Positions 1 to 64,000 of a stretch of DNA of 64,000 bases are shown here, piece after piece. The position numbers were made by a program, and so were the translations under genes. Source of the stretch: a virus; IMG/VR virus record IMGVR_UViG_3300025881_000008, positions 1 to 64,000 of that record. One strand, written 5' to 3'. A model generated the notes under the pieces. That model was not told the DNA's origin, ran no database searches, and saw nothing but the letters and a program-made list of their open reading frames with translations. Each line of letters opens with the position of its first letter. Within the stretch, counting starts at the first letter, position 1.

Positions 1-2780
1 ACATCAGTGATCGATGATATGATAGCGGTTACTTTTTCTTTTACATCTTGAGCGTCGGTGATTTTAGAAGTAATTTTAACAACATTATCAACTACTGATG
101 CCAATGTCGTATAAGGTTCTCCTAATTGTAACGCTATTTCTACACCCTTTTCAAAGTTAGATGAAGAGAACCATCCACCACCGTCACCAACACCAGACTT
201 ACCAACTTCTTCAAAGACTCCAGCTAAACCTATAATAAGAGCTTTAGTGTTTTTAGATAGTTTTTTAACTAATGTGCCTACGTTACCAATTGATTTAAAG
301 CCCGTTGGGTTACCATCTTTATCATACCCGGTTGGGAACTTTAAATTAGCCATGGCTTGTACACCATTTGCTAAATTATAGAGAGGTGTACCCATTTTAG
401 TAACAACATTAATACCCTTCTCATATGTAGAACTACTAAACCATGAACTACCTTGAGCTGCGTCAGACGCTCCAACCTCTGCGAATACAGAACTTAAACC
501 TGCTACTAATAATTGTGTATTCTTTATTAAACCTGGAACTACAGTACCAATATCTATTGTTTCGTAGCCAGTTGGATTGCCATCTTTATCAAATCCCGTT
601 GGGAATTTAAGATTAGCCATAGCTTGTACACCCCTTGCAATACCTGTAAGTGCTTTACCCATTCCACCGACAGCTGAAATACCCATAGCAACTACTGATT
701 GTCCACTAGTATTACCCGTTAATGCAGATAATAATGAAGAACCTCCGCCTGGGTATTTTTTTCCGACTTCTGCGAATGTATCAGCTAAACCGCTTACTAT
801 AAAACTAACATTTTGCTTTAATCCTGGTAGATCAGCATCTTCAGCTATACTGGAAAATGCTCTAATACCTGCGACTATACCAACTAATGCTGCTCCAGCT
901 AATATCAACATAGGTGCTCCCATTGCAATACCTGCGACAGAAAGTGGTCCTAATGACATACCATCTGCGATTGCATCCATCGCAACCTCAAAGTTAGTTT
1001 TCTTACCTCCGAAGAAGCCTTTTTCTCCAGACCAGTTAAATGGTTTATTACCTTTTTTATCAATACTACCTAAAGTGGCAAAGTCTATTTTACTAATTGC
1101 TAATAGACCTAAACCTATTGCTATTGTAGCTACACCCGCCACTAACATTGCAGCTGAACCTATTAATATAAATGGTGCTGCTAAACCTGCTGCGGCCATT
1201 GCTACTGCAAGACCTGCAATAACTCCACCCATTACAAGTACTTTCTCTGTTGTTAGGTTTTCAGTTGCTTTTGCAAGTGCAGCAACTCCAAGTGCAATAG
1301 GCAATAAAGCTAAACCTGCTAGTGCCATAGCTGCCGAACCTAATGCTATAGACAATGGAACTGGTCCAATACCAGCAACTCCCATCGCTACAGCTAATCC
1401 AACAATCACCGCTGCCATCATACCTAAATTACCCCAAGAAACTCCATCTAATGCTTTTTTCATTGCATAGACTCCTATTGCTATTACTATCATTGCGCCA
1501 CCCGCAAACATCATCGCTATTGAGCCCTTCTTAATAAACTTTTCGCCAACGCCAGCAAGTGCAAAAACTGCAGCAACTGCGCCTAATACAACTAAAACAC
1601 CAAAGGTTTGAAGAGCATTCTCTGCATCGACTGGGCCTATCAATAATTTAGCTAAGAAAATTGCTACTGCAACTGCTAAAATTGCTCCCGCAGCATACAT
1701 TAATATAGTTGCACCCTTTGTAGTACTCTTACCTAATACTTTATCAATTACATAGAATGCGAGGGCAACAGTACCGACTAATAGTAATACTTTACCTACT
1801 TCATCCCATCCTAATGTAGAAATAATAAGAGAAGATAACACTAATGAAACTGCTACTGATAAAATAGCCATAGATGCAGTTATAAGTGCTCTACTGGTTT
1901 TTCTCATTGCTTTATCAACCTGCATCTTGTCTATTAACCAGAATACACCCGCTAATGTAAGAATTATCAATGATGCAGTGGCTAGACCATATAAAATAGG
2001 TTCTGTTAAAAGTCCGATTAATATCAAACCGACTGAAAGACCTAATAATGCCAATGACAAGGTTTTTAGAGTTTTGGCCATTTTATTTAAACTCTTACCT
2101 ATTTTCATTTTATCTAAGAGCATACCCAATAAACCAAAGCCTAATAAAATAGCTCCGGCGACCAATAGACCTTTTAAAATATAAGGTGCTAGAAGTGACA
2201 TTAAGACTAAACTAGCTGACATTATTAATAATGCCTTACCCACGTCTCCAAGTACAAGAATCTTCTTAAGTGCCTTTTTATCTAATTTCTCAGTGGCCCA
2301 CAATAGACCCTGGATCATAAGTTTTAATAATGGAACCCAGATAATGGCTCCAATACCTGCTAATAGTAATAATGGAGTAGCCAATATCATAGTGGCTGCA
2401 AATTTAAGGATCGAATATCCTACATTGGCTAAAGATAAAAGACCATTGGTTAAAGCTTCCATTTTTAATTTAAGCTCTTTGCCTTCTGGTGCTCTTTCTA
2501 ATGCATCAATAATTACACCTAAACCAAGCCCAATAGGTTTTAGTGCACCTGCAGTAATTCTAAGGACTAATGCTTCTTTAACGGATACTTTACCCCCACC
2601 ACTGCCAGTACCGCCCTTGAGTGCGTTGACAAGCTCATCCATTTTTTTATACAAGTCACCGCCTACCGAAACAGATGCTGCGGTTTGTCCTGTATTAATC
2701 GCTACTTGTTCTAGTGCTTTATTGCCAGCGCCCATTCTTTCAAATGCGCTTGCTAAAAATGGTGGTATTAATGCTGCCAA
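1..2780 (-). CDS. Tape-measure-like giant membrane-rich tail protein (partial)
   Basis: An open frame on the minus strand runs from a TTG at 2780 to the left edge without a stop (more than 920 codons), so the C-terminus is missing. A TAA lies two codons upstream, and the TTG follows an A-rich leader, which decides the start; the ATG 15 codons further in is the alternative. The product is extremely rich in Ala, Gly, Leu and Ile, with more than ten hydrophobic, probably membrane-spanning stretches in residues 100-600. About 85-residue repeats with a Phe-Pro-Thr-Gly-(Phe/Tyr)-Asp-Lys-Asp-Gly-Asn-Pro core follow. Its place directly after the tube and chaperone-like genes is where long-tailed phages put the tape measure, which sets tail length and enters the host envelope. 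No family was recognised by sequence, so the function rests on position and composition. Confidence 0.6.
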   Translation of the reverse strand, partial: MAALIPPFLASAFERMGAGNKALEQVAINTGQTAASVSVGGDLYKKMDELVNALKGGTGSGGGKVSVKEALVLRITAGALKPIGLGLGVIIDALERAPEGKELKLKMEALTNGLLSLANVGYSILKFAATMILATPLLLLAGIGAIIWVPLLKLMIQGLLWATEKLDKKALKKILVLGDVGKALLIMSASLVLMSLLAPYILKGLLVAGAILLGFGLLGMLLDKMKIGKSLNKMAKTLKTLSLALLGLSVGLILIGLLTEPILYGLATASLIILTLAGVFWLIDKMQVDKAMRKTSRALITASMAILSVAVSLVLSSLIISTLGWDEVGKVLLLVGTVALAFYVIDKVLGKSTTKGATILMYAAGAILAVAVAIFLAKLLIGPVDAENALQTFGVLVVLGAVAAVFALAGVGEKFIKKGSIAMMFAGGAMIVIAIGVYAMKKALDGVSWGNLGMMAAVIVGLAVAMGVAGIGPVPLSIALGSAAMALAGLALLPIALGVAALAKATENLTTEKVLVMGGVIAGLAVAMAAAGLAAPFILIGSAAMLVAGVATIAIGLGLLAISKIDFATLGSIDKKGNKPFNWSGEKGFFGGKKTNFEVAMDAIADGMSLGPLSVAGIAMGAPMLILAGAALVGIVAGIRAFSSIAEDADLPGLKQNVSFIVSGLADTFAEVGKKYPGGGSSLLSALTGNTSGQSVVAMGISAVGGMGKALTGIARGVQAMANLKFPTGFDKDGNPTGYETIDIGTVVPGLIKNTQLLVAGLSSVFAEVGASDAAQGSSWFSSSTYEKGINVVTKMGTPLYNLANGVQAMANLKFPTGYDKDGNPTGFKSIGNVGTLVKKLSKNTKALIIGLAGVFEEVGKSGVGDGGGWFSSSNFEKGVEIALQLGEPYTTLASVVDNVVKITSKITDAQDVKEKVTAIISSITD
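301..629 (-). repeat. Tandem coding repeat in tape-measure-like gene
   Basis: Bases 301-363 and about 567-629 are near-identical at DNA level. They encode the same block, Gln-Ala-Met-Ala-Asn-Leu-Lys-Phe-Pro-Thr-Gly followed by Asp-Lys-Asp-Gly-Asn-Pro. The period is about 266 bases, and the flanking protein (a Phe-x-Glu-Val-Gly segment and Trp-Phe-Ser-Ser-Ser) repeats with it. A weaker third unit lies further upstream in the gene. Confidence 0.75.
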
Positions 2781-2807
2781 TTTTTGTTAGTCTTTTTTAA
2801 GTATAAG

Positions 2808-2835
2808 ACAAACGCTACTGTAATGTAGCGTTTGT
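2808..2835. other. 11-bp perfect hairpin in leader of tape-measure-like gene
   Basis: ACAAACGCTAC pairs perfectly with GTAGCGTTTGT around a six-base loop. It lies between the promoter-like motif at 2846 and the TTG start at 2780, so it would sit in the 5' untranslated leader. No clean U-run follows on the minus strand, so it is not a standard terminator. A role in mRNA stability or translation control, or a weak terminator for the upstream gene, are all possible. Confidence 0.6.
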
Positions 2836-2845
2836 TCATACTCTT

Positions 2846-2853
2846 TATATATC
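2846..2853 (-). promoter_or_regulatory. Late-promoter-like motif GATATATA
   Basis: Coding-strand GATATATAAAG lies one base after the stop of the small tail gene and 66 bases before the start of the tape-measure-like gene. It is one of 16 exact copies in the window. Confidence 0.5.
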
Positions 2854-2854
2854 T

Positions 2855-3070
2855 TTAAAATTTAGGCATCTTCATTGAAGGTGCTTTCATTTGTGGGATC
2901 TTAGGCATCGCAGGCGATTTATATTTAGAACTCATTTGGTTCTGTTGTTGCGCCTGTTGTTCTTCTTGATCCTTATTCTGATTATTCTTCTCTTTAATGT
3001 ATTCCGACAGATTCTTAATGTAGTACCAAAACTCGTAGTAGTATAAATTTTCAATTTCTGATGGTTGCAT
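2855..3070 (-). CDS. Small tail-chaperone-like protein, possibly made by frameshift
   Basis: This frame is open upstream to 3223, but the only start there is a TTG inside the preceding gene, and the translation of the overlap is not protein-like until about 3130. The first ATG is at 3070 and gives 71 residues: a Tyr/Glu-rich helix, then a Gln-rich stretch and a Pro/Met/Lys tail. The 20 codons before this ATG encode a convincing amphipathic segment (Asn-Tyr-Phe-Lys-Thr-Lys-Phe-Tyr-Leu-Gly-Ile-His-Leu). This suggests the true product is a frameshifted extension of the upstream 333-residue protein, as in tail chaperone pairs of the G/GT type. Position between tube and tape-measure genes fits. 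Function is inferred. Confidence 0.55.
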   Translation of the reverse strand: MQPSEIENLYYYEFWYYIKNLSEYIKEKNNQNKDQEEQQAQQQNQMSSKYKSPAMPKIPQMKAPSMKMPKF

Positions 3071-3101
3071 TCTGAGATGTATGCCCAGATAGAACTTAGT
3101 C

Positions 3102-4103
3102 TTAAAGTAATTCTCCAGCGAGATCTGAAATAATGAAAAGACTTTTGATGCCACCTGGGAAATCAAGAGGGGCTTTCGCGATCTCCCCGTCGTATTCCAT
3201 TTCAAGTGTTGTTTCAACTCCAATTTTCATTTTCTCAGCAAGTCTATAGATAACCATAAACTTGTTTTGATCCCATGATTTGTAATCAACTTCTAAGTTA
3301 AAGATCTTAGGTAAATTTAATTGTCTCCAATCCGGTGTGATATAAGGTAGAACTTGAATAAACGCTTTGTCAAATTCAACTTCTTTTTCTTGGCGATCCT
3401 TTAGGTATTTAGTGATCTCTTGCATAACACCAATTGAAGGTGGACGCATTCTAACTTCACCAGCAGATCTAGTCTTAATCACATAAGTTCTCTCTTTTGA
3501 ACTATAGTATGCCTCGATTTCATTAGGAACTTGAGTGGCTACCAAATATCTTGAAGCTAATTCGATATCAACTGCTTGTTTGGTGTGTTCAGTCTTACCC
3601 TTTAGAATTAACTTGTTTTCTGGTTCAGGGAAAGTAAGATCTCTGATACTTAATAAGATAACAATTCTATCCTCTTCTAAAATATCCTTATAAGATAATT
3701 TTTTATCTCCTGCAGTAATCTGCGTACACATTTCTACGATATGGTTTAATTTCTCTTCCATATCGATATAGTTATTCTCATCCATAGTTGAGAAGTGTCT
3801 AATCTCAGCAGCCCTCGCAGATCTAATTTTGATAACTGTTTCGTGTGGGTAGAATTTACCCTTTGAAGGTAATTCTTCTTGATCTAAAACCATCCACCCT
3901 AGAAATTGATCAGCTGATTTATCAGGTCTAGCTTGGCCAAAATTATCCATATTGACTTTACCAAGTCCTTTAGATTCTACAGCATTCAACATTTCTACAG
4001 CAACATCCTCAACTTCTTGATTTACCGGAGGATTATTGATATGATCTCTAGCTTCTAGCATTGCTTTAGCAGCTTCTTCTTTTTTGTTTAATTCGTCGCT
4101 CAT
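3102..4103 (-). CDS. T4 gp26-like baseplate hub / tail assembly protein
   Basis: The 333-residue product carries the block Leu-Pro-Ser-Lys-Gly-Lys-Phe-Tyr-Pro (about residues 78-86), then Ile-Arg-Ser-Ala-x-x-x-Glu-Ile-Arg-His-Phe-Ser-Thr-Met-Asp and a Cys-Thr-x-Ile motif. I associate this pattern with the T4 baseplate gp26 family. In T4 gp26 is a 208-residue hub assembly factor, so this protein is longer, with a charged N-terminal extension. It lies downstream of the tube gene and overlaps the open frame of the next small gene by about 120 bases, in another frame. Its C-terminus looks truncated relative to the downstream frame, hence the frameshift proposal. ATG start at 4103. Confidence 0.7.
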   Translation of the reverse strand: MSDELNKKEEAAKAMLEARDHINNPPVNQEVEDVAVEMLNAVESKGLGKVNMDNFGQARPDKSADQFLGWMVLDQEELPSKGKFYPHETVIKIRSARAAEIRHFSTMDENNYIDMEEKLNHIVEMCTQITAGDKKLSYKDILEEDRIVILLSIRDLTFPEPENKLILKGKTEHTKQAVDIELASRYLVATQVPNEIEAYYSSKERTYVIKTRSAGEVRMRPPSIGVMQEITKYLKDRQEKEVEFDKAFIQVLPYITPDWRQLNLPKIFNLEVDYKSWDQNKFMVIYRLAEKMKIGVETTLEMEYDGEIAKAPLDFPGGIKSLFIISDLAGELL

Positions 4104-4104
4104 T

Positions 4105-4326
4105 TTATTTGTTATTTAGGTTTTTTACTTTATTTTTAATAAATGACTGTTGTTCAATAGATTTGATACTTAGTTCTTTTTTTATTAAGTCTCTAATCCA
4201 TGCACTAACAGATATCGGTCTAGATTCAGTATCTAGGGCTTCATTTAAGATGACACGGTTTACCGATGCCACCTCATCCTCAGTTAAGAGTACTTGAAGC
4301 TTTTTTGTTAGTTTATGATTATTCAT
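4105..4326 (-). CDS. Small ribbon-helix-helix-like protein
   Basis: 73 residues from the ATG at 4326; a TTG at 4368 would add 14 residues but lies in the promoter-like and terminator region. The pattern is a basic strand (Lys-Leu-Gln-Val-Leu-Leu), a helix starting Thr-Glu-Asp-Glu, then Ser-Val-Ser-Ala-Trp-Ile-Arg-Asp-Leu-Ile-Lys. This is what a ribbon-helix-helix DNA-binding protein (Arc/CopG type) looks like. It sits alone between the tube terminator and the baseplate gene, ending one base before that gene's start, so it may regulate the tail operon. The target and role are unknown. Confidence 0.6.
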   Translation of the reverse strand: MNNHKLTKKLQVLLTEDEVASVNRVILNEALDTESRPISVSAWIRDLIKKELSIKSIEQQSFIKNKVKNLNNK

Positions 4327-4342
4327 AATATTTTGGTATGTT

Positions 4343-4362
4343 AATAATATATTATATTTATC
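4343..4362 (-). promoter_or_regulatory. Promoter-like GATAAATATAATA element
   Basis: After the tube-gene terminator the coding strand reads AGATAAATATAATATATT about 17-35 bases before the ATG at 4326. A near-identical sequence precedes the lone plus-strand gene at 16050. It resembles the T4 late -10 element TATAAATA and may be a variant of the GATATATA motif. Confidence 0.4.
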
Positions 4363-4366
4363 TTGC

Positions 4367-4402
4367 AAAAAATAAGAAGATAACTTGCGTTACCTTCTTA
4401 TT
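4367..4402 (-). terminator. Rho-independent terminator after tail tube gene
   Basis: On the minus strand AATAAGAAG and CTTCTTATT form a stem extended by GTAAC/GTTAT-type pairing around a short loop, followed by six T residues. It starts 15 bases after the tube gene stop at 4418. Confidence 0.75.
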
Positions 4403-4417
4403 AAGAGTGTGTGTTTA

Positions 4418-4975
4418 TTAGTTTACTTCTTCAGCGTACACATCAGATCTCCAAGTGATCTCTAATGTTTGTACATCTGCAGCGCTATAATCTAAAGCGT
4501 CTGTGAAACCAAGACCAGATGTGATGAAACAATCATCTAGAGTAATCTTTCTCCAAATGTCACCTTCTCTGTTGAATTGTACGATTACAATTGTTCCTAC
4601 GTAATTCTTTTTCAAGCCCATTTCACCAGTTTCTGGATTATATTGTGCTCTGTACCATTGACGTAATGTTTTGTACAAGTACGCTTGGTTAGAATCGTTT
4701 AGGTTCAATGAAAAGTTAACAGTAACATCGATTGACGTGTTATCTACCATACCAGCGAATGATCTAGTAGCGAACTTATACTTCTGTTCGATGGCTGCAA
4801 CTTCCTTATGTAAACCTGCAAGACCTGAGATAGTATTTACGTGTTGTAATAATAACTCTTGTCCAGCTACACCATCGGGAGGTAGAATTGTCACCTCAAA
4901 CAGGTTAGCCTGTACTGGTTCGAAGTTCTTGCCCTTCTTCTGTGTTTGATCTTCTGAATAATGTGGTAAAGCCAT
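4418..4975 (-). CDS. 19: Tail tube protein (gp19)
   Basis: The 185-residue product is close to the T4 gp19 length (163). It carries family-typical features: an N-terminal basic segment, Phe-Glu-Val-Thr-Ile-Leu-Pro-Pro near residue 27, a central beta-rich core (Arg-Ser-Phe-Ala-Gly-Met), and a C-terminal strand ending Ile-Thr-Trp-Arg-Ser-Asp. Hexameric rings of gp19 stack to form the inner tube through which DNA passes. The gene follows the sheath gene, as in T4, has the promoter motif 20 bases upstream and a terminator directly downstream, so it can be transcribed as a monocistronic, high-copy late message. Confidence 0.85.
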   Translation of the reverse strand: MALPHYSEDQTQKKGKNFEPVQANLFEVTILPPDGVAGQELLLQHVNTISGLAGLHKEVAAIEQKYKFATRSFAGMVDNTSIDVTVNFSLNLNDSNQAYLYKTLRQWYRAQYNPETGEMGLKKNYVGTIVIVQFNREGDIWRKITLDDCFITSGLGFTDALDYSAADVQTLEITWRSDVYAEEVN

Positions 4976-4994
4976 AATTTGTATGTGTTTATTT

Positions 4995-5002
4995 TATATA
5001 TC
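4995..5002 (-). promoter_or_regulatory. Late-promoter-like motif GATATATA
   Basis: GATATATAAAATAAA on the coding strand, 20 bases before the tail tube ATG at 4975. Confidence 0.6.
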
Positions 5003-5010
5003 TAATTTTG

Positions 5011-7857
5011 TTATGCAAAGTTTCCGGTTGCAATTTCACCCGTGTTCAAGATAGTTACTCTCGATACTAAGATCTCAAGACCTTTAACTGGCTCAACAAA
5101 AGTATCTAAGATACCCATATTATTATCGATCACGTCATTGGTGTTGTTTGTTCCGTCCATAATGTTTCTATAGTCGTATACACCCCCGTCTTTCTTCACT
5201 GATTCCATAAATGAATCTGCTAAAGTTTTAATCTCTAATCTAGTTTGAGCGTTGTTGAACTCGAATAAGTAGTTCTTCAAGATCTCTGCAAGACCATCTT
5301 CAATGTAGATCATCGCTTCTCTCACGTGAGCTGAAGACAATGCTGATTGAATTGATTGTTGTGCAGTCTTATTACCTTTGATAGTTAAACCAACTCCTCT
5401 TTCGAATACGATTGGGTTAATACCGAATGGCTCTAAGTTATCTCTGTCATTCTTGTCAAATGCAAATTCTAAACCTTGTACACCTGTACCACCTACAATA
5501 CCTCTTCTTGGACCTGCGATGATTGACCATGGCAATGCGTCTAAGTATTTGTCAATGTAGTTGTTAGATACGTAAGCTGCTGGTGGAATTACTTTAGTTC
5601 TTCCGTTCTCAATTACATTAAGACCAGGAGAGTAGTAGAAACCAAAGTTAGCACCTTCGTTAATAGAAGGTAATGTGTAAACTGCAGTTGGGTTAAGTTC
5701 TAAGTTACCTCCAGTTGCAACTAATCTTGTATCAAATGCACCTGTGAAAGTATCTTTGAATGAAGGGTTAGTAGCTGCTTTAAATTCTTTTACCATTGGT
5801 GCGTTAAGAATTGCAGAAGCATTTTGTCTTTCTTTACAAAGTTGAGTAATTTCTTCTTTGTTAAGGATGCCTCCAGCTTCTAATGAACCAAATGTATCAA
5901 CAATATATCTGAAAGTGATAGCATCTTTATCAAGTAAAGTATTTGACAAACCATTACCTGGTTTCAATTGAGTTAACAATTCAGCGATTGACTTTTCAGT
6001 CTGGGTTGCTGCTGCCAATGGGAATATTGTGTATGTTGTAGTAGACTCTTCATATCTCTTAAGAGAGTAAGCAGGTCTAGAAGATACAGGTCTGTGACAC
6101 TCGAATGTGTACATATTAGATCCACCAACAACTGTTTTGATAATTCTCTTAATTCTTGCTAGTTTACCACCGTCAGCTGGTACATACATACCTACTGAAA
6201 CTCCTGACCAGTCAAATGTGTCATTTGCTAAAGTAGCAGATAAAACAAATCTACCAGCACCTAAATCAGTGAATGAGTAATTGTCAGCCAATGTTGGTAA
6301 CATTACCACTCTAGAGTTAGGCTCAATGTCAGTGTATTCAATTGTTGTAGAAGCTGCTCTTAAAGAAGCTGTAAGTGAACTAGCCGAAGCAGTTTCGTAT
6401 GTTGCACTAAATTCTGCACCGCCTGCAGGTACAACTCTTACAACGTTAGTTCCACCAATATTGTACAATTCAGTTACTGTAGCAATTTGAACATAATCAA
6501 TTCCGTTAGCTGCTAATAAGAAGCTACCTGGGATAAGACTACCTGCAGTCAATAATTGACCCGCTGGTTGTATACCGTCAGTAGGACATGCAATGTGAAG
6601 TTCACCATCAACAACTGTAATTGGACCTGCCAAGAATGTTGCATCAGTTCCAACTGCGAAGTTTTCATAAGTCGAAGACTTAATAGCACCTTCAGCTGTA
6701 ATGATTACATTACCACCATCTTGATCAATACTTGAAATTCTAGTGAATTCACCAGCTACTGCTGATCTTAAGAAACCTGCAGTTGAAATACCTGATGCAG
6801 ATAAATCTCCTGTTGTTGCCCCTTCTATTGTTAATTCATCACCTGAAACACTCATTACTTTACCAAGTGCGATATACTCGCTAGTTGCATCTTGTTCAAC
6901 TCTGTGAGAAAGTACTTTGTAATCTTGGTAAATATCAAAATTATTACCAACTAAGTCGATTTTTTCTAATGCATCTTCGTTGATTGCACAGAATAAACCA
7001 GTTCTTCTAGCTTCGATGTTTATCAAAGTCTCAATGTATAATTGACGACCTTCTTGATCTTGGAATTCAGGAATTAATGAACCGGTGTATTGAGCGATTA
7101 AGCTAACTTCTCTTAAAGCAGTGAATTTAGCCAATGAATCTCTAAAAAGACCTTTGTTATTAAAATAAGATCCGTAAGTTGGGTCATTGTTTAATACCGC
7201 AGCATCATAGTTACCTTTGAATACAAAAACATCTACCATGTAGTCTGATACGTATTCTAGATCTTCGATACCTTCTGGTACATTACCTTCACCATACCAT
7301 TCTCTTGCAGTCATTTCAAAACCTGCAGTGTTAGCAGCTTGTCTTACGATGATTGAGATTGGCTCTTGCTTAATGTTAGCAAAAGTGATTGCATTGTTAG
7401 AAGTAATTGAAGTGTTACCTGCAGCTTCTAATGTTTTAAGATCAGATGGAACCCAAAATTTATCTGTATCAAAAATTGAGCTATATTGAACAGAAGCAGT
7501 AGTAGCGTCTAGACCCTCTTGAGAAGAGTTTGTTGCTGGTGAAACCAATGCAATTCTATCAGCTGCGTCTGCCGCAGTTAAATTTAATGCCAAGATCGGC
7601 CCTCTTGAAAGAGTTTCGATACATGATCTGTGGAAGTACATTCCTTGCTTTTCTAAAGCCTTGTCAATACCACCGAATACTTGAGTAAATTGCTCAACGT
7701 TTTCAATGAATACTGGTGTGTTGTAAGGACCTTTTTTAGATCTACCAACAACAAGTCTAATAGTCTCAGCTGGAATATTAACTGTCTGTGATTTGTCAAA
7801 CTCTAAGCGATATACGCCTGAGCTCTTGAACTGTTGTAATTGAGGACTTAATGCCAT
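5011..7857 (-). CDS. 18: Tail sheath protein (gp18)
   Basis: The 948-residue product is the contractile sheath subunit. The N-terminus (Ser-Gly-Val-Tyr-Arg-Leu-Glu-Phe-Asp) and the C-terminal half are typical: Asn-Glu-Gly-Ala-Asn-Phe-Gly-Phe-Tyr-Tyr-Ser-Pro-Gly-Leu, then Gly-Pro-Arg-Arg-Gly-Ile, then Asn-Pro-Ile-Val-Phe-Glu-Arg-Gly-Val-Gly. The last block forms the core that meshes with the tube. T4 gp18 has 659 residues, so about 290 extra residues, Ala/Thr/Ser-rich and beta-like (about 330-620), form inserted outer domains that decorate the sheath surface. It lies between terminase and tube genes as in T4 and has its own promoter motif. Confidence 0.9.
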   Translation of the reverse strand: MALSPQLQQFKSSGVYRLEFDKSQTVNIPAETIRLVVGRSKKGPYNTPVFIENVEQFTQVFGGIDKALEKQGMYFHRSCIETLSRGPILALNLTAADAADRIALVSPATNSSQEGLDATTASVQYSSIFDTDKFWVPSDLKTLEAAGNTSITSNNAITFANIKQEPISIIVRQAANTAGFEMTAREWYGEGNVPEGIEDLEYVSDYMVDVFVFKGNYDAAVLNNDPTYGSYFNNKGLFRDSLAKFTALREVSLIAQYTGSLIPEFQDQEGRQLYIETLINIEARRTGLFCAINEDALEKIDLVGNNFDIYQDYKVLSHRVEQDATSEYIALGKVMSVSGDELTIEGATTGDLSASGISTAGFLRSAVAGEFTRISSIDQDGGNVIITAEGAIKSSTYENFAVGTDATFLAGPITVVDGELHIACPTDGIQPAGQLLTAGSLIPGSFLLAANGIDYVQIATVTELYNIGGTNVVRVVPAGGAEFSATYETASASSLTASLRAASTTIEYTDIEPNSRVVMLPTLADNYSFTDLGAGRFVLSATLANDTFDWSGVSVGMYVPADGGKLARIKRIIKTVVGGSNMYTFECHRPVSSRPAYSLKRYEESTTTYTIFPLAAATQTEKSIAELLTQLKPGNGLSNTLLDKDAITFRYIVDTFGSLEAGGILNKEEITQLCKERQNASAILNAPMVKEFKAATNPSFKDTFTGAFDTRLVATGGNLELNPTAVYTLPSINEGANFGFYYSPGLNVIENGRTKVIPPAAYVSNNYIDKYLDALPWSIIAGPRRGIVGGTGVQGLEFAFDKNDRDNLEPFGINPIVFERGVGLTIKGNKTAQQSIQSALSSAHVREAMIYIEDGLAEILKNYLFEFNNAQTRLEIKTLADSFMESVKKDGGVYDYRNIMDGTNNTNDVIDNNMGILDTFVEPVKGLEILVSRVTILNTGEIATGNFA

Positions 7858-7890
7858 AGTTGTTCTTATTTATTTTTTTTAACGTTATTA

Positions 7891-7898
7891 TATATATC
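7891..7898 (-). promoter_or_regulatory. Late-promoter-like motif GATATATA
   Basis: GATATATATAATAACG on the coding strand, 34 bases before the sheath gene ATG at 7857. Confidence 0.6.
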
Positions 7899-7919
7899 TG
7901 CTCTTCTTTTGAAATTTAT

Positions 7920-9749
7920 TTATATTAGGTCATATATGTCATATTGTAAATCTCCGTCTCCTAAATTATCTTTATATAAAACCTTTTCCATTTCTTCATG
8001 GAGATCCGGATCTATAAAATCTAAAAGTTCTTCTATGTAATCTGCATAGTCAGTAGTATTAAAAAACTCTGTAGAACTAATAACAGTCATTACTGTATCA
8101 TCGTTCCCCATCTGAGCCCCATAACCACCTCTTGGTAAACCTCCAAAAAGACTTGCTTCATTTATAGTAGTTTCATCTGTTATATTTATTCTATTTATCT
8201 TATATAGCTTTGCAAAATTCTGACAAAATATAGATTTATTGTCGGATTTTATCTTAATACCTGGTTTTAGGGTTTTAGAATCGTGGCGATGTCTAAACTT
8301 AACAATCATCTCATCATCAAACTCATTCTTTTGAGGGAAAACAGATCTTAAGAATTGGAATAAAACAGAACCATATGTGTTATATTCCACAATCATTTTA
8401 ACATTCTCATTATAGAATATTTCACACGATAGAGTATATAAGACTTTTGCAAAATCTTCAATAACATGCTCGTTCGATCTAAATATACCGACTTGGTTTA
8501 TTTTAAAGAAATCATACATCGCTCCTGGATTTATTGCATTGATAATCTCTTCTTTATTCATTGGTTCTACTTGGAATATATTAATAACCGAATAGTCACC
8601 ACCATTACCTTCTGCAATATCAACTGAAAATACCCAAAAATTCTCTGGATCTTTAGTAGTATCGATATCAAAATCTGGGTCCCATATTAAATGATCTTTA
8701 ACATCAATTGAAATATAATCAAATTCATCAAAATCATGATAAACATATTTCTTCATACGTTTACGCATTTTCTTAAGATCAATAGGATCTAATAATAGAT
8801 TTGATGATGAAACGAATTCATTACCATACTGTCTATTAAATGCCTCAATAGTTCCTAAGTTACCTAATTCTCTTTGGTACCATGCATCATCTCTGTCTGG
8901 GTGTTCCCACCAGTCGATACGCATTGCTTTGTATTCATTATCACCTCTATCAGCAGCAGCATAGATTTCATAAAATTTGTTAAATCCATTTGGTGTTGAT
9001 GTAATTGTAATACGAGATACTTTAGAAGCTGAAAGTGTAGGATAAACGTTTTCATAGAATGCATCCACAATGGTTGGGTGAATGTGTGCAAACTCATCTA
9101 AGTATAAGTTATGAATTGTAAATCCGATACCAGCCTTCGATGTGGTAGCTTGTCCAACTAGTCTACATCCGTTATCACAACGAACATTCATGACATCATA
9201 CTTAATAATACCTGGTTTCATAAAGAATGGAACATTCTCAACTACAACCTTTGCTTTATCGATGATTTCTTTTGTAGAATCAGATTTGTTAGCTAAAAGT
9301 AAAGTGTTTTTATCAGTATTAAAGATTAAGTACCATGCGTTAAAGATCGAGGCCGTAACGGTTTTACCCATTTGTCTCGATGCAAGTACAATATTGAATC
9401 TTTCATTTTGAAAGTTTCTTAACATTCTTTTTTGATACTCCCTGAGTTTTACTTGCTGAATACCGTTATCAGTCATTACTACTGCATATCTCTCTGCGAA
9501 ATAGACAATATCGGTGGCACATCTAGCTAATTCTGTAATCTCTTCATCGGTATATTCAAATACAATATTACCTTTACGTAAAAAGTTTTTACCTTCATAA
9601 AATGGCATAGCAACTTTAGGTCTAAAACCTTGATCCATTGCAACCATCAGATCATTTACTTGTTTAGTAGACCAAACAATTTTCTCTGACATTACTTCAC
9701 CCTCATCCTTGGGGATCCATTTATTATCACCAATATATCCTTCTGACAT
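7920..9749 (-). CDS. 17: Terminase large subunit (gp17)
   Basis: The 609-residue DNA packaging motor matches T4 gp17 (610) in length. Seen: Walker A-like Ser-Arg-Gln-Met-Gly-Lys-Thr at 124-130, Walker B Leu-Tyr-Leu-Asp-Glu-Phe at 215-220, coupling motif Thr-Ser-Thr-Pro-Asn-Gly near 250, and the nuclease domain entry Phe-Ser-Val-Asp-Ile-Ala-Glu-Gly near 374-381. It hydrolyses ATP to pump DNA into the prohead and cuts the concatemer. The ATG at 9749 overlaps the last base of the small-subunit gene, so the two are translationally coupled. Confidence 0.95.
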   Translation of the reverse strand: MSEGYIGDNKWIPKDEGEVMSEKIVWSTKQVNDLMVAMDQGFRPKVAMPFYEGKNFLRKGNIVFEYTDEEITELARCATDIVYFAERYAVVMTDNGIQQVKLREYQKRMLRNFQNERFNIVLASRQMGKTVTASIFNAWYLIFNTDKNTLLLANKSDSTKEIIDKAKVVVENVPFFMKPGIIKYDVMNVRCDNGCRLVGQATTSKAGIGFTIHNLYLDEFAHIHPTIVDAFYENVYPTLSASKVSRITITSTPNGFNKFYEIYAAADRGDNEYKAMRIDWWEHPDRDDAWYQRELGNLGTIEAFNRQYGNEFVSSSNLLLDPIDLKKMRKRMKKYVYHDFDEFDYISIDVKDHLIWDPDFDIDTTKDPENFWVFSVDIAEGNGGDYSVINIFQVEPMNKEEIINAINPGAMYDFFKINQVGIFRSNEHVIEDFAKVLYTLSCEIFYNENVKMIVEYNTYGSVLFQFLRSVFPQKNEFDDEMIVKFRHRHDSKTLKPGIKIKSDNKSIFCQNFAKLYKINRINITDETTINEASLFGGLPRGGYGAQMGNDDTVMTVISSTEFFNTTDYADYIEELLDFIDPDLHEEMEKVLYKDNLGDGDLQYDIYDLI

Positions 9750-10411
9750 TATTCTTCTGTTATTTCAATATCTTCAATATCTTCTAAGGCCTCTTTTTTA
9801 ATACCCGCTTGAATTGCAGCCATTAGGTCCTTTGTACCTCTTTGTAAGTTTTTATTTTCTTTATCACCACCGGATTGTTCAATCTCTCGAACATCATCTC
9901 TCTTTTTATAGATCTCAATATCACGTGCAATTCTTTTAGTAGATTCTTCAGAAGCCATCAAGTACATTGTTTGTGATTTAATGATATCTAACATTGATTT
10001 TTGTAATGTTGCAAGTACTTCAAACATACGAGGTGCTAATTCACCGTCGTCGATTGTTTGTAAAAGTGTGGTTAATGCTCTCTCGCCAGCATTCAATTGA
10101 TAGATCAATGAACTCATTGTCATTTCATCCATCTTTTTCTTTGCGGCAATATACTCGTCCTTTTCAATAATATCTGCATCGAGATAAAATTTCATAAGGG
10201 CTGTTATAGTCTTTTGTGCCTTCTTAGTTGCATTAGACTTTAATTCTTCATAACTGATTCTAGGAGCCAGATCAGTTCTTGGTTGTTTCATTGGTAAATC
10301 CACCGGATCACTCTCAACATCCAGCATTCCAGTATCTCCTATTAAATCATCTAACTCTCTACGGATTTGATCCGCTTGTTCAGATATATTCTTTTTCTTC
10401 TCTTCGCTCAT
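9749..10411 (-). CDS. 16: Terminase small subunit (gp16-like)
   Basis: The 220-residue acidic, helical protein lies directly upstream of and overlaps the large terminase gene, the T4 gene 16 position. T4 gp16 has 164 residues. A long central coiled-coil-like region (about 60-170) contains Met-Ser-Ser-Leu-Ile-Tyr-Gln-Leu-Asn-Ala-Gly-Glu-Arg-Ala and Met-Leu-Asp-Ile-Ile-Lys-Ser-Gln, flanked by disordered charged ends, the usual layout of ring-forming small terminases. It should recognise phage DNA and stimulate gp17. The gene has its own promoter motif 20 bases upstream. The call rests on position and architecture. Confidence 0.75.
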   Translation of the reverse strand: MSEEKKKNISEQADQIRRELDDLIGDTGMLDVESDPVDLPMKQPRTDLAPRISYEELKSNATKKAQKTITALMKFYLDADIIEKDEYIAAKKKMDEMTMSSLIYQLNAGERALTTLLQTIDDGELAPRMFEVLATLQKSMLDIIKSQTMYLMASEESTKRIARDIEIYKKRDDVREIEQSGGDKENKNLQRGTKDLMAAIQAGIKKEALEDIEDIEITEE

Positions 10412-10430
10412 AAAAGTATTATTTATAGGT

Positions 10431-10438
10431 TATATATC
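10431..10438 (-). promoter_or_regulatory. Late-promoter-like motif GATATATA
   Basis: TTGATATATAACCTATAAATA on the coding strand, starting 20 bases before the small terminase ATG at 10411. A second T4-like TATAAATA lies just downstream. Confidence 0.6.
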
Positions 10439-10456
10439 AACCTACCTCAGGCGTGG

Positions 10457-12406
10457 CTATCTTGCTTGATTATAGCGTCTTAATTGAATAGAAGGAACTG
10501 CGTTGTCAATAATAGTTGCTAATTGATTATCTCTAACAACATATTGTTGTAATATATTGAGTCTTTGTTCTAATTCGATTGGCTTTTTAAATAACCTAAC
10601 ATTAGTTAATTTCACTTGACCTGGCATAAGAGCCCATTGTTTGTTAGTGGACCAGCCGTATGATGAAATATCTATTGTACTATTAGCTACGCTAGTAATA
10701 CTTTCTTGTGTTGAATTAGAAGGTATGAAATTATTACCAGGTTCTAATCTATACACATTAGTTGATATTTGATTGTATTTATTATTTAGATTAAAGACTA
10801 GACCGTACCATGCATCAGATGTAATTGGAGCGTTATATGCCACGTTGTGTGTATCGCCATTTAATCGTATAACTACATGATCTTTAGTAGTCGATAACTT
10901 TAAACCCTTGTCATCAATCAAACCATCTAATAATGTAGCCGTTGGATTAATTGTAGTTAAATTAGGTTTAAACCATAAAGTAACTGCCATATTATCATTA
11001 CTTGCTAATACAGATTGTCTTTTATAAACTACAGCTTCAATACCAACATCTTTAATACTGCTAAGATCGTATGTATTCTTACTAATAATAGTCCATTTAT
11101 TTCTAATTTCAGTATCTAATATAGAAAGGCTGTTGTGTATTCTATCTCTTATACCATCACCAACTGGACTAAATATTGTCTGGTATTGTTCAGGCTTTGC
11201 AACTTGAACATATTCTTGTTGAATTTCTTCACCAAATACTTCGTCAATTCCTGTAATTAAATCATCTAATTCTTGTTCGACTACGGTATCTGTTTGAATG
11301 GTGCTTGTTCTCTCTTCATATTTTCTGAGCATTACTCTCCAATATGTCTGTTCCATATTGAATTCATCTGCAAAAGTAACAGCACTAACTTCATACATTC
11401 TATTCATTAGCGGAAAATAAAGATAGTCTCTCATTCTAGGGTGTAATCCTGTACCAAATGCTGATTCAAATTCAGTTCTAGTTACATGTATCTCAAAATC
11501 TTCAAATCCCATACCATACATATTGAATTCAAAATTATTGGATGGCATCTCATTACCTGGAACCATTATTTTAAATTCGCCACTTTCTTTTACATTATAT
11601 AGCGAATACTCCATTAGGATCACATCTCTTGATCTCTGATCTGGTTCTACTCTAAAATATTTTATACTGTGTCCAAAAATACTGGTTGATAAATCCGTGA
11701 TTTGTTTGTATAATTGAGCCGGTTTCTGTAGAGCATACGGGTTATACAAATTCTCATCACACGCAACTACAATATTAGCACAACCATTCATTGCGTATGG
11801 ATCTGTACAATCCGTACAATATTCAGGGCATGATATAATCTCTCCTGCTTCGGTCTGTCTAACAAACTCAATACTTAATAAAGATAATGAATGCGCAGTA
11901 GAAAGTCTATTAACTGTAAATCCTATTGTGATCCAAAGTGGTTTAGTTGGATCAAACACAAGTCCTAGTAAATCAGAAGGTCCAACTCCAAGTGTAAGTG
12001 GTCTATATTCAGACATCACACCGCCTTCGCTGTCAATTGATTCCTGTGACCATTTAAACTGATAATCAAAAAAGTTGTTAGCATCAACTGGTTTATAGAA
12101 TTTAAGACCAGTGCCAGTAATTGGCGAGGGTTCAGTTATAGTAAAAGTATTAGCATTAATAATAGCATCAACTTCATATTCTACATTACCTACAATAATT
12201 TTACTACCATGTATTAGATCTAAATTAGTTCTATATCCAACCACAACAGTACTGCCGGCAGTCATGTTTAAACCGCCTATAGTATTAGGTGAGCTTACAC
12301 CAACTACTATCTTCCATGAATTAATACCTACTGTATTTTCATAAGGAGTAATTAGCTTAGCATAGAATGAATCACCTATTTGATCTGCTGTAAAATTATT
12401 TACCAT
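10457..12406 (-). CDS. Neck/virion structural protein with C-terminal lectin-like domain
   Basis: 649 residues. The middle third (about 215-380) contains Tyr-Phe-Arg-Val-Glu-Pro-Asp, Pro-Ser-Asn-Asn-Phe-Glu-Phe-Asn-Met-Tyr-Gly and Pro-Arg-Met-Arg-Asp-Tyr-Leu-Tyr-Phe-Pro, the kind of sequence found in T4-like neck proteins near gp14. A Cys-rich segment (about 195-225, several Cys in 30 residues) precedes it. The last 200 residues look like a concanavalin/laminin-G sandwich (Met-Ala-Val-Thr-Leu-Trp-Phe-Lys-Pro). Position before the terminase genes matches T4 genes 13-15. I infer a neck or collar protein that might display a sugar-binding domain. Exact T4 equivalence is uncertain. Confidence 0.55.
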   Translation of the reverse strand: MVNNFTADQIGDSFYAKLITPYENTVGINSWKIVVGVSSPNTIGGLNMTAGSTVVVGYRTNLDLIHGSKIIVGNVEYEVDAIINANTFTITEPSPITGTGLKFYKPVDANNFFDYQFKWSQESIDSEGGVMSEYRPLTLGVGPSDLLGLVFDPTKPLWITIGFTVNRLSTAHSLSLLSIEFVRQTEAGEIISCPEYCTDCTDPYAMNGCANIVVACDENLYNPYALQKPAQLYKQITDLSTSIFGHSIKYFRVEPDQRSRDVILMEYSLYNVKESGEFKIMVPGNEMPSNNFEFNMYGMGFEDFEIHVTRTEFESAFGTGLHPRMRDYLYFPLMNRMYEVSAVTFADEFNMEQTYWRVMLRKYEERTSTIQTDTVVEQELDDLITGIDEVFGEEIQQEYVQVAKPEQYQTIFSPVGDGIRDRIHNSLSILDTEIRNKWTIISKNTYDLSSIKDVGIEAVVYKRQSVLASNDNMAVTLWFKPNLTTINPTATLLDGLIDDKGLKLSTTKDHVVIRLNGDTHNVAYNAPITSDAWYGLVFNLNNKYNQISTNVYRLEPGNNFIPSNSTQESITSVANSTIDISSYGWSTNKQWALMPGQVKLTNVRLFKKPIELEQRLNILQQYVVRDNQLATIIDNAVPSIQLRRYNQAR

Positions 12407-12437
12407 TAATATCGTGACGAACTCGTCTTATTTTTAT

Positions 12438-13088
12438 TTATATATCCGAGTTTCTATCGGTGATTAAAAGCATCTCTGGGTCGTCTGCCTCGTACTGTTC
12501 TAATTTTTGAATAATAGCGTTTATTATACCGAATGTTTCACCTGCATTATCTTCAGATAAAAATCCATCTAGTATTGACATAAAGGTTTTTAACTTAACC
12601 ACCTTATACATTTGAGTTCGGTCCATAACATGGCACCTTTCTAAAATATCGTTAATTATATTTAGTTCTCTAGTAGCAAATAAATCAAAAAGTCTTAAAC
12701 TACCCCTAATAGTTTTAATATTGTATCTGATTGTTTTGATTTGATCAATATTAACTATTCTATTATAACTGACATTTTTATTTAGATTAATTTTAATCCA
12801 CAATAAGTTTGGCGTGTTCTGTAATATTTGCCAAATAAAATAGACCGAAGTTGCCTCTTTGTGAATAGACATGTCGCTAACCGACTGAAATCTATTGATT
12901 TCAGACGAAAACCATTTGCCTAAATATTGTTGCATTTGTTTTACCGGAATCAAATAAGAGTCTACTGTTAATTTCTTATTATGGGCATCTCTACTGATTA
13001 AGCCCCATATCTTAACATCTATAGAATTATATTTGTATAACGTAATGTCAATTACTTCTGAAAATGTATCTCTACCTTCTGTAAACAT
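12438..13088 (-). CDS. Unrecognised 216-residue protein upstream of neck gene
   Basis: I do not recognise the family. The product is soluble-looking, mixed alpha/beta, with many Ile, Asn and Tyr and no membrane segment or obvious catalytic motif. Its start overlaps the end of the upstream gene by 17 bases. It ends with Asp-Ile-stop encoded by GAT ATA TAA, which is the promoter-like motif of the next gene, so its 3' end and the downstream regulatory site are the same DNA. Position in front of the neck gene suggests a head-to-tail joining role, but nothing in the sequence proves it. Confidence 0.6.
   Translation of the reverse strand: MFTEGRDTFSEVIDITLYKYNSIDVKIWGLISRDAHNKKLTVDSYLIPVKQMQQYLGKWFSSEINRFQSVSDMSIHKEATSVYFIWQILQNTPNLLWIKINLNKNVSYNRIVNIDQIKTIRYNIKTIRGSLRLFDLFATRELNIINDILERCHVMDRTQMYKVVKLKTFMSILDGFLSEDNAGETFGIINAIIQKLEQYEADDPEMLLITDRNSDI
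12439..12446 (-). promoter_or_regulatory. Late-promoter-like motif GATATATA overlapping a stop codon
   Basis: GATATATAAATAAAAATA on the coding strand, 33 bases before the neck-like gene. It supplies the final Asp-Ile-stop of the upstream gene. Confidence 0.6.
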
Positions 13089-13500
13089 CTATTTGTGTTT
13101 CAATTTTTTGTAAATCTGCGAATAAATCTGTCTTAGCGAACTGCTTAAGTTCATTAAATTCTCTCATACCGATTTCATTCTTGGACAAGTACAATTCAAT
13201 TGAAGCATCGCTTGGAGTATATTTATCAACCTCCTGTTTAGCTGCTTTTTTTGTCTTGGTGTAGAACCACATTGGAACACTCTTAAATCTTTGCGCAACC
13301 ATTGACCAAGATTCTACTACATTAGCACCACCAATACCATTTACGTTAAACATGTTGGCATTTGACGGATACTTAATAGCAAAGAATCGATTGATCATAA
13401 AATGATGACGTTTCTTTGAGTGGTTTTTTAGTTTATTGTATTGGTCTGGTTTCGTGAACATAATCTTCACGAAATCAAATAATTTTGTTTCGTCTAGCAT
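13072..13500 (-). CDS. Conserved-looking 142-residue protein, possible clamp-loader small subunit
   Basis: A basic, helical protein with the run Phe-Met-Ile-Asn-Arg-Phe-Phe-Ala-Ile-Lys-Tyr-Pro, then Asn-Ala-Asn-Met-Phe-Asn, then Trp-Phe-Tyr-Thr-Lys-Thr-Lys-Lys. The spacing of an Asn-Arg near the start of a helix, a Met-Phe-Asn, and a basic aromatic stretch recalls the small clamp-loader protein gp62 of marine T4-like phages. It lies in the block with RNase H and gp44, and no other gp62 candidate is visible here. The resemblance is weak and from memory, so it is best treated as unknown. Confidence 0.55.
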   Translation of the reverse strand: MLDETKLFDFVKIMFTKPDQYNKLKNHSKKRHHFMINRFFAIKYPSNANMFNVNGIGGANVVESWSMVAQRFKSVPMWFYTKTKKAAKQEVDKYTPSDASIELYLSKNEIGMREFNELKQFAKTDLFADLQKIETQIDVYRR

Positions 13501-13529
13501 AAATATTATATATTAAAGGTGGTTAAAGT

Positions 13530-13688
13530 TTACTTTATCCACTCATTAAATGCCAATGTGTGTGCATCTAAATTAGAATAGCCTTCTTTAGCAAATAGCG
13601 CTGCAGTTTGAGCCACTTCTGACTTAAGACCATATGCATTTGCTTCTGCTAAAATCTCTTCAATTTGTAAGTGATCTTCCAGCGTCAT
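13530..13688 (-). CDS. Small 52-residue helical protein
   Basis: ATG at 13688 overlaps the stop of the RNase H gene (TAATG), indicating translational coupling. The product begins Met-Thr-Leu-Glu-Asp-His-Leu and ends Asn-Glu-Trp-Ile-Lys. It is acidic, helical and lacks known motifs. Many phages have such a small acidic protein next to replication genes. Function unknown. Confidence 0.6.
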   Translation of the reverse strand: MTLEDHLQIEEILAEANAYGLKSEVAQTAALFAKEGYSNLDAHTLAFNEWIK

Positions 13689-14959
13689 TAGAATAACTTT
13701 TTAGTGCTTGGTAGTTTTACAGTCTTAGTAGATTCTGTTTTTTTACCAACTAATTTAATAGGTGGTTTTTTGACAGTCTTTTCTTTAGGAATGTCCATTC
13801 CGGCGAATGCATCTACTCCGAATCCAACTTTATCTTTAAGCCAATTAGTACCTTCAAGAATCTTTTCCATATCCATGAATTGATCAGTGTTTTCTAGAGC
13901 ACCTTCCCAGTCTCTGTCAATGGCACTGTAAATTGCCTCTTGAATAGAATCTGGAATAGTTTTAGTGTGTAATAACATTAATGCAATATTATTAGATAGT
14001 GCAGATTTAATTAGATTTAGATTACCATGACCAACTACTCGATATATGATGTCTGTTAATTTATTCTTGTATTCTGTATTAAATAAGTACTCGATGGTAA
14101 AATTATCTAACTCTTTAATAAACTGATCATAAATAGTATCAGCCATTTTTTCTGTAATAGAATATGTTCTAAGCTTACCGCCTTTCATCTCTTTTTGCCA
14201 TGTGACGACTGATGGGATATTATCGGACTTATCGCCGATTAAGATCTTATTAAAGATAAATCTGTCACAGTCAACTTCTGTTACTTCAATTTTAAGATCT
14301 TTAACCCATGACAAGATATTGGTTTGATATGTATCACGAGTCATGTGTTCACCCCCCATGTTAAATAGCAAGTCATCAGTGTTCATGTCATTGGCAATCG
14401 ATGTATTCATATCTTTTTCAAAACCTTCGTACGCGTATAATGACTTCTTAGTATTGTAATACCAAATAGTATGTGCATCATTAGTTTTAGAATAGTTTAC
14501 TAATTGAATAAGATCTCTATCACCTGACCATACGATACATGATTTACCACGGTTATTAAGAGCTGTTGACCAACCAAAAATAACATCATCTGCTTCTGCG
14601 CCCTGAATTTGATGCACAGTAACACCCTTAGCCTGTAAAATCTTTTGGAATTCTTCATACACTGAATATACACCTTGCCAGTTTACATCACTGCTTTGTT
14701 TTCTAGTACCTTTATAGTCAGCTTCTGGGTAAAGATCTTTACGCCATGATTTTGAATCGACTGTTAGGACTACGTCGTCCACGAACATTTTTAACTTACG
14801 CATCTCTGATGCAAAGTCAATGGCTAATTTTCTCATAAACTGGGACATTTGTTTATCATCACCTAACAGTTGACCTGTTTTAGGTTTTGGTAAAACAAAT
14901 AATCTACTGAATACAAAATAATTACCGTCTATTAATAATGTGTGTTTTCCCACCTTCAT
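13688..14959 (-). CDS. rnh: RNase H / 5'-3' flap exonuclease
   Basis: 423 residues with the FEN-1/T4 RNase H pattern: Leu-Ile-Asp-Gly-Asn-Tyr at the N-terminus, Thr-Val-Asp-Ser near 76, Glu-Ala-Asp-Asp-Val-Ile in the middle and Ser-Gly-Asp-Arg-Asp-Leu shortly after, giving the acidic metal-binding cluster. Phe-Ile-Phe-Asn-Lys-Ile-Leu-Ile-Gly-Asp-Lys-Ser-Asp-Asn-Ile-Pro is the family's helix-hairpin-helix lead-in. It removes RNA primers and flaps from lagging-strand fragments. T4 Rnh has 305 residues; the extra length is a Lys/Pro-rich tail ending Lys-Lys-Leu-Phe, which may dock on the sliding clamp. Confidence 0.9.
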   Translation of the reverse strand: MKVGKHTLLIDGNYFVFSRLFVLPKPKTGQLLGDDKQMSQFMRKLAIDFASEMRKLKMFVDDVVLTVDSKSWRKDLYPEADYKGTRKQSSDVNWQGVYSVYEEFQKILQAKGVTVHQIQGAEADDVIFGWSTALNNRGKSCIVWSGDRDLIQLVNYSKTNDAHTIWYYNTKKSLYAYEGFEKDMNTSIANDMNTDDLLFNMGGEHMTRDTYQTNILSWVKDLKIEVTEVDCDRFIFNKILIGDKSDNIPSVVTWQKEMKGGKLRTYSITEKMADTIYDQFIKELDNFTIEYLFNTEYKNKLTDIIYRVVGHGNLNLIKSALSNNIALMLLHTKTIPDSIQEAIYSAIDRDWEGALENTDQFMDMEKILEGTNWLKDKVGFGVDAFAGMDIPKEKTVKKPPIKLVGKKTESTKTVKLPSTKKLF

Positions 14960-15027
14960 ATTTATGTTTCTTTATTTAGTCTAATATACAAAAAAAAATT
15001 GAGACTAAAAAATTATTTACTACTTTT

Positions 15028-15984
15028 TTATGAATTAATTATACTCTGTATCTCATATACACAGCTCAACATCGTAATCACAGGATCAATAACATGCACC
15101 CTTTGCGCTTGATGTTTAGCGACAGTTATAATAACTTGTGGTATATGCTTTATATATTGACCCTTTTCCTGCTGAATATATTCGATAAATTCAGCACCTA
15201 GTGTTTGTAATACATCGTCGACTCTATTGGCATAATTACCAACAAGTGTTTGATAGTTTTTAACTGGATCTGTTTCATTAAAGATTAACTCAAATACATC
15301 TTTATAGACTGAGTTAAATTTCTTAACATCTTCCGCTGTAATATTTGCAGTACCTTGAGTTTTATAACCTTGCAATTTATTCAAAGTAGTTCGTAGATCT
15401 GGGAAATTACGTTTAACAAATTCAACAAGCGCTGGCTTTTCGATGGTCATACCCTCTTTGCCACAAATTTCATAAACTCGCTTGATGTATTTCTTAGTTA
15501 ATTCAGTTTCTTCTTGCTTGTCAAAGTCAAAGTCAATAACTTCAAATCGACTCAAGATTGGATCTGGTAATTTATTAATGTAATTACAAGTTGCTATGAA
15601 TCGAGAATTACTCGAGAATGTTTCCATTGTTGCACGAAGTGCTTTAAAGAATTGATCTGACACACCGTCAACCTCATCTAGAATAACTACTTTAAACATG
15701 CCAGGTTTATCCATAATGGAAACCGTAGAACAGAAATCCGTAATTCTGGTTCTAATAACCTCAACCGAAGTATCAGTTGATGCATTAATATAAAGATAAG
15801 GTAATCCGAATTGATTAACGATTGCCTTTGCACATGATGTTTTACCTGTGCCGGGTGAGCCTGCAAATAACATATTTTGAACCAAGCCGTCATTGAATTT
15901 ACTCATGACACGCTCGGGCAATATAAGTTCCTCTAAATTTGAAGGTCTGTACTTTTCTGTAAAAAGTTGATTTACTGATTTCAT
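15028..15984 (-). CDS. 44: Sliding-clamp loader ATPase (gp44)
   Basis: 318 residues, as in T4 (319). The N-terminal Glu-Lys-Tyr-Arg-Pro is the clamp-loader signature, followed by Walker A Gly-Ser-Pro-Gly-Thr-Gly-Lys-Thr (42-49), Walker B Ile-Leu-Asp-Glu-Val-Asp (101-106) and the sensor/arginine-finger Leu-Ser-Arg-Phe (about 150). The AAA+ subunit opens the gp45 ring and loads it at primer-template junctions using ATP. Unlike T4 it is not next to gene 45 or 43 but lies among head and terminase genes beside RNase H. It is divergent from the plus-strand gene at 16050. Confidence 0.92.
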   Translation of the reverse strand: MKSVNQLFTEKYRPSNLEELILPERVMSKFNDGLVQNMLFAGSPGTGKTSCAKAIVNQFGLPYLYINASTDTSVEVIRTRITDFCSTVSIMDKPGMFKVVILDEVDGVSDQFFKALRATMETFSSNSRFIATCNYINKLPDPILSRFEVIDFDFDKQEETELTKKYIKRVYEICGKEGMTIEKPALVEFVKRNFPDLRTTLNKLQGYKTQGTANITAEDVKKFNSVYKDVFELIFNETDPVKNYQTLVGNYANRVDDVLQTLGAEFIEYIQQEKGQYIKHIPQVIITVAKHQAQRVHVIDPVITMLSCVYEIQSIINS

Positions 15985-16035
15985 GTATATGATATGTTTA
16001 CCTATTATATGTTATTGGCGGTATAATGTTTCATA

Positions 16036-16049
16036 GATAAATATAATAT
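16036..16049 (+). promoter_or_regulatory. Promoter-like GATAAATATAATAT before the lone plus-strand gene
   Basis: GATAAATATAATAT directly abuts the ATG at 16050. It matches the element preceding the gene at 4326. A transcript starting here would have almost no leader. The divergent clamp-loader gene starts 66 bases away. Confidence 0.4.
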
Positions 16050-16559
16050 ATGGCAAGATCATACTCACATATTACTATCACACGAACCGCTGGTGCAAAC
16101 CCGCGCAACAGGTATGGTATTATACTTGCACCGCTATCAAAGTTCTTTAGAAAGTTCTTGGTAGAACATAGGCATATTAGAAGGTGGGCAGATGATGACC
16201 AATTTGTTGGATGTGTATTAAGAATGCAAAAACCACCGGTTGCAAGTGTTATACTAGCTAAAAAATATTGGGATCACAGTAATGAAGTCCTAGTAGATTT
16301 AGCTACATTATATGATAATTGTAATACAGTAGATTGGCAATGTGCAATAAGTCTTAAACCTATTAAGGCTAAGTTTATGAATTTTGATCTGCAAAATTTT
16401 ATACACCCGGAATATCATGATGTATTAAAAGCGCCTATGATTGATAGCCGTATCCTAAAGAGTTCAATTGAGTTTCGCAAGAAATGCAAAAAACTCCTGC
16501 TCGAAGAACGAGAGGAGTTTCTTAAACTTGCAAAGAAGAACGCTAAGCGTCGTCTTTAA
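16050..16559 (+). CDS. Unrecognised plus-strand protein
   Basis: This 169-residue protein is the only convincing gene on the plus strand. It is basic (Arg/Lys-rich, ending Lys-Lys-Asn-Ala-Lys-Arg-Arg-Leu) with a Trp-Ala-Asp-Asp-Asp-Gln segment near 45 and a long C-terminal charged helix. I recognise no family. The last 75 bases contain a long imperfect inverted repeat (about 16485-16522) within the coding sequence. Its orientation, its separate promoter-like element and its convergence on the glycosyltransferase gene four bases away suggest a later insertion or an independently timed gene. Confidence 0.7.
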   Translation: MARSYSHITITRTAGANPRNRYGIILAPLSKFFRKFLVEHRHIRRWADDDQFVGCVLRMQKPPVASVILAKKYWDHSNEVLVDLATLYDNCNTVDWQCAISLKPIKAKFMNFDLQNFIHPEYHDVLKAPMIDSRILKSSIEFRKKCKKLLLEEREEFLKLAKKNAKRRL

Positions 16560-16563
16560 TTAT

Positions 16564-17184
16564 TTATTTCCAAGACCAAAGTCTATTATCTGGATGGTCG
16601 TGAATTACGATAGTATTTGGTCCTATTTCAGTGTCATAAAATGGCTCGTAATTAAAAAGACAAACATCTGGTCCCATGCTTTTCCACATTTGATTAGATA
16701 AAGCTTTACCACCCCATGCCCAATCAATATTCTTATATATTGATAAACACTCTTTAATCATTCTAGAATTAGGAGATGCGCCCATAATAGTACAATCTAT
16801 AAGAGCACCTTTATTATTATCTTGACCTTCATATCTAACTCCACCAAAAAAAGTGGTTTTATTATGTAATTGGTTTAAGATATTATTAAATGATTTAATT
16901 GGATTTGCATCTGCATCAATATAGACTCCTCCAAAATCTCTTAGTAATAAAAGCCTAGTTCTATCCGCGACGTGTGCCGGTTTAAATATTGTACCAATAT
17001 CTTTTCTATAATTCTGTATAAAAGGATCGTTTTTATATAATTCATCGAATATTTCTTTATTACCCCACAGTTTATATTCCCAATCAGGATGCATCACTTT
17101 TACTCTTTGCATAAAAGTTTTACACTTTTCGGGAATGGGTTGATCACCGATCCAAATTTGATGTATTATTTTAGGTATCGTCAT
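16564..17184 (-). CDS. DXD-type sugar transferase (GT32-like)
   Basis: 206 residues. Ile-Pro-Lys-Ile-Ile-His-Gln-Ile-Trp-Ile-Gly at the N-terminus and Ala-Asp-Arg-Thr-Arg-Leu-Leu-Leu-Leu with Gly-Gly-Val-Tyr-Ile-Asp-Ala-Asp-Ala (85-93) are the hallmarks of the sugar-binding DXD family related to OCH1 mannosyltransferases. The Asp-x-Asp binds metal and nucleotide-sugar. A Trp-Gly-Gly-Lys-Ala acceptor-side loop follows. It lies downstream of the major capsid and core genes, so capsid, tail or DNA-base glycosylation are all possible. No signal peptide or membrane segment, so it acts in the host cytoplasm. Confidence 0.85.
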   Translation of the reverse strand: MTIPKIIHQIWIGDQPIPEKCKTFMQRVKVMHPDWEYKLWGNKEIFDELYKNDPFIQNYRKDIGTIFKPAHVADRTRLLLLRDFGGVYIDADANPIKSFNNILNQLHNKTTFFGGVRYEGQDNNKGALIDCTIMGASPNSRMIKECLSIYKNIDWAWGGKALSNQMWKSMGPDVCLFNYEPFYDTEIGPNTIVIHDHPDNRLWSWK

Positions 17185-17244
17185 ATTGAATAAAATAAAA
17201 AGAGCTTTTATTTCTAAAAACTCTTTTTTTAAATTAAGTTTAAA

Positions 17245-18339
17245 TTACATTAAAGCTTTGAATCTTTCAGCAATTGACATACCTTCGTATATTTTTGCCT
17301 TTGTAGATTCTTCTACTTCCTCTTCAGGTGCTTCTTCAGCTTCTTCAGCTTCTTCAACTTCTTCAACTTCTTCACCTTCTTCTTCAACTACTACTTCTGC
17401 AGCTTCTTCGCCTTCTACTTTATCAGCAGCTTCGACGTCTTCTTCTTTTTCTTCTTCAGCTTCAACGTTAACTTCAACTTCAACTTCAACTTCTTCGGCT
17501 TCTTCATTAACTATTGATGAAAGTCTACCAGAACCATCTAGTTCTGCGTTTTCATTATAGCCTAATTGTGCATCAGATTTTGCCTTAGCTTCTGCATCAT
17601 CAGCATCTTGTTCTGCTTGTGATTTTTCTTTAGGTTCTTGTTTTGCTGCGTAATCTTTTAATGATTTTTCATCGTTAGCTACTCTATCTTCTAAGGTATC
17701 GATCTCTAATTTAAGAGCTTTTGCTTCTTCACCAGAAGTAGCCTTCATTACCACTTTTGCGGCTTGTAATTTTGATTTATTTTTACCAATACTAACAACT
17801 TTACCTAGGCCTTCATCTCCTTTTGATAATTCAGACATTCTATCGGTAATAGCATCGACTTGATCTTTAAGAGCTTTGTTTTTAGCTAAGTTAGCCTGTT
17901 TAAGTACTTCGGCTGTTTTAGGATTAGGATCTTCTTTAGAAGCTTCTTTTTTCTTAGCGTAATCAACATCGTTAATAGATTGTTGAATCAGCGCCTTTTG
18001 ATATTGTTTTAAATTTTTAGAAATCTTCATGTATTTAATAGGAGATTTAATAATATCCATAATACCTTCGTTAAGCAGTGTAATGTTAGTTAAATCAAAT
18101 AACTCTTCATAAAGTTCATCAATTTCTAAACTAATAGAAGTTGATTCTGAAACCCTGTCAGATAATTCAATTAAATTATTAAGAATAGTATCAACATCTC
18201 TAATTACTTCAGTTCTAATAGTTTCAGCGGGTGTGGATTGGTCGATGGCTACATCGGTATGTGATGTGGCGTCACCTGACTCGTTTAACAAGTCTCTAGT
18301 AAACTCTTCGTAGAGCTTTAGTTTTGATTTTAATTGCAT
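17245..18339 (-). CDS. Acidic prohead core-like protein downstream of capsid gene
   Basis: 364 residues. The N-terminus (Leu-Tyr-Glu-Glu-Phe-Thr-Arg-Asp-Leu-Leu-Asn-Glu-Ser) resembles the tag shared by presumed internal head proteins. The middle is coiled-coil-like. Residues about 260-345 are an extreme Glu/Val/Ala run, and the end is Met-Ser-Ile-Ala-Glu-Arg-Phe-Lys-Ala-Leu-Met. This end resembles that of the protease-scaffold protein (Met-Ala-Asp-Ala-Phe-Lys-Lys-Arg-Phe). Together with its place directly after the capsid gene it looks like a scaffold/core component that is proteolysed by gp21. It has its own promoter motif. No family recognised. Confidence 0.6.
   Translation of the reverse strand: MQLKSKLKLYEEFTRDLLNESGDATSHTDVAIDQSTPAETIRTEVIRDVDTILNNLIELSDRVSESTSISLEIDELYEELFDLTNITLLNEGIMDIIKSPIKYMKISKNLKQYQKALIQQSINDVDYAKKKEASKEDPNPKTAEVLKQANLAKNKALKDQVDAITDRMSELSKGDEGLGKVVSIGKNKSKLQAAKVVMKATSGEEAKALKLEIDTLEDRVANDEKSLKDYAAKQEPKEKSQAEQDADDAEAKAKSDAQLGYNENAELDGSGRLSSIVNEEAEEVEVEVEVNVEAEEEKEEDVEAADKVEGEEAAEVVVEEEGEEVEEVEEAEEAEEAPEEEVEESTKAKIYEGMSIAERFKALM
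17310..17500. repeat. CTTCTTCAR-type low-complexity coding repeat
   Basis: Imperfect repeats of CTTCTTCAG/CTTCTTCAA encode the Glu/Val/Ala-rich acidic tail of the core-like protein. Slippage here would change tail length in whole codons. Confidence 0.7.
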
Positions 18340-18380
18340 AACGTTTTTTATTTTGTTAAGTTTAGTTTATATTAATAGAT

Positions 18381-18388
18381 TATATATC
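18381..18388 (-). promoter_or_regulatory. Late-promoter-like motif GATATATA
   Basis: GATATATAATC on the coding strand, 42 bases before the core-like gene ATG at 18339 and just after the capsid-gene terminator. Confidence 0.6.
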
Positions 18389-18414
18389 TAACTTAATTAC
18401 TAAATTCTGAAGAA

Positions 18415-18444
18415 TAAAAAAAGGCCATCCGAAGATGGCCTTTT
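18415..18444 (-). terminator. Rho-independent terminator after major capsid gene
   Basis: On the minus strand GGCCATC-TTCG-GATGGCC forms a perfect 7-bp stem closed by a stable TTCG tetraloop, followed by seven T residues. It ends the capsid message. Confidence 0.9.
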
Positions 18445-18467
18445 CATATTAATTATTCTACGTTAGA

Positions 18468-19895
18468 TTACAATTGTAAACCATCAACGTTGAATTTTTG
18501 GTATTGTGTACCTGGGTGGAAACCAGCTTCAACTAGAGCGTATCTAGATTTAACTGCTACTTTAGGAGCCATAGTTCCTTCAGCAATAGTTTGAACTGAT
18601 TCAGCCATTAAGTAAGGCATGAATACTAATCCAGCGCCGTTACCGTCACCTTTTCTACCTACTAGGACTTCGTGCTTACCGTTAACACCTTCGAATGCTA
18701 AGTTTGGATCAGTGTAAACATTGATACCAGCAACTGAACCTACTGGGTAGATTGCACCTGCAACTTGGTTGAATGTGTTAGCCATTGGGTTTGGTACGAA
18801 ACCAGCAACACCTTGTAAAGCTGAAGCAACTTTTGCATCAACTACAGCGAAGTTACCAGCACCTCTTCTACCTCTGTTAGCGATTAAGTTAGCAGCAGCC
18901 AATACGTGAGTAAGGATTCTTCTGTTAACATCACCGTAAGTGTTACCACCTAAAGAGTAGTCTAGAACAACCTCTGAAATACCGCCTTCAGCGATAGATC
19001 TCATCTTAGTTAAGATGTGGTTGTTGATAGATTGAGTTAATTCGTTAGTTAATACTGCTTCTACTTGAGCTACAGCGTCAACACCGAATTGCTTAAGATC
19101 TTGTACTTGCTCTCTTGTAACTGCAGCAGCAACTTGGAAAGTTTCAGCAGCAACACTTTTAGAGAATAAAGAAAGACCCATAACTTTGTCAGCAGTTCTT
19201 TCACCAGCTTCTCTTGCAAGAGGCTTACCGTTAGCATCAGCACCTGAGAATGCAGGAATATGATCTTCTAATGCAGCAACTAATTCTACAGTTGCACCAG
19301 CACCTGTTTTAGCAGCTTCTAAGTCTTCAGCAACGTTTGCTTCAACTAATGCACCTACTACTTTAAAGATTGATTTACCATCAATTCTTGAAGCACCTAC
19401 GAATTCGTATGCAGCGCTAGCTGCAGTAGCTGCAATACTTACAACACCCGCTAATGCTTTATCAGCTTTGATGTAAGTTGGAGCAGTACCACCTAAGGCA
19501 ACAGTTCCACCTTCATAAGTAAAGTCTAAGTAAGACAATAATCCCATTGGTCCAGCCATTGGTACTACTGGTACTAAGTCAAGACCGATAGTTTGAGCAG
19601 CAACTTGCATTGCCAAAGGCAATAATGTTGGAGCTTTGTCACCTGATCCAGTAGCTGCACCTGCTGCACCGTTAGCCGGAGCACCTGCAGGGAAAGATAC
19701 TGCACCCATACCTGTTAAGTTCATTGGGCCAGGGTTGTTAGATAAAGACATGATGTTCGCGTCTTCATAAAGTTTATGGTTGTGACAGTAAGTCGACATC
19801 CATGCTAATTTGCTAGATTCGTTGATACCTGTAGCTTCCGAAATGATCGGTGCCCATGTATTCTTGATCTCAGCTTCATTTAATAAATTTGCCAT
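18468..19895 (-). CDS. 23: Major capsid protein (gp23)
   Basis: 475 residues from the ATG at 19895; an in-frame TTG 19 codons upstream is rejected because the ATG follows a typical A-rich leader. The first 15 residues (Leu-Leu-Asn-Glu-Ala-Glu-Ile...Trp-Ala-Pro-Ile) resemble the gp23 N-terminal segment removed in maturation. A Gly/Ala linker with Asn-Leu-Thr-Gly-Met-Gly and Gly-Ser-Gly-Asp (about 57-85) marks the probable gp21 cleavage zone. The body has the HK97-like T4 pattern, ending Gly-Thr-Gln-Tyr. It forms the capsid hexamers. Shorter than T4 gp23 (521). The gene is flanked by scaffold and core-like genes, with a promoter motif and strong terminator. Confidence 0.92.
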   Translation of the reverse strand: MANLLNEAEIKNTWAPIISEATGINESSKLAWMSTYCHNHKLYEDANIMSLSNNPGPMNLTGMGAVSFPAGAPANGAAGAATGSGDKAPTLLPLAMQVAAQTIGLDLVPVVPMAGPMGLLSYLDFTYEGGTVALGGTAPTYIKADKALAGVVSIAATAASAAYEFVGASRIDGKSIFKVVGALVEANVAEDLEAAKTGAGATVELVAALEDHIPAFSGADANGKPLAREAGERTADKVMGLSLFSKSVAAETFQVAAAVTREQVQDLKQFGVDAVAQVEAVLTNELTQSINNHILTKMRSIAEGGISEVVLDYSLGGNTYGDVNRRILTHVLAAANLIANRGRRGAGNFAVVDAKVASALQGVAGFVPNPMANTFNQVAGAIYPVGSVAGINVYTDPNLAFEGVNGKHEVLVGRKGDGNGAGLVFMPYLMAESVQTIAEGTMAPKVAVKSRYALVEAGFHPGTQYQKFNVDGLQL

Positions 19896-19993
19896 TTTTA
19901 ATGATCGTTTTTTTTGTTTGTTTAATTGTTTAGTTAAAAACTCGACATTCAATGGGCTTTCTGCTTCTGTCGCCCTTATCGTCGAATGTTATT

Positions 19994-20001
19994 TATATAT
20001 C
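19994..20001 (-). promoter_or_regulatory. Late-promoter-like motif GATATATA
   Basis: GATATATAAATAACA on the coding strand, 99 bases before the capsid ATG at 19895. This is the longest leader of the set and would carry the segment with repeated GCAGAAAGCCC-type purine tracts. Confidence 0.6.
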
Positions 20002-20015
20002 AGTGTTTCTTTTGA

Positions 20016-21992
20016 TTATTTGTTAAATCTCTTTTTGAATGCATCTGCCATACCAGTCATATCATATCCTAAAGTTGATTTTGGCTCTTCAGTTTTTGAT
20101 TCACTAACCATTGCAACTTTTTCCATTTCAACTCTAGTATCTCTTAGATCTCTAGTTTGCCAGAAATTAGCAACTTGGTATTCGGTATTCAATGTGTGGT
20201 ATCTTGCTTGTGCAACAATTTGATTTTGCTTAGCTTCAGATAGATTAGTCCATGCTTCAGTATATTCTGCTGGCATAAGAGCAATAAATGCAGGCTGTGA
20301 TCCAGCGCTTTCAACTATAAGTTGTGCATTGTTCATTAAAGATACAATTTCAGACTCTGTCATAAAACCTCTTTTAGAAACTGTGTTTCTAACTTCAGTC
20401 TTAGCAGATTCAGTCAATGCATTGTACTTTTCTCTTGTTGCAGAAGAAACAACTCTAAAGAAAGATGGTGATTCATTTTCTTTTTTAGTTGCATTTTCAA
20501 CTAACTTATCTAATTTAGAAGAGATTTCTGATTTGTAAGCCTCTAAAGGATCTAATGCTCCTTCTTCACCTTCTGCTTCTTCTTCGCCTTCGCCTGCTTC
20601 AGCAGCTTCAACTTCGTCTTCGATTTCTGAATCAGATGTTTTAGCATCAGATTTTAGATCTTCAGCTTCTTCACCAGCTTCTTCGCCAGCAACATCACCT
20701 TCGGCTGAGTTATCTCCAGCTTCAACTTCTTCGCCTTCGATTTCTTCAACATCTTTACCTGCTTTTTCACCGTCAGCTGCTACTGCACCTTCTTCTGAAT
20801 TATCACCGATGTTTTCGATTTCTTCTGTATCATCAGCTTCATCGGCCTCTTTTGCAGGATCTTCTTCTTCAGTAACAACTGTTTCGTTTAAAGATTCTGC
20901 AATGTATTCAGCGTATTCAGAAACTGATTGTAAGTTTTCTTTTAAGTATTCAACATACTCTAATAAAGTAGTATGTGATGTAGCACCTTCATTGTGGGCT
21001 TCTGCTAAATAGTTAGCAAAGTCTTTAACTTTAGAAACTGCTTCAGCAACGTGCTCCGTATAAGAGATACCTTGATCTAATTTTTCAGCCAATGACTCAG
21101 AGTAAGAGATACCTTGATCTGCTTTTTCAGCAACGTGCTCTGTGTATTGAATAGACTCGTCTAATTTAGTAGCAACATAATCAACGTAGTCGGTTAATTT
21201 ATTAACGCTTTCTACAATATGATCATTGTGCTCCTTTAGATTGTCTACAGTGCTGTCTTCTAAAGCCTCTTCATTTTTGGCTTCGATAGACTCTTTTAGT
21301 GTCTTGATTTCATTCGCTAAATACTCAGAGTACTTATTGAAATCTTCAGATTTTACAAATTCTGCCATGTTTTTATTTTCTTTTATTTGTGTGTTTGTGT
21401 TTTCGATTGTGTCGATAGTTTCTAATGAAGTTTCGGGTTTTTTGTTAATTTCATAAATTGACAAAAGACCATCATTCTCATATCCATAAGATTCGTTAAC
21501 TCTCTTTAACTCAGCGTTTTCAAAACCTGGGTCAGCAACTAAATCATATGTGAATAATTGTTTAATTTTAACTTGGCCATTAGTTTCAACAACTCCGGCA
21601 GCTCTAGAAGAAATTTGTAAAGGAACTCCAGCATCAACTAATGCTTTAGCCTGACGACCAGCATCAGTATCTAATAATTTGATTCTACCTCTAACTTCTT
21701 TAGTTTCTTTATCATAAGTTAAATCCTCAATAACGTGAGATACATTCTTTAATGAAATGTCGAATTGTGCAGGGTGATCTAATTCACCTAAAAGCTTAGA
21801 AGCCTTTATTTTAGCCTGTAATGCCTCAATTTGAGGAACATATTCAGCTTCCGTATAGATACGGTTGTTTCTGTTTTTTTGATCGATTTGACCAAAAACA
21901 CCTTCAAGTACATAGTCTTTATTCTCTGACGTAGTAACATTCAGGGCAGAAGAAGACATCTCGACGATTAGTAAATCGTTAATATTGCTCAT
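20016..21992 (-). CDS. 21: Prohead protease fused to scaffold (gp21-gp22)
   Basis: 658 residues combine two T4 functions. Residues 1-170 are the prohead serine protease: Gly-Glu-Leu-Asp-His-Pro (His73) and Ile-Ser-Ser-Arg-Ala-Ala-Gly (Ser128/129), with Gly-Val-Phe-Gly and Arg-Asn-Asn-Arg-Ile-Tyr. From about 209 onward it is a scaffold: long coiled coils, three repeats of Asp-Gln-Gly-Ile-Ser-Tyr-type heptads (about 270-320), an acidic Glu/Ala/Asp run (380-470), a helical C-terminus ending Lys-Lys-Arg-Phe-Asn-Lys. Met209 at 21368 follows a strongly A-rich stretch and may start a separate scaffold chain. In T4 these are genes 21 and 22. Confidence 0.85.
   Translation of the reverse strand: MSNINDLLIVEMSSSALNVTTSENKDYVLEGVFGQIDQKNRNNRIYTEAEYVPQIEALQAKIKASKLLGELDHPAQFDISLKNVSHVIEDLTYDKETKEVRGRIKLLDTDAGRQAKALVDAGVPLQISSRAAGVVETNGQVKIKQLFTYDLVADPGFENAELKRVNESYGYENDGLLSIYEINKKPETSLETIDTIENTNTQIKENKNMAEFVKSEDFNKYSEYLANEIKTLKESIEAKNEEALEDSTVDNLKEHNDHIVESVNKLTDYVDYVATKLDESIQYTEHVAEKADQGISYSESLAEKLDQGISYTEHVAEAVSKVKDFANYLAEAHNEGATSHTTLLEYVEYLKENLQSVSEYAEYIAESLNETVVTEEEDPAKEADEADDTEEIENIGDNSEEGAVAADGEKAGKDVEEIEGEEVEAGDNSAEGDVAGEEAGEEAEDLKSDAKTSDSEIEDEVEAAEAGEGEEEAEGEEGALDPLEAYKSEISSKLDKLVENATKKENESPSFFRVVSSATREKYNALTESAKTEVRNTVSKRGFMTESEIVSLMNNAQLIVESAGSQPAFIALMPAEYTEAWTNLSEAKQNQIVAQARYHTLNTEYQVANFWQTRDLRDTRVEMEKVAMVSESKTEEPKSTLGYDMTGMADAFKKRFNK
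21368..21390 (-). promoter_or_regulatory. Likely internal translation start for free scaffold
   Basis: The coding strand reads AAATAAAAGAAAATAAAAAC immediately before the in-frame ATG at 21368. This matches the A-rich leaders before real starts in this genome. The site lies exactly at the protease/scaffold junction. Confidence 0.5.
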
Positions 21993-22016
21993 ATTATTTG
22001 TTTTTTATATTTTTAA

Positions 22017-22024
22017 TATATATC
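22017..22024 (-). promoter_or_regulatory. Late-promoter-like motif GATATATA
   Basis: GATATATATTAAAAATA on the coding strand, 25 bases before the protease-scaffold ATG at 21992. Confidence 0.6.
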
Positions 22025-22048
22025 ATCCTTTATTATTGAAATATCTTA

Positions 22049-22387
22049 TTATAATCCAGCGAGCGGGTCATCGCCTCCTTCGGCATCTCCTTCGTCTTCT
22101 TTTTCAGCTTCTTTTTCAGCTTCTGCATCTTCAGCGGATTTATCTAGATAGTATCCTACTAAAATATCCATTTCTCCTTCAGCAAACGCAGCTTCGCCAT
22201 ATTCGGTATAGAAGTATTGTTTGAATTCATCTTCTGTCTTAGCAGCAGTAATTGCGCCTAAGATTTCGGCAGATTTAACTTCTGGACCTGAATCCAATTT
22301 TAAATCATCTACAAATATCTTTGACTCTTCTCCTGCTCTTAACGCATCTTCAGAGATGAAATCTTCAAATGTTTTTATAATTTTCAT
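22049..22387 (-). CDS. Acidic prohead core protein with capsid-targeting-like N-terminus
   Basis: 112 residues between portal and protease genes, the T4 gene 67/68 position. It begins Met-Lys-Ile-Ile-Lys-Thr-Phe-Glu-Asp-Phe-Ile-Ser-Glu, the tag shared with many proteins at 46-54 kb. It ends in a very acidic tail (Ala-Glu-Lys-Glu-Asp-Glu-Gly-Asp) then Asp-Pro-Leu-Ala-Gly-Leu. T4 gp67 is likewise small with an acidic tail and is a prohead core component cut by gp21. The promoter motif lies only five bases from the ATG, so any transcript from it would be leaderless or start inside the gene. Confidence 0.65.
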   Translation of the reverse strand: MKIIKTFEDFISEDALRAGEESKIFVDDLKLDSGPEVKSAEILGAITAAKTEDEFKQYFYTEYGEAAFAEGEMDILVGYYLDKSAEDAEAEKEAEKEDEGDAEGGDDPLAGL

Positions 22388-22391
22388 AATT

Positions 22392-22399
22392 TATATATC
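22392..22399 (-). promoter_or_regulatory. GATATATA motif abutting a start codon
   Basis: GATATATAAATTATG on the coding strand: the motif ends five bases from the ATG at 22387. If it is a -10 element, the transcript starts at or after the ATG. Confidence 0.5.
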
Positions 22400-22414
22400 T
22401 TTTTTATTCAAACT

Positions 22415-24007
22415 TTACATTGCGAATGGATCCTCGGGCTCTGGAGCTTCAGCATCCTTTTTCTTTACTTTAGATTTAGCCGCTTCATTAGCTCTAATCT
22501 CATCATCAGAAAGCTTAAGATATTTCTTAACTAAGTATTCCTGATCAAAGTAGTATTCCTCTTCCATAGTCTCTTGGTTGGTTGTCATCAATGAATCTCT
22601 CATTGTACCAATAAAGTCTAATCTCTTCTCCATTAATTCCATGTCTTTCAATTCTGAGAATACATTTTCTTCATTAAATCTTAATGCAATCTGTGATTTG
22701 AATTGTGGATCGTTTGTAAATTCTGGGTATTTAAGACACATTTGAATAAAAATAGGCTTAGCTAAAATTTCCATAAAGATAGATCTTAAACGCTTGATAA
22801 ATTTACCAAACTTAATCTCATCTCTAATCATACCATCAGCTGCTAGGTTAAAGTCTCCTCCACCATCTTCGTATAAAAATCTTGAGTAAGGAATTTTTGA
22901 AACGTGTTTTAATTTATCTGAGAAGTATTTAAGTGCTTCTGTATCCGAAAGATCTGGTCCTTCACTATTAAGAGTTTCAATTTCTGGTGATTCACCGTCT
23001 TTAGAAGGTAACCAGTACTCTTTAGAGAATTGCAACATTGGTTTACCATCTGTAGCCAAAGTACCTGATTCCCAATCAAAATCAACTGACTCTTTATATG
23101 AGTTCATTAACTGTGAAAGCGATTGTTTTGCTCTGGTCTTAGATTTACCACCAACTGGGATAACAAACTTCATTCTAAATGAAGCGTTAGTTACAGCCCA
23201 AATAACTCTGGTGTGTTCCATAATTCTTAACAAGTTAAATGCTCTTGTTAATCTCTCAATATATGAAACTCTTGATGCTGTAGTTATTGAAGAGTACGAA
23301 ATGTAAATGATCTGTGAATCGTAAAGCTTTCTTTCTTTAACTGGATCATCCTTATATTGTACCCAAACCTTTTTACCATCATCGTGATTATAACCGGGAA
23401 TAAGTGTAATAGGATCTAATTCTTTAAAACCAATTACCTCTTTTTGGTCGGGGGAATAAATTATTTCAAATGCAAGATAACCATCAATTAAGAATTTTCT
23501 AAAGAAGTACCATGCTGATTGATCAGAGTTAAAACCAAAGTAGTGATATATCTGTCTAAAGTATTTGTTAAGGTCTTTTTCAACTGCATCTGAAACATCT
23601 AATCCTAGAATTTCTGGATAACAGAAAAAGTTTTTCTCATCATATACAATAGTCTCATCACAAAGAATGTCTAGGATGTCTTCGATCTCATCATTAAGTG
23701 AAAACTTTCTAAGTTCATCTCTTTTACCAGCATATGATTGGTCGAAAAATGGAATATTAGATCTTAAATTAGTGTCTGTCATTGACATTGCTGCAAATGC
23801 ACCATAAATGTCATCGCTATCAACCCCAAATGGGTTCATTTGACCATAACCTATTTCGGCCTCCATCGGACCAATCGCCTGTGATTGTCTTAAGACTAGA
23901 TCATCATAACGCATACCAAATGAAGACAAAGACTTAAGAGCATTTGAAATGCTAAAAGGTCTTGATCCGTTGCTCAATGGTCCGTTTCTATCGGTAAATC
24001 CTGCCAT
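22415..24007 (-). CDS. 20: Portal vertex protein (gp20)
   Basis: 530 residues, close to T4 gp20 (524). Recognised from Phe-Ser-Leu-Asn-Asp-Glu-Ile-Glu-Asp-Ile-Leu-Asp and Cys-Asp-Glu-Thr-Ile-Val near 105-120, Trp-Tyr-Phe-Phe-Arg-Lys-Phe-Leu-Ile-Asp-Gly-Tyr, Glu-Leu-Asp-Pro-Ile-Thr-Leu-Ile-Pro-Gly and Ile-Pro-Tyr-Ser-Arg-Phe-Leu-Tyr-Glu, all typical of T4-like portals. Twelve copies form the ring through which DNA enters and leaves. The C-terminus is Lys/Glu-rich and ends Asp-Pro-Phe-Ala-Met. It is followed by the core and protease genes as in T4. Confidence 0.93.
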   Translation of the reverse strand: MAGFTDRNGPLSNGSRPFSISNALKSLSSFGMRYDDLVLRQSQAIGPMEAEIGYGQMNPFGVDSDDIYGAFAAMSMTDTNLRSNIPFFDQSYAGKRDELRKFSLNDEIEDILDILCDETIVYDEKNFFCYPEILGLDVSDAVEKDLNKYFRQIYHYFGFNSDQSAWYFFRKFLIDGYLAFEIIYSPDQKEVIGFKELDPITLIPGYNHDDGKKVWVQYKDDPVKERKLYDSQIIYISYSSITTASRVSYIERLTRAFNLLRIMEHTRVIWAVTNASFRMKFVIPVGGKSKTRAKQSLSQLMNSYKESVDFDWESGTLATDGKPMLQFSKEYWLPSKDGESPEIETLNSEGPDLSDTEALKYFSDKLKHVSKIPYSRFLYEDGGGDFNLAADGMIRDEIKFGKFIKRLRSIFMEILAKPIFIQMCLKYPEFTNDPQFKSQIALRFNEENVFSELKDMELMEKRLDFIGTMRDSLMTTNQETMEEEYYFDQEYLVKKYLKLSDDEIRANEAAKSKVKKKDAEAPEPEDPFAM

Positions 24008-24030
24008 ACTATTATATTATTATGTTCTAT

Positions 24031-24657
24031 TTATATATCTTTCTTTTTTGAACGTGATTTTAAGTGCTCTATATAAGCTCTTTTAACTTCATTGATACCA
24101 ATTCCATAAAGGTCTTGGAAATCACAAAGTGCTATCTTTGCCCAGTGTTCATATGAGACCACTTTTTGATTTTTTTTCAATTGTGGTACATACTGTCTAA
24201 TTGCAAAATCAAATCCAAATTGAACTAAAAACTTTTTAATATCTTTATATATTAAATTAATTTCGCCTTGCGTTAATGCATTGTTCTCTTTAGATCTGCC
24301 TGTTTTAGATTTGATTTGACCTGCCATACGATCATAGATCATATCTAATAGATCTTCTTTAAATTGTACAGGTAACAAGTTTAAATTAATTCCAACATCT
24401 GTACCACTATCATGTGAGTCCAGTGCTAGTACCACTGGATTTCTATCCCACCATTCTAATGTTTTCATATGTTTTGGTTTTTCATATCTAAACACGTGAA
24501 TCATACCAGTCCTGAATGGTTTGCTATGATTTGCTACTGCATTATCTCTAATAGATTTAGACGCTTCATCAAACCACTTCTCAGCACTTCGGCGGGCTTT
24601 TGTTTTACTGCCTGCATCCTTGCTTAAGTTTTTAATATCCTGTTTAATCTTACCCAT
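24031..24657 (-). CDS. Head-region protein next to gp4, possibly gp2-like DNA end protector
   Basis: 208 basic residues. The central block Gly-Met-Ile-His-Val-Phe-Arg-Tyr-Glu-Lys-Pro-Lys-His, then Trp-Trp-Asp-Arg-Asn-Pro-Val-Val-Leu-Ala-Leu, then Gly-Ile-Asn-Leu-Asn-Leu-Leu-Pro is one I associate with a conserved T4-like phage family. Its stop/start overlap with gp4 matches the T4 gene 2/gene 4 neighbourhood, so a DNA-end-protecting or head-finishing role is plausible. A baseplate wedge (gp53-type) protein is an alternative for that neighbourhood. It ends Asp-Ile-stop, encoded by the next gene's promoter motif. Confidence 0.55.
   Translation of the reverse strand: MGKIKQDIKNLSKDAGSKTKARRSAEKWFDEASKSIRDNAVANHSKPFRTGMIHVFRYEKPKHMKTLEWWDRNPVVLALDSHDSGTDVGINLNLLPVQFKEDLLDMIYDRMAGQIKSKTGRSKENNALTQGEINLIYKDIKKFLVQFGFDFAIRQYVPQLKKNQKVVSYEHWAKIALCDFQDLYGIGINEVKRAYIEHLKSRSKKKDI
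24032..24039 (-). promoter_or_regulatory. Late-promoter-like motif GATATATA overlapping a stop codon
   Basis: GATATATAAATAGAACA on the coding strand, 25 bases before the portal ATG at 24007. It also encodes the Asp-Ile-stop of the preceding gene. Confidence 0.6.
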
Positions 24658-25130
24658 TATTTAAGAGACTTTTCAGTTAAGACAATAAACCTCCAACCTC
24701 TGTTTTCAGCCCATGCCTTAGCATATTTATATTTATCTCTGTTTTTTATGTACTGCTCTGCCAAAAACTTATAGGACTTAAGTGCTTTTTGGCTGTTCTT
24801 TGTAGGTGGTTTTGGTTTTGTAATCTGGGCTTCTGGTTTAATTTCTACTAGAAATTCTTCATCACCATCAGCACCTCTGGTTTTCATATAGAAGTCTGGA
24901 TAATATGTATGCTCCTTTTTATCAAATGAATACACATACCTAATCTCAACCGGTTCACTAGACCATTTAATAACGTCCTCTCTGCTATCACACATGATCA
25001 TGAATTTTCTTTCCCATGATGATCTGTAGATAATAGGAGTTGGGCCGATATACTTGTCTGGATGTTTAGGTGTAAAGTATCCTTGTATAAAGCCCGAATT
25101 ATTGCTTGGTTTGAGATTTTTTATAGACAT
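24657..25130 (-). CDS. 4: Head completion protein (gp4), TnsA-like fold
   Basis: 157 residues (T4 gp4 about 150). Tyr-Arg-Ser-Ser-Trp-Glu-Arg-Lys-Phe (35-43), Trp-Ser-Ser-Glu-Pro-Val, Tyr-Tyr-Pro-Asp-Phe-Tyr (about 76-81) and Leu-Val-Glu-Ile-Lys-Pro (about 94-99) give the Glu...Asp...Glu-x-Lys catalytic pattern of the restriction-endonuclease-like TnsA fold. T4 gp4 finishes filled heads before tail attachment. It overlaps both neighbours by one or a few bases: gp55 upstream and the possible gp2 downstream, so the three are coupled. Confidence 0.85.
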   Translation of the reverse strand: MSIKNLKPSNNSGFIQGYFTPKHPDKYIGPTPIIYRSSWERKFMIMCDSREDVIKWSSEPVEIRYVYSFDKKEHTYYPDFYMKTRGADGDEEFLVEIKPEAQITKPKPPTKNSQKALKSYKFLAEQYIKNRDKYKYAKAWAENRGWRFIVLTEKSLK

Positions 25131-25507
25131 TAAATATTGAACATTCCACCGTTTTCACTGTCACCCCCTGTAGAGATGCGGTCAATTGATAATGTACCCT
25201 TATATTTTACGGGGTGTATTTTATTCCAGCCCTTTGCATATCCTCTTTTTGCTATCTCTGTGAAATATGCAAACGCGTTTGGATATTTAGGATTAAAATT
25301 ACGCCAATATTTTAAAAGATCTAACAGTGCAAATTGTAGACAATCATCACGATCATCTGAGTTTACATAATTAAGTCTATTGATTGCTCGCTCAGCAAGT
25401 AGTACTAGCATTTTCTCTGCAGTAGGTGTTAATTTATCCTGCTCTTTAGATTCTACAATTGCGTTAAATAGATCTTTATTATTTAGGTAATTCTTCTTTT
25501 TTGCCAT
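25130..25507 (-). CDS. 55: Late-transcription sigma factor (gp55)
   Basis: 125 residues, shorter than T4 gp55 (185). Recognised from the region-2 core: Asp-Asp-Arg-Asp-Asp-Cys-Leu-Gln-Phe-Ala-Leu-Leu-Asp-Leu-Leu-Lys-Tyr-Trp, then Phe-Asn-Pro-Lys-Tyr-Pro-Asn-Ala-Phe-Ala-Tyr-Phe-Thr-Glu-Ile. gp55 directs host RNA polymerase to late promoters that consist of only a -10 element, TATAAATA in T4. The repeated GATATATAAATA motif in this window is the obvious candidate target. The C-terminus (Gly-Gly-Met-Phe-Asn-Ile) could be its sliding-clamp contact, as T4 gp55 binds gp45 through its tail. Confidence 0.9.
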   Translation of the reverse strand: MAKKKNYLNNKDLFNAIVESKEQDKLTPTAEKMLVLLAERAINRLNYVNSDDRDDCLQFALLDLLKYWRNFNPKYPNAFAYFTEIAKRGYAKGWNKIHPVKYKGTLSIDRISTGGDSENGGMFNI

Positions 25508-25534
25508 GTTATGTAATATGTTTAATATTATACT

Positions 25535-25571
25535 GAAAAAAGCCCAATTGTTTCCAATTGGGCTTTGTTTT
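25535..25571. terminator. Bidirectional-looking rho-independent terminator
   Basis: AAAGCCCAATTG and CAATTGGGCTTT form a perfect 12-bp stem around four or five bases. On the minus strand it is followed by a T-run, ending the gene at 25588-26772 before the gp55 operon; a shorter T-run follows on the plus strand. Confidence 0.88.
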
Positions 25572-25587
25572 ATACTAGGTTAGTATT

Positions 25588-26772
25588 TTAAATAGAGTCT
25601 TCAGAAGAAATCTGAAGTTTATTTTTCTCTATTCTTAATGGTTCATCGTTTAAGAATACCGTTAAGATATCTGATTTACCTTTGCCTGTAAATTCTAAGG
25701 CATCAACTTTAACTTTAGTTCCTATTGGTAGGTCTTCAGATTCAACTGATAATTCTGCATCAACATAACCGTCATCCTTATTTAATAATTCTTCGTTTTG
25801 TAGGTCGTTCAGCTCTTCCGTGATTCTTGCAATTTCGCTATTTAATAACTGATCTGCTGCCTTAATATCTGGTAACATTCTATTAGCTTCAGACAATCTG
25901 CCTTTTTGATCTTTTAAGAATGCGATCATTTCATACATCAATTGAATTTTCTCCATCTTAGCAGTTCTTCTTTCTTTGTAAGATTCTAAAATGTCTTCAA
26001 CCATTGGAGTAATATCTGCTCCTGTATTTTCAGCTACATATTCAATTGCTGCATCGGCTAATAATTTTGTGAATTTTTCAATCTTAGTAGTTTCGTTAAT
26101 TCTGTAAACAAACATGTTGTTTTCAGCTCTCATTGCTAAAACTCTAACATCACCATCCCTAGACTCAGAAATAAATTCTAAGATGTTATAGTGGTTGTAA
26201 TTTTTAGATGCAAATTCAAATAAATTGATCAATGCTTTATCTTCATATCTAATGTAAGCTGCCGCTAACATAGACTCTGCTAAAGGTAAACCACTTGAAT
26301 ACGCTAATTCTACATTACCTGCATAAAATTTATTTTCTGCAATGCTATAAGAGAATTTAACAGTTACTGATTTTGTCAATACAGCTGCTTTTTCTGATTC
26401 TAAAACTGCTAGTTCTGATTCTATTTCAGAAACTGCATTAGTTTTACCCGATACTTTGTATGATTTAATGTTTCCTTTTAAGAATTCAATCTTTTCATTT
26501 AAACCAACTAGTTTGTCAAAGTTAACTAAAGATGATTCTTCAACTTTAGAAATAGTCTTCTTATTGTTATAGTCATAATAAAATGAAATGCCTTCATTAG
26601 TTATCGTAAACAACTCATTAGCTTTAACGAGTGATTTAAAATCTTCAGAAACATTTGTGTTTTTTTCGATATGACTGCCTGTCATTTTAAAATTTTGACC
26701 ACCTGCATGAAAAACAAAACCTTGGTTTGCTTTAATAACAGGTGAAACAATTCCTTTATTTACTTTTGCCAT
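25588..26772 (-). CDS. Unrecognised virion-associated coiled-coil protein
   Basis: 394 residues. The N-terminal part (Gly-Phe-Val-Phe-His-Ala-Gly-Gly-Gln-Asn-Phe) looks like a small beta domain. The middle has two coiled-coil stretches (about 90-130 and 255-325). The C-terminus (Gly-Thr-Lys-Val-Lys-Val-Asp-Ala-Leu-Glu-Phe-Thr-Gly-Lys-Gly) resembles a small SH3-like barrel. No enzyme motif. It has its own late-type promoter and a strong terminator, so it is an independently expressed late gene, probably structural or packaged. Family not recognised. Confidence 0.65.
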   Translation of the reverse strand: MAKVNKGIVSPVIKANQGFVFHAGGQNFKMTGSHIEKNTNVSEDFKSLVKANELFTITNEGISFYYDYNNKKTISKVEESSLVNFDKLVGLNEKIEFLKGNIKSYKVSGKTNAVSEIESELAVLESEKAAVLTKSVTVKFSYSIAENKFYAGNVELAYSSGLPLAESMLAAAYIRYEDKALINLFEFASKNYNHYNILEFISESRDGDVRVLAMRAENNMFVYRINETTKIEKFTKLLADAAIEYVAENTGADITPMVEDILESYKERRTAKMEKIQLMYEMIAFLKDQKGRLSEANRMLPDIKAADQLLNSEIARITEELNDLQNEELLNKDDGYVDAELSVESEDLPIGTKVKVDALEFTGKGKSDILTVFLNDEPLRIEKNKLQISSEDSI

Positions 26773-26792
26773 TTGTGTTATTTAATTTTTAA

Positions 26793-26800
26793 TATATATC
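26793..26800 (-). promoter_or_regulatory. Late-promoter-like motif GATATATA
   Basis: GATATATATTAAAAATTA on the coding strand, 21 bases before the ATG at 26772. Confidence 0.6.
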
Positions 26801-26805
26801 TCTAT

Positions 26806-27885
26806 TTATTCTTTGAATGGTAAATCAGCCGACGTCACATCTGTGGCATCACCAAATAGAGGCTTATCTTTATCCATTGTACCTGCAGGTTGATCTGTAG
26901 TATTCGTAAATTTGAATATTCTATTTGAGTTCTTTCTTCTCTTAGAGGTTCTTAATAATTGAGAATTCGTGCTTAAAAGCGTTCCTAATCCATTCATATC
27001 AAATTCTGCATCATACCCGGTTTTTATCCACGATTGTGATTCCGTATTCCATGTCCAAATATTGTCGTCGCTGTCACAATATGTTAGTGGGTTAGGTATA
27101 TCCCCATCGTATATTTCAGATGGATTTAGAGTAACCAAATTAGGATCTCCATAATTACCACAAACTCCGTTCGAATAAACTGATCTTGTGAATTTAGTGT
27201 AAATATCCTCTTCGAAGTCAAATGAAGGTATAAATGAATTGATCTCTAGACTAAAGGTTATTTTATGATTCTCTTTATTGTCAAATCCATATTCAATTGG
27301 TCTTTCTTGTGTATAATCATCCGGCATCATATACTCAGACGATATTCTATATGTACCGTCTTCAAGATGGCCTGCGTCAACATGATAAAAGTTTGCCTTG
27401 TACATATTCTTAACAATAGACTCAGTGACTTTAAACATATCTAATTGACTAGATAATAGAATTTCAATGTCAACTCCGATTACTACTGGAATTATTTCAA
27501 ACTCAGCTACATAACCTTCCATTAAACCCTGAGAATTCATCATAGTGTAATTACCTAAGTTTCTTTTATTGATTAACTTAGAAGGATCTACTGCAAATGA
27601 AGTTAGATTAACAATACCTCTTGGTACTTTATCATAATTACCGTCAGCGAATTCGCCATTAGGTTCACAACTAATTCCATTCGCATTTGAGAATAGGAAA
27701 TTGTCTTTGATGAAATTTTCATCGCCGGCTACTGCATAAAAAAATGGCACATCTACAATAGCTCGTTCGTCATTAGAAATCTGTCTCCAAAAACTAAGCT
27801 TACTGTTTAGATCAGCCAAAAGTCCAACAATGATATGTCTAATAACACTATCGTCCTTATTATATTTAAGATTGTATGTTGCCAT
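26806..27885 (-). CDS. Tail completion / sheath-stabiliser-like protein (gp15-like)
   Basis: 359 residues from the ATG at 27885. The frame is open further up to a TTG, but that stretch contains the promoter motif, so the ATG is chosen. The order of features (Val-Pro-Phe-Phe-Tyr-Ala-Val-Ala-Gly-Asp-Glu, then Tyr-Asp-Lys-Val-Pro-Arg-Gly-Ile-Val, Asn-Lys-Arg-Asn-Leu-Gly-Asn-Tyr, Phe-Glu-Ile-Ile-Pro-Val, Phe-Lys-Val-Thr-Glu, and Phe-Ser-Leu-Glu-Ile-Asn-Ser-Phe-Ile-Pro) matches my recollection of T4-like tail completion proteins near gp15 (272 residues). These cap the tube and sheath before head joining. An extra C-terminal 100 residues is Ser/Thr/Asn-rich. Assignment moderate. Confidence 0.55.
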   Translation of the reverse strand: MATYNLKYNKDDSVIRHIIVGLLADLNSKLSFWRQISNDERAIVDVPFFYAVAGDENFIKDNFLFSNANGISCEPNGEFADGNYDKVPRGIVNLTSFAVDPSKLINKRNLGNYTMMNSQGLMEGYVAEFEIIPVVIGVDIEILLSSQLDMFKVTESIVKNMYKANFYHVDAGHLEDGTYRISSEYMMPDDYTQERPIEYGFDNKENHKITFSLEINSFIPSFDFEEDIYTKFTRSVYSNGVCGNYGDPNLVTLNPSEIYDGDIPNPLTYCDSDDNIWTWNTESQSWIKTGYDAEFDMNGLGTLLSTNSQLLRTSKRRKNSNRIFKFTNTTDQPAGTMDKDKPLFGDATDVTSADLPFKE

Positions 27886-27905
27886 TAATAAAGTTATATT
27901 TGGTT

Positions 27906-27913
27906 TATATATC
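27906..27913 (-). promoter_or_regulatory. Late-promoter-like motif GATATATA
   Basis: GATATATAAACCAAATATA on the coding strand, 21 bases before the ATG at 27885 and eight bases after the gp46 stop. Confidence 0.6.
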
Positions 27914-27920
27914 AACCATA

Positions 27921-29591
27921 TTAATCGATGGTTTCTATAGTAAATTTAGAAAACCCGTTCTCTCTGTATATCTGCAGCTTCTTATCGAAGATTTCATGTG
28001 GAAGGACAGAGTGATTAATAACAAATGTATTGATTTTATTCTCTTTAATAACCTGGTTTAAAATCTTTAATATATTATAAACACCATCATGATCCACTGA
28101 ACTCAATAACTCATCCAAGAATAGGAGATTTAATTGTGGAAATCTTAATTTAAGTATTTTGATAATGGCAATAATAATGATAAAGTCTGCTTTCTTACGC
28201 TCTCCAGTAGAAAGTGTCATTGGATTAATATCTTCACCTAGGTGGTTAATAATACAATTAAACTTCTCATCAAATCTAATATGGAATTGAAGGTGCATAG
28301 TTTGAGCCATAGCGGCGATATTACTATTAAGTCCTGGTAAAATAGTTTTAACTGCCAGGTTTTTAACACCATCTTCACCCAAAACTCTTTCAACTATTTC
28401 CATAAATGCATAATCTGCATTTAATGTATTCTTATTATCTGCCTTAACGCTTTCTTTAGCTTCAAAATCTTTAATTAAATTTTTAAGATGTGTAAATTGT
28501 GAATCGTTAGGTGCATCTTTTATTTTAAGTAACTCTGCCTTAAACGATTTCATATTATATTTAATATCGCTAGTCTTTTTCTCGATATCTCTTTTCTCAC
28601 CTCGTAAAGTTTCTATATTTGATTTAATATCATCTAGTGTTTCTTTAAGTGTTTTGATATTTTCAGTATCTGTTTCTATCTTAGCACAAAAATGATCTTT
28701 TTGATCCAAATGCCATTGGCTATCTAATTGAGTTTCACAAGTTGGACATTTACCGCTTTTGTATAATTCCACCTTTCTTTTAAGATATTCAATCTCATGT
28801 TTTAAGGCAGAAGCTTCAGATCTAGTAGTTTCAAAAGCATCAGTACTTTCACTAATTTTAGTGTCTAATTCCTGTTTGTCAATATCTAATAATTTAACAC
28901 TTTCATTAAGAGCAGTTAAATTAGATTTTAATTCATCAATTTTAGAATTATTTTGCTCTTGAGATTCTTCTAGCAGAGTATTAAGTTTACCTTTAACAGA
29001 TGCAATAGAATCAATAATCTGATTTAATTCAGACTCATACGAATCAATGTCCATCTTAATAGTTCTTCGTTCTGTCTTAATAGACATTTGCATATCATTT
29101 AGGATTGAAAAACCAAACATCTTATCGATGATTTGTTTCTTATCCTGGTTTGACATCGTTAAGAAAGATTTAAAGTCATTAACTGATAAGATAATAATAT
29201 TCTTAAATACATGATATGGGATACCAAATACCTCTTCTTCCAAATAGTCTTGTACTGATTTTTTACCAGCCTTATCGTACTCGATACCATTTAATTTAAC
29301 GCTAAATTTATTAGGTGATAAACCTCTCTCAATTTCAACACTAACGGTACCACACATTAAACCTATTTTAACATGTAATTCTTTATTAATTCTATTAGGA
29401 AGATCAGAAAGTTTAACACCCTCAACTCTACCATACAATGCATATATAATGGCATTGGCGATAGTAGTTTTACCATCGCCATTTTTACCTAATGTTAAAA
29501 ATAATTTAGATTGATCCTCTTCAAACTCGATTCTTTGTACTTGATTTCCATAAGAAGCAAAGTTCTTAAATTCTATGTAGTCTATTCTCAT
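27921..29591 (-). CDS. 46: Recombination nuclease ATPase subunit (gp46, Rad50-like)
   Basis: 556 residues (T4 gp46: 560). Walker A Gly-Lys-Asn-Gly-Asp-Gly-Lys-Thr (35-42), Q-loop region Ile-Leu-Ser-Val-Asn-Asp-Phe, zinc hook Cys-Pro-Thr-Cys (282-285) between two coiled coils, ABC signature Leu-Ser-Thr-Gly-Glu-Arg-Lys-Lys (about 462) and Walker B Leu-Leu-Phe-Leu-Asp-Glu-Leu-Leu (about 498-505). With gp47 it resects DNA ends for recombination-dependent replication. The start overlaps the gp47 stop by four bases, so translation is coupled. Confidence 0.95.
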   Translation of the reverse strand: MRIDYIEFKNFASYGNQVQRIEFEEDQSKLFLTLGKNGDGKTTIANAIIYALYGRVEGVKLSDLPNRINKELHVKIGLMCGTVSVEIERGLSPNKFSVKLNGIEYDKAGKKSVQDYLEEEVFGIPYHVFKNIIILSVNDFKSFLTMSNQDKKQIIDKMFGFSILNDMQMSIKTERRTIKMDIDSYESELNQIIDSIASVKGKLNTLLEESQEQNNSKIDELKSNLTALNESVKLLDIDKQELDTKISESTDAFETTRSEASALKHEIEYLKRKVELYKSGKCPTCETQLDSQWHLDQKDHFCAKIETDTENIKTLKETLDDIKSNIETLRGEKRDIEKKTSDIKYNMKSFKAELLKIKDAPNDSQFTHLKNLIKDFEAKESVKADNKNTLNADYAFMEIVERVLGEDGVKNLAVKTILPGLNSNIAAMAQTMHLQFHIRFDEKFNCIINHLGEDINPMTLSTGERKKADFIIIIAIIKILKLRFPQLNLLFLDELLSSVDHDGVYNILKILNQVIKENKINTFVINHSVLPHEIFDKKLQIYRENGFSKFTIETID

Positions 29592-30703
29592 ATTTCGCTA
29601 CCATTATTATATGCACATTGATTGTACAGGATTTTAAGCTTTTCTTTTAATCTCTTTTTAGTTTCATCATCATCACCTAAACCATCAACGTAAACATTAC
29701 ATAAATTAAGTATACTATAATTCTTGTACATGTCTTCAACATCATCCATATCATAAAAATCCTTATCAATATAATTATCTTCATGATAAATGTTTGGTTC
29801 TAACTTTCTACTAATATTTTGGATTTTGTTTATTAAGTGGCTAAGTGCATTAGTTGTTGCAATCTTAGACGGTACAAATAAATCCACAAAATTATTTCTA
29901 ATCTGATTCTTAAATTGCCCCAGTGGCATATCATAAATCTGTAAGATGTTATACTTAATAAACTTAGGTGATACATCATTTGCAAAGAAAGTCTCTGACA
30001 TGTCTTCTAAATCAACCAGATCAAAGCCTTTTGTGTTATTAGCATCCGATCTTGTCAATTGATATGGTGTACCAACCATTAGAAGTTTTCCTCGTTCTTG
30101 TCTGAAGTGAATATGACCTGAATAAACTCTAGTATATTTGTCATATACATTAGAATCGGTGCCGTGCTCATTCTTAACCTTTGCATTTAGGTAAATACCT
30201 TTTACTTCTGAATGACAGAATACAATTTCAGCTGTAGGGAAATTAGCCAATGTTTCAGTTTCATGATCTGAATCTCTGCGCCACGGCATCATTAAGATTT
30301 TTCTACCTGACCATTCTAGCAATTTAGGTTCTTTATAAATCTGAACATTAGGAATCCATTTAAGAGAATCAATAGAAGTTACTTCATTAGAATTCTTAGC
30401 CCAAATATCATGATTACCACAAATAATGTGAACTGGCAGGATTTGCCCCAATCTTTCAAATAGATCTACTGCGTAATTTAGTACTTTTATATTAATAGAC
30501 TGTCTATTATCGAAAGTATCTCCTACTTGAATTAAGACATCTCCCGGCTTTACATTTTTCTTAAGAGTTGGAATAAAGACCTCTTCAAAAAATTGTTTTT
30601 GAATATCTAGCCATTCTACAGAATTGGCTCTTACACCAAAATGTAAATCACCTAATACCCAAACTCGGTTGGCTCCTTTTTTTAAAGTTGAAACATCTAT
30701 CAT
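29588..30703 (-). CDS. 47: Recombination nuclease subunit (gp47, Mre11-like)
   Basis: 371 residues (T4 gp47: 339). All metallophosphoesterase blocks are present: Gly-Asp-Leu-His-Phe-Gly near 18-23, Gly-Asp-Thr-Phe-Asp-Asn-Arg near 61-67, Cys-Gly-Asn-His-Asp near 95-99, Phe-Cys-His-Ser-Glu near 162, and Ser-Gly-His-Ile-His near 195-199. These bind two Mn ions for the nuclease. The C-terminal half is the capping/gp46-binding part. It lies in one operon with gp41 and gp46. Confidence 0.95.
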   Translation of the reverse strand: MIDVSTLKKGANRVWVLGDLHFGVRANSVEWLDIQKQFFEEVFIPTLKKNVKPGDVLIQVGDTFDNRQSINIKVLNYAVDLFERLGQILPVHIICGNHDIWAKNSNEVTSIDSLKWIPNVQIYKEPKLLEWSGRKILMMPWRRDSDHETETLANFPTAEIVFCHSEVKGIYLNAKVKNEHGTDSNVYDKYTRVYSGHIHFRQERGKLLMVGTPYQLTRSDANNTKGFDLVDLEDMSETFFANDVSPKFIKYNILQIYDMPLGQFKNQIRNNFVDLFVPSKIATTNALSHLINKIQNISRKLEPNIYHEDNYIDKDFYDMDDVEDMYKNYSILNLCNVYVDGLGDDDETKKRLKEKLKILYNQCAYNNGSEI

Positions 30704-31138
30704 TTAGAATAATTTCTTTATGTTTTTTCTCTTTAATATACCGGTGCGTAAATCTAATTCTTGAATTAAGTCCTCTTTGTAAACATTAGAAAGAGAGCTA
30801 TAAAATTTAGTTGGATTAATATCAAAATAAACACATAATTCACTAAAGATGTCTATGCGGCTGTTCTTAGCTACCATCTCGTCGATAATATATCCATAAA
30901 TATCATTAATATCTGATTTCTTAAGAGTGTTACATTTACCTAATTCATCAACCTTGTTAAAGACTTTGAATCTAGATATATTAATTAGCCTATGAATCTC
31001 TCTTGCGATTAATTCATAGTGGATCTTTTCCTCTTCGTCCTGCGAATCTTTTGTATTTGGATCTAACTCAAAGTTTATTTTGCCAAATTCTGTATCTGGT
31101 GATTCGAAATTATTATTAAAAATTTTATCTAGTGCCAT
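30704..31138 (-). CDS. Unrecognised 144-residue protein with Leu-Phe tail (gp33 candidate)
   Basis: Fits tightly between gp41 (two-base gap) and gp47 (start next to stop). The acidic N-terminus is followed by a helical core (Glu-Ile-His-Arg-Leu-Ile-Asn-Ile-Ser-Arg-Phe-Lys-Val-Phe-Asn) and a basic end, Lys-Arg-Lys-Asn-Ile-Lys-Lys-Leu-Phe. The tail resembles that of RNase H here and may bind the sliding clamp. T4 gp33, the late-transcription coactivator, is a small helical protein that also ends in a clamp-binding tail, so gp33 is one possibility. No sequence motif proves it. Confidence 0.6.
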   Translation of the reverse strand: MALDKIFNNNFESPDTEFGKINFELDPNTKDSQDEEEKIHYELIAREIHRLINISRFKVFNKVDELGKCNTLKKSDINDIYGYIIDEMVAKNSRIDIFSELCVYFDINPTKFYSSLSNVYKEDLIQELDLRTGILKRKNIKKLF

Positions 31139-31140
31139 AA

Positions 31141-32457
31141 TTATATGCTGTGTAAGTTGGAGTTTGTTGTTTCTTCAGTTTCAATAAGGCGCATGTAGTT
31201 CCAATTAATATCTAATTTGCATTTAGTTCCTTTACCTTCACCGTCTCTGATCTTTAATACTTTTAACCAATATTCTGAATTAGCTCGCATTAAATCATCT
31301 TGAATAATACCTAACATAACATCTGCCGTATGTGAAAGACCCGCAGATTCTGCAATATCAGTCATACCGATATCTGATGAGTTATATCCATTTCTTGTAA
31401 TCTGTGTTGCTGTAACGATTAACCAATTATTACGAATACCCATTGCTCTAAGATCTTCTGCAATTTGCTTGATCTTCATATAAGTATTCTCTGTGTTTTG
31501 GTTTCTATAGTTAGCTAAGATGTTAATGTAGTCAATTATGACAGCACCCACCTTAATTTGTTTTTCTTCTTCAATTTGATTAACATATGCCTCAATATCC
31601 AATACAGTTGCCTGTGATGTTGGAAACTGCTTAACAAACAAAGAACCCGGAGGAGTTAGACCATCCCCAACTGTTTCTAATCGTCTTTTAATGTGATCTT
31701 TATTTCTGGCTTTTTCTGCATACTCATTAATATTAATAGTCAATAAGTTAGAACCAATACGCTTAACAAATTTATGTGCTGCCATCTCCGCTGTTACAAC
31801 TACTGTGTTTGTTCCCATTTTTACAAAGTTAGCAGCATCGTTGGCTAAATAAATTGACTTACCAATGTTTTGTTCACCTGCATAAACAATAAGGTTACCA
31901 CCCCTATCATAACCGCCGCCCAACATTCTGTCTAAGAAGTTATAACCTGTACTAACCTTCTCGGTGTCTTTTTGATCGTGAGCATCAACATCAAAGAAGT
32001 CAAGTCCTAGATCAGAATTAAATGATAAATTATTTCTATCATTAATAAGACCCTTTACTTTTGCAACAATACTATCTACGTTTTCTGGAGTTACTGCTGT
32101 TGTTTTAACAAATTCAACAGTGTCTGTTAATGATATTTCAAATGTGCGGTATTTGATCCATGATTCTGCAGTAGATGTTAACCACTCTTCATCAAATTGA
32201 TCTAAATCAACATCAAACACCAAGTTTAATATACCATCCGTAATCTTCTCTTTAGCCTTTTCACTTCTTTGAATTAGCATTGTCAACTGATCCTTCGTAG
32301 GAGTCTCGTTAAACCGCTCAAAGAATTTATTAGATAACTGACTTAGAATATCAATCTCCTGTGAAGTATAAAAGCCACTTTTAATGCTTTTTAGATATTT
32401 AGTTTTAACTAAAGATAATCTAAAAAATATTTTTTCAAAATCCTCTCCGAATTGCAT
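31141..32457 (-). CDS. 41: Replicative DNA helicase (gp41)
   Basis: 438 residues (T4 gp41: 475). DnaB-type RecA fold: Val-Ser-Thr-Gly-Tyr-Asn-Phe-Leu-Asp-Arg-Met-Leu-Gly-Gly-Gly (168-182), Walker A Gly-Glu-Gln-Asn-Ile-Gly-Lys-Ser (194-201), Val-Thr-Ala-Glu-Met, Walker B Ile-Ile-Asp-Tyr-Ile-Asn, and Thr-Ala-Thr-Gln-Ile-Thr-Arg near 355. Hexamers unwind the fork 5' to 3' and work with primase gp61. Gene 61 is 25 kb away in this genome. In the same operon: the 2OG oxygenase upstream and gp47/gp46 downstream. Confidence 0.93.
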   Translation of the reverse strand: MQFGEDFEKIFFRLSLVKTKYLKSIKSGFYTSQEIDILSQLSNKFFERFNETPTKDQLTMLIQRSEKAKEKITDGILNLVFDVDLDQFDEEWLTSTAESWIKYRTFEISLTDTVEFVKTTAVTPENVDSIVAKVKGLINDRNNLSFNSDLGLDFFDVDAHDQKDTEKVSTGYNFLDRMLGGGYDRGGNLIVYAGEQNIGKSIYLANDAANFVKMGTNTVVVTAEMAAHKFVKRIGSNLLTININEYAEKARNKDHIKRRLETVGDGLTPPGSLFVKQFPTSQATVLDIEAYVNQIEEEKQIKVGAVIIDYINILANYRNQNTENTYMKIKQIAEDLRAMGIRNNWLIVTATQITRNGYNSSDIGMTDIAESAGLSHTADVMLGIIQDDLMRANSEYWLKVLKIRDGEGKGTKCKLDINWNYMRLIETEETTNSNLHSI

Positions 32458-32474
32458 ATATTTGTTTTATTACT

Positions 32475-33050
32475 TTATTGTTCTATGCGCATAGCGCCGT
32501 TTTGTTTCCCTAATGGTTCTTGTTGCCATAAGTTTATTGCAATAGCTTTTCTAGTGCCGCTGGTTACAGGAGTTACTGCATGTACATATTTGCCAGCATC
32601 AAATATAATTAGTCTGTTAGGTTTGGCATAAACAACTTCAGGTGCTTTATCAACACCTTCAGTATAAACCTCTAACATTCCACCTTCAAACTGATCTTGT
32701 TCTGGATAATACACTGTACCGATAACTGGTCTTACTATCTCACCCGTTTGAGCAAACAGCTCTTCGTCTTTATCATAGTGATTACCTAGGTTATTACTAA
32801 ACCCAGTCTCTGTATTTGCAGTTTGAATACCGGTCCAATACTCAAAGCCCATTAATGAAAACTTAGCAGTAATGGGACAGTTATCGGCCCAAATATAGTC
32901 TATAAGTCTTTGCTTAACTGTACGGGCTTCACTGTTCCACCATCCATTCCACCAGTAATAAACACCTGGATCGTTAAAAAACCTTGAATCAGAAGCTATA
33001 TCATTTAATAACTTCTGATCCTTTATAAAATTGTCTATGACTAATATCAT
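32475..33050 (-). CDS. 2-oxoglutarate/Fe(II)-dependent dioxygenase
   Basis: 191 residues, prolyl-4-hydroxylase-like. Iron ligands His91-x-Asp93 (Asn-His-Tyr-Asp) and His157 (Tyr-Val-His-Ala-Val), and the 2-oxoglutarate-binding Arg167 in Gly-Thr-Arg-Lys-Ala-Ile, with a Phe-Glu-Gly-Gly-Met-Leu-Glu-Val strand between. Such enzymes are common in T4-like marine phages with substrates mostly unknown: proline in protein, or nucleic acid bases. It sits between uvsX and gp41 genes, overlapping the upstream small gene by four bases, so it is made with the replication machinery. A DNA-base substrate is possible but unproven. Confidence 0.85.
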   Translation of the reverse strand: MILVIDNFIKDQKLLNDIASDSRFFNDPGVYYWWNGWWNSEARTVKQRLIDYIWADNCPITAKFSLMGFEYWTGIQTANTETGFSNNLGNHYDKDEELFAQTGEIVRPVIGTVYYPEQDQFEGGMLEVYTEGVDKAPEVVYAKPNRLIIFDAGKYVHAVTPVTSGTRKAIAINLWQQEPLGKQNGAMRIEQ

Positions 33051-33346
33051 TCAAATGGGTTTGTTTTTATTTTCCAAGATTCTTTACCTGGAACATCATG
33101 TAGTACTTCAACTAAATCTAGGTTAATTAGTTCTTCCATCGAAGTTTTTAAGTGGTCTTCGCTCGTTTCAGGAAACCTATATGTTTTAAGTGCATGCAAT
33201 GTGATATTACCTTTATGCCTATCTGGCATTCTAACACATAACTTAACCTCAGCTAAGAGAACATCTAATCCTGAAGGATAACCACCAATTTCAGCTTCTA
33301 CTCCTAGAATATACTTAATTGGAAGTTTATCTTCATTAATCTTCAT
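33047..33346 (-). CDS. Unrecognised 99-residue protein, winged-helix-like C-terminus
   Basis: Overlaps uvsX by 11 bases upstream and the dioxygenase by four bases downstream, so all three are co-translated. The last 50 residues (His-Leu-Lys-Thr-Ser-Met-Glu-Glu-Leu-Ile-Asn-Leu-Asp-Leu-Val-Glu-Val-Leu) look like the recognition helix and wing of a winged helix. It might be a small recombination or helicase-loading accessory, since no gp59 was recognised in this window. Evidence for function is positional only. Confidence 0.6.
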   Translation of the reverse strand: MKINEDKLPIKYILGVEAEIGGYPSGLDVLLAEVKLCVRMPDRHKGNITLHALKTYRFPETSEDHLKTSMEELINLDLVEVLHDVPGKESWKIKTNPFE

Positions 33347-34445
33347 CTGCTTCTAGTATTGCATCAATATCGATTTCACGCTCCTCTGTGTTATAATTAA
33401 AGAGGGGTTTAATACGTAGTTCGATTTTCTCTAGTACCTCTTGTGTAAATACCTTTTCTGTAAAGAATTCTGTATTCGGTACTGTTTCATCTAAGTGTTT
33501 ACATATCCAGTTTCTTGCAGTAGATTTAGGTATTTTTACACCCTTCTCAATAGTCCCCTTAGTAATACCAATTTCTTCCCAATCAATATATTGTTCAAGA
33601 CCAACATAACGGTTCATACCTTTAGAGAAATCTAAATGGAATTTAATATTGGTTGGTTTAGCAAAACGATTTTTGTTTGGTTTAGCCGTTACAATAATAC
33701 CTGATCTTTCACCACTAGAATCCTTAAGTTGTGCCTTATTTAAGAATAAAACAATAGAGGCCGCGTACTCTGGTCCTGTACCACCACCTGCAACTTGACG
33801 ACTAATAAAGTCTTGTGTTTGGTACGTGTGGTTTGTGAATAAGAATGGAATCTTAAGATCAGCCATTGGTGTCATAATGATTCGGAAGATAGACTTAAGT
33901 ACTTTAGAACGTGTCATATCTGATTTATCAGAACCTGATCTAGCATCATCGATTTCTTTTTGAGTTGCCAAGTTACCTGCAGAATCAAGAATAATCATGA
34001 TCTTTGGTACTTTACCACCTGCTGCTTTTGCTTCTTGCATTTTACCAGTAATTGTGGTAACTGAAGTTCTAAATTCCTGTACAGTGTTGATCGGTTGGTA
34101 GTTTACTTTACCGATATCAATTCCAAACTTAACCATAAGATCTTTATCTACAGCAGCTTCTGAATCATAGAATACTACGTTATATCCCATATCAATTGCT
34201 CGTTTAACCGAGTTTAAAATCAAATAAGTTTTACCAGTACCTGATGGTCCTGCAATCGAGCAGGTTCTACTGTTAGGCCATCCACCAAAAAGTGAACCAC
34301 TAACACATGCATTTAAGTGATAATTACCAGTGTCGATCCACTCAGTAACTTCACTAAATGTTGAAAATTCCATCACCGATCCTAGTGGATTTAAATCTTT
34401 TAACTCACTATTAATATCGTCAAAACTAAAGTCTTTCTTTGCCAT
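33336..34445 (-). CDS. uvsX: RecA-like recombinase (UvsX)
   Basis: 369 residues (T4 UvsX: 391). Walker A Gly-Pro-Ser-Gly-Thr-Gly-Lys-Thr (66-73), Tyr-Asp-Ser-Glu-Ala-Ala (the catalytic Glu region), Walker B Ile-Met-Ile-Ile-Leu-Asp-Ser-Ala-Gly, and the Asn-His-Thr-Tyr-Gln switch with Val-Ala-Gly-Gly-Thr-Gly of loop L2. It forms filaments on ssDNA coated with gp32, helped by UvsY, and drives strand exchange for recombination-dependent replication. The acidic C-terminus ends Ala-Asp-Glu-Asp. Confidence 0.95.
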   Translation of the reverse strand: MAKKDFSFDDINSELKDLNPLGSVMEFSTFSEVTEWIDTGNYHLNACVSGSLFGGWPNSRTCSIAGPSGTGKTYLILNSVKRAIDMGYNVVFYDSEAAVDKDLMVKFGIDIGKVNYQPINTVQEFRTSVTTITGKMQEAKAAGGKVPKIMIILDSAGNLATQKEIDDARSGSDKSDMTRSKVLKSIFRIIMTPMADLKIPFLFTNHTYQTQDFISRQVAGGGTGPEYAASIVLFLNKAQLKDSSGERSGIIVTAKPNKNRFAKPTNIKFHLDFSKGMNRYVGLEQYIDWEEIGITKGTIEKGVKIPKSTARNWICKHLDETVPNTEFFTEKVFTQEVLEKIELRIKPLFNYNTEEREIDIDAILEADED

Positions 34446-34493
34446 ATTGTTCTTTTATATTTTATGTTATATCGCCAAAAGACGATTTGTTTC

Positions 34494-34670
34494 TTATTGT
34501 TCTGGGAATTCTTGGCGCTCTTTAGCGCGAAGGTCGTTTAACTCTTGTAATATAGCACCAGCCTCTTGTTCTAGTTTATTAATTTTAGACTGTACTTCTG
34601 TTAGCCTATTTAAAATTTGATTATAGGCATCAACATACTCCTTTTGCTCTTGTGTTAAATTAACTTCCAT
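34494..34670 (-). CDS. Small coiled-coil protein (58 residues)
   Basis: ATG at 34670 overlaps the end of the preceding small gene. The product starts Met-Glu-Val-Asn-Leu-Thr-Gln-Glu-Gln and is almost entirely one charged heptad-patterned helix, ending Phe-Pro-Glu-Gln. No family recognised. Its place between polymerase C-fragment and uvsX genes suggests a replication accessory. Confidence 0.6.
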   Translation of the reverse strand: MEVNLTQEQKEYVDAYNQILNRLTEVQSKINKLEQEAGAILQELNDLRAKERQEFPEQ

Positions 34671-34827
34671 GATTAAACATATCTAATTGTCCTGGTAATT
34701 GCTCATCTGCAATCTCTTGGCTCTGAGCCTCTTTCATTTTCCAAACAAGTGATCTAACTTTGTTACCAAGATCCATATTGTTTGGGTTTTCTTTCTCTAA
34801 GAGATATAATATTTCTTTTAAGTCCAT
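34660..34827 (-). CDS. Small 55-residue acidic protein
   Basis: ATG at 34827, six bases after the polymerase C-fragment stop. The product starts Met-Asp-Leu-Lys-Glu-Ile-Leu-Tyr-Leu-Leu and ends Gln-Leu-Asp-Met-Phe-Asn-His-Gly-Ser. The Gln-Leu-Asp-Met-Phe segment resembles a clamp-binding box. Overlaps the next small gene by 11 bases. Function unknown. Confidence 0.6.
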   Translation of the reverse strand: MDLKEILYLLEKENPNNMDLGNKVRSLVWKMKEAQSQEIADEQLPGQLDMFNHGS

Positions 34828-34832
34828 TGTTT

Positions 34833-36041
34833 TTAAAATAATGCCGAAGCGTAAATTAGGTTAGTATCTAGTGTTTGGAGGCCGATGGCTGTCAGTACTC
34901 TGTTTAAAGGATCAATCATTGCCTTTTCAAATTGAGTATCGTAATCAACATGTGGCGCAATTTCATATGGATATTCATTTGGCATAAATGCGTAGACCTC
35001 ACTAATATTACCAATACAATTATAGATCTTTAGCTTTTCACCATTTTGAATGTGTTTATACTTATTCTTATACTTTTTATTATTATTTAAAATATAATTA
35101 TAGTAACCTGCTGCTTTTACGTTAGCTGGGCATTTTAGTCCAATCTGTAATTCTTTCTGATCGTCAATAATATATTGATCAATATTATTAGTTCTCTTAT
35201 TAAATGAAATATCATCAATATCTGCTAGCTTGAATTCCTTTTTACATTTTTTCATAAACTCAACCAGTTGTTGCAATTCTGTTGCCGTTGGTTGTATTTC
35301 TGATGTAAATAAAATTCTAAGACATTCTACTAATTTTTCTCTGGCAAATTTAGGAGTTGAAGACTGTATAGTATCAAAGCCGATGGTCTTTACTTTCTTA
35401 AGTGAAGGGTGCCTGTCAGTTACTTCTAGTTTATCATCCCATGCGATATTCTGAATGTACTTTTTCTTAGACATCCAAATACCATTATATGCTAAAGATT
35501 CAAGTTCAAATATAAGGAAGTTATCAGTGTTTCTTTTCTCTGCATATTTTTCCATACATTTACTAATATAATCTTTTAGTCTGAATGCATAGAACGCAAG
35601 AATAAACTCATCAATCTTCAGTTTCTTAGTTTCATCTGGCCATATAATAGATTCGTATAGATCTTGAAACTGTACGTAACATGAATCTGTATCAATGTAG
35701 ATTACCGCAGGTTTCTCAATTTTACCCTTTACTTTAATACCAAATTGTTCATGAACAGCAGTGTCTTTATGCCAGAAATCATTAACATACTTATTAAGAA
35801 TTATTTCTGAATAAAGAATAGCATTTTTACCCTGTTTGGTAATTGACTCAGCGATGTCAAGGTTAAAGAAGTGAAACCACTTGTTACCAAATGCACCGTA
35901 GATAGAGTTAAGAGTTAACTTAACCGCTTGCTCGTATGCAGTGTATTTGGCAGAAAGCTGCTTGTAGTGATCTACAAGCAGCTTCGCCTCATCATCTGTG
36001 AGTTGATCGATTGGTTTATTTTCTAACTCTTCGATTGTCAT
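34833..36041 (-). CDS. 43: DNA polymerase C-terminal fragment (gp43 palm/thumb)
   Basis: 402 residues carrying the second half of a family B polymerase: fingers motif B Lys-Leu-Thr-Leu-Asn-Ser-Ile-Tyr-Gly-Ala-Phe-Gly-Asn (41-53), catalytic motif C Tyr-Ile-Asp-Thr-Asp-Ser (115-120) and Lys-Lys-Lys-Tyr motif near 205, then thumb. It lacks exonuclease and motif A, which are in the separate gene at 39725-41128. The first 40 residues match the fingers region before motif B, so the break lies in the fingers. Both parts (467 + 402 = 869 residues) add up to about T4 gp43 (898). It ends Ser-Ala-Leu-Phe, a likely clamp-binding tail. Starts three bases after the clamp gene stop. Confidence 0.92.
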   Translation of the reverse strand: MTIEELENKPIDQLTDDEAKLLVDHYKQLSAKYTAYEQAVKLTLNSIYGAFGNKWFHFFNLDIAESITKQGKNAILYSEIILNKYVNDFWHKDTAVHEQFGIKVKGKIEKPAVIYIDTDSCYVQFQDLYESIIWPDETKKLKIDEFILAFYAFRLKDYISKCMEKYAEKRNTDNFLIFELESLAYNGIWMSKKKYIQNIAWDDKLEVTDRHPSLKKVKTIGFDTIQSSTPKFAREKLVECLRILFTSEIQPTATELQQLVEFMKKCKKEFKLADIDDISFNKRTNNIDQYIIDDQKELQIGLKCPANVKAAGYYNYILNNNKKYKNKYKHIQNGEKLKIYNCIGNISEVYAFMPNEYPYEIAPHVDYDTQFEKAMIDPLNRVLTAIGLQTLDTNLIYASALF

Positions 36042-36044
36042 CTA

Positions 36045-36788
36045 TTAGGCTGTTTGGCAAGTTGAAATTGTCAACAAAGTGTGTGAATCATTTGATTCGA
36101 ATACAACTTTGGAATCTGACACATAAACTGTTTGCTCTTCCTTGTCTAATAGATTCAAATACTTCTTGTAAACAGTAACTTTACCGTTACCATTTGTATC
36201 TGGCGTAAGCACTACGTTAAATGACTTACCATTTACATTGATCCCCGCAACATCAGATTTGATACCGAATGTCTCATCCTTGTCCAATGAGAATAGATTT
36301 TTAACTTTACCAATTGAGTGTGTGTCCAATTTAAAGTCAAACTGTGAATCGGTTCGTGCGAAAATCGCATCGCGTTGCTCTTGTGAGAGATCTTTAAAGC
36401 CTAATGATGGCTCAGAACAAGATAGTGTAATTTCCAGTTCGTCATTAAAAATACGAAGTGTAGAAGCTACAAACTCTTCGTCATTCTCGATGAATTCCAA
36501 CTCACCTTTAATAGCATCATGCTCAAAGTGCTTGATGGCTTCAATAACTCGATTACCTTCAAAGAAAGCAATTTTCATCTCCTTGTCAGTGTCAGGCCAT
36601 TCGCTTACTTGAAAAATGGTATCAGCTTGAATAGAGTGGTGTTTTACAGCATCTCGTTGTGGAAGATAAACTGTTGATTGGATTTGACCATCTTTAATTT
36701 TCATATAAATGAAAGAGTCAATAAGTTTAACACGATTGATAAACTCTGTTAATGCATGTTGATCAATGCGATCGATTTGTAATTTCAT
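36045..36788 (-). CDS. 45: Sliding clamp (gp45)
   Basis: 247 residues (T4 gp45: 228), duplicated beta-rich clamp fold. Recognisable segments: Phe-Ile-Asn-Arg-Val-Lys-Leu-Ile-Asp-Ser, Met-Lys-Ile-Ala-Phe-Phe-Glu-Gly-Asn-Arg, and the C-terminal Leu-Leu-Thr-Ile-Ser. Trimeric rings tether the polymerase and activate late promoters with gp55/gp33. It is located directly upstream of the polymerase C-fragment and downstream of nrdA, separated from the latter by a terminator, so it needs its own promoter in 36789-36861; I see no late motif there. Confidence 0.85.
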   Translation of the reverse strand: MKLQIDRIDQHALTEFINRVKLIDSFIYMKIKDGQIQSTVYLPQRDAVKHHSIQADTIFQVSEWPDTDKEMKIAFFEGNRVIEAIKHFEHDAIKGELEFIENDEEFVASTLRIFNDELEITLSCSEPSLGFKDLSQEQRDAIFARTDSQFDFKLDTHSIGKVKNLFSLDKDETFGIKSDVAGINVNGKSFNVVLTPDTNGNGKVTVYKKYLNLLDKEEQTVYVSDSKVVFESNDSHTLLTISTCQTA

Positions 36789-36861
36789 AAATTTATATTT
36801 TTAGATAATGATATTTGAATATTATACAGAGATCTGTGGAATAGTTTCATTAAAAATGAAG

Positions 36862-36900
36862 CAAAAAAAGGGCAGAGATAGTAGCGAACTTTCTCTGCCC
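36862..36900 (-). terminator. Rho-independent terminator after nrdA
   Basis: On the minus strand GGGCAGAGA pairs with TCTCTGCCC around a 13-base loop, followed by seven T residues. It separates the nrdBA transcript from the clamp/polymerase C-fragment transcript. Confidence 0.9.
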
Positions 36901-36903
36901 AAC

Positions 36904-36926
36904 CCGTTAACTATAACGGTCCTAAG
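36904..36926 (+). other. 23S rRNA helix-69-like hairpin sequence
   Basis: Plus-strand bases 36908-36926 read TAACTATAACGGTCCTAAG. From memory this is identical to the first 19 bases of the I-CeuI homing site in bacterial 23S rRNA (helix 69 and its 3' flank). Including one extra T, the match extends back to 36904 (CCGTT), and CCGTT/AACGG form a perfect stem with loop AACTAT, like helix 69. No other rRNA sequence adjoins it, so it is not an rRNA gene. It lies between nrdA and its terminator, inside the interval that separates the two polymerase halves. Confidence 0.7.
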
Positions 36927-36928
36927 AC

Positions 36929-36944
36929 GTGGTCTTTAAACCAC
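36929..36944. other. Small hairpin in nrdA 3' region
   Basis: GTGGT and ACCAC form a 5-bp stem with a six-base loop directly beside the 23S-like hairpin, so the 3' region of the nrdA message holds three successive hairpins counting the terminator. Confidence 0.5.
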
Positions 36945-36951
36945 ACCTAAA

Positions 36952-38661
36952 TTATGCTTCGCAGCTTGCACATTCTAAAATATTTCTAGAAAATGATTGT
37001 GCTGAACTTTGACTAAATTGATAGTATAACGTTTTAACTCCTTGTTCATGTGCCTTTAAGTACAATTGATTGATATCTTTAGCAGAAACTGAAGGGTGAA
37101 TCATTAAATTAAGAGATTGAGACTGATCAATAAATTGTTGTCTTTGACCTGCTTGTAAAATTAATTCGCTTGGAGAGATTTCAATAAATGATTTAAAAAC
37201 TGCCCTTGTTGGAAAGTCTAGGTGTTGTACACTTCCATCTTTTTTCAAGATATCTTCCCAAACCGCAGGTGTATTTAAACCATATTTTTCTAATTCCTCT
37301 GTTAAGAATGGATTTTTGTAGATAGTTTTTGACTTAGCCAAATCTTTAATAAAATAATTAGATTTGATTGGTTCAATTCCCATACTTACAGCACCGTGAA
37401 TAAAAGAACTAGATTTAGTAGGTGCAATAGCAACTAATGTTGTATTAGCAAAACCTTTTCTAAGTGATCTATATCCTTTTTCGTCGTGGAGCCACATGGA
37501 AGCTGCATCAGTTTTTTCTTTAAGAGTTTTAAATATCTGGTAGTTTAATTGTTTTGCTTCCAAAGATTCAAATTCAATCAATTTAGATTGGAATAAAGAG
37601 TGGTAACCTAAAACACCAACGCCTAATGCTCTGTGTTGTTCTGCAAAACGGTGTGCTCTTGACATTCCTGGCATATTATATGACTTCTTAACGAATTCGT
37701 CCATAACTGCGTTTAAGAATAGAGTATAAGTCTCGATTGCGTCAGTGTCTTTTAATTCATCCCAATGTAGAAGATTAATAGAACCTAAACAACACACAAA
37801 TGAATTGAATGAATCTGTTGGTAATTGAATCTCACTACATAAATTAGATGCTGTGATTTCAAGACCTAGATCTTTATATGGTGAATTGTTATTTGTAGTA
37901 TCTTTAAACATAATGTATGGAAAACCAAACTCGTTACGTCTTTGGATAACTTTAGCCCATAATTTACGCTTGTCAGCATCTCCGGCTTTCATTTCTTCTA
38001 GCCATTGGTCAGTTACTGTAATACCATATTGAAGATTTTGAATTGGATTACCTTCTGTTCCCATATCTAAGAATTCAGATGCATCTGGGTGTTCAATTGG
38101 TAACCATGCTGCACATGCACCACGTCTAGCTTCTGATTGTTTACACACATCAACTGTAGTGTCATACATTCTTGCGTAGTGAACTGGACCATCTGCTGTT
38201 CCACCTGTAGAAATAGTAGCACCTCTTTCTCTAATATTACCTAAGAAAATTGAGGTTCCTCCGCCATATTTTGACATCATTCCAATTTCTCTACTTCCGT
38301 TCAAGATACTATCTAATGTGTCATCAACATTTGAACCATAACAACTGATTGGAAGTCCTTTGTCCTTTCCAAAGTTAATCCAAACCGGAGTAGACATGCT
38401 ATAAAAGCCTCTTGCCATGTAGTCTTCAAACTTCTTTGCAAAACCTTCAATCTTTAAATACTTTTCTGCGACATTTGCAATGTCTTTAATTCTTTGTTCT
38501 GGAGATTCTGTAATATAACCTCTTGATAAAAATAATCTACTTTCATCATTTAGCCAGTAATATTTTTCTCTGGTATTTATTAAATTTTCTTCTCTGTTCT
38601 CCGCGCGCGGAGTTTGTAAATCTTGCTCTTTTTCAGCAAGAACTTCACTGGCTTTTTCCAT
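36952..38661 (-). CDS. nrdA: Ribonucleotide reductase large subunit (NrdA)
   Basis: 569 residues, shorter than T4 NrdA (754) because the N-terminal ATP-cone is missing, so dATP inhibition through that site is probably absent. Seen: Pro-Ile-Ser-Cys-Tyr-Gly-Ser (first active-site Cys), Tyr-Gly-Gly-Gly-Thr-Ser-Ile-Phe, Asn-Leu-Cys-Ser-Glu-Ile (the radical Cys and Glu), Leu-Gly-Val-Gly-Val-Leu-Gly-Tyr-His, and a C-terminal Cys-Ala-Ser-Cys-Glu-Ala pair that re-reduces the active site. It makes dNDPs from NDPs. Downstream of nrdB in one transcript with a terminator after it. Confidence 0.95.
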   Translation of the reverse strand: MEKASEVLAEKEQDLQTPRAENREENLINTREKYYWLNDESRLFLSRGYITESPEQRIKDIANVAEKYLKIEGFAKKFEDYMARGFYSMSTPVWINFGKDKGLPISCYGSNVDDTLDSILNGSREIGMMSKYGGGTSIFLGNIRERGATISTGGTADGPVHYARMYDTTVDVCKQSEARRGACAAWLPIEHPDASEFLDMGTEGNPIQNLQYGITVTDQWLEEMKAGDADKRKLWAKVIQRRNEFGFPYIMFKDTTNNNSPYKDLGLEITASNLCSEIQLPTDSFNSFVCCLGSINLLHWDELKDTDAIETYTLFLNAVMDEFVKKSYNMPGMSRAHRFAEQHRALGVGVLGYHSLFQSKLIEFESLEAKQLNYQIFKTLKEKTDAASMWLHDEKGYRSLRKGFANTTLVAIAPTKSSSFIHGAVSMGIEPIKSNYFIKDLAKSKTIYKNPFLTEELEKYGLNTPAVWEDILKKDGSVQHLDFPTRAVFKSFIEISPSELILQAGQRQQFIDQSQSLNLMIHPSVSAKDINQLYLKAHEQGVKTLYYQFSQSSAQSFSRNILECASCEA

Positions 38662-38686
38662 GTTGTGTGTTAAATATTTTTGTTAA

Positions 38687-39667
38687 TTAAAATAAATCGT
38701 CTTCGGTAATTGACTTGCTCTTCTTGTTATAGTCAACCTGCTTTTTATAGAAAAAATCACCCTCTTTAGTAGCTGTGATTTCTACATCGAACCATAGTGT
38801 TTTTTCTAGTTCGGTGAAATCAACATCAAATATTGGTTTCATTCCAATACGAGTTAGTGAATTATTAAATCTGTTTTGTATAAAATTCTTAATGGTATCC
38901 TTAGAAAGAAAGTCAAGCTCTCCTTTTTCAAAGATCCAATCAAGGATTTTAACTTCGGCTTCATATGCCTTTCTACACGCAGAATCAATAAGTTCTTCAA
39001 ACTCTTCATCAAACCATTCAGGGTTCTCTGCTTTAATTATATTGATTATTTCAGATCCAAAATTACCGTGAATTTCTTCTTCTTTAGATGTTGCCTCAAC
39101 TACATTTGAGATACCTTTGAATAGGTTTTTCTCTTTGTTGAAAGACATCATAATTAAGAATTGGCTAAATAAACTTACATGTTCAATAAATAATGAAAAT
39201 AGAAGTACTGATTTGGTGTACATTTTATCATCTCTACTTCTTGTACCGTCTAAATACTTTCTTAAATAAGCTATCCTGTCTTTGATAGCTGGAATTTCTA
39301 CAACATTTTGGAATTCTTTTTCCAAACCTAAAACTCTAAGTAATTGAGCGTATGCATCTTTGTGTCTTACTTCAGACTCTGCAAATGTCATACCAACATC
39401 ACCTACTTCGGTGATTGGCATTCTTTTATAAAGATCTGCCCAAAAAGTTTTAACATTAACTTCAATTTGAGCAATAGCTAACATCGCTCTCTTAATTACT
39501 TCTCTCTCTTGTTTAGAAATTTTTGTCTTGAAGTCGTCAATATCTGTGGTAAAATTAAATTCAGTGTGGATCCAGTATGAGTGTCTAATAGCGTCTTTAT
39601 AAGCTAATAGTTGTGGATATTCGTATGGTAGGATATTAACCCTTGGTGCAAAAATGTTCTTATTCAT
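38687..39667 (-). CDS. nrdB: Ribonucleotide reductase small subunit (NrdB)
   Basis: 326 residues. Diiron/tyrosyl-radical subunit: Ala-Glu-Ser-Glu-Val-Arg-His-Lys-Asp-Ala-Tyr (Glu and His ligands), Phe-Ile-Glu-His-Val-Ser-Leu-Phe, Glu-Glu-Glu-Ile-His-Gly-Asn (second Glu and His). It supplies the radical to NrdA. The order nrdB then nrdA is the reverse of T4's nrdA-nrdB. It has a GATATATA motif 24 bases upstream, unlike the other nucleotide genes. The C-terminus ends Glu-Asp-Asp-Leu-Phe; in class I enzymes this tail binds NrdA, which is the simplest explanation for it. Confidence 0.94.
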   Translation of the reverse strand: MNKNIFAPRVNILPYEYPQLLAYKDAIRHSYWIHTEFNFTTDIDDFKTKISKQEREVIKRAMLAIAQIEVNVKTFWADLYKRMPITEVGDVGMTFAESEVRHKDAYAQLLRVLGLEKEFQNVVEIPAIKDRIAYLRKYLDGTRSRDDKMYTKSVLLFSLFIEHVSLFSQFLIMMSFNKEKNLFKGISNVVEATSKEEEIHGNFGSEIINIIKAENPEWFDEEFEELIDSACRKAYEAEVKILDWIFEKGELDFLSKDTIKNFIQNRFNNSLTRIGMKPIFDVDFTELEKTLWFDVEITATKEGDFFYKKQVDYNKKSKSITEDDLF

Positions 39668-39690
39668 ACAGTTAGTTTATTTTAGTAATT

Positions 39691-39698
39691 TATATATC
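39691..39698 (-). promoter_or_regulatory. Late-promoter-like motif GATATATA before nrdB
   Basis: GATATATAAATTACTAAAATA on the coding strand, 24 bases before the nrdB ATG at 39667. It is the only exact copy found within the replication/nucleotide region from 28 to 46 kb. Confidence 0.55.
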
Positions 39699-39724
39699 GG
39701 TTAGTGGTTGAGGGTATTGGTAAT

Positions 39725-41128
39725 TTACAGTTTAAATTTTTTTTCAATTTCGTGTGCCTTCTCATAATATGAGTATGAGGTCTTTTTATAGTCTTTACGT
39801 TGAGCATATAAATCACTCAGAATTTTCTTAAGAATAGAGTCTTCTTTCTTAAAGACTACACCATTCTCACAAACGATTACCGACTCATCTTTTCGTCTTT
39901 CGTTAATATCTGCTTGTGGTATTTGTTCAACATAGGATTCGGGGGAAATATTAAATTGTCTCATAATAGATGGATATAGAGAGGCAAAGTCAAATGCACT
40001 TACTCCACTGTAGTATCCAACAATAGGTTGCTTTACAAATGCTCCTTCAAATTTACCATCTTTAAGAGAATCCGCTTTACCATACTCTACTCCAATTTTT
40101 TTATTTGTTTCAGCTAGCTTTCTGGCTAATAGTGATTCTGTAATTGCCACTGGTGATGAGGCTTTATAAAGAGGCATTCTAGTAATAGTGGCCAATGTTA
40201 ATAGAACTTCCATTGATCTTAATTGCTTGTCTATATAATAAACCAAACAGGAGTCAATTACGTTGTAGTAGACATATTTAGTAAAATCATTTTCATAAAG
40301 ATCTTGTAATGAACCTGTGTATTTAATTTTGGTAACATCTAAAACTGCACCTGACACAAAGTCTAATGAGTTAGATTCTTTTACCGCAACTGATCTGTCA
40401 TATTTGTCATATAATTGCATGTAATCTAAAATACCCATATGAAGAGGTCTACTATCATTTCTGTCAAGTGATCCAGTGATCGCCACATCAGTCAGGTCGA
40501 TCTGAAGTCTCTTGCAACGATTAACTATATACTGCCAGTCATAGTTGATAAAATTCCATCCAGTCATCATTGGGAACTTAGGTAAAAACTTATGCAAGAA
40601 TGTATATAACATATTGTACTCATTATCAAATTTATGATATGAGAATTCCCAATCTTGATCATAGTTCTTTAGGTGGGCATTAGTATCTTTCTCAATTTTA
40701 GCAATCTGCTCTGATGTTAAATCTTCAAGACCTAATACAATTGCTTTACGCTCAGGCGTGATGATCGAGAAGGTTAAGATACGTGACTTAGCCTCTTCTG
40801 GTTTTGGGAAACCATCAACGATTTCTGTTTCAATATCGACGAAATATGTTCGAGGCATATTGAATTCATAAATCTCTTCTTTATCTGCCGCTGGCAGGCT
40901 ATCCATAAAATAGAGTAGACTGAACTTATTAAATGACTTAGCGATACCTCTTTTTAGTGGGCGATTGTCCCAGTTTCTAAAAGTCTTATCCTTATATTTA
41001 TCTTTTTCTTCTGTAACTACCCAATTTTGGAATTGGTTTACAGTGTATCTTTTAAAGGAAACTTTACCCTCTTTGTCATAATAAGAGATGATAAGTTCCT
41101 TGTCAGTTTGTTCAATGTCTAATAGCAT
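39725..41128 (-). CDS. 43: DNA polymerase N-terminal fragment (gp43 exonuclease + motif A)
   Basis: 467 residues. Proofreading exonuclease motifs: Asp-Ile-Glu (98-100), Asn-Phe-Ile-Asn-Tyr-Asp (192-197), Tyr-x-x-x-Asp (288-292). Palm motif A Asp-Phe-Ala-Ser-Leu-Tyr-Pro-Ser-Ile (380-388) is followed by only 79 residues that enter the fingers and stop. The remaining fingers, motif B, motif C and thumb are in the gene at 34833-36041, 3.7 kb downstream across nrdB, nrdA and gp45. No intein splice motifs (Cys/Ser start, His-Asn end) are visible at the break, so the halves probably associate non-covalently. ATG overlaps the dUTPase-like gene stop. Confidence 0.93.
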   Translation of the reverse strand: MLLDIEQTDKELIISYYDKEGKVSFKRYTVNQFQNWVVTEEKDKYKDKTFRNWDNRPLKRGIAKSFNKFSLLYFMDSLPAADKEEIYEFNMPRTYFVDIETEIVDGFPKPEEAKSRILTFSIITPERKAIVLGLEDLTSEQIAKIEKDTNAHLKNYDQDWEFSYHKFDNEYNMLYTFLHKFLPKFPMMTGWNFINYDWQYIVNRCKRLQIDLTDVAITGSLDRNDSRPLHMGILDYMQLYDKYDRSVAVKESNSLDFVSGAVLDVTKIKYTGSLQDLYENDFTKYVYYNVIDSCLVYYIDKQLRSMEVLLTLATITRMPLYKASSPVAITESLLARKLAETNKKIGVEYGKADSLKDGKFEGAFVKQPIVGYYSGVSAFDFASLYPSIMRQFNISPESYVEQIPQADINERRKDESVIVCENGVVFKKEDSILKKILSDLYAQRKDYKKTSYSYYEKAHEIEKKFKL

Positions 41129-41595
41129 TAGTAGCCTCTTTTTTGACGGTTCTTATTTTCTTCTGCTTTTGCGAAATAATAATTATATGCTGTCTTTGCA
41201 TCGAGGCCAATTGATGCCGCATAATTAATAAAGAAGTGCAATACATCAATCCACTCCATAAAAAGTTCTTTACGATCATCTTCTGATAGATCAGAAACTT
41301 TTATTGTCTCGTACTTTTTAAAGTCTGCTTTCCAGTATTTCCAAACTGCGTTCCCTGAGCCATCTTTAATGCCTCCTAATGCGTCTGTCATTTCGTGTAG
41401 TTCATCTATCACTGCATGTGTGTTAACATGCCAGAAGTCCATTACCTCGCGAATAGACATGTTCTCAAACTTAATGCCATAAGTTTTTTCTTGCATCTCT
41501 TTTTGATGAGACATAATGTCTTCTAAGTGTGTCGTTGAATCATTGTAAAAATCTTTTACTTCAAGATCTTTGCATTCGTTATCTATATTTGCCAT
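41128..41595 (-). CDS. Dimeric dUTPase-like all-alpha NTP pyrophosphatase
   Basis: 155 residues. His-Ala-Val-Ile-Asp-Glu-Leu-His-Glu-Met, Trp-Lys-Tyr-Trp-Lys, Glu-Trp-Ile-Asp-Val-Leu-His-Phe-Phe and a C-terminal Lys-Ala-Glu-Glu-Asn-Lys-Asn-Arg-Gln give the Glu-x-x-Glu and Glu-x-x-Asp metal sites of the all-alpha dUTPase/T4 gp56-type family. It hydrolyses a dNTP (dUTP, possibly dCTP or a canonical dNTP to be excluded from phage DNA) to dNMP. Coupled to the polymerase N-fragment by TAATG overlap and placed after the putative modification operon. Substrate cannot be read from the sequence. Confidence 0.82.
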   Translation of the reverse strand: MANIDNECKDLEVKDFYNDSTTHLEDIMSHQKEMQEKTYGIKFENMSIREVMDFWHVNTHAVIDELHEMTDALGGIKDGSGNAVWKYWKADFKKYETIKVSDLSEDDRKELFMEWIDVLHFFINYAASIGLDAKTAYNYYFAKAEENKNRQKRGY

Positions 41596-41645
41596 ATGTA
41601 ATTTGTTATATTATTAGTATGCTAATTTGTGAGATAGTTTCATTG

Positions 41646-42542
41646 TTATTTGTCCATTTCTAAAACTTCTCCCCATTCTCTTTGAGAATTAGTTTTTTCT
41701 TTAGTTTCTTCTGATTCTGGATAGGGTTGTCCACCTACATTCCAAAACCATGCACCGGGCGTTCCGTGTTTTTTCATAAATTCCCAAGCTTTAGCATCAT
41801 AGTTCATTGCAGATGGAAATGGTGGTGCGTATTTAGGATTTACATCAGCGGCAAATGCCTTAGGATGTGACCAAACTTTTGCTTTACCTAATTCACCATC
41901 TTTAATATTCCTAGATACTGCTACTGCGTTAAATTGAGCATCTGGCCATGCAATCTGCAAAGAGCGCTGTAATACGCCTGTTGAAATAGCAGACCAAACC
42001 TCTTCGGGGTATCCATGTTTTTCTGCAATATCATACGCTACTTTAACAGCCGCTGCTGTTACTAATTCATGTTTTAAACCCAATGGTATAAAAGTTGCAT
42101 TGTTTGCTTCCGCCCATTCTTTTGCTATTTTATTTAAATTTGGCATGGCAGCAATTCTTCTGAACTTAGGTATTGCACCCCTCTCAATACAAATAGCTTG
42201 ATGATCTGAAATTACTTTACCTGAAGGCATAAATAAAACCAGTTTCTTGTTATACTTATTTGCCAAATAAGCAAGAGAAATTCCCGCAAATCCAAATCTG
42301 GGCTGTACATAAACTAATGTATCTGTTGGTGCTTTTTGAACTAAAATATCTCCGAATCTACATTTGGATCCAAACCCCATCATATCATCTCTGACTACAT
42401 TGAAACCATCGTGATTCATTATAATAGGATCTTCTAGTGGATCTTTCCAGTCACCAGCTAAATCTAACCATGCTTGTCTATTTGGCATCATTAGATTTAA
42501 GTCTTGGTTCATTTTACTTGTTGTGTGAGTATCATGTGCCAT
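41646..42542 (-). CDS. PLP-dependent fold-type II-like enzyme (ACC deaminase/cysteine desulfhydrase relative)
   Basis: 298 residues. Val-Val-Arg-Asp-Asp-Met-Met-Gly-Phe-Gly-Ser-Lys-Cys-Arg (49-62) parallels the Arg-Asp-Asp...Gly-x-Asn-Lys-x-Arg segment of fold-type II PLP enzymes, making Lys60 the likely PLP lysine. Gly-Phe-Ala-Gly-Ile-Ser-Leu-Ala (84-91) takes the substrate-loop position, Phe-Ile-Pro-Leu-Gly-Leu (151-156) and Ser-Thr-Gly-Val (187-190) the later conserved ones. It likely acts on an amino acid or amino-acid-like group. It starts one base before the LOG gene ends, so they are co-translated. Substrate unknown; role in base modification is inference. Confidence 0.65.
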   Translation of the reverse strand: MAHDTHTTSKMNQDLNLMMPNRQAWLDLAGDWKDPLEDPIIMNHDGFNVVRDDMMGFGSKCRFGDILVQKAPTDTLVYVQPRFGFAGISLAYLANKYNKKLVLFMPSGKVISDHQAICIERGAIPKFRRIAAMPNLNKIAKEWAEANNATFIPLGLKHELVTAAAVKVAYDIAEKHGYPEEVWSAISTGVLQRSLQIAWPDAQFNAVAVSRNIKDGELGKAKVWSHPKAFAADVNPKYAPPFPSAMNYDAKAWEFMKKHGTPGAWFWNVGGQPYPESEETKEKTNSQREWGEVLEMDK

Positions 42543-42543
42543 A

Positions 42544-43215
42544 TTAAAAGTTTGTTTTAGGTCCTAAATATTCTGGACTAGTCATATATTTGTTATGGTA
42601 TTCCATTACTTTGTTTCTAGCTTCATCTGCACTATCGACAATTCTAAATAGATCAAAATCCTTTTCACTCATTCTACCTGAACCCAATAATTGATCCTTC
42701 ATCCAATCAATTAAACCGCCCCAGTACTTTTTACCGACTAGGACTATTGGATATGTTATATTATGGCCGGTCTGTGCAAGGGTTATGGCTTCGAACATTT
42801 CATCTAATGTACCCACTCCACCTGGAAAAATAACAAAGGCTTGTGAATATTTAAGAAACATTACTTTACGAGTAAAGAAATATCTACATTCTACTCCGAG
42901 GTCAACATATTTGTTCATGCCAGATTCAAATGGTAATTCAATTCCAATTCCAATAGATTTTCCACCTACTTCTTTAGCGCCGTGGTTTGCGGCTTGCATA
43001 ATACCAGGTCCACCTCCAGTAATCACTCCAAACCCTTCACAGGCTATTAGCTTACCGAATAGTTTCGCCTCTTCATACCATTTAGTTCCTGTCATTGTTC
43101 TAGCACTTCCAAAAACGGAAATACAGGGTCCTAATTCACTGAATGTATCAAATCCTTTGGTAAATTCACCCTGGATTCGCATGATCTGCCATGCGTCTTC
43201 TGCTTTATTTCTCAT
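42544..43215 (-). CDS. LOG-family nucleotide phosphoribohydrolase
   Basis: 223 residues with both LOG signatures: Gly-Gly-Gly-Pro-Gly-Ile-Met-Gln-Ala-Ala-Asn (67-77) and Pro-Gly-Gly-Val-Gly-Thr-Leu-Asp-Glu (131-139), with Arg116-Lys117 before the second. Family members bind nucleotides in a Rossmann fold and cleave the N-glycosidic bond of nucleoside 5'-monophosphates, giving base and ribose-5-phosphate. Phage function is unclear: recycling or removing a nucleotide, or handling a signalling nucleotide in host defence. ATGA overlap with the upstream gene and a one-base gap to the PLP enzyme gene. Confidence 0.88.
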   Translation of the reverse strand: MRNKAEDAWQIMRIQGEFTKGFDTFSELGPCISVFGSARTMTGTKWYEEAKLFGKLIACEGFGVITGGGPGIMQAANHGAKEVGGKSIGIGIELPFESGMNKYVDLGVECRYFFTRKVMFLKYSQAFVIFPGGVGTLDEMFEAITLAQTGHNITYPIVLVGKKYWGGLIDWMKDQLLGSGRMSEKDFDLFRIVDSADEARNKVMEYHNKYMTSPEYLGPKTNF

Positions 43216-44420
43216 ATATTAGCTACCATTTTTTTATATTCTTCTACTGAAACATTAGCAGATTGTAGTATTTTATCATCTGACGGGAATGAAGTCATGC
43301 CATTAAATGTTTCAACTAGACCTAAGTCTAACATTGCTTTTTGTCTACCATACGGATGGTCTTTGATAGAAGACGAGTTCCATAAAGTATCCATGTTAAT
43401 ATGTGCATAATCAGCACCAGGTCTTAGATAGTTTTCAATCCATCTAATAAAGTCGCATGCAACATCTTCTGCATTATATGGCAATGAACCAGTGTCTTCG
43501 TATATTTTAGTCATTACTGCATCTAGAAACGGTTCACTTCTTTTACCTTTGTAATCGACCGGATCTGCTAAATAACCAATACATTCTACTGCATTTGTGC
43601 CGTAATAGAACATTGATTCTCTGTTGATATATTCTGGGTACCAGTCAGCCACGTCTGCAATAACAGCTGCGTATTGGAATTTATATTGTCTCAGTCCGTT
43701 TGCAACATTCCAATCAAACATCCATTGACCAAGTTGTCTTAAGTCTTTTTTACCACCATCTCTCAAATAACCTGCCATGTCTCTAGCCAATCTTGGTGCA
43801 AATTCACACAAGAAATAATCCCCGCCTCGTTTATAGACATATTCTGGTTCTTTAAATGATGACATACCAACAAAACTATCCTCATTTTGAGTTGGTTGTG
43901 GAGGTTTAGGAAATGCTGGAAATTGATAACCAACTGAAGTGTAGAATGGCGTTGGGTGGTATTTTACCTTTTCACACATTTCTTCAATTGTATCGCAATC
44001 GTGTAGATCAAATAGGATTGTATTATGATAACCAGATGGTTTGGTAGCGTAGTTAATTGCTGAGCCACAAACTCGATGGAGAATAAAAACATACAACCAT
44101 TCTTCTAGGCCAAAAATATCTTGTCGACTAGTCCAATTTTTTGCAACCTCTTCTCTTTGGGGGTAAATTTTACCAGCTTGCATATGTTGCCAATACGGAT
44201 GTTTATCTGTCCATCCATAAAAACAATCATTTATAATTTGACTAAAACCAGCATACTTTCGTTCCACAACATCATACAGTTGTATATGTTCCATTAAAGG
44301 ATCATTCATACCACTTTCATCATGTGGCACCATGCCTAAATTACTAAGCTCTTGTTGTTTTAATGCTAAATTAAAATACCTAATAAATTCGTCATAATAT
44401 TGGGTTGTCTTAATTTTCAT
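43212..44420 (-). CDS. Possible amino-acid:DNA transferase / glutamyl-putrescinyl-thymine pyrophosphorylase relative
   Basis: 402 residues from the ATG at 44420; a TTG at 44429 is possible. All-helical with many Trp/Tyr. Seen: Phe-Ile-Leu-His-Arg-Val-Cys-Gly-Ser (about 109-117), Gly-Tyr-His-Asn-Thr, then Phe-Gln-Tyr-Ala-Ala-Val-Ile-Ala-Asp-Val-Ala-Asp-Trp with Tyr-Gly-Thr-Asn-Ala-Val-Glu-Cys-Ile-Gly (about 258-290), and Asp-Val-Ala-Cys-Asp-Phe-Ile-Arg-Trp. This order resembles the enzymes that replace a phosphorylated hydroxymethyl-uracil group in phage DNA with an amino acid or amine. The match is from memory and remote. Tight overlap with LOG gene and a PLP enzyme supports a modification pathway. 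Confidence 0.5.
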   Translation of the reverse strand: MKIKTTQYYDEFIRYFNLALKQQELSNLGMVPHDESGMNDPLMEHIQLYDVVERKYAGFSQIINDCFYGWTDKHPYWQHMQAGKIYPQREEVAKNWTSRQDIFGLEEWLYVFILHRVCGSAINYATKPSGYHNTILFDLHDCDTIEEMCEKVKYHPTPFYTSVGYQFPAFPKPPQPTQNEDSFVGMSSFKEPEYVYKRGGDYFLCEFAPRLARDMAGYLRDGGKKDLRQLGQWMFDWNVANGLRQYKFQYAAVIADVADWYPEYINRESMFYYGTNAVECIGYLADPVDYKGKRSEPFLDAVMTKIYEDTGSLPYNAEDVACDFIRWIENYLRPGADYAHINMDTLWNSSSIKDHPYGRQKAMLDLGLVETFNGMTSFPSDDKILQSANVSVEEYKKMVANI

Positions 44421-44574
44421 TTTGCTCAATTATTTTCCATGCAAATGGATCTCTATTTCTAGCATATTCATCCATTGACCATTCTATATCACCAGTGGTA
44501 ATTTCTATACTATATGATGCATCCGTAGCATGATATGGTGTTATCTCTATCTTGTATAATTTAGTGTATTTCAT
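44410..44574 (-). CDS. Small 54-residue protein
   Basis: ATG at 44574 directly adjoins the stop of the upstream gene, and its stop overlaps the next gene's start by 11 bases. Begins Met-Lys-Tyr-Thr-Lys-Leu-Tyr-Lys-Ile-Glu, with Trp-Ser-Met-Asp-Glu-Tyr-Ala and Asp-Pro-Phe-Ala-Trp near the end. Probably a compact beta-alpha fold. Function unknown. Perfect packing in the operon argues it is real. Confidence 0.65.
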   Translation of the reverse strand: MKYTKLYKIEITPYHATDASYSIEITTGDIEWSMDEYARNRDPFAWKIIEQNEN

Positions 44575-44575
44575 T

Positions 44576-45646
44576 TTAAAATAATGCTGTTTGTATTTGT
44601 ACTACTTTTAGTTTTTTATTTGGTTCATTATTAACAAGATCCCATCGATAAAATTCTCTAGCGATGTGAACTGATTTAGGTTTTTCCATTACATCAAAAC
44701 TTAACTCACCAATCGGATTTTTATATGCACCTGAGTGTTTCCATGTACTCCATCCATTGCGAGTACACATATCAACAATCATTTCATTCATAAGTTTCAC
44801 AAGATCAGTTCTCTCTTGCCAAGAACCAGCAAATGGGGTGTCTTTATAATAACCAGTCTTTGGTAATTGCCTAGACTCATTCTCAATTGGCAATGCTTGT
44901 ATAACTTCAATGGTTTTAATACCCGATTGTTGAAGTGTTTGTTCATATTGCACCATCATCTTAGTCAGTGCTGATACGGGATCATCCTGTCGCATTAAAT
45001 GATGTCTTATGTCGATATTACCAAGATATATCCTAAGCTCATTAGTCCATGGGTATACATAATCTAATAGACCTCTCTTTAGAGTTCCAAATAGAGTTAA
45101 ACCATCATTACGATTGACCATAAAACCTGGCGTATATTGACTAAAACTATGTGAGTCTCCAAAGCAAAGCTTATCGGTCTTTTCAATATGGTCTACTCTT
45201 TGGATTCCAGAGCAAATCTCTCTAGCCTCTTCAATTCTAGTCTCAAGTGTTTTAAATAGTTCCGAGCCAGTCTTTAATCTCTTCTCAATTAATTCTGCAA
45301 TTGAAGGCATATCATGATGTAGTGAATACATCCTAGGACCTTTAGTAAAAAGTCTATTAATCTGGTGGAATAACTCGTCGTTAGCCCCGCCGAATATATT
45401 GAACGCACCTTTATATTCCATACCATGCTCAAGAAGGACTACATCAAATTCCGACCAGTCCGTAGTCCAATCTGTAATTACAGTAGCATTCTTATAACCA
45501 GCATTTACCAATTGGTTACACAGCATAAAAGCCCAACCAGACTTATGTGAGCTTGGCTTAGGGCTTAATTTACCAACAAGTGCAGATATTGCTATCTTAA
45601 TTGACTTGTCAGATTCATAATCTGTAAAGTATTTAAAGTTCTGCAT
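44576..45646 (-). CDS. SGNH/GDSL-like hydrolase with N-terminal extension
   Basis: 356 residues from the ATG at 45646, overlapping the upstream gene end by 14 bases; an in-frame start 13 codons earlier is less likely. Residues 1-150 are an alpha/beta region with Lys-Ser-Gly-Trp-Ala-Phe-Met. Then the SGNH blocks: Phe-Gly-Asp-Ser-His-Ser (nucleophile Ser), Leu-Gly-Asn-Ile-Asp-Ile-Arg-His-His, a helix with Glu-Arg-Thr...Met-Asn-Glu, and Ser-Val-His-Ile-Ala near the end. Such enzymes remove acyl or ester groups from sugars and other small molecules. Ends Gln-Thr-Ala-Leu-Phe. Substrate unknown. Confidence 0.6.
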   Translation of the reverse strand: MQNFKYFTDYESDKSIKIAISALVGKLSPKPSSHKSGWAFMLCNQLVNAGYKNATVITDWTTDWSEFDVVLLEHGMEYKGAFNIFGGANDELFHQINRLFTKGPRMYSLHHDMPSIAELIEKRLKTGSELFKTLETRIEEAREICSGIQRVDHIEKTDKLCFGDSHSFSQYTPGFMVNRNDGLTLFGTLKRGLLDYVYPWTNELRIYLGNIDIRHHLMRQDDPVSALTKMMVQYEQTLQQSGIKTIEVIQALPIENESRQLPKTGYYKDTPFAGSWQERTDLVKLMNEMIVDMCTRNGWSTWKHSGAYKNPIGELSFDVMEKPKSVHIAREFYRWDLVNNEPNKKLKVVQIQTALF

Positions 45647-45944
45647 CTTCTGTACCCATTGGTTTTTCAGTTTCACCATAACCATACTTCTTAATATAGT
45701 TATCTAAGCCACCGATATACGCCACTGCGTCAAGTAGATTGTCTTCTTTATAATTATATGAATGTCTACTTAGTTTTAATGCAACAAGTGCTGCGTACAT
45801 GTCCGCTCCGGTGAATTCTTTACCAGTCATTCCGCCACAAATCATTGCAGCTCGGCGCATGCCTTCTTCAAAAGGACCATACATGCGTTCTTTCTCTTCT
45901 GAACGATGATTAATAATTTTGTCTGCTTCGTTTAAAATATTCAT
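45633..45944 (-). CDS. Small DUF6378-like phage protein
   Basis: 103 residues. The layout Ala-Asp-Lys-Ile-Ile...Arg...Tyr-Gly-Pro-Phe-Glu near 10-27, Ala-Ala-Met-Ile-Cys, Asp-Met-Tyr-Ala-Ala-Leu-Val-Ala-Leu-Lys-Leu-Ser-Arg (48-60) and Asp-Asn-Leu-Leu-Asp-Ala-Val-Ala-Tyr matches a common small phage family I know as DUF6378, whose helical fold recalls the MazG-type nucleotide pyrophosphatases. First gene of the accessory operon. Function unknown, perhaps nucleotide-related. Confidence 0.7.
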   Translation of the reverse strand: MNILNEADKIINHRSEEKERMYGPFEEGMRRAAMICGGMTGKEFTGADMYAALVALKLSRHSYNYKEDNLLDAVAYIGGLDNYIKKYGYGETEKPMGTEDAEL

Positions 45945-46010
45945 GTGTAATTGGTTTATTGTTATATGGTATATTTTTGATTTGTTTAGTTTTATTTAAG
46001 TTCTAAATTA

Positions 46011-46172
46011 TTAATCATTGTCTTTATTAGTGTTTATGTCTTTTTTCCAAGACTTGTCCTTTCTATTATATTTAGATTCGTCGCCATGGTCCTTTTGAAT
46101 CATTTTACGACGTATCATGGCAGCGAGATGCCTCTCGTTATATCCATCAATATCTTTTTTCTTCTTTGCCAT
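46011..46172 (-). CDS. Small basic 53-residue protein
   Basis: ATG at 46172, with Ala-Lys-Lys-Lys-Lys-Asp-Ile-Asp-Gly-Tyr-Asn and an Arg-Arg-Lys helix, ending Asp-Asn-Asp. About a third of residues are Lys/Arg. It follows the terminator of the upstream gene and lies 66 bases before the next gene. Possibly nucleic-acid binding. No family recognised. Confidence 0.6.
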   Translation of the reverse strand: MAKKKKDIDGYNERHLAAMIRRKMIQKDHGDESKYNRKDKSWKKDINTNKDND

Positions 46173-46206
46173 CTCGGTCTATCTTTTAATTACAGTGTAA
46201 ATATAA

Positions 46207-46242
46207 TAAAAAAAGGCCAAACAAAAAAATGTTTGGCCAATT
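46207..46242 (-). terminator. Rho-independent terminator ending the internal-protein module
   Basis: TTGGCCAAACA and TGTTTGGCCTT form an 11-bp stem on the minus strand, followed by seven T residues. It lies 31 bases after the stop at 46273 and separates the 46-55 kb module from the accessory operon. Confidence 0.9.
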
Positions 46243-46272
46243 ATTTTCAAAAAGTTATTAACAACCTTAGAT

Positions 46273-47451
46273 CTAGTAAGATAATCTATCTTCTATCTGT
46301 TTTCTTTTAGTTTTTAAAGCATCAATGCGATCTTCGATTGCATTTAGTTCACCGCCATATCTGTTAGCATCTTCATCAGACCATTCAGTACCCCTTTCGC
46401 CAGCCTCTGATTCCATATCTTTATACAATTGAGATCTTTCTGAAGTTAAATCTTTAAGTTCATTTGCAATATCCCAAAGTTGATCTTCTAATACATCCCT
46501 TTGTTTACCATAAACTCTTTTCTTTTTGTCCAGCGCTGCTTGAGCTTTTTTAGCTGCCATTGTTGATTTCATTGCTCTCATTGCCACTAGAACTGGATCA
46601 TTAATATCTGTTGCCTCTTCAATAATTTCATTTGATTCGTGTACCAGAGATCTTTGTACTTCAGCGATATATTTTTGGAGTGACTTACCATAATAGCTTT
46701 CTAGTCCCTCAACTGCAGTTTTAGCACTGTTATTATAAATCTCATCAGCCGCCTTTCTACCCATTTTTGAATTAAGTACACCTAATGCCCCTGTTTCGGT
46801 TAGTTTATACTTTTTTTGAAGATCTTTTACGCCTTGATCAAAAAGAGTCTTAGCTTTCTTTTCATTAAAGCTAGTTTCTATTTGACCATAAAAACCATAT
46901 GACATATTAATATCATCTTGTGAGTATGCCTCGAACGTTTTGATATATTTCATTTTTTTTCTTTTCTTTTTATATTCTTCTTCGGCATCACCAGAACCTG
47001 CTGGAACATCACCTGATCCAACTGTACCATTACCTGGTAAAACTACTGGACCCATACCCGTTAAATTAGCAGGGGTTATGTTTTCGTCTACTGTAATTCC
47101 TCTCTTCTTTAAGATCTTTTCAATTTCTTGATAAGCTTTCTTATAATCGGATTTAGTATAGTGCATTCCTTTAGCATAATTAGCATAACCGTCTAATGCT
47201 CCGTTATACATTCCTAGTAATTCTTCATCTGACATACTATCATTAAATACAAACGGTCCAATAAATGCTTCATCTACCGTCTCTGGTAAACCAGTATGCT
47301 TTGTACTTGCAAAATCTTTCAACTGCTTAAGAGTCATATTATCTGCTAATTCTTTTATTTCAGCACTAACTTCATCAGATTTTAACTCACCCTTTTTATA
47401 AGCGTACGCTTGTCCCATTAATCTTTGTTGTGATTTACTTGTACTTGGCAT
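46273..47451 (-). CDS. Two-part protein: DUF3008-like N-terminus plus internal tagged coiled coil
   Basis: 392 residues. Residues 1-60 (Pro-Ser-Thr-Ser-Lys-Ser-Gln-Gln-Arg-Leu-Met-Gly, Lys-His-Thr-Gly-Leu-Pro-Glu) match a small phage family known as DUF3008. Residues 128-156 hold Asn-Leu-Thr-Gly-Met-Gly and two Gly-Ser-Gly-Asp, a segment also seen in the capsid protein, then a Lys-rich stretch. Met167 (46953) follows eight A residues and begins Lys-Tyr-Ile-Lys-Thr-Phe-Glu-Ala-Tyr, the tag that starts other genes here. The rest is a coiled coil. Either a fusion or two overlapping products. Terminator 31 bases downstream. Confidence 0.65.
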   Translation of the reverse strand: MPSTSKSQQRLMGQAYAYKKGELKSDEVSAEIKELADNMTLKQLKDFASTKHTGLPETVDEAFIGPFVFNDSMSDEELLGMYNGALDGYANYAKGMHYTKSDYKKAYQEIEKILKKRGITVDENITPANLTGMGPVVLPGNGTVGSGDVPAGSGDAEEEYKKKRKKMKYIKTFEAYSQDDINMSYGFYGQIETSFNEKKAKTLFDQGVKDLQKKYKLTETGALGVLNSKMGRKAADEIYNNSAKTAVEGLESYYGKSLQKYIAEVQRSLVHESNEIIEEATDINDPVLVAMRAMKSTMAAKKAQAALDKKKRVYGKQRDVLEDQLWDIANELKDLTSERSQLYKDMESEAGERGTEWSDEDANRYGGELNAIEDRIDALKTKRKQIEDRLSY

Positions 47452-47508
47452 AATTACTTCCTAGCGTATTGTTTTAATAGTATGTTTCATAATTGTATTG
47501 TTTTTTTA

Positions 47509-47919
47509 TTAATAGTTTTTTGCCAGTTTTTTCCAGTTAGACAATGTTTCTAATCCTAATAATATTTCTTCCATTCTTCCCAATGCATCATTGAAGTACG
47601 CATAACGCCTCTTTCCATCTACACCATCATGATTATTAATGACGTAGTATGATATGCTGCGCCCGTTTTTATTCAAGTAATCTAATGCGTGGTGATCTTC
47701 ATATCCAAATTTCTTTGTTAGAACATCGAATGTTTCTATGAATAAGAGCTTCATGTCAGGGACCTTCATATCGTTATATTTATAGTGTTTAAATGTACCA
47801 ATAAAAGATGATACTAATTTTTGTTCTACGTCTTTCCAGTCAAACTGTTCTTCTGATCCAAATCTCTTAGGAATACTTTGTTCGTTTAAAAATTGTTCAA
47901 ATAATTGTATGTGTTTCAT
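47509..47919 (-). CDS. Small protein with capsid-targeting-like N-terminus
   Basis: 136 residues from the ATG at 47919; an in-frame TTG 17 codons upstream is rejected, because the ATG restores the shared tag Met-Lys-His-Ile-Gln-Leu-Phe-Glu-Gln-Phe-Leu-Asn-Glu. After the tag comes a compact alpha/beta domain with Tyr-Gly/Tyr-Glu-Asp-His-His-Ala and Gly-Arg-Ser-Ile-Ser-Tyr-Tyr-Val. By analogy with T4 internal proteins the tag may be cut off by the prohead protease after Asn-Glu. Function after delivery unknown. Confidence 0.65.
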   Translation of the reverse strand: MKHIQLFEQFLNEQSIPKRFGSEEQFDWKDVEQKLVSSFIGTFKHYKYNDMKVPDMKLLFIETFDVLTKKFGYEDHHALDYLNKNGRSISYYVINNHDGVDGKRRYAYFNDALGRMEEILLGLETLSNWKKLAKNY

Positions 47920-47987
47920 AGTTTTAATTCTATAATTAAGCAGAGTACCATGGTTTAATCCAATACTCAAAGAATACTCTTTTGAAT

Positions 47988-49553
47988 TTACCAGACATAA
48001 TCAAATGATTCAATCTGATTGATTCTATCTTTAATTGACTTAGCGTAGTTCTTAGCTTCTCTTTCGTAGTAAGACTCTCTGTCGCCATATTGTTTTTCTG
48101 ACTCTTCAGCCTGCCCAATATAACTAACATATCTATTATAATCGTCTAAGATGCTTGACATATGATTAGAAGCATCTCTTAATCTAGCTTCGCTACCATT
48201 TGCTTTACGACCAATGATAATATCTTCATAACGTCCTTTTTCACCTTTAGCTAAACCGTCTTTAATTTGAGTAGTTAGAGATTCAATAGCGTCTGCAACC
48301 ATTTTGTCTAATGGTAAAGAAGCCGCTTTATTAGCTAAAATTTGGTGGTATCTGTCCATGTTCTCTTTCTTGAAGTCTTTATCTGACTTAAATGCGATTG
48401 CACCTTTTTTAGCATCAGCCCTTGAGGCTCTTTCAGCTTCAGCAGAATATTTCTGTCTTAAAAGTGCCATGTTTAAAACAATAGCTCTATCTGCAACTTC
48501 GGCAATTCTTTTTACGTTATAAAGACCTGTTCCGTCCCATCCTTTGTACTTTTTAGAAATACCAACTGAATCAGACTCGCTACCTTTAGTTAATTTATAT
48601 TGTTTATCATATTTACCCCAAGATTTAGTGTAAAATGCATTTTCACCAGAAGCAACCGCTAATAAGTAGCCTTCGCCTGGGATTGTTTTATGATCATACC
48701 ATGCATCACTAGGTGCATATGGATTTTCTTTTGGTACATCAGACACATAGAAAATAATTGAATCCACTTGCTTATTTTTATAAGCAGTCTCTGGATTAAC
48801 TACTAAAATATCTTCGTCTTCAACAAGGTCCATTTTAATTTTAGCTGTACCATAAAATGCTTTCGCTAAAGTAGCGTCGAATTTAGCGCCTTTAGTTCTA
48901 AATAAACTAGCAAGCATACTAGACTTAAATGCTTCGGTAACTAATTCTTTTGATTTATTCGTGGTGTTTAGTGAATTTACAAAGTCACCAAAACTTTCAA
49001 ATACAAAGTTTGTTTTCATGTTATTATTTGTTTTATTTTCTTTTACTAATTTTGGATTCTTATTAAGAAGTTCTTCCATGTCTAATTCTGACAAGGCCAT
49101 AAAACTATCTTCACCATATTTTTTAGCTAGTTTATCAGCTAACTTGATATCTATTACTCTTGCCACTTGACTGTAATCTAATGTTGCAACGCCAAACTCT
49201 CCAAAAATCTCTTCAGCTCTTGCGTTTGCAATTTTAAAGGGAGTTGCTTTTTCATTAATATCTATAGTAGTTGTTAATTCATTTAGAATTTTCTTACCCG
49301 TTTTAGAAAGTGTGATACCCTCTTCACTAACATTAAAATAAGTAGCGTTTCTTTTAATCCATCTCGTACTATCAACTGTCATCTCTTTTAAAATAGTATC
49401 AAACTCTTCTTTAGTAAGTTTACCATCTTTAATAGCTTCTAAAACTTTATTTCTAATTCTAGCAGCCTTGCCAACTTTAACAGCTGGGTAGTTTTCAGTA
49501 TATTTTCTTTTGACAGTGATGTGTCTTTCTTCTATTGGTTGATTATTATCCAT
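47988..49553 (-). CDS. Two-part protein with internal tagged start
   Basis: 521 residues. The N-terminal 178 are a basic, helical domain (His-Ile-Thr-Val-Lys-Arg-Lys-Tyr, Ile-Lys-Arg-Asn-Ala) that I cannot name. Met179 at 49019 follows an A-rich stretch and begins Lys-Thr-Asn-Phe-Val-Phe-Glu-Ser-Phe-Gly-Asp-Phe, close to the tag of the neighbours. The C-terminal 340 residues include an alpha/beta part with Pro-Gly-Glu-Gly-Tyr and a long Ala/Lys/Arg coiled coil. As with the gene at 46273, one continuous frame could give a long product and a tagged shorter one. Confidence 0.65.
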   Translation of the reverse strand: MDNNQPIEERHITVKRKYTENYPAVKVGKAARIRNKVLEAIKDGKLTKEEFDTILKEMTVDSTRWIKRNATYFNVSEEGITLSKTGKKILNELTTTIDINEKATPFKIANARAEEIFGEFGVATLDYSQVARVIDIKLADKLAKKYGEDSFMALSELDMEELLNKNPKLVKENKTNNNMKTNFVFESFGDFVNSLNTTNKSKELVTEAFKSSMLASLFRTKGAKFDATLAKAFYGTAKIKMDLVEDEDILVVNPETAYKNKQVDSIIFYVSDVPKENPYAPSDAWYDHKTIPGEGYLLAVASGENAFYTKSWGKYDKQYKLTKGSESDSVGISKKYKGWDGTGLYNVKRIAEVADRAIVLNMALLRQKYSAEAERASRADAKKGAIAFKSDKDFKKENMDRYHQILANKAASLPLDKMVADAIESLTTQIKDGLAKGEKGRYEDIIIGRKANGSEARLRDASNHMSSILDDYNRYVSYIGQAEESEKQYGDRESYYEREAKNYAKSIKDRINQIESFDYVW

Positions 49554-49564
49554 TTTTTGATATA

Positions 49565-49975
49565 TTATTTCTTAATCTTTGCTAAATGACCGTTTGTTTC
49601 TTCATACTGGAATGAGAACTTAGACTTTGCATAAAGAGTTCCCATTGAGAACGATACTAATACACCATCTGGTTTTTTCATAGCAGTGTTGTATGCGTCA
49701 GTTGCAGAGGCCTCGTCATCAAATACACCGATGTATTGTTTTGAGCCAGCAGAACCAATTGTATATCCTGCTTCTAATCTAATTCTTTGACCATAAAAAT
49801 CTGCAGAATTATGGGCAAATACTAAGTATTTAGTCTCACCTTTTTCTGGTAGATTATCGGCATGCTCACCGAATTCAGTTCTAGAATTATAGTGATAAGA
49901 CCCAAATTGAATAGATTCATCTACTGATATGTTATTGGCTTCTGTAAAACTTTCAAATGATTTTATATTCTTCAT
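49565..49975 (-). CDS. Small tagged internal-protein candidate
   Basis: 136 residues. Begins Met-Lys-Asn-Ile-Lys-Ser-Phe-Glu-Ser-Phe-Thr-Glu-Ala, the clearest match to the tag consensus and very like the T4 internal-protein leader (Met-Lys-Thr-Tyr-Gln-Glu-Phe-Ile-Ala-Glu). The remainder is beta-rich with Val-Phe-Ala-His-Asn-Ser and Phe-Ser-Met-Gly-Thr-Leu-Tyr-Ala. An AATATATAAATAA promoter-like sequence lies 21 bases upstream and forms the stop of the preceding gene. Function unknown. Confidence 0.65.
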   Translation of the reverse strand: MKNIKSFESFTEANNISVDESIQFGSYHYNSRTEFGEHADNLPEKGETKYLVFAHNSADFYGQRIRLEAGYTIGSAGSKQYIGVFDDEASATDAYNTAMKKPDGVLVSFSMGTLYAKSKFSFQYEETNGHLAKIKK

Positions 49976-49994
49976 TTTGGTGTATTATGTTTAT

Positions 49995-51842
49995 TTATAT
50001 ATTCTTAATAAATTGATCGAAGGTCATAACAGATTTTGACTCTGCCAAAACACCCATACTGTCTTCTAATTTAGACTTTAATTCACCATACATGTTGTGT
50101 ATCTCTTTAGGTGTTAGTTTCTTAAATAGCTTCTCATCACCATCTAGCATTGCATTTCTAACTTGCGTAGCTGAAATATTTTTACCAGTTCTTGGAATTT
50201 CAAAAAGACCAAAATCAGTCCTTACACCCAAGTCTTCTCTATATTCTGGTTTATCAACTTGATATGAATACGTTTTAAGTCTATCACTTCCAGTGCCCCA
50301 TAATACGGGTTCATAACCATCGGCTCTCATTGTATTAAACATTAGGTCAATTGCTCCCCTGTCAATAATATAAACCTTCTCAATTGGATATTTACCTTTT
50401 AGTTGGTTTAACATTTGAAGTTGAGTTTCTTCGTCGTATGGTCTAGAAAAAGCATCCTCTTTCTTTTTAGTTTTTGATTTAACTAGAAAAACAACTACCG
50501 GATAACCGTTTTGTTTATTAATAGTCTCAACTACTTTAGCATGGCCCAGCGTAAATGGTTGGAATCTACCAACGAACATGTTGACTGGTGTTTTACCTTG
50601 TTCTGGGTATTTAACTGTAAGCCCCTCTAAAACTGGACTAACTTCATGTTGAAGTTTTTGGTTAACTAAATATGTTTTAAATGTCATAACGTCATTTTCA
50701 TTTGTTTTTGCCATTACAATGCCTTCTATAGTTTCAACTATTTCATTGATTTGGTTCATTAAGTCAGTGTTAATAATGTCTGTTTCTCTAGTTCTCTTCT
50801 TTCTAAAACTACCTAACGCAATTTTAAATAACTCTGCCAAAACTTTATTTTGAATTAATGATATTGTTTTTTCATCTTTAATAAATGTACGATTAAGATC
50901 AAATCCTTTGTTGTCTGAGAAATCAGCTGAATCAAAATTAGCTCCAATATATTTAGAGGCATTCTTTTCAATGTATGCATTAAATATATTTGAGATTAAT
51001 TCAATATATCTAAGGTCTGACTCTTCTTCTGATATTTCAATAGCTAATAAATCATAGTTAGTAATAAATTCTACTAGATCTAAAATTGAAATCTGATACA
51101 TGTCAGATGGACTTCTTTCCTCTTGTGGTTTTCTATCAAATCTCTCTAGCTTAAAACTCTTAATGTTTTTACCTTCGTAGAAATTGATTATTAACCCATC
51201 AATATCTTTATCTAGTGTAAAGTTTAACGCAGGAGTATTAAGGCCATTATTAAATATATTGTATATTGTTCTAGTAAATGATTGTGATTCAAACTTAGTT
51301 ATGAAGTCTTGATCAGATGTGTTTAGAAGCGATATAAGGTCGTCCTTTTGATTAGATTGTAGTTTACCTTCAAATACAATTGGCGGTCTCTGAACTCCTA
51401 ATTTATCCGCCCATTTGTTTAGAACCTGTGGATCTCTAATTACTTTTTTAATTTGAGTAGGATCATTTGGGTTTAATACTTGTATATGTGTTAGGATTAA
51501 GTGGTTTTTAGGTAGTACATCATATTCAATGCTTACCGTTTTATTATCCAACATGTAGTCAAAGCCGAATTTCCAATCTAATGGCATCTCTTCGGTAACT
51601 TCTTTTAATATTGTTGAAAAATATTTAATACCATTTTCATAGTATTTAACCATGGTTCTATCTACTCTATCCATCTGGTATTTAGAACCGCTTTTATAAT
51701 AGTTAAAGCCTGTATCGGTTCTTTTAACATGAAATGAAGATGCTTGAATCTTTTCAGATACAACGCATGTCAGGTCCAACATAGCCAAAAAGTCATTGGT
51801 ATTAGTTGATTCAAAATATGTTCTTAAGTTTTGTAAAGCCAT
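49995..51842 (-). CDS. Fusion of unknown domain with NMN-adenylyltransferase-type nucleotidyltransferase
   Basis: 615 residues. The N-terminal 400 are unrecognised, starting Met-Ala-Leu-Gln-Asn-Leu-Arg-Thr-Tyr-Phe-Glu-Ser. From about residue 420 a nucleotidyltransferase domain follows: Phe-Val-Gly-Arg-Phe-Gln-Pro-Phe-Thr-Leu-Gly-His (HxGH site), Trp-Gly-Thr-Gly-Ser-Asp-Arg, and Ile-Ser-Ala-Thr-Gln-Val-Arg (ISxTxxR). This superfamily joins NMN, nicotinate mononucleotide, FMN or CMP-type substrates to a nucleotide. NAD synthesis from NMN is the leading possibility. T4-like phage KVP40 also has NMNAT enzymes. It lies in the tagged-protein module; whether it is packaged is open. Confidence 0.72.
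   Translation of the reverse strand: MALQNLRTYFESTNTNDFLAMLDLTCVVSEKIQASSFHVKRTDTGFNYYKSGSKYQMDRVDRTMVKYYENGIKYFSTILKEVTEEMPLDWKFGFDYMLDNKTVSIEYDVLPKNHLILTHIQVLNPNDPTQIKKVIRDPQVLNKWADKLGVQRPPIVFEGKLQSNQKDDLISLLNTSDQDFITKFESQSFTRTIYNIFNNGLNTPALNFTLDKDIDGLIINFYEGKNIKSFKLERFDRKPQEERSPSDMYQISILDLVEFITNYDLLAIEISEEESDLRYIELISNIFNAYIEKNASKYIGANFDSADFSDNKGFDLNRTFIKDEKTISLIQNKVLAELFKIALGSFRKKRTRETDIINTDLMNQINEIVETIEGIVMAKTNENDVMTFKTYLVNQKLQHEVSPVLEGLTVKYPEQGKTPVNMFVGRFQPFTLGHAKVVETINKQNGYPVVVFLVKSKTKKKEDAFSRPYDEETQLQMLNQLKGKYPIEKVYIIDRGAIDLMFNTMRADGYEPVLWGTGSDRLKTYSYQVDKPEYREDLGVRTDFGLFEIPRTGKNISATQVRNAMLDGDEKLFKKLTPKEIHNMYGELKSKLEDSMGVLAESKSVMTFDQFIKNI
49996..50003 (-). promoter_or_regulatory. Variant late-promoter-like motif AATATATAAATA
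   Basis: One mismatch to GATATATA, 21 bases before the ATG at 49975. It supplies the Asn-Ile-stop of the nucleotidyltransferase gene. Confidence 0.45.
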
Positions 51843-51852
51843 GTTGTGTTGT

Positions 51853-53139
51853 TTATCTTCCGTACTTAATAATACCCATAAGCTGGTTAATTGCAGCGAA
51901 TGTTCCTGTTAACTTAAATGTCTTGCCTTTATAAACAAAGACAATCCCTTCAGTTGGCATAATTGAATCAATTCCACCTATTCTTTCTAATCTAGCTAAT
52001 TCAGCTTCAACTTTTTGTATCTGTTCGATTGATCCACCTTTTTTAATTTTATCAGCTTCGGTTCTAATTTGATTATGTAATCTTTGCATTTCAGCATCTG
52101 GTGACGCAGCAACAAAATTAGAAGCGTTTTTTAGAATAATAGAACCTAGTTCTAAGAATAGATCTTCAAACGGTCTAATATTCTCTTTGTATTTCTTAGC
52201 AACATCTTCTTTGTCAAATTTCTTAATAATAGCTGCCTTGTCTTTTCCAAGTTCTTTGTCTAAAGATCTTAAATTAAGGGTCTTTTTATCTCCATATGCC
52301 CATCTTAATAATAAACCTTCTTTAAAGTCTTGTGTTAAATCTGGGAAATTTGAATCTATAGTTTCCCTCCACCACATTTCATGATAGCGGCTAACTTCAT
52401 CAGCGTCTGTCAAATTATATTTGTCGCGGAGCGCTTCAACCTTCTTAATAAATTTATTTTTATTTTCTTCAAAATTAAGGTCCTTACCTAATTTAATTAT
52501 TTGAGGTGGAATTATAGTAAATGTTTTACCGACATTTGCTTTAACAGACTCTAAGGCTTTTGCTATTACTGATGCAGGTTTATTATCTTCACCAATTATA
52601 TTACCATTACCATCTGTCTTTTTTATACCATGAAATTGAATAATATCTCTATCATAATAGATTACATTTGGATTTTTAGAATAGATCAATTCCATGTTCA
52701 TCCAATTGAGTCCATTTTCAAATACTTCTTGTTGAACTTTAGCTGGTAATTTAATCAACGCATTGGCTAAATCTTCTGCAGCAAACTTAAAAGTTTCTTC
52801 AACCATTGCAGATGCATGTCCATCAAATTTTTGCTTAAACGTTTGAAGATCCATTGGTGTTATAAGTTCACCCTTGTTACGAGCAAATTTAACCTCACCA
52901 TCTTGAATAGTTGCAAATACATTTTGTCCATCTGTTTTTTCAGTAGCGTCCTCTTCAAAATTAAGTTCACCACTTAAACCAGCTTCTATAAGAGCTTTGA
53001 AATCTGTAAATGTTAATGACTTATCATCAAATGGATGTGCCATATGACCGGCAGCCCCGCCTTCTAAAATTAAAGCTTCTTTTATATTTGAATGTAATTT
53101 TTCAGTTACAAACTGTTCAAAATTATGGTAGATCTTCAT
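51853..53139 (-). CDS. Tagged nucleic-acid-ligase-like nucleotidyltransferase
   Basis: 428 residues. The start Met-Lys-Ile-Tyr-His-Asn-Phe-Glu-Gln-Phe-Val-Thr-Glu is the shared tag, then Glu-Gly-Gly-Ala-Ala-Gly-His-Met-Ala-His-Pro-Phe-Asp, typical of a phage family I know as DUF6267. Ligase-type motifs: Glu-Lys-Thr-Asp-Gly-Gln-Asn (Lys68, motif I), Phe-Ala-Arg-Asn-Lys-Gly, Met-Glu-Leu-Ile (about 148), Glu-Gly-Ile-Val-Phe (about 397, motif IV) and Lys-Gly-Lys-Thr-Phe-Lys (motif V). It probably adenylates itself and seals RNA or DNA, or caps another target. Upstream of the NMNAT-like gene by 10 bases, so the two are expressed together. Confidence 0.7.
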   Translation of the reverse strand: MKIYHNFEQFVTEKLHSNIKEALILEGGAAGHMAHPFDDKSLTFTDFKALIEAGLSGELNFEEDATEKTDGQNVFATIQDGEVKFARNKGELITPMDLQTFKQKFDGHASAMVEETFKFAAEDLANALIKLPAKVQQEVFENGLNWMNMELIYSKNPNVIYYDRDIIQFHGIKKTDGNGNIIGEDNKPASVIAKALESVKANVGKTFTIIPPQIIKLGKDLNFEENKNKFIKKVEALRDKYNLTDADEVSRYHEMWWRETIDSNFPDLTQDFKEGLLLRWAYGDKKTLNLRSLDKELGKDKAAIIKKFDKEDVAKKYKENIRPFEDLFLELGSIILKNASNFVAASPDAEMQRLHNQIRTEADKIKKGGSIEQIQKVEAELARLERIGGIDSIMPTEGIVFVYKGKTFKLTGTFAAINQLMGIIKYGR

Positions 53140-53163
53140 AATGTATATATTGTAATTTAATTA

Positions 53164-54891
53164 TTAGCCTAATGAGCTAGTCAGCATACCGACTGCTACG
53201 CCATAATCACCCTTAGATTTAGCTAAGATGCCATCAATTACTTTTTTTGCTTTAGCCTCATCAAATTCTTCACCAAATGCTTTTTGTAAAACCGTGGTTG
53301 CATATTCGTTAAATTCTTCATCAGATTTAACTTCAGCTTCGTTTACTTTAGATTCAACAATTGCTTTAACATCTTTTAGTTTGATGCTTTCGCTGTCAAT
53401 GTAATCCATTGCCATACCTACTAAATCATCTGAATCTAGATCGTACTTGTCTTCTGCATAATATTCATCGTCCATTAATAAATCATCACAAATATCTCTT
53501 AAAGTATCTGCATCTTGGTCATAAAGAAAATCTTCAATTTTGTTTAATTCAGACTTAGATAGTTTTTCGTTAACTACTGATTCTTCGATATATTCAGCTA
53601 GATCTGCATCAGCCCATCCTAATTCTTCATCAGCTAATACTGCTTCAAGATCTTTTCTCTTACCTTGCATTGTGATAACTGGAGTTCCGCCACCTGGACC
53701 GTCCATCTTTTTATCAATAATAGTAACCTTGTGTTTCTTTAAGAATTTTAAAAAGTCTTTATCATCTGGATCCATTGCATCCATTTCAACAGTTGCTTCA
53801 CATAAAATATCAGCGTTTTCAATAACAATACTTTCGTTAAAGAATCCATTAAATGCGTTCAATAAAGATTGACCCGCTGCCTCTTGTTTAATTTGCTCTA
53901 AGTAAAGTGCAGTACCTTCAACGATACCGATACCTGACCATCCTGCTGCGTTAGCAATATCAGAATAGTATTTGTCTAGTACTCTCTTAACTGTAGTTGC
54001 ACCGATCTTAATAAAGTGATTACCTAAACCTGGCATTTTAACTTCAAAGGTACTAATAGAACCTTTAATATTTTTAGAGATTGCAAATCCTTCTCTTGAG
54101 AAGTTAGCATCTTCCATTGCCATTTCAAATAAGTACTTAATACATCCTAATACTGATTCATTTGACATTGCACCCAAGTCAGTTAGTTTTTTTGCAAACA
54201 AGTTATTGTAAACTGTAACAACTTTCTTAGCATCTCTCTTGTATTTTACCTGAATCGCCTCATTTACTGAAACAGAAACAGATTCAAATGCTGGATATAA
54301 GTCATCATAGCCATTGCCATAAATATCAGCCATTAACCATTGCTTGTTAGCTTCGTCCCAAAGGTAAACGAATTCTGCGCTGCTATTGGTAGCTACATCT
54401 CTCAAATATTTAGAAACGTTAGCGATTGAACCCTTTGAAGGTGTCATTGCATTTTTATCTCCGTAAAAATTCATCTTATCAATACTATCTTCTAAACCTG
54501 AACAATCTCCCTTTGCAATAACAGCATCAACTGCTTTTGGGTTTTTAAAAGATTTCTTAATAATAGGTAACATGTTTTCTGGATAAGAATCGTAATGTGT
54601 ATAAATTGAAGTGATATTACCTTTCTTATCTATTTTACCAAATTGACCTCTTGTGCCCTCTTCGATAAGTGTAACTGCTTCGTTAATTTCAGCACCTCTT
54701 AATCTATTAAAAAATTCTGATCTTTGCTCTTCTGTCAATTCTTTGATTGAAGCTACTTTAAATTCAGATAAGAGTGCTTTAAAAGCCTCTGCTTCATTAG
54801 TTCTTTTTACGATCTTTTCTTCTTCTAAGTGTCTAGTTTGAGAAATCTTTGCTTCGGTAGCAAATTGATCAAATGATTTTAACTTTTGCAT
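53164..54891 (-). CDS. Large tagged internal-protein candidate
   Basis: 575 residues. Begins Met-Gln-Lys-Leu-Lys-Ser-Phe-Asp-Gln-Phe-Ala-Thr-Glu-Ala. Several further Asn-Glu-Ala or Cys-Glu-Ala sites (Ile-Asn-Glu-Ala-Val, Val-Asn-Glu-Ala-Ile, Leu-Cys-Glu-Ala-Thr, Val-Asn-Glu-Ala-Glu) divide the chain into blocks and look like repeats of the prohead protease recognition type (hydrophobic-x-Glu). Middle: Gly-Asp-Cys-Ser-Gly, Trp-Ser-Gly-Ile-Gly-Ile-Val-Glu. C-terminus: very acidic helices. It has its own promoter motif. I recognise no enzyme family; a processed internal head protein is inference. Confidence 0.6.
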   Translation of the reverse strand: MQKLKSFDQFATEAKISQTRHLEEEKIVKRTNEAEAFKALLSEFKVASIKELTEEQRSEFFNRLRGAEINEAVTLIEEGTRGQFGKIDKKGNITSIYTHYDSYPENMLPIIKKSFKNPKAVDAVIAKGDCSGLEDSIDKMNFYGDKNAMTPSKGSIANVSKYLRDVATNSSAEFVYLWDEANKQWLMADIYGNGYDDLYPAFESVSVSVNEAIQVKYKRDAKKVVTVYNNLFAKKLTDLGAMSNESVLGCIKYLFEMAMEDANFSREGFAISKNIKGSISTFEVKMPGLGNHFIKIGATTVKRVLDKYYSDIANAAGWSGIGIVEGTALYLEQIKQEAAGQSLLNAFNGFFNESIVIENADILCEATVEMDAMDPDDKDFLKFLKKHKVTIIDKKMDGPGGGTPVITMQGKRKDLEAVLADEELGWADADLAEYIEESVVNEKLSKSELNKIEDFLYDQDADTLRDICDDLLMDDEYYAEDKYDLDSDDLVGMAMDYIDSESIKLKDVKAIVESKVNEAEVKSDEEFNEYATTVLQKAFGEEFDEAKAKKVIDGILAKSKGDYGVAVGMLTSSLG

Positions 54892-54924
54892 ATTATTGTT
54901 TTATTTTTATATGTTATTATTTTA

Positions 54925-56433
54925 TTATATATCTCCTTCAAAATCGACATTTTTAATATCGTATTTGAATTTCTGTTCTCTATAGATGCGTTGACGCTCC
55001 TTTGCATGTCGCATTAAATAATTATCCCAGTCCTGAGAAGATAAATCATCTACAAAATCAATAATATTAACAGAGTCCTTTGAGCTATGTTGTCTCAGAC
55101 CTCTACCAATTGATTGTCTAATAATTACCTCTGATTTAAATGATTCTGTAAAGAAGATGTTATGTATTTTCTTAATCGAGATACCCGTAGAGAAGGTACC
55201 GTATGAAGCGACTATGACGACATCTTCACCTGCCTCCATTTTTTTCTTATGTTCTTCGCGAATATCTTGATCAATACCTCCATCAACATAGTAAACTGTT
55301 TTATCACTTTCTCTGCGAAGTTTTTCATATATTTTTTTACCATGCTCAATGCGATGGAAAAGGACGAGACTATTACCGCGTACTCTGGAAATAATACTAG
55401 TAATAAAGTTAAGGCGGCCTGGTGAATTGATAACATAATTCTGCTCAAACTTAAAAACATCTTTGCTTTCATATCTGTTTTGGGACATTTCTCTAAACGC
55501 ATCTTTAGTAGATTGCGGAGCATAGTCCATTTTTATAATTTTTACTTTACATCCTGCGATATGCCCCTCATTTTGTAGATAGTTTGCACTAATCTCTGTA
55601 ATTAATGGACCTGTATATGCCATAAGTGTTAGCCTATCTAATGTACCTTCTTTTGGTATAGTACCAGATAAACCATACTTGTATTCTGCGTTAACACATT
55701 TTTGTAAGATGGTTTTAATAGAAGCTGATTTTGCTTTGTGGGTTTCATCGACAATAACTGCGTCGAATTGTTCAAAATATGCCTTTTCTTTTTTAACAAG
55801 AGACTGATATGTACCGATAATAACATTTCTACCTGGCCTAATTTTTTGGCCGCTATAAATCTGCTGTACTTTAATATCTATTGCATTCCTGTAATTATAA
55901 TCTAGGAAATCTTCGCTAGCCTGTACAACCAAAGAAACATTGGGCACGATGAATAGTATTTTTCCTGCCTTTTGCTTTTCTAGTAGATATGCAACTGTTA
56001 AAAAAGAGATGAGTGTTTTACCAGCAGAAGTTGCCAATTCACTTAAACATCTTTTAAATTTTAGAATATTGAATGCAGCCTCTATTTGATAGTCTCTCGG
56101 GGTAATTTCTGATTTTTCAAAGAAATCAATTGCCCATTGGGTAAACTTTTCTTGATTAATATTGGTATCGAATATTTCTGTAATACCTTCGAGTTTAAAC
56201 TCAAATTTATAGTCCTTGCATATACCCATGACTTCTCTCCATAGACCGGAAGGAATCCACTTATCATCTTTAATATAGGAAACATAACCGTCCCACAACC
56301 CTTTTTTAACTAAGGGGTTGAAACGCCATGACTCAATCCTCTTATTAAGAGAAATATTGAGTTGTTCTAATTCTAATTCAGTTGCTACATCAATACGAAG
56401 CAACTGTTTGTTTTCAGTTAAACTAAGCTCCAC
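54925..56433 (-). CDS. uvsW: Recombination helicase (UvsW)
   Basis: 502 residues (T4 UvsW: 503). Superfamily 2: Arg-Asp-Tyr-Gln (Q motif region), Ala-Thr-Ser-Ala-Gly-Lys-Thr (about 134-140), Phe-Ile-Val-Pro-Asn, Val-Ile-Val-Asp-Glu-Thr-His-Lys (DEAH-like box), Gly-Leu-Ser-Gly-Thr-Ile-Pro (motif III), and Gln-Ser-Ile-Gly-Arg-Gly-Leu-Arg-Gln (motif VI). It branch-migrates Holliday junctions and unwinds R-loops, moving the phage from origin- to recombination-dependent replication. Follows uvsY directly as T4's uvsW-uvsY neighbours. Final Asp-Ile-stop overlaps a promoter motif. Confidence 0.94.
   Translation of the reverse strand: MELSLTENKQLLRIDVATELELEQLNISLNKRIESWRFNPLVKKGLWDGYVSYIKDDKWIPSGLWREVMGICKDYKFEFKLEGITEIFDTNINQEKFTQWAIDFFEKSEITPRDYQIEAAFNILKFKRCLSELATSAGKTLISFLTVAYLLEKQKAGKILFIVPNVSLVVQASEDFLDYNYRNAIDIKVQQIYSGQKIRPGRNVIIGTYQSLVKKEKAYFEQFDAVIVDETHKAKSASIKTILQKCVNAEYKYGLSGTIPKEGTLDRLTLMAYTGPLITEISANYLQNEGHIAGCKVKIIKMDYAPQSTKDAFREMSQNRYESKDVFKFEQNYVINSPGRLNFITSIISRVRGNSLVLFHRIEHGKKIYEKLRRESDKTVYYVDGGIDQDIREEHKKKMEAGEDVVIVASYGTFSTGISIKKIHNIFFTESFKSEVIIRQSIGRGLRQHSSKDSVNIIDFVDDLSSQDWDNYLMRHAKERQRIYREQKFKYDIKNVDFEGDI
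54926..54933 (-). promoter_or_regulatory. Late-promoter-like motif GATATATA overlapping a stop codon
   Basis: GATATATAATAAAATAATA on the coding strand, 35 bases before the ATG at 54891. It supplies the Asp-Ile-stop of uvsW and marks the switch from recombination to late genes. Confidence 0.6.
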
Positions 56434-56458
56434 ATTGTTAGAGCATTTTTATTTTTCG

Positions 56459-56881
56459 TTATAGATCTTTTAATGCAAGTCTATTACGAATGGCAAAGCC
56501 CATATTATCTAGGGTCTTAACCGAGTCTCTAAAGAATTCCACTTGGTTTTCTAAATGAGATAGTATCATATTTTCGTCGGCGAGGTCGGTTTCAATAAAC
56601 TTCTCTTTTTGTTTTTCGCCTAATTTGTAATCGTATTCATAATATCTAATATACGCTTCTCGGTACCTGACATTAACTTTATTCTTTTGTTCCTTAACTT
56701 TCATATTTAAGTATGATATCTGCTCAACTAATGATTGGCGAGAAGAAAGAACTTCAGCAATAGTTTCCTCCATGGTATTTAAGTTTCTTAAACTCTGAGA
56801 TAGCCCTTTAATAATATTGGTCCACTCTGTTCTTTGACTACTTAATTTCCTATCTAATGCTAATATATTCTCTTTGCTCAT
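56459..56881 (-). CDS. uvsY: Recombination mediator UvsY-like protein
   Basis: 140 residues (T4 UvsY: 137), all helical. The C-terminal part (Leu-Glu-Asn-Gln-Val-Glu-Phe-Phe-Arg-Asp...Asn-Met-Gly-Phe-Ala-Ile-Arg-Asn-Arg) lines up with the T4 UvsY segment ending in Arg-Gly-Phe-Ala-Ile-Lys, and an Ala/Arg...Tyr-Tyr element precedes it. It helps load UvsX onto gp32-covered ssDNA. Position immediately upstream of uvsW strongly supports the call. Confidence 0.8.
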   Translation of the reverse strand: MSKENILALDRKLSSQRTEWTNIIKGLSQSLRNLNTMEETIAEVLSSRQSLVEQISYLNMKVKEQKNKVNVRYREAYIRYYEYDYKLGEKQKEKFIETDLADENMILSHLENQVEFFRDSVKTLDNMGFAIRNRLALKDL

Positions 56882-56882
56882 A

Positions 56883-57104
56883 CTAAAATAATGATTTCTT
56901 GCTAGGATCTGGTTTGATAAACTTAGAGATTATTTGTCTCTTTTTAAATTTGGGTTTTGGAAACTCTATATCTGGTGAATTAACTGTAAGATCTAATGGT
57001 TGAAAATCAATTAAGAGTTTCATACCTTTAAATCTATCACTGTCTCTTTGAAAATCGTCTAAGTTGTCTTCAACCATATTACTAATATCTTCTATACGTA
57101 CCAT
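56883..57104 (-). CDS. Small 73-residue protein with Leu-Phe tail
   Basis: Overlaps the primase gene end by 13 bases and ends one base before uvsY starts. Acidic N-terminus (Ile-Glu-Asp-Ile-Ser-Asn-Met-Val-Glu-Asp), then basic Phe-Pro-Lys-Pro-Lys-Phe-Lys-Lys-Arg, ending Lys-Lys-Ser-Leu-Phe. The tail is like those of RNase H and the 144-residue protein at 30704, suggesting a sliding-clamp partner. No family recognised. Confidence 0.6.
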   Translation of the reverse strand: MVRIEDISNMVEDNLDDFQRDSDRFKGMKLLIDFQPLDLTVNSPDIEFPKPKFKKRQIISKFIKPDPSKKSLF

Positions 57105-58168
57105 AGATCCAATTGACTTGATGTGAAATATTGATCGATCTTTTTGTGAGCGTTGATTTTAAGCTCAAAACATTTCAATATTAAGTCATTTAGATCTTTA
57201 ATATTATATGTATCTAGCTTATTTTCCTTAAGAAATTTAGACCACATAAATACTGGTCGTCCTTTCTTAAGCTTCTCAGCCATCTTCTTTTTACCTGTTA
57301 CATCATTATCAAACATGTACCTGACTGTTGGTATCTCATCAAAATCATCTGTTGATCTACCAGCGGTAGCTAGCGCCAGTGAGTTGGTCATAAACTTAGC
57401 ATCTAATGGCCCCTCGAACATTGTAATGGGTCTTTGAAAGTTTAATTGCATAATACCAAATAGTGTAGATATCTTGGTCAAGTTATTTAACTCATCATTT
57501 GTCATATCTAGTGGTTTACCCATTTCTTCATATATTTTAGGTAAATCATATGTTAGATATCTTTGACCATAACCTTTCATTCTACGTGTTTGTGCTCCTA
57601 TAATTTTGTTATCAGTACTAAAGTTTAATATCCATAAACGATGTTCTTTTTCTGAATAAAGAAAATCATCTACTCTATTGTGGAGTAATCTTGCCTTTAA
57701 TTGAAACCATATCCAGTCACCGGGTACTATCGGTTTTGCCTTAAAATGTTTTTTAAAGTCATCGATATCAATTGCTAAATTATGGATCTCTTCAAGACCT
57801 TGATGTTTTAAAACTGACTCGGGATTTACCTGTATCTTATTTTGTTGAATGTAGTCAATGACCAAAAAAGAGTCATCGCTATTCGACATTTTAATATCAT
57901 GATCCTTTAAAAAAGTATAAAGATTTGTGTGGTGGTTGCAGTTATAACAATGGTACTGTAATGTATCCCAGAATATGTTACCACGCTTGGCGGTATCATC
58001 TTTGTAGGAGTCGCCACAATAGGGACATGCAAGGGTTATTCGCCCATGCATGTCCTTTAGTAGCTTCTTGTTAGGTTCAGGATGTTTTTGAGATACTACT
58101 TCTTTAAGTGCATACCTTATTTTATCCTTTAACTCTTCAGTAAGTTGTATATTAGATGTCGAGGTCAT
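57092..58168 (-). CDS. 61: DNA primase (gp61)
   Basis: 358 residues (T4 gp61: 342). Zinc ribbon Cys48-x-x-Cys51 (Cys-Pro-Tyr-Cys) and Cys74-x-x-Cys77 (Cys-Tyr-Asn-Cys), then the Toprim catalytic core: Glu-Gly-Pro-Leu-Asp-Ala near 207-212, and Phe-Asp-Asn-Asp-Val-Thr-Gly with Lys-Lys-Met. It synthesises lagging-strand primers in the gp41 complex. Its start overlaps the gp32 gene by 17 bases. Ends Asp-Leu-Trp-Tyr-Val. Confidence 0.93.
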   Translation of the reverse strand: MTSTSNIQLTEELKDKIRYALKEVVSQKHPEPNKKLLKDMHGRITLACPYCGDSYKDDTAKRGNIFWDTLQYHCYNCNHHTNLYTFLKDHDIKMSNSDDSFLVIDYIQQNKIQVNPESVLKHQGLEEIHNLAIDIDDFKKHFKAKPIVPGDWIWFQLKARLLHNRVDDFLYSEKEHRLWILNFSTDNKIIGAQTRRMKGYGQRYLTYDLPKIYEEMGKPLDMTNDELNNLTKISTLFGIMQLNFQRPITMFEGPLDAKFMTNSLALATAGRSTDDFDEIPTVRYMFDNDVTGKKKMAEKLKKGRPVFMWSKFLKENKLDTYNIKDLNDLILKCFELKINAHKKIDQYFTSSQLDLWYV

Positions 58169-59066
58169 TCAAAAAAGAATCTAGATCGTCATCAGATGAA
58201 ACGCTTGAAGTTGATTCTGTTTTTGCTGGAGCTTCCACTGGCTTTTCTGCTACCGCAGTTGCCGACTGTGTTGCTTTTTTAGGAGCACTCGATGTCATCT
58301 CAGCGATAGAGCTGCCTGGATTGATGTACATTCTCAATACGTCATTAACGAAAGATCTTGTATCTTCATCCCATGCTTGGTAATCATAACCCTTTAAGGA
58401 AGGAGCAGCTTCTAGCTCAGCCTTAATTGTTGTCATGGTCTCTTTGTTACGCTCTGCTGGTGCATCACCCATAATAATAGCTGATTTACTTGCTGAGAAT
58501 TTAGACTTGTCATAGTTGTTGTAGTCACCTTGGCGAGTAATGATTAACTCAAAGTTCTTACCTTCAAAAAGGTCAAATACTTGTGTTGGTTCACCAAAGT
58601 CTGGTTTCAATTCTGCATCAATCTTCTCTTTGATCTTATAACCAAATTTAAATACTTTGTAAGTACCTTCTAGATCTGGGTTCTGTGGATCTTTAATGAT
58701 CTTGATTAGTGCATAATATTGCTGACGTCTTTTCAATTTCTCTGAAGACTTGCGGTCAACAGCTGAATCTGATTTACGTAGCTTCCAAAATACATCTGCA
58801 ATAGGACATTTCTCACCAACAGTAGATGGACTATCAACTAGTTTACCATCACCGCTTGAGTTAGTTAGCCAGTGTACGTATTTTTGGATTAGGGAATTGC
58901 GAGGGTTTTCTGGATTAGGAACAAAACGAATTAATGCTTTGTAAGTTCCGTCTTTACCGTCGTCTGCGGTTGGTTTGTAGATCTCGTTAGTAGAACTACT
59001 TGCTTGTACTTGGTGGGTTTCTACGTCTTCCACACCTAAGTTAAAAATGTCAAATGAATCACTCAT
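58152..59066 (-). CDS. 32: Single-stranded DNA-binding protein (gp32)
   Basis: 304 residues (T4 gp32: 301). Core features: Leu-Ile-Arg-Phe-Val-Pro-Asn-Pro, Tyr-Val-His-Trp-Leu-Thr, Tyr-Tyr-Ala-Leu-Ile-Lys-Ile-Ile-Lys-Asp-Pro (OB fold), Gln-Val-Phe-Asp-Leu-Phe-Glu-Gly-Lys-Asn-Phe-Glu. The acidic end (Ser-Ser-Asp-Asp-Asp-Leu-Asp-Ser-Phe-Leu) recruits gp41, gp43, UvsY and others. The T4 zinc set (one His and three Cys) is reduced to His65-like and one Cys (Glu-Lys-Cys-Pro), so zinc is probably not bound. Coupled to gene 61 downstream. It coats and protects ssDNA during replication. Confidence 0.92.
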   Translation of the reverse strand: MSDSFDIFNLGVEDVETHQVQASSSTNEIYKPTADDGKDGTYKALIRFVPNPENPRNSLIQKYVHWLTNSSGDGKLVDSPSTVGEKCPIADVFWKLRKSDSAVDRKSSEKLKRRQQYYALIKIIKDPQNPDLEGTYKVFKFGYKIKEKIDAELKPDFGEPTQVFDLFEGKNFELIITRQGDYNNYDKSKFSASKSAIIMGDAPAERNKETMTTIKAELEAAPSLKGYDYQAWDEDTRSFVNDVLRMYINPGSSIAEMTSSAPKKATQSATAVAEKPVEAPAKTESTSSVSSDDDLDSFLNDLDI

Positions 59067-59145
59067 ACCTTTTAGTTGTTTAAATTTTTAAATTGTTTAC
59101 CTTGAAATTACTTTCAGTTCTTATAATCGCGTACTAAAAAAAGTT

Positions 59146-59322
59146 TCAACTATTAGTCAATGTTAAAATACTATTACCGTTCTCTTTCCATCTACCGTCC
59201 TCGAGCTTAAGCAGCCCTGCTTTGTGGAGTAGTTCTTCACGCTCAGTTGTTGTGATCCTATTTTCTCGCACCATCGTTATGAGGGCTTTATTGAGATGGA
59301 TGAGTTCAGTTGTAGCTAACAT
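59146..59322 (-). CDS. Small 58-residue protein
   Basis: ATG at 59322, stop TGA at 59148. Begins Met-Leu-Ala-Thr-Thr-Glu-Leu-Ile-His-Leu-Asn, with Arg-Ile-Thr-Thr-Thr-Glu-Arg-Glu-Glu-Leu-Leu, and a Gly-Arg-Trp near the end. Looks helix-turn-helix-like: helix, Thr-Thr-x-Glu-Arg-Glu-Glu turn, helix, short wing. Not recognised. It has a GATATATA motif 36 bases upstream, so it is transcribed separately from gp32 behind it, or drives it. Confidence 0.6.
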   Translation of the reverse strand: MLATTELIHLNKALITMVRENRITTTEREELLHKAGLLKLEDGRWKENGNSILTLTNS

Positions 59323-59357
59323 TTTAAATAATTGTTACTGTTTATTAGTATACATAT

Positions 59358-59365
59358 TATATATC
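59358..59365 (-). promoter_or_regulatory. Late-promoter-like motif GATATATA
   Basis: GATATATAATATGTATAC on the coding strand, 36 bases before the small gene at 59322. Together with it the 150-base stretch 59323-59473 holds no coding sequence, only AT-rich DNA. Confidence 0.55.
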
Positions 59366-59473
59366 TGAATTGCTTTTTGTTTCATCTAGAGCTTATTTTT
59401 ATTTTTTTTTAAATAAATTGAAACAATTCTGAGCAACTAGCATATAATAAATGTTCTTTAAGTCAGAGACAGA

Positions 59474-60124
59474 TTAGGCTGGAGGGTTGGCCATAAAGGC
59501 AACTAGGAAATAAGCGTCGACTAGATCGTCTAACGGCTTTGGGATCTTCTTCCCGACTTCAAGGTCTTTCACAATTTTCCACAAAGGGCTTTTAGCTAAG
59601 ACCGGGTCTTCATTCACATTTCTTTGAAAAGCCTCAAACAACTGGAGCTTGTTCATGTTACCTTTACCAGCAAACTTCTTAATAGTAGTCGGGGCCACCG
59701 TCATGATGTCTTCGGGATTTAAGGTCTTTAAGAGTTTAAGTTTTAAGATTGCAGCGCCGGCTGCCATGTCAATCATATTATTAGTCCCACCGTTAGAACC
59801 ATATGAAGTGCCTTCGAATCCAATAGTAAACCCATCACCTTCAAAACTGTTTTGTAAGACCAGGTTTATTATGTCATCTGCCATTCTATCATAGCGCTTA
59901 ACCTTGAGGAGTTCAGCACTTGAAAACGTTTCGTTATTTGTAAAGTCAGGTTGATCAACTAAAGTGACATCACTTAATAATGATATCTCTTCTTGAAGCC
60001 TTTGTTCTGCCTTTGTACCTGTTTTTGGTTTTATATAACTAATGAAATGGTATTTCTTACCTTTATCATTATATAAGCAAATTCCTGGGGAATTAAGAGA
60101 AAAGTCTACTGCTAAAAAATTCAT
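59474..60124 (-). CDS. RuvC-like Holliday-junction resolvase candidate
   Basis: 216 residues. RNase H-fold pattern of phage RuvC-type nucleases: Ala-Val-Asp-Phe-Ser (first Asp, residue 7), Gly-Phe-Glu-Gly-Thr-Ser (second acid, about 98-103), Val-Ala-Pro-Thr-Thr-Ile-Lys-Lys-Phe, and Pro-Leu-Asp-Asp-Leu-Val-Asp-Ala-Tyr-Phe (paired Asp near 198). It would cut recombination junctions before packaging, doing the work of T4 endonuclease VII, which I do not see here. Upstream of the gp32 block. Confidence 0.75.
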   Translation of the reverse strand: MNFLAVDFSLNSPGICLYNDKGKKYHFISYIKPKTGTKAEQRLQEEISLLSDVTLVDQPDFTNNETFSSAELLKVKRYDRMADDIINLVLQNSFEGDGFTIGFEGTSYGSNGGTNNMIDMAAGAAILKLKLLKTLNPEDIMTVAPTTIKKFAGKGNMNKLQLFEAFQRNVNEDPVLAKSPLWKIVKDLEVGKKIPKPLDDLVDAYFLVAFMANPPA

Positions 60125-60493
60125 TTAGATTCTTTTACCAAGACTAGCACCTAGTGCAGCGCCAACAAGTCTTGAGGTTAATAAATCATAGAAAATACCT
60201 TTTTCAATACCTAATACTTTAGCAATCATCTTACCAACTGATTTACCTAAAGCGAAACCAGTAAGACCACCAATAATTGAACCAAAGAAACCTTCATTTG
60301 TAATTTCTTCATTAAGCCTTTCAATATCAAAGGTACCATCTTCATTTTTATATTCTAATGCGAATGATTCTAGGGCGGCATCAATCTTAGTCTCTAACTC
60401 AGGTGTCCATTCTTCTTGTAGACCCTCGTTAATAAGTTTGATATCCTGTTCTGTGACAGCATTTTCAACTAAGTATGTATTAAATGTTTTCAT
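60125..60493 (-). CDS. Glycine-zipper membrane protein with tag-like N-terminus
   Basis: 122 residues. Begins Met-Lys-Thr-Phe-Asn-Thr-Tyr-Leu-Val-Glu-Asn-Ala, tag-like. After an acidic region and Ile-Thr-Asn-Glu-Gly-Phe-Phe-Gly the C-terminal 50 residues carry Gly-Gly-Leu-Thr-Gly-Phe-Ala-Leu-Gly-Lys-Ser-Val-Gly and Gly-Ala-Ala-Leu-Gly-Ala-Ser-Leu-Gly, glycine-zipper helices that can form membrane pores. If cut after Thr-Asn-Glu by the protease, the free zipper segment would be released. A packaged membrane-active protein is one idea; function is unknown. The motif lies five bases before the ATG. Confidence 0.6.
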   Translation of the reverse strand: MKTFNTYLVENAVTEQDIKLINEGLQEEWTPELETKIDAALESFALEYKNEDGTFDIERLNEEITNEGFFGSIIGGLTGFALGKSVGKMIAKVLGIEKGIFYDLLTSRLVGAALGASLGKRI

Positions 60494-60497
60494 ATTT

Positions 60498-60505
60498 TAT
60501 ATATC
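60498..60505 (-). promoter_or_regulatory. GATATATA motif abutting a start codon
   Basis: CGATATATAAAATATG on the coding strand: five bases separate the motif from the ATG at 60493, the same spacing as at 22392. Confidence 0.5.
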
Positions 60506-60509
60506 GTTT

Positions 60510-61061
60510 TTATTCTACTTCTAATCTTAGATTTAATCTATTGTAAAAGAAGGTAACATCAAATGTATTAAATGACGCCACATTCTCTGCAAAATTCAAA
60601 TTGAGTTCATTAATAGAATTCATAATTGAATCTGTAAATTCCATATAAGCTACCGATGCGCCTTCAGAATCTAAGATTCTTAAAGTCAACGGTTCTATAT
60701 GTGTTTGTTTAGTTGTTCTTGCGTAATAATACAGTAATGTATCCATCATAATCCAATAATTAATAAAACCATCTAGTAACTGCATAGTCACCGTAAATTC
60801 TCTATTAATTACATTTTGAATCGGTAAAGCACCTCTGTGATATCTTTTAGTACCATCATTATCTTCTTGTGATAGTGGATCAAATGAAACACCTGGGATA
60901 TTAATACCTTGAATACTATAGTTAACAAAATCAATAGGTTCAGATAATAGTCCACCTGGTACTTTATTTAAATACTTCTTATACTTCTGTGCCACTTCCT
61001 CAGGAATAAATTTTCTGGGGAATTTAAAATCAAATGCATTATTTCTACTATTAAGAACCAT
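60510..61061 (-). CDS. Tail/baseplate tube-like protein
   Basis: 183 residues, length as gp19. Ile-Gln-Gly-Ile-Asn-Ile-Pro-Gly, then Arg-Glu-Phe-Thr-Val-Thr-Met-Gln-Leu-Leu-Asp-Gly-Phe-Ile-Asn-Tyr-Trp, Leu-Arg-Ile-Leu-Asp-Ser-Glu-Gly, and Phe-Asp-Val-Thr-Phe-Phe-Tyr near the end are tube-fold-like: paired strands around a helix. T4 baseplates contain tube-like proteins gp48 and gp54, and this could be such a tube initiator. It lies two bases after the 688-residue structural gene. T4 counterpart uncertain. Confidence 0.55.
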   Translation of the reverse strand: MVLNSRNNAFDFKFPRKFIPEEVAQKYKKYLNKVPGGLLSEPIDFVNYSIQGINIPGVSFDPLSQEDNDGTKRYHRGALPIQNVINREFTVTMQLLDGFINYWIMMDTLLYYYARTTKQTHIEPLTLRILDSEGASVAYMEFTDSIMNSINELNLNFAENVASFNTFDVTFFYNRLNLRLEVE

Positions 61062-61063
61062 AC

Positions 61064-63130
61064 TTAGTTAATATTAAATTTACCAGATAAAATCATTGTT
61101 TCATCCACTCCATTATTAACGCTAATATAAAATGTAGAATTCTTCATACCTCTAATAGTGTTTGCGTTAGCTTCACTAATTTTAAAAAGTACTTCACCTT
61201 CACCCATGTTTATATCTTTATTAGAAACGTGATTAAATTTTAATTTTTGTTTACCATCACCAAATGTCATAACTAAGTGTTCAGCATTTTCAAATGAAAC
61301 GAACTCAACGTCGTCCTCTTTTTTCTTAGCAATTACAAATTTATAGTAAGATGTAAATGGTGGAATATTAATAACTAGGTCGCCTTCTGATTTAAAAGAT
61401 GATGTGTCTACCTCAGTAATACTTTGAGTCATAATGTTTTCATTAGAGCTATCAAATTGAATTTTAGCACTTGAAGCAATAACGTTATGTCTTTCAACAA
61501 ATGCAGGTACATATTTTACAGTTCTAGGTAAATTGTCTGTGAATATTCCAGCTATAATTTTATTAGACGCTAATTGTGGTAGTACGTTATAAACCTCTGT
61601 CAACTGATTAGGAGAATCAATTTTAAGTTTACTTAATTTTTTACCATATTTGGCAGCTTGATTAACTGATAGACTAGCCCTCTTTACAATCTGTGTATTA
61701 TCGGTTTGATTCCATATTTTCATAGTTACATCAATAGAAAAGCTAGATGCTATATTACTATTAACAATAACTGGTCTAAAAACAATAGGAGTATTAAAGT
61801 CCTCGTATTGTGTGTATGTTGTTTGAAAAGTTTTAACTTCAGTAGTACCTATGTTTTCGAACACATCAACATCGAATAAAACTGTTATATCATCTGATGT
61901 TGAAGTAATTTGATTTAAAATATATGCTTCAAAATTACCAATAGAGTTATCTTTCTCTCCGTATATTTTAAAATAATCTCCATCTGCAGCATCCTCTATA
62001 ACAACCGTGAAATCTTGAAATTCATCTTCTCTTGAAATAGTAAATTTATTCTCTTCACCAGTAATAAAATAATCATAACCGTTTAGAGTTTCTAATCTAT
62101 CTATTAATTTAAAAGTAACATTATAATTTGAAGTTGGATCTAAGTCGCTTGAACCGATACTGCCATCACCATAAAAAAGGTCTTCGAATTCAGCATTCTG
62201 ATCTATTAAGGTTGGAACTTTAACTTCAATAAATTTACTATATAAAGTCTCACCTAAAATAAAAGGTTTAGGATTTGCATATTCATAATTACTAGTATTT
62301 AAATAAACCAACTGTGTTAGGTAATTACTTATACCACTATTTCTTTTAGCCCCGATTTGAAATAAGAAACCTTCATAACCCCTGGCAGCAAAACTATAAC
62401 CACTTCTCAGGTGTAGTCTAATACTATCATACTTAATATAATTAATATTAGCAGTTGCATTAGTTTGTGAATTTAAAAGGTCTGTTTCATTTCCACCGGC
62501 CCAATTAACATTGTTGTTGATATAATTAAACATATCATAATCGCCGGTTGAATCATAACCTATTAATGCATACTTTGTGCCTGTGTTATCTGACTGCACA
62601 GCATGATATCTACCGATAGTCTGGTTAATATCATTGCCTGTATTTTCATCAGGACTTGCAAACAGAGGATTGGCTCTAGTATCAACGATTACTTTACCAC
62701 CCTTCAGTCCTTCATATGTATATGAAACCGTACCATTTTGAGTTGGTGTAAATTGTCCGATTTGAGTTACGCTTGAATAAGAGTAAATTCCTAAAGATCC
62801 ACCGATGTTGAATAATTCGGGATTGGGCAAAGCACTTAGATTAAACTTATAAGTTTTACCATTTTGCAATAAGAGAGTTCTCGCTGCAAAATTTTCAACA
62901 GCTAAATAGCCACTTACCGAAGTTACATCAAAATTTACTACCGCGCTACCTAATTCATTAATTAAGTGTCGCTGTTGTGAAGCATCACCTTTAACTGTAT
63001 CTAAGAATTTAACCTCACTACCGTTGTCATCAACTTCTATTTGATACTTAGAAGGATTGCCTTGGTCGTGGTATATAAATTCAAGTAAGATGTCTGAATC
63101 TAAATAAAAATATCTTGATGATTGTGCCAT
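61064..63130 (-). CDS. Unrecognised 688-residue virion/baseplate protein
   Basis: Beta-rich, acidic, Thr/Ser/Asn-rich chain with several immunoglobulin-like stretches, for example Phe-Glu-Asn-Ala-Glu-His-Leu-Val-Met-Thr-Phe-Gly-Asp-Gly (about 615-628) and a C-terminus with Thr-Phe-Tyr-Ile-Ser-Val-Asn-Asn-Gly. No enzyme motifs or membrane segments. Together with the tube-like gene immediately downstream it suggests a baseplate, fibre-attachment or decoration protein. Family not recognised. Confidence 0.6.
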   Translation of the reverse strand: MAQSSRYFYLDSDILLEFIYHDQGNPSKYQIEVDDNGSEVKFLDTVKGDASQQRHLINELGSAVVNFDVTSVSGYLAVENFAARTLLLQNGKTYKFNLSALPNPELFNIGGSLGIYSYSSVTQIGQFTPTQNGTVSYTYEGLKGGKVIVDTRANPLFASPDENTGNDINQTIGRYHAVQSDNTGTKYALIGYDSTGDYDMFNYINNNVNWAGGNETDLLNSQTNATANINYIKYDSIRLHLRSGYSFAARGYEGFLFQIGAKRNSGISNYLTQLVYLNTSNYEYANPKPFILGETLYSKFIEVKVPTLIDQNAEFEDLFYGDGSIGSSDLDPTSNYNVTFKLIDRLETLNGYDYFITGEENKFTISREDEFQDFTVVIEDAADGDYFKIYGEKDNSIGNFEAYILNQITSTSDDITVLFDVDVFENIGTTEVKTFQTTYTQYEDFNTPIVFRPVIVNSNIASSFSIDVTMKIWNQTDNTQIVKRASLSVNQAAKYGKKLSKLKIDSPNQLTEVYNVLPQLASNKIIAGIFTDNLPRTVKYVPAFVERHNVIASSAKIQFDSSNENIMTQSITEVDTSSFKSEGDLVINIPPFTSYYKFVIAKKKEDDVEFVSFENAEHLVMTFGDGKQKLKFNHVSNKDINMGEGEVLFKISEANANTIRGMKNSTFYISVNNGVDETMILSGKFNIN

Positions 63131-63144
63131 TATTTATATTAATT

Positions 63145-63948
63145 TTAAAATCTTAACCATTTAGGAGAATAATATAATCCTAATCCGATTGATGGACCAG
63201 TACTTATTACTTGATTGTTGTTTAGATTGATTCCATAACCGATACCAATCCCTATTGCCCAACCACCTTTTTTGGTAGGCTTTTGATTAAGTCTAGTATT
63301 AATTAAATTAATATTTTCTATATTACTAAAAGTTAATCCTGGATATGATGTAGAAATTTTTAATTGATCTGCTCCGTTTATTCTTTCTATGGCTGCTAAT
63401 AGACTAATCGTATGTTCTATATCAAAAGAAGCATTTCCATAATTTAATCCAGTATCATGTCTTGTTATCAACATATTACCCATTAAATTTCTAGAATTAC
63501 CATTACCAAAATCATCGAACTTAGAAAATGTTAATTTAGTTGTCGTTGAATCCACTTCAGATGATGTTACGTTAGCCAATAAACTATCTTTGATATCTAT
63601 ATCAGCTGATAAAAGAGTATTAACTTTGTTTAAATCCTTATTTAAATTAAGAGCCTTTCTGTATTTTAAAACTAATTCATTTTGATCATCCTTTAAATCG
63701 TTAATATCAAATTCATAAGATCTTATTTTCGATATTAAATTACCATTTTCTGCTACCAATTGATTAACAGAATCCTTTGAAGCTAAATAATTATTTAAAT
63801 TTCTATCTGCTGTTTGTTGAACTACCTCTAAACCATGTTTAAGATTTTCAGTTTGATTACACTGTCTTAGAAACAATAAAACAAAAAGAGCACCCAATAC
63901 AAATGTAAGGGTGTTCCTATTGCTGATTATTTTTTTAATTATATTCAT
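63145..63948 (-). CDS. Envelope-spanning protein, spanin-like architecture
   Basis: 267 residues. N-terminal basic residues then one membrane helix (about 12-28, Thr-Leu-Thr-Phe-Val-Leu-Gly-Ala-Leu-Phe) ending at Arg-Gln-Cys. A long coiled coil (about 30-125) follows, then a beta-rich C-terminus with Gly-Trp-Ala-Ile-Gly-Ile-Gly-Ile-Gly-Tyr-Gly and a last residue Phe (Trp-Leu-Arg-Phe), which resembles outer-membrane barrel strands. This inner-membrane anchor, periplasmic coil and outer-membrane-like end would suit a spanin that disrupts the outer membrane at lysis. No lipobox is convincing. Function inferred from architecture only. Confidence 0.6.
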   Translation of the reverse strand: MNIIKKIISNRNTLTFVLGALFVLLFLRQCNQTENLKHGLEVVQQTADRNLNNYLASKDSVNQLVAENGNLISKIRSYEFDINDLKDDQNELVLKYRKALNLNKDLNKVNTLLSADIDIKDSLLANVTSSEVDSTTTKLTFSKFDDFGNGNSRNLMGNMLITRHDTGLNYGNASFDIEHTISLLAAIERINGADQLKISTSYPGLTFSNIENINLINTRLNQKPTKKGGWAIGIGIGYGINLNNNQVISTGPSIGLGLYYSPKWLRF

Positions 63949-63954
63949 TTTTAT

Positions 63955-64000
63955 TTATTCTTGAATTCCGTTAAAACCATCGTCTTTACCAAGTACGTCC
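63955..64000 (-). CDS. C-terminal end of a gene entering from the right edge (partial)
   Basis: An open frame enters from the edge and ends at the TAA at 63955-63957. The last residues are Asp-Val-Leu-Gly-Lys-Asp-Asp-Gly-Phe-Asn-Gly-Ile-Gln-Glu. Its stop is seven bases before the next gene, like the spacing elsewhere. The identity cannot be judged. Confidence 0.4.
   Translation of the reverse strand, partial: DVLGKDDGFNGIQE

Follow-up and report, generated by a model that had tools for sequence, protein, structure and literature searches.

What do the proteins encoded between positions 46,273 and 54,891 of this viral DNA have in common, and what could the short peptide that opens several of them be for? 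The window analysed here is the whole stretch of 64 kb, which belongs to a T4-like viral contig of 104,074 bases from an uncultured phage of bacteria. A first-pass annotation had likened the peptide to the tag that takes T4 internal proteins into the prohead and is then cut off. Several lines of evidence agree with that proposal: (i) the T4 register of the peptide; (ii) a blind control on T4 itself; (iii) a tagged gene at the gp67/68 position; (iv) the distribution of cleavage tripeptides; and (v) a tagged virion protein of cyanophage S-SM1. Judged from sequence, the shared peptide is very probably a T4-type capsid targeting sequence.

The shared peptide

The capsid targeting sequence of the T4 internal proteins IPI, IPII and IPIII was reportedly described by Mullaney and Black in 1996. 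In the T4 tag, MKT-YQEFIAE, mutations define residues 4 and 7 as those of targeting, and residues 8 and 10 as those of processing (PMC9026906).

In the window, five main gene starts carry the peptide, at 22387 (MKIIKTFEDFISE), 47919 (MKHIQLFEQFLNE), 49975 (MKNIKSFESFTE), 53139 (MKIYHNFEQFVTE) and 54891 (MQKLKSFDQFATE), and fit MKx[IVL]KxFExF[ILV]xE. Internal copies are found at 46953 (MKYIKTFEAYSQDD, with SQDD) and 49019 (MKTNFVFESFGDF), both at domain junctions and both without Glu at the expected cleavage position. Two further genes start with a longer form (18339, MQLKSKLKLYEEFTRD) and with a T4-register form (60493, MKTFNTYLVE); at least seven proteins of the window phage start with the tag. 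Taken together, the listed starts follow M-K-x-[IVL]-[KQ]-x-[FY]-[EDN]-x-[FY]-[ILVAT]-x-E. The [FY]xx[FY] pair stands at positions 7 and 10 in the other tags and at 4 and 7 in 60493, with identical spacing; the latter tag, with its Glu at 10, is in exact T4 register. All the starts named in the first-pass annotation bear the peptide attributed to them, while its description of two of them as looser versions suits 18339, with its long spacer, and not 60493. The internal copies are likewise present and supported by orthologues, but their scores alone (5.7 and 3.0 bits) stay below the genome-wide null.

In order of method, long contigs of relatives were collected and genes were called on them. 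With a model trained without the window genome, five gene starts reach 8 bits or more, where shuffled N-termini give a mean of 0.02 (maximum 1); a second scan puts the 95% genome-wide null at 6.6 bits, and six starts score above it: 47919, 53139, 22387, 54891, 60493 and 49975. Across the six main genomes, a position-specific model finds 75 tagged gene starts versus a mean of 0.4 in shuffled N-termini, a comparison that is partly in sample; leave-one-out counts per genome are 5, 15, 8, 11, 15 and 14 versus at most 0.08 expected. In the same six genomes, the strict core at positions 4-13 has 12 to 28 times the frequency seen beyond residue 60. At the DNA level, a degenerate pattern for MKx[ILVM][KQ]x[FY][EDNK]x[FY] gives four matches in the window phage (none with the reversed pattern) and 4 to 11 in each of the six main genomes, where every match lies on the dominant gene strand. 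Replication genes also hold peptides like the tag at internal Met codons; these were put down to chance.

The alignment of tags across relatives, a check named beforehand, bears out the common pattern: 86 tagged, mostly unrelated proteins, a set chosen less strictly than the 47 strict tags considered below, leave MKxxKxFExFxNE as their sole common consensus, with Glu13 in at least 90%. The tag is N-terminal on otherwise unrelated proteins, the exceptions being the internal copies and one C-terminal family. It might still be held that the peptide is a trace of common descent or of the biased composition of AT-rich genes (paralogues, A/T-rich starts), given that near strains have near-identical tags and that some tandem tagged genes look like paralogues. 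Nevertheless, the tagged proteins are unrelated outside the tag, the start of the ligase-like family described below changes fast save at the functional positions, composition-preserving shuffles yield almost no tags, and the reversed-reading DNA pattern has no match in 18 records. Such an origin, already disfavoured, is highly improbable.

The likeness to T4 was recovered blindly. When a model with no T4 sequence in its training was run on 263 T4 ORFs, ranks 1 to 4 went to gp61.1, ipIII, ipII and ipI. Unlike ipI-ipIII, gp61.1 (start MKTFKEFIKED) is a candidate internal protein only. The score of ipI (3.3 bits) is close to the shuffle median for the best match (2.8 bits) because a spacer parts its targeting residues from the cleavage Glu. 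A similar spacer arrangement is present among the tags here too (MKHVKLFEAF-AST-VNE). The scan of T4 ORFs found no tag on the core proteins gp67, gp68, gp21 and gp22, and the PHROG and Pfam matches of the window proteins include none of the IPI, IPII or IPIII type.

Head genes and cleavage sites

The head module of the window lies on the minus strand in T4 order, and T4-like replication genes are found close to it. Its genes, together with a tagged gene located further along, are as follows:

22415-24007, minus strand: gp20-type portal protein.
22049-22387, minus strand: 112-aa acidic-tailed protein between portal and protease (the T4 gp67/68 position), with the N-terminal tag MKIIKTFEDFISE at 22349-22387.
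20016-21992, minus strand: gp21-type prohead protease (phrog_207 head maturation protease, E 2.4e-45) with a long, acidic, scaffold-like C-terminal part.
18468-19952, minus strand: gp23-type major capsid protein, with a propeptide rich in [LI]xE sites and a GMGAVSFP..GSGD arm at 19638-19712.
17245-18339, minus strand: 364-aa acidic protein adjoining the capsid gene, with the long-spacer tag MQLKSKLKLYEEFTRD at 18292-18339.
60125-60493, minus strand: 122-aa glycine-zipper-like protein, with the T4-register tag MKTFNTYLVE at 60464-60493, kept across the group.

In 6/6 genomes, the tag is present on the small gene that separates portal and protease; since T4 gp67 and gp68 are untagged, this locus supports the T4 reading by position, not by identity. 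Orthologues of the protein at 17245-18339 start with MKLKSKLKLYEQFVNE and MKSAIKLYESFLKE. The gp21-type protease (20016-21992) is the presumed cutter and docking partner of the tagged proteins.

The cut made by T4 gp21 follows L/I-x-E. Per site, [LIV][NST]E is found at a rate of 0.031 for the capsid propeptide, 0.030 for tagged N-termini and 0.017 for the scaffold-like stretch of the protease ORF; the rate is 0.0037 over all proteins and 0.0008 for the mature capsid protein. Capsid propeptides are thus about eightfold enriched in these cleavage tripeptides, whereas the mature capsid protein is depleted of them. Of the 47 strict tags, a set in which the Glu was required, 43 have I, L or V as their P3 residue.

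These data also bear on an alternative in which the tag does lead to the prohead core, yet the proteins that bear it mostly serve as core or size-determining parts, which are cut up and lost, or retained in the head, rather than as injected effectors. The tagged genes at 22387 and 18339 are core-like and sit among the head genes, and T4 gp22, gp67 and gp68 are indeed destroyed by gp21; some tagged proteins, above all that of 22387, may be core components which are destroyed rather than delivered. As an account of most tagged proteins, it is nonetheless rather unlikely: many are enzymes or enzyme-domain fusions (ligases, a tRNA nucleotidyltransferase, GNATs, ATP-grasp proteins); a tagged cyanophage enzyme, T4-GC190, is present in mature virions; and [LI]xE is not enriched in the bodies of tagged proteins (0.0108 versus 0.0128 overall), which, therefore, do not appear to be built for shredding.

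The tag could also be some other localisation signal (for a replication site or a membrane, for instance), alike to that of T4 by convergence; its pattern is short and amphipathic, and the tagged cluster adjoins replication genes. But polymerase, helicase, primase, clamp loader and UvsX all lack it; such a signal would have no use for a cleavage Glu held at a constant distance, and yet this Glu is the most conserved residue; and neither the blind recovery of ipI-ipIII nor the tagged gene at the gp67/68 position would be expected, so that this origin is improbable. Prohead targeting by the tag is, by comparison of sequences, well supported.

The cluster at 46-55 kb

Between 46273 and 54891 there are seven ORFs, with four N-terminal tags, two internal tags and one probable C-terminal tag:

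53164-54891, minus strand: 575-aa protein, with the N-terminal tag MQKLKSFDQFATE at 54853-54891 and a phrog_1987 domain at residues 79-190.
51853-53139, minus strand: RNA-ligase-like nucleotidyltransferase, with the N-terminal tag MKIYHNFEQFVTE at 53101-53139; the tag core is found in 26/26 complete orthologues.
49995-51842, minus strand: protein with a C-terminal cytidylyltransferase-like domain and no N-terminal tag; MTFDQFIKNI at 49998-50027 follows LAE|S.
49565-49975, minus strand: 136-aa protein, with the N-terminal tag MKNIKSFESFTE at 49940-49975.
47988-49553, minus strand: 521-aa fusion ORF, with the internal tag MKTNFVFESFGDF at 48981-49019.
47509-47919, minus strand: 136-aa protein, with the N-terminal tag MKHIQLFEQFLNE at 47881-47919; the listed ORF start lies upstream, at a TTG.
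46273-47451, minus strand: 392-aa ORF with DUF3008 (47278-47442), an N-arm-like GMGPVVLP..GSGD and lysine-rich linker (46954-47058), and the internal tag MKYIKTFEAYSQDD (46912-46953).

The first-pass annotation had treated this region as a cassette that included a ligase-like enzyme. The cluster of tagged genes is real, but those limits are too narrow, since relatives are tagged genome-wide: the cassette is one group among tagged genes spread over the whole genome. The ligase-like enzyme, for its part, stands on conserved motifs of the polynucleotide ligase superfamily (EKTDGQ, that is, KxDG; NMEL; EGIVF; KLTG) and on weak fold matches, as the structure model finds RNA ligases as its best matches in the PDB (E 8e-3, TM about 0.2). 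Low confidence in this model is confined to residues 1-32. Among its orthologues, down to about 30% identity, [FY]xx[FY][ILV]xE is kept in 26/26, while most other start residues vary freely. Neither the ligase-like protein nor the nucleotidyltransferase drew a useful match when its sequence was searched against the PDB.

The protein at 49995-51842 ends in LAE|SKSVMTFDQFIKNI, and a TFxxF end is found in all its complete orthologues, which suggests a mirror-image tag, probably C-terminal to judge from the sequence; a genome-wide search for a general C-terminal tag found none outside this family. The protein has a distant relative in T4-GC190, a cyanophage cytidylyltransferase which was found by mass spectrometry in purified S-SM1 virions (PMC3037559). 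The S-SM1 gene starts with MKKFSAFLNEA, in exact T4 register, and is the sole convincing tagged start in the S-SM1 record; the P-TIM68 orthologue starts with MKSFTSFFTEA. This is a one-protein link. The ligase-like protein has no detectable homology with the KWDG neighbour of the cyanophage enzyme.

In two relatives (G002 and G012), what follows the tag in the fusion ORF at 47988-49553 stands as a gene of its own, tagged at its N-terminus, and the junction Met is kept in most fusions of the family; both internal initiation and release by the protease are possible. A fold search with the domain starting at 49019 found no match.

The DUF3008 ORF carries a second element. In the window genome, GMGxVxxP..GSGD occurs in two proteins only: the capsid protein, where it is presumed to be the start of the mature N-arm, and the DUF3008 ORF, directly upstream of the internal tag. 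The same two-protein distribution holds in G002, G006 and G009, and PTm1 has a second copy in ORF-299, between portal and protease. As a guess, the copy in the DUF3008 ORF could be a mimic for docking to the shell.

The following steps can be proposed for the capsid targeting sequence. During head assembly, aromatic-x-x-Phe would dock the tagged proteins on the core scaffold of the prohead, where the gp21-type protease would next cut them behind the Glu of the adjoining [ILV]-x-E. The cut protein would be freed inside the maturing head, packaged with the DNA and, probably, leave with it at infection. Where a tag sits inside a protein, at a domain junction, cutting by the protease would free the domain that follows, and the C-terminal copy of 49995-51842 would act as a mirror image. 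The enzymes are likely to be packaged into mature virions, and injection of the tagged proteins is plausible. The cargo of the 46-55 kb cluster would comprise (i) the RNA-ligase-like enzyme; (ii) the cytidylyltransferase-like enzyme; and (iii) several proteins without an assigned function, with a role, most plausibly, in early nucleic-acid end repair or host take-over.

Relatives and other systems

By portal and capsid protein, the closest named relatives are the uncultured huge phages LR756500, LR756502, LR756504 and LR756501, Lak megaphages, PAU and Tenacibaculum phages. Named relatives infect Bacteroidota, so that a Bacteroidota host is, by inference, likely for the window phage.

Huge phages of 462, 642 and 636 kb have 14, 21 and 8 pattern matches at gene starts; the tags that were read out each open an ORF with no ATG further upstream. 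In a 735-kb phage (400 kb searched, model-free), aromatic-x-x-aromatic-hydrophobic-x-acid is found at protein starts 36 times versus 3.9 expected. Lak-A1 has no clear FxxF tag (8 ORFs versus 2.8 in shuffles, maximum 7). The tagged proteins of relatives include a DNA ligase, a tRNA nucleotidyltransferase, GNAT acetyltransferases, ATP-grasp enzymes and a kinase. Some tandem tagged genes, such as those at 95512-96889 of G002, resemble paralogues.

Since tags are found on many unrelated proteins, in related viruses of up to 735,000 bases, the particles of these phages probably deliver protein cargo together with DNA. PADLOC gave only marginal, scattered matches on the 86 tagged proteins; therefore, early nucleic-acid repair or host modification would be a likelier role for the cargo than that of a known anti-defence protein. 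More tentatively, it is possible, though doubtful, that T4-like phages of up to 735 kb have a general system of protein export through the virion, with a cleavable aromatic-x-x-Phe tag (N-terminal, internal to a polyprotein or mirrored at the C-terminus) and a second signal, the mature capsid N-arm copy (GMGxVxxP..GSGD) on a DUF3008 adapter upstream of the tag, which would dock cargo to both scaffold and shell; ligases, nucleotidyltransferases and acetyltransferases would be among that cargo.

The T4 signal becomes a sequence rule for candidate virion cargo, applicable straight from genomes, including those of uncultured huge phages. The rule (i) predicts many cargo proteins per genome; (ii) suggests delivery of enzymes for nucleic-acid end repair ahead of phage gene expression; (iii) makes T4 gp61.1 a predicted internal protein; and (iv) supplies tags that could be used as they are to package foreign proteins into phage heads.

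In the literature covered, mostly outside subscription journals, no such tags are described outside T4-type, P1 and phiKZ-type phages. Like the window tag, the packaging signal of P1 DarB is N-terminal and directs a large protein, used in host take-over, to the inside of the head; the P1 Dar proteins, in contrast, have no shared consensus and no similarity to the tag, and P1 heads assemble without a separate scaffold (PMC9024508). In phiKZ and SPN3US, a gp21-related protease also cuts propeptides at x-x-E, the head holds ejection proteins and two paralogues have an identical start, but the propeptides are usually longer than 100 residues and lack FxxF[ILV]xE (PMC5694885). Sphingomonas phage PAU has a similarly short start tag with a different core, MKT[LI][ST][KQ]L[YF]E, carried by about 18 genes, most of which lie near portal, protease and scaffold; it is found on 3/4 genes annotated as internal capsid protein, an annotation that is a record label of unstated basis.

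The closest parallel is the tag of T4 IPI-IPIII, with which the window tag shares the M-K start, aromatic-x-x-Phe and hydrophobic-x-Glu at the same spacing, as well as its presence on unrelated proteins and a gp21-type protease in the same phage. It is very probably a variant of that sequence, and differs in that (i) the consensus (MKxIKxFExFxNE) is usually three residues longer; (ii) tens of genes, instead of the few of T4, are tagged, with large enzymes as putative cargo; and (iii) there are internal copies and one C-terminal family, in phages of 100-735 kb.

A tag-like start in T4 gp61.1

Beyond the known internal proteins of T4 (ipI, ipII and ipIII), one further T4 gene opens with a start peptide that resembles the capsid-targeting tag:

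L136:18966-19130 (T4 sequence), T4 gene 61.1, tag-like start MKTFKEFIKEDMVAG

Under a motif model trained without T4, this start scores above those of the known internal proteins and, in consequence, packaging of gp61.1 is predicted.

Start tags and a possible start tag in other phages

Recurrent gene starts are found in three other phages: (i) in Sphingomonas phage PAU (L143, L147, L148), MKT[LI][ST][KQ]L[YF]E opens about 18 genes, in many of which it is followed by KLNEA, and is a different, lineage-specific start tag around the head genes; (ii) in 400 kb of the 735 kb genome LR756501 (L189-L208), an aromatic-x-x-aromatic-hydrophobic-x-acid pattern, frequently FINE or FLNE, begins 36 of 542 ORFs versus 3.9 expected; and (iii) in Lak-A1 (L170, L178), several proteins begin with MNK[NQ]IKxLLESLFDD or a close variant, which may reflect either a paralogue family or a start tag specific to Lak phages.

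A shared element and other features of the window

The element GMGxVxxP..GSGD is common to the N-arm of the capsid protein (19638-19712) and the DUF3008 ORF (46954-47058), where it immediately precedes the internal tag. The same pairing occurs in three related phages (G002, G006, G009) and is also present in phage PTm1, but there the second copy lies in a different gene (ORF-299). In the tagged protein 53164-54891, residues 79-190 form a domain about 30% identical to a hypothetical protein of Streptococcus temperate phages. The gp43-type DNA polymerase is encoded by two genes (34833-36041 and 39725-41128), between which nrdA and nrdB are located.

Comparison with known systems

While gp21 and gp22 are separate proteins, a single 658-residue ORF of the window (20016-21992) combines the prohead protease with a scaffold-like, acidic part; its counterparts in five relatives are of similar length. 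In cyanophages, a KWDG-containing protein directly adjoins a tagged cytidylyltransferase (S-SM1, L215:3896-6020), an adjacency which is kept among them, and one PHROG (455) covers both proteins. This pair resembles the ligase-like/nucleotidyltransferase pair of the window (51853-53139 and 49995-51842).
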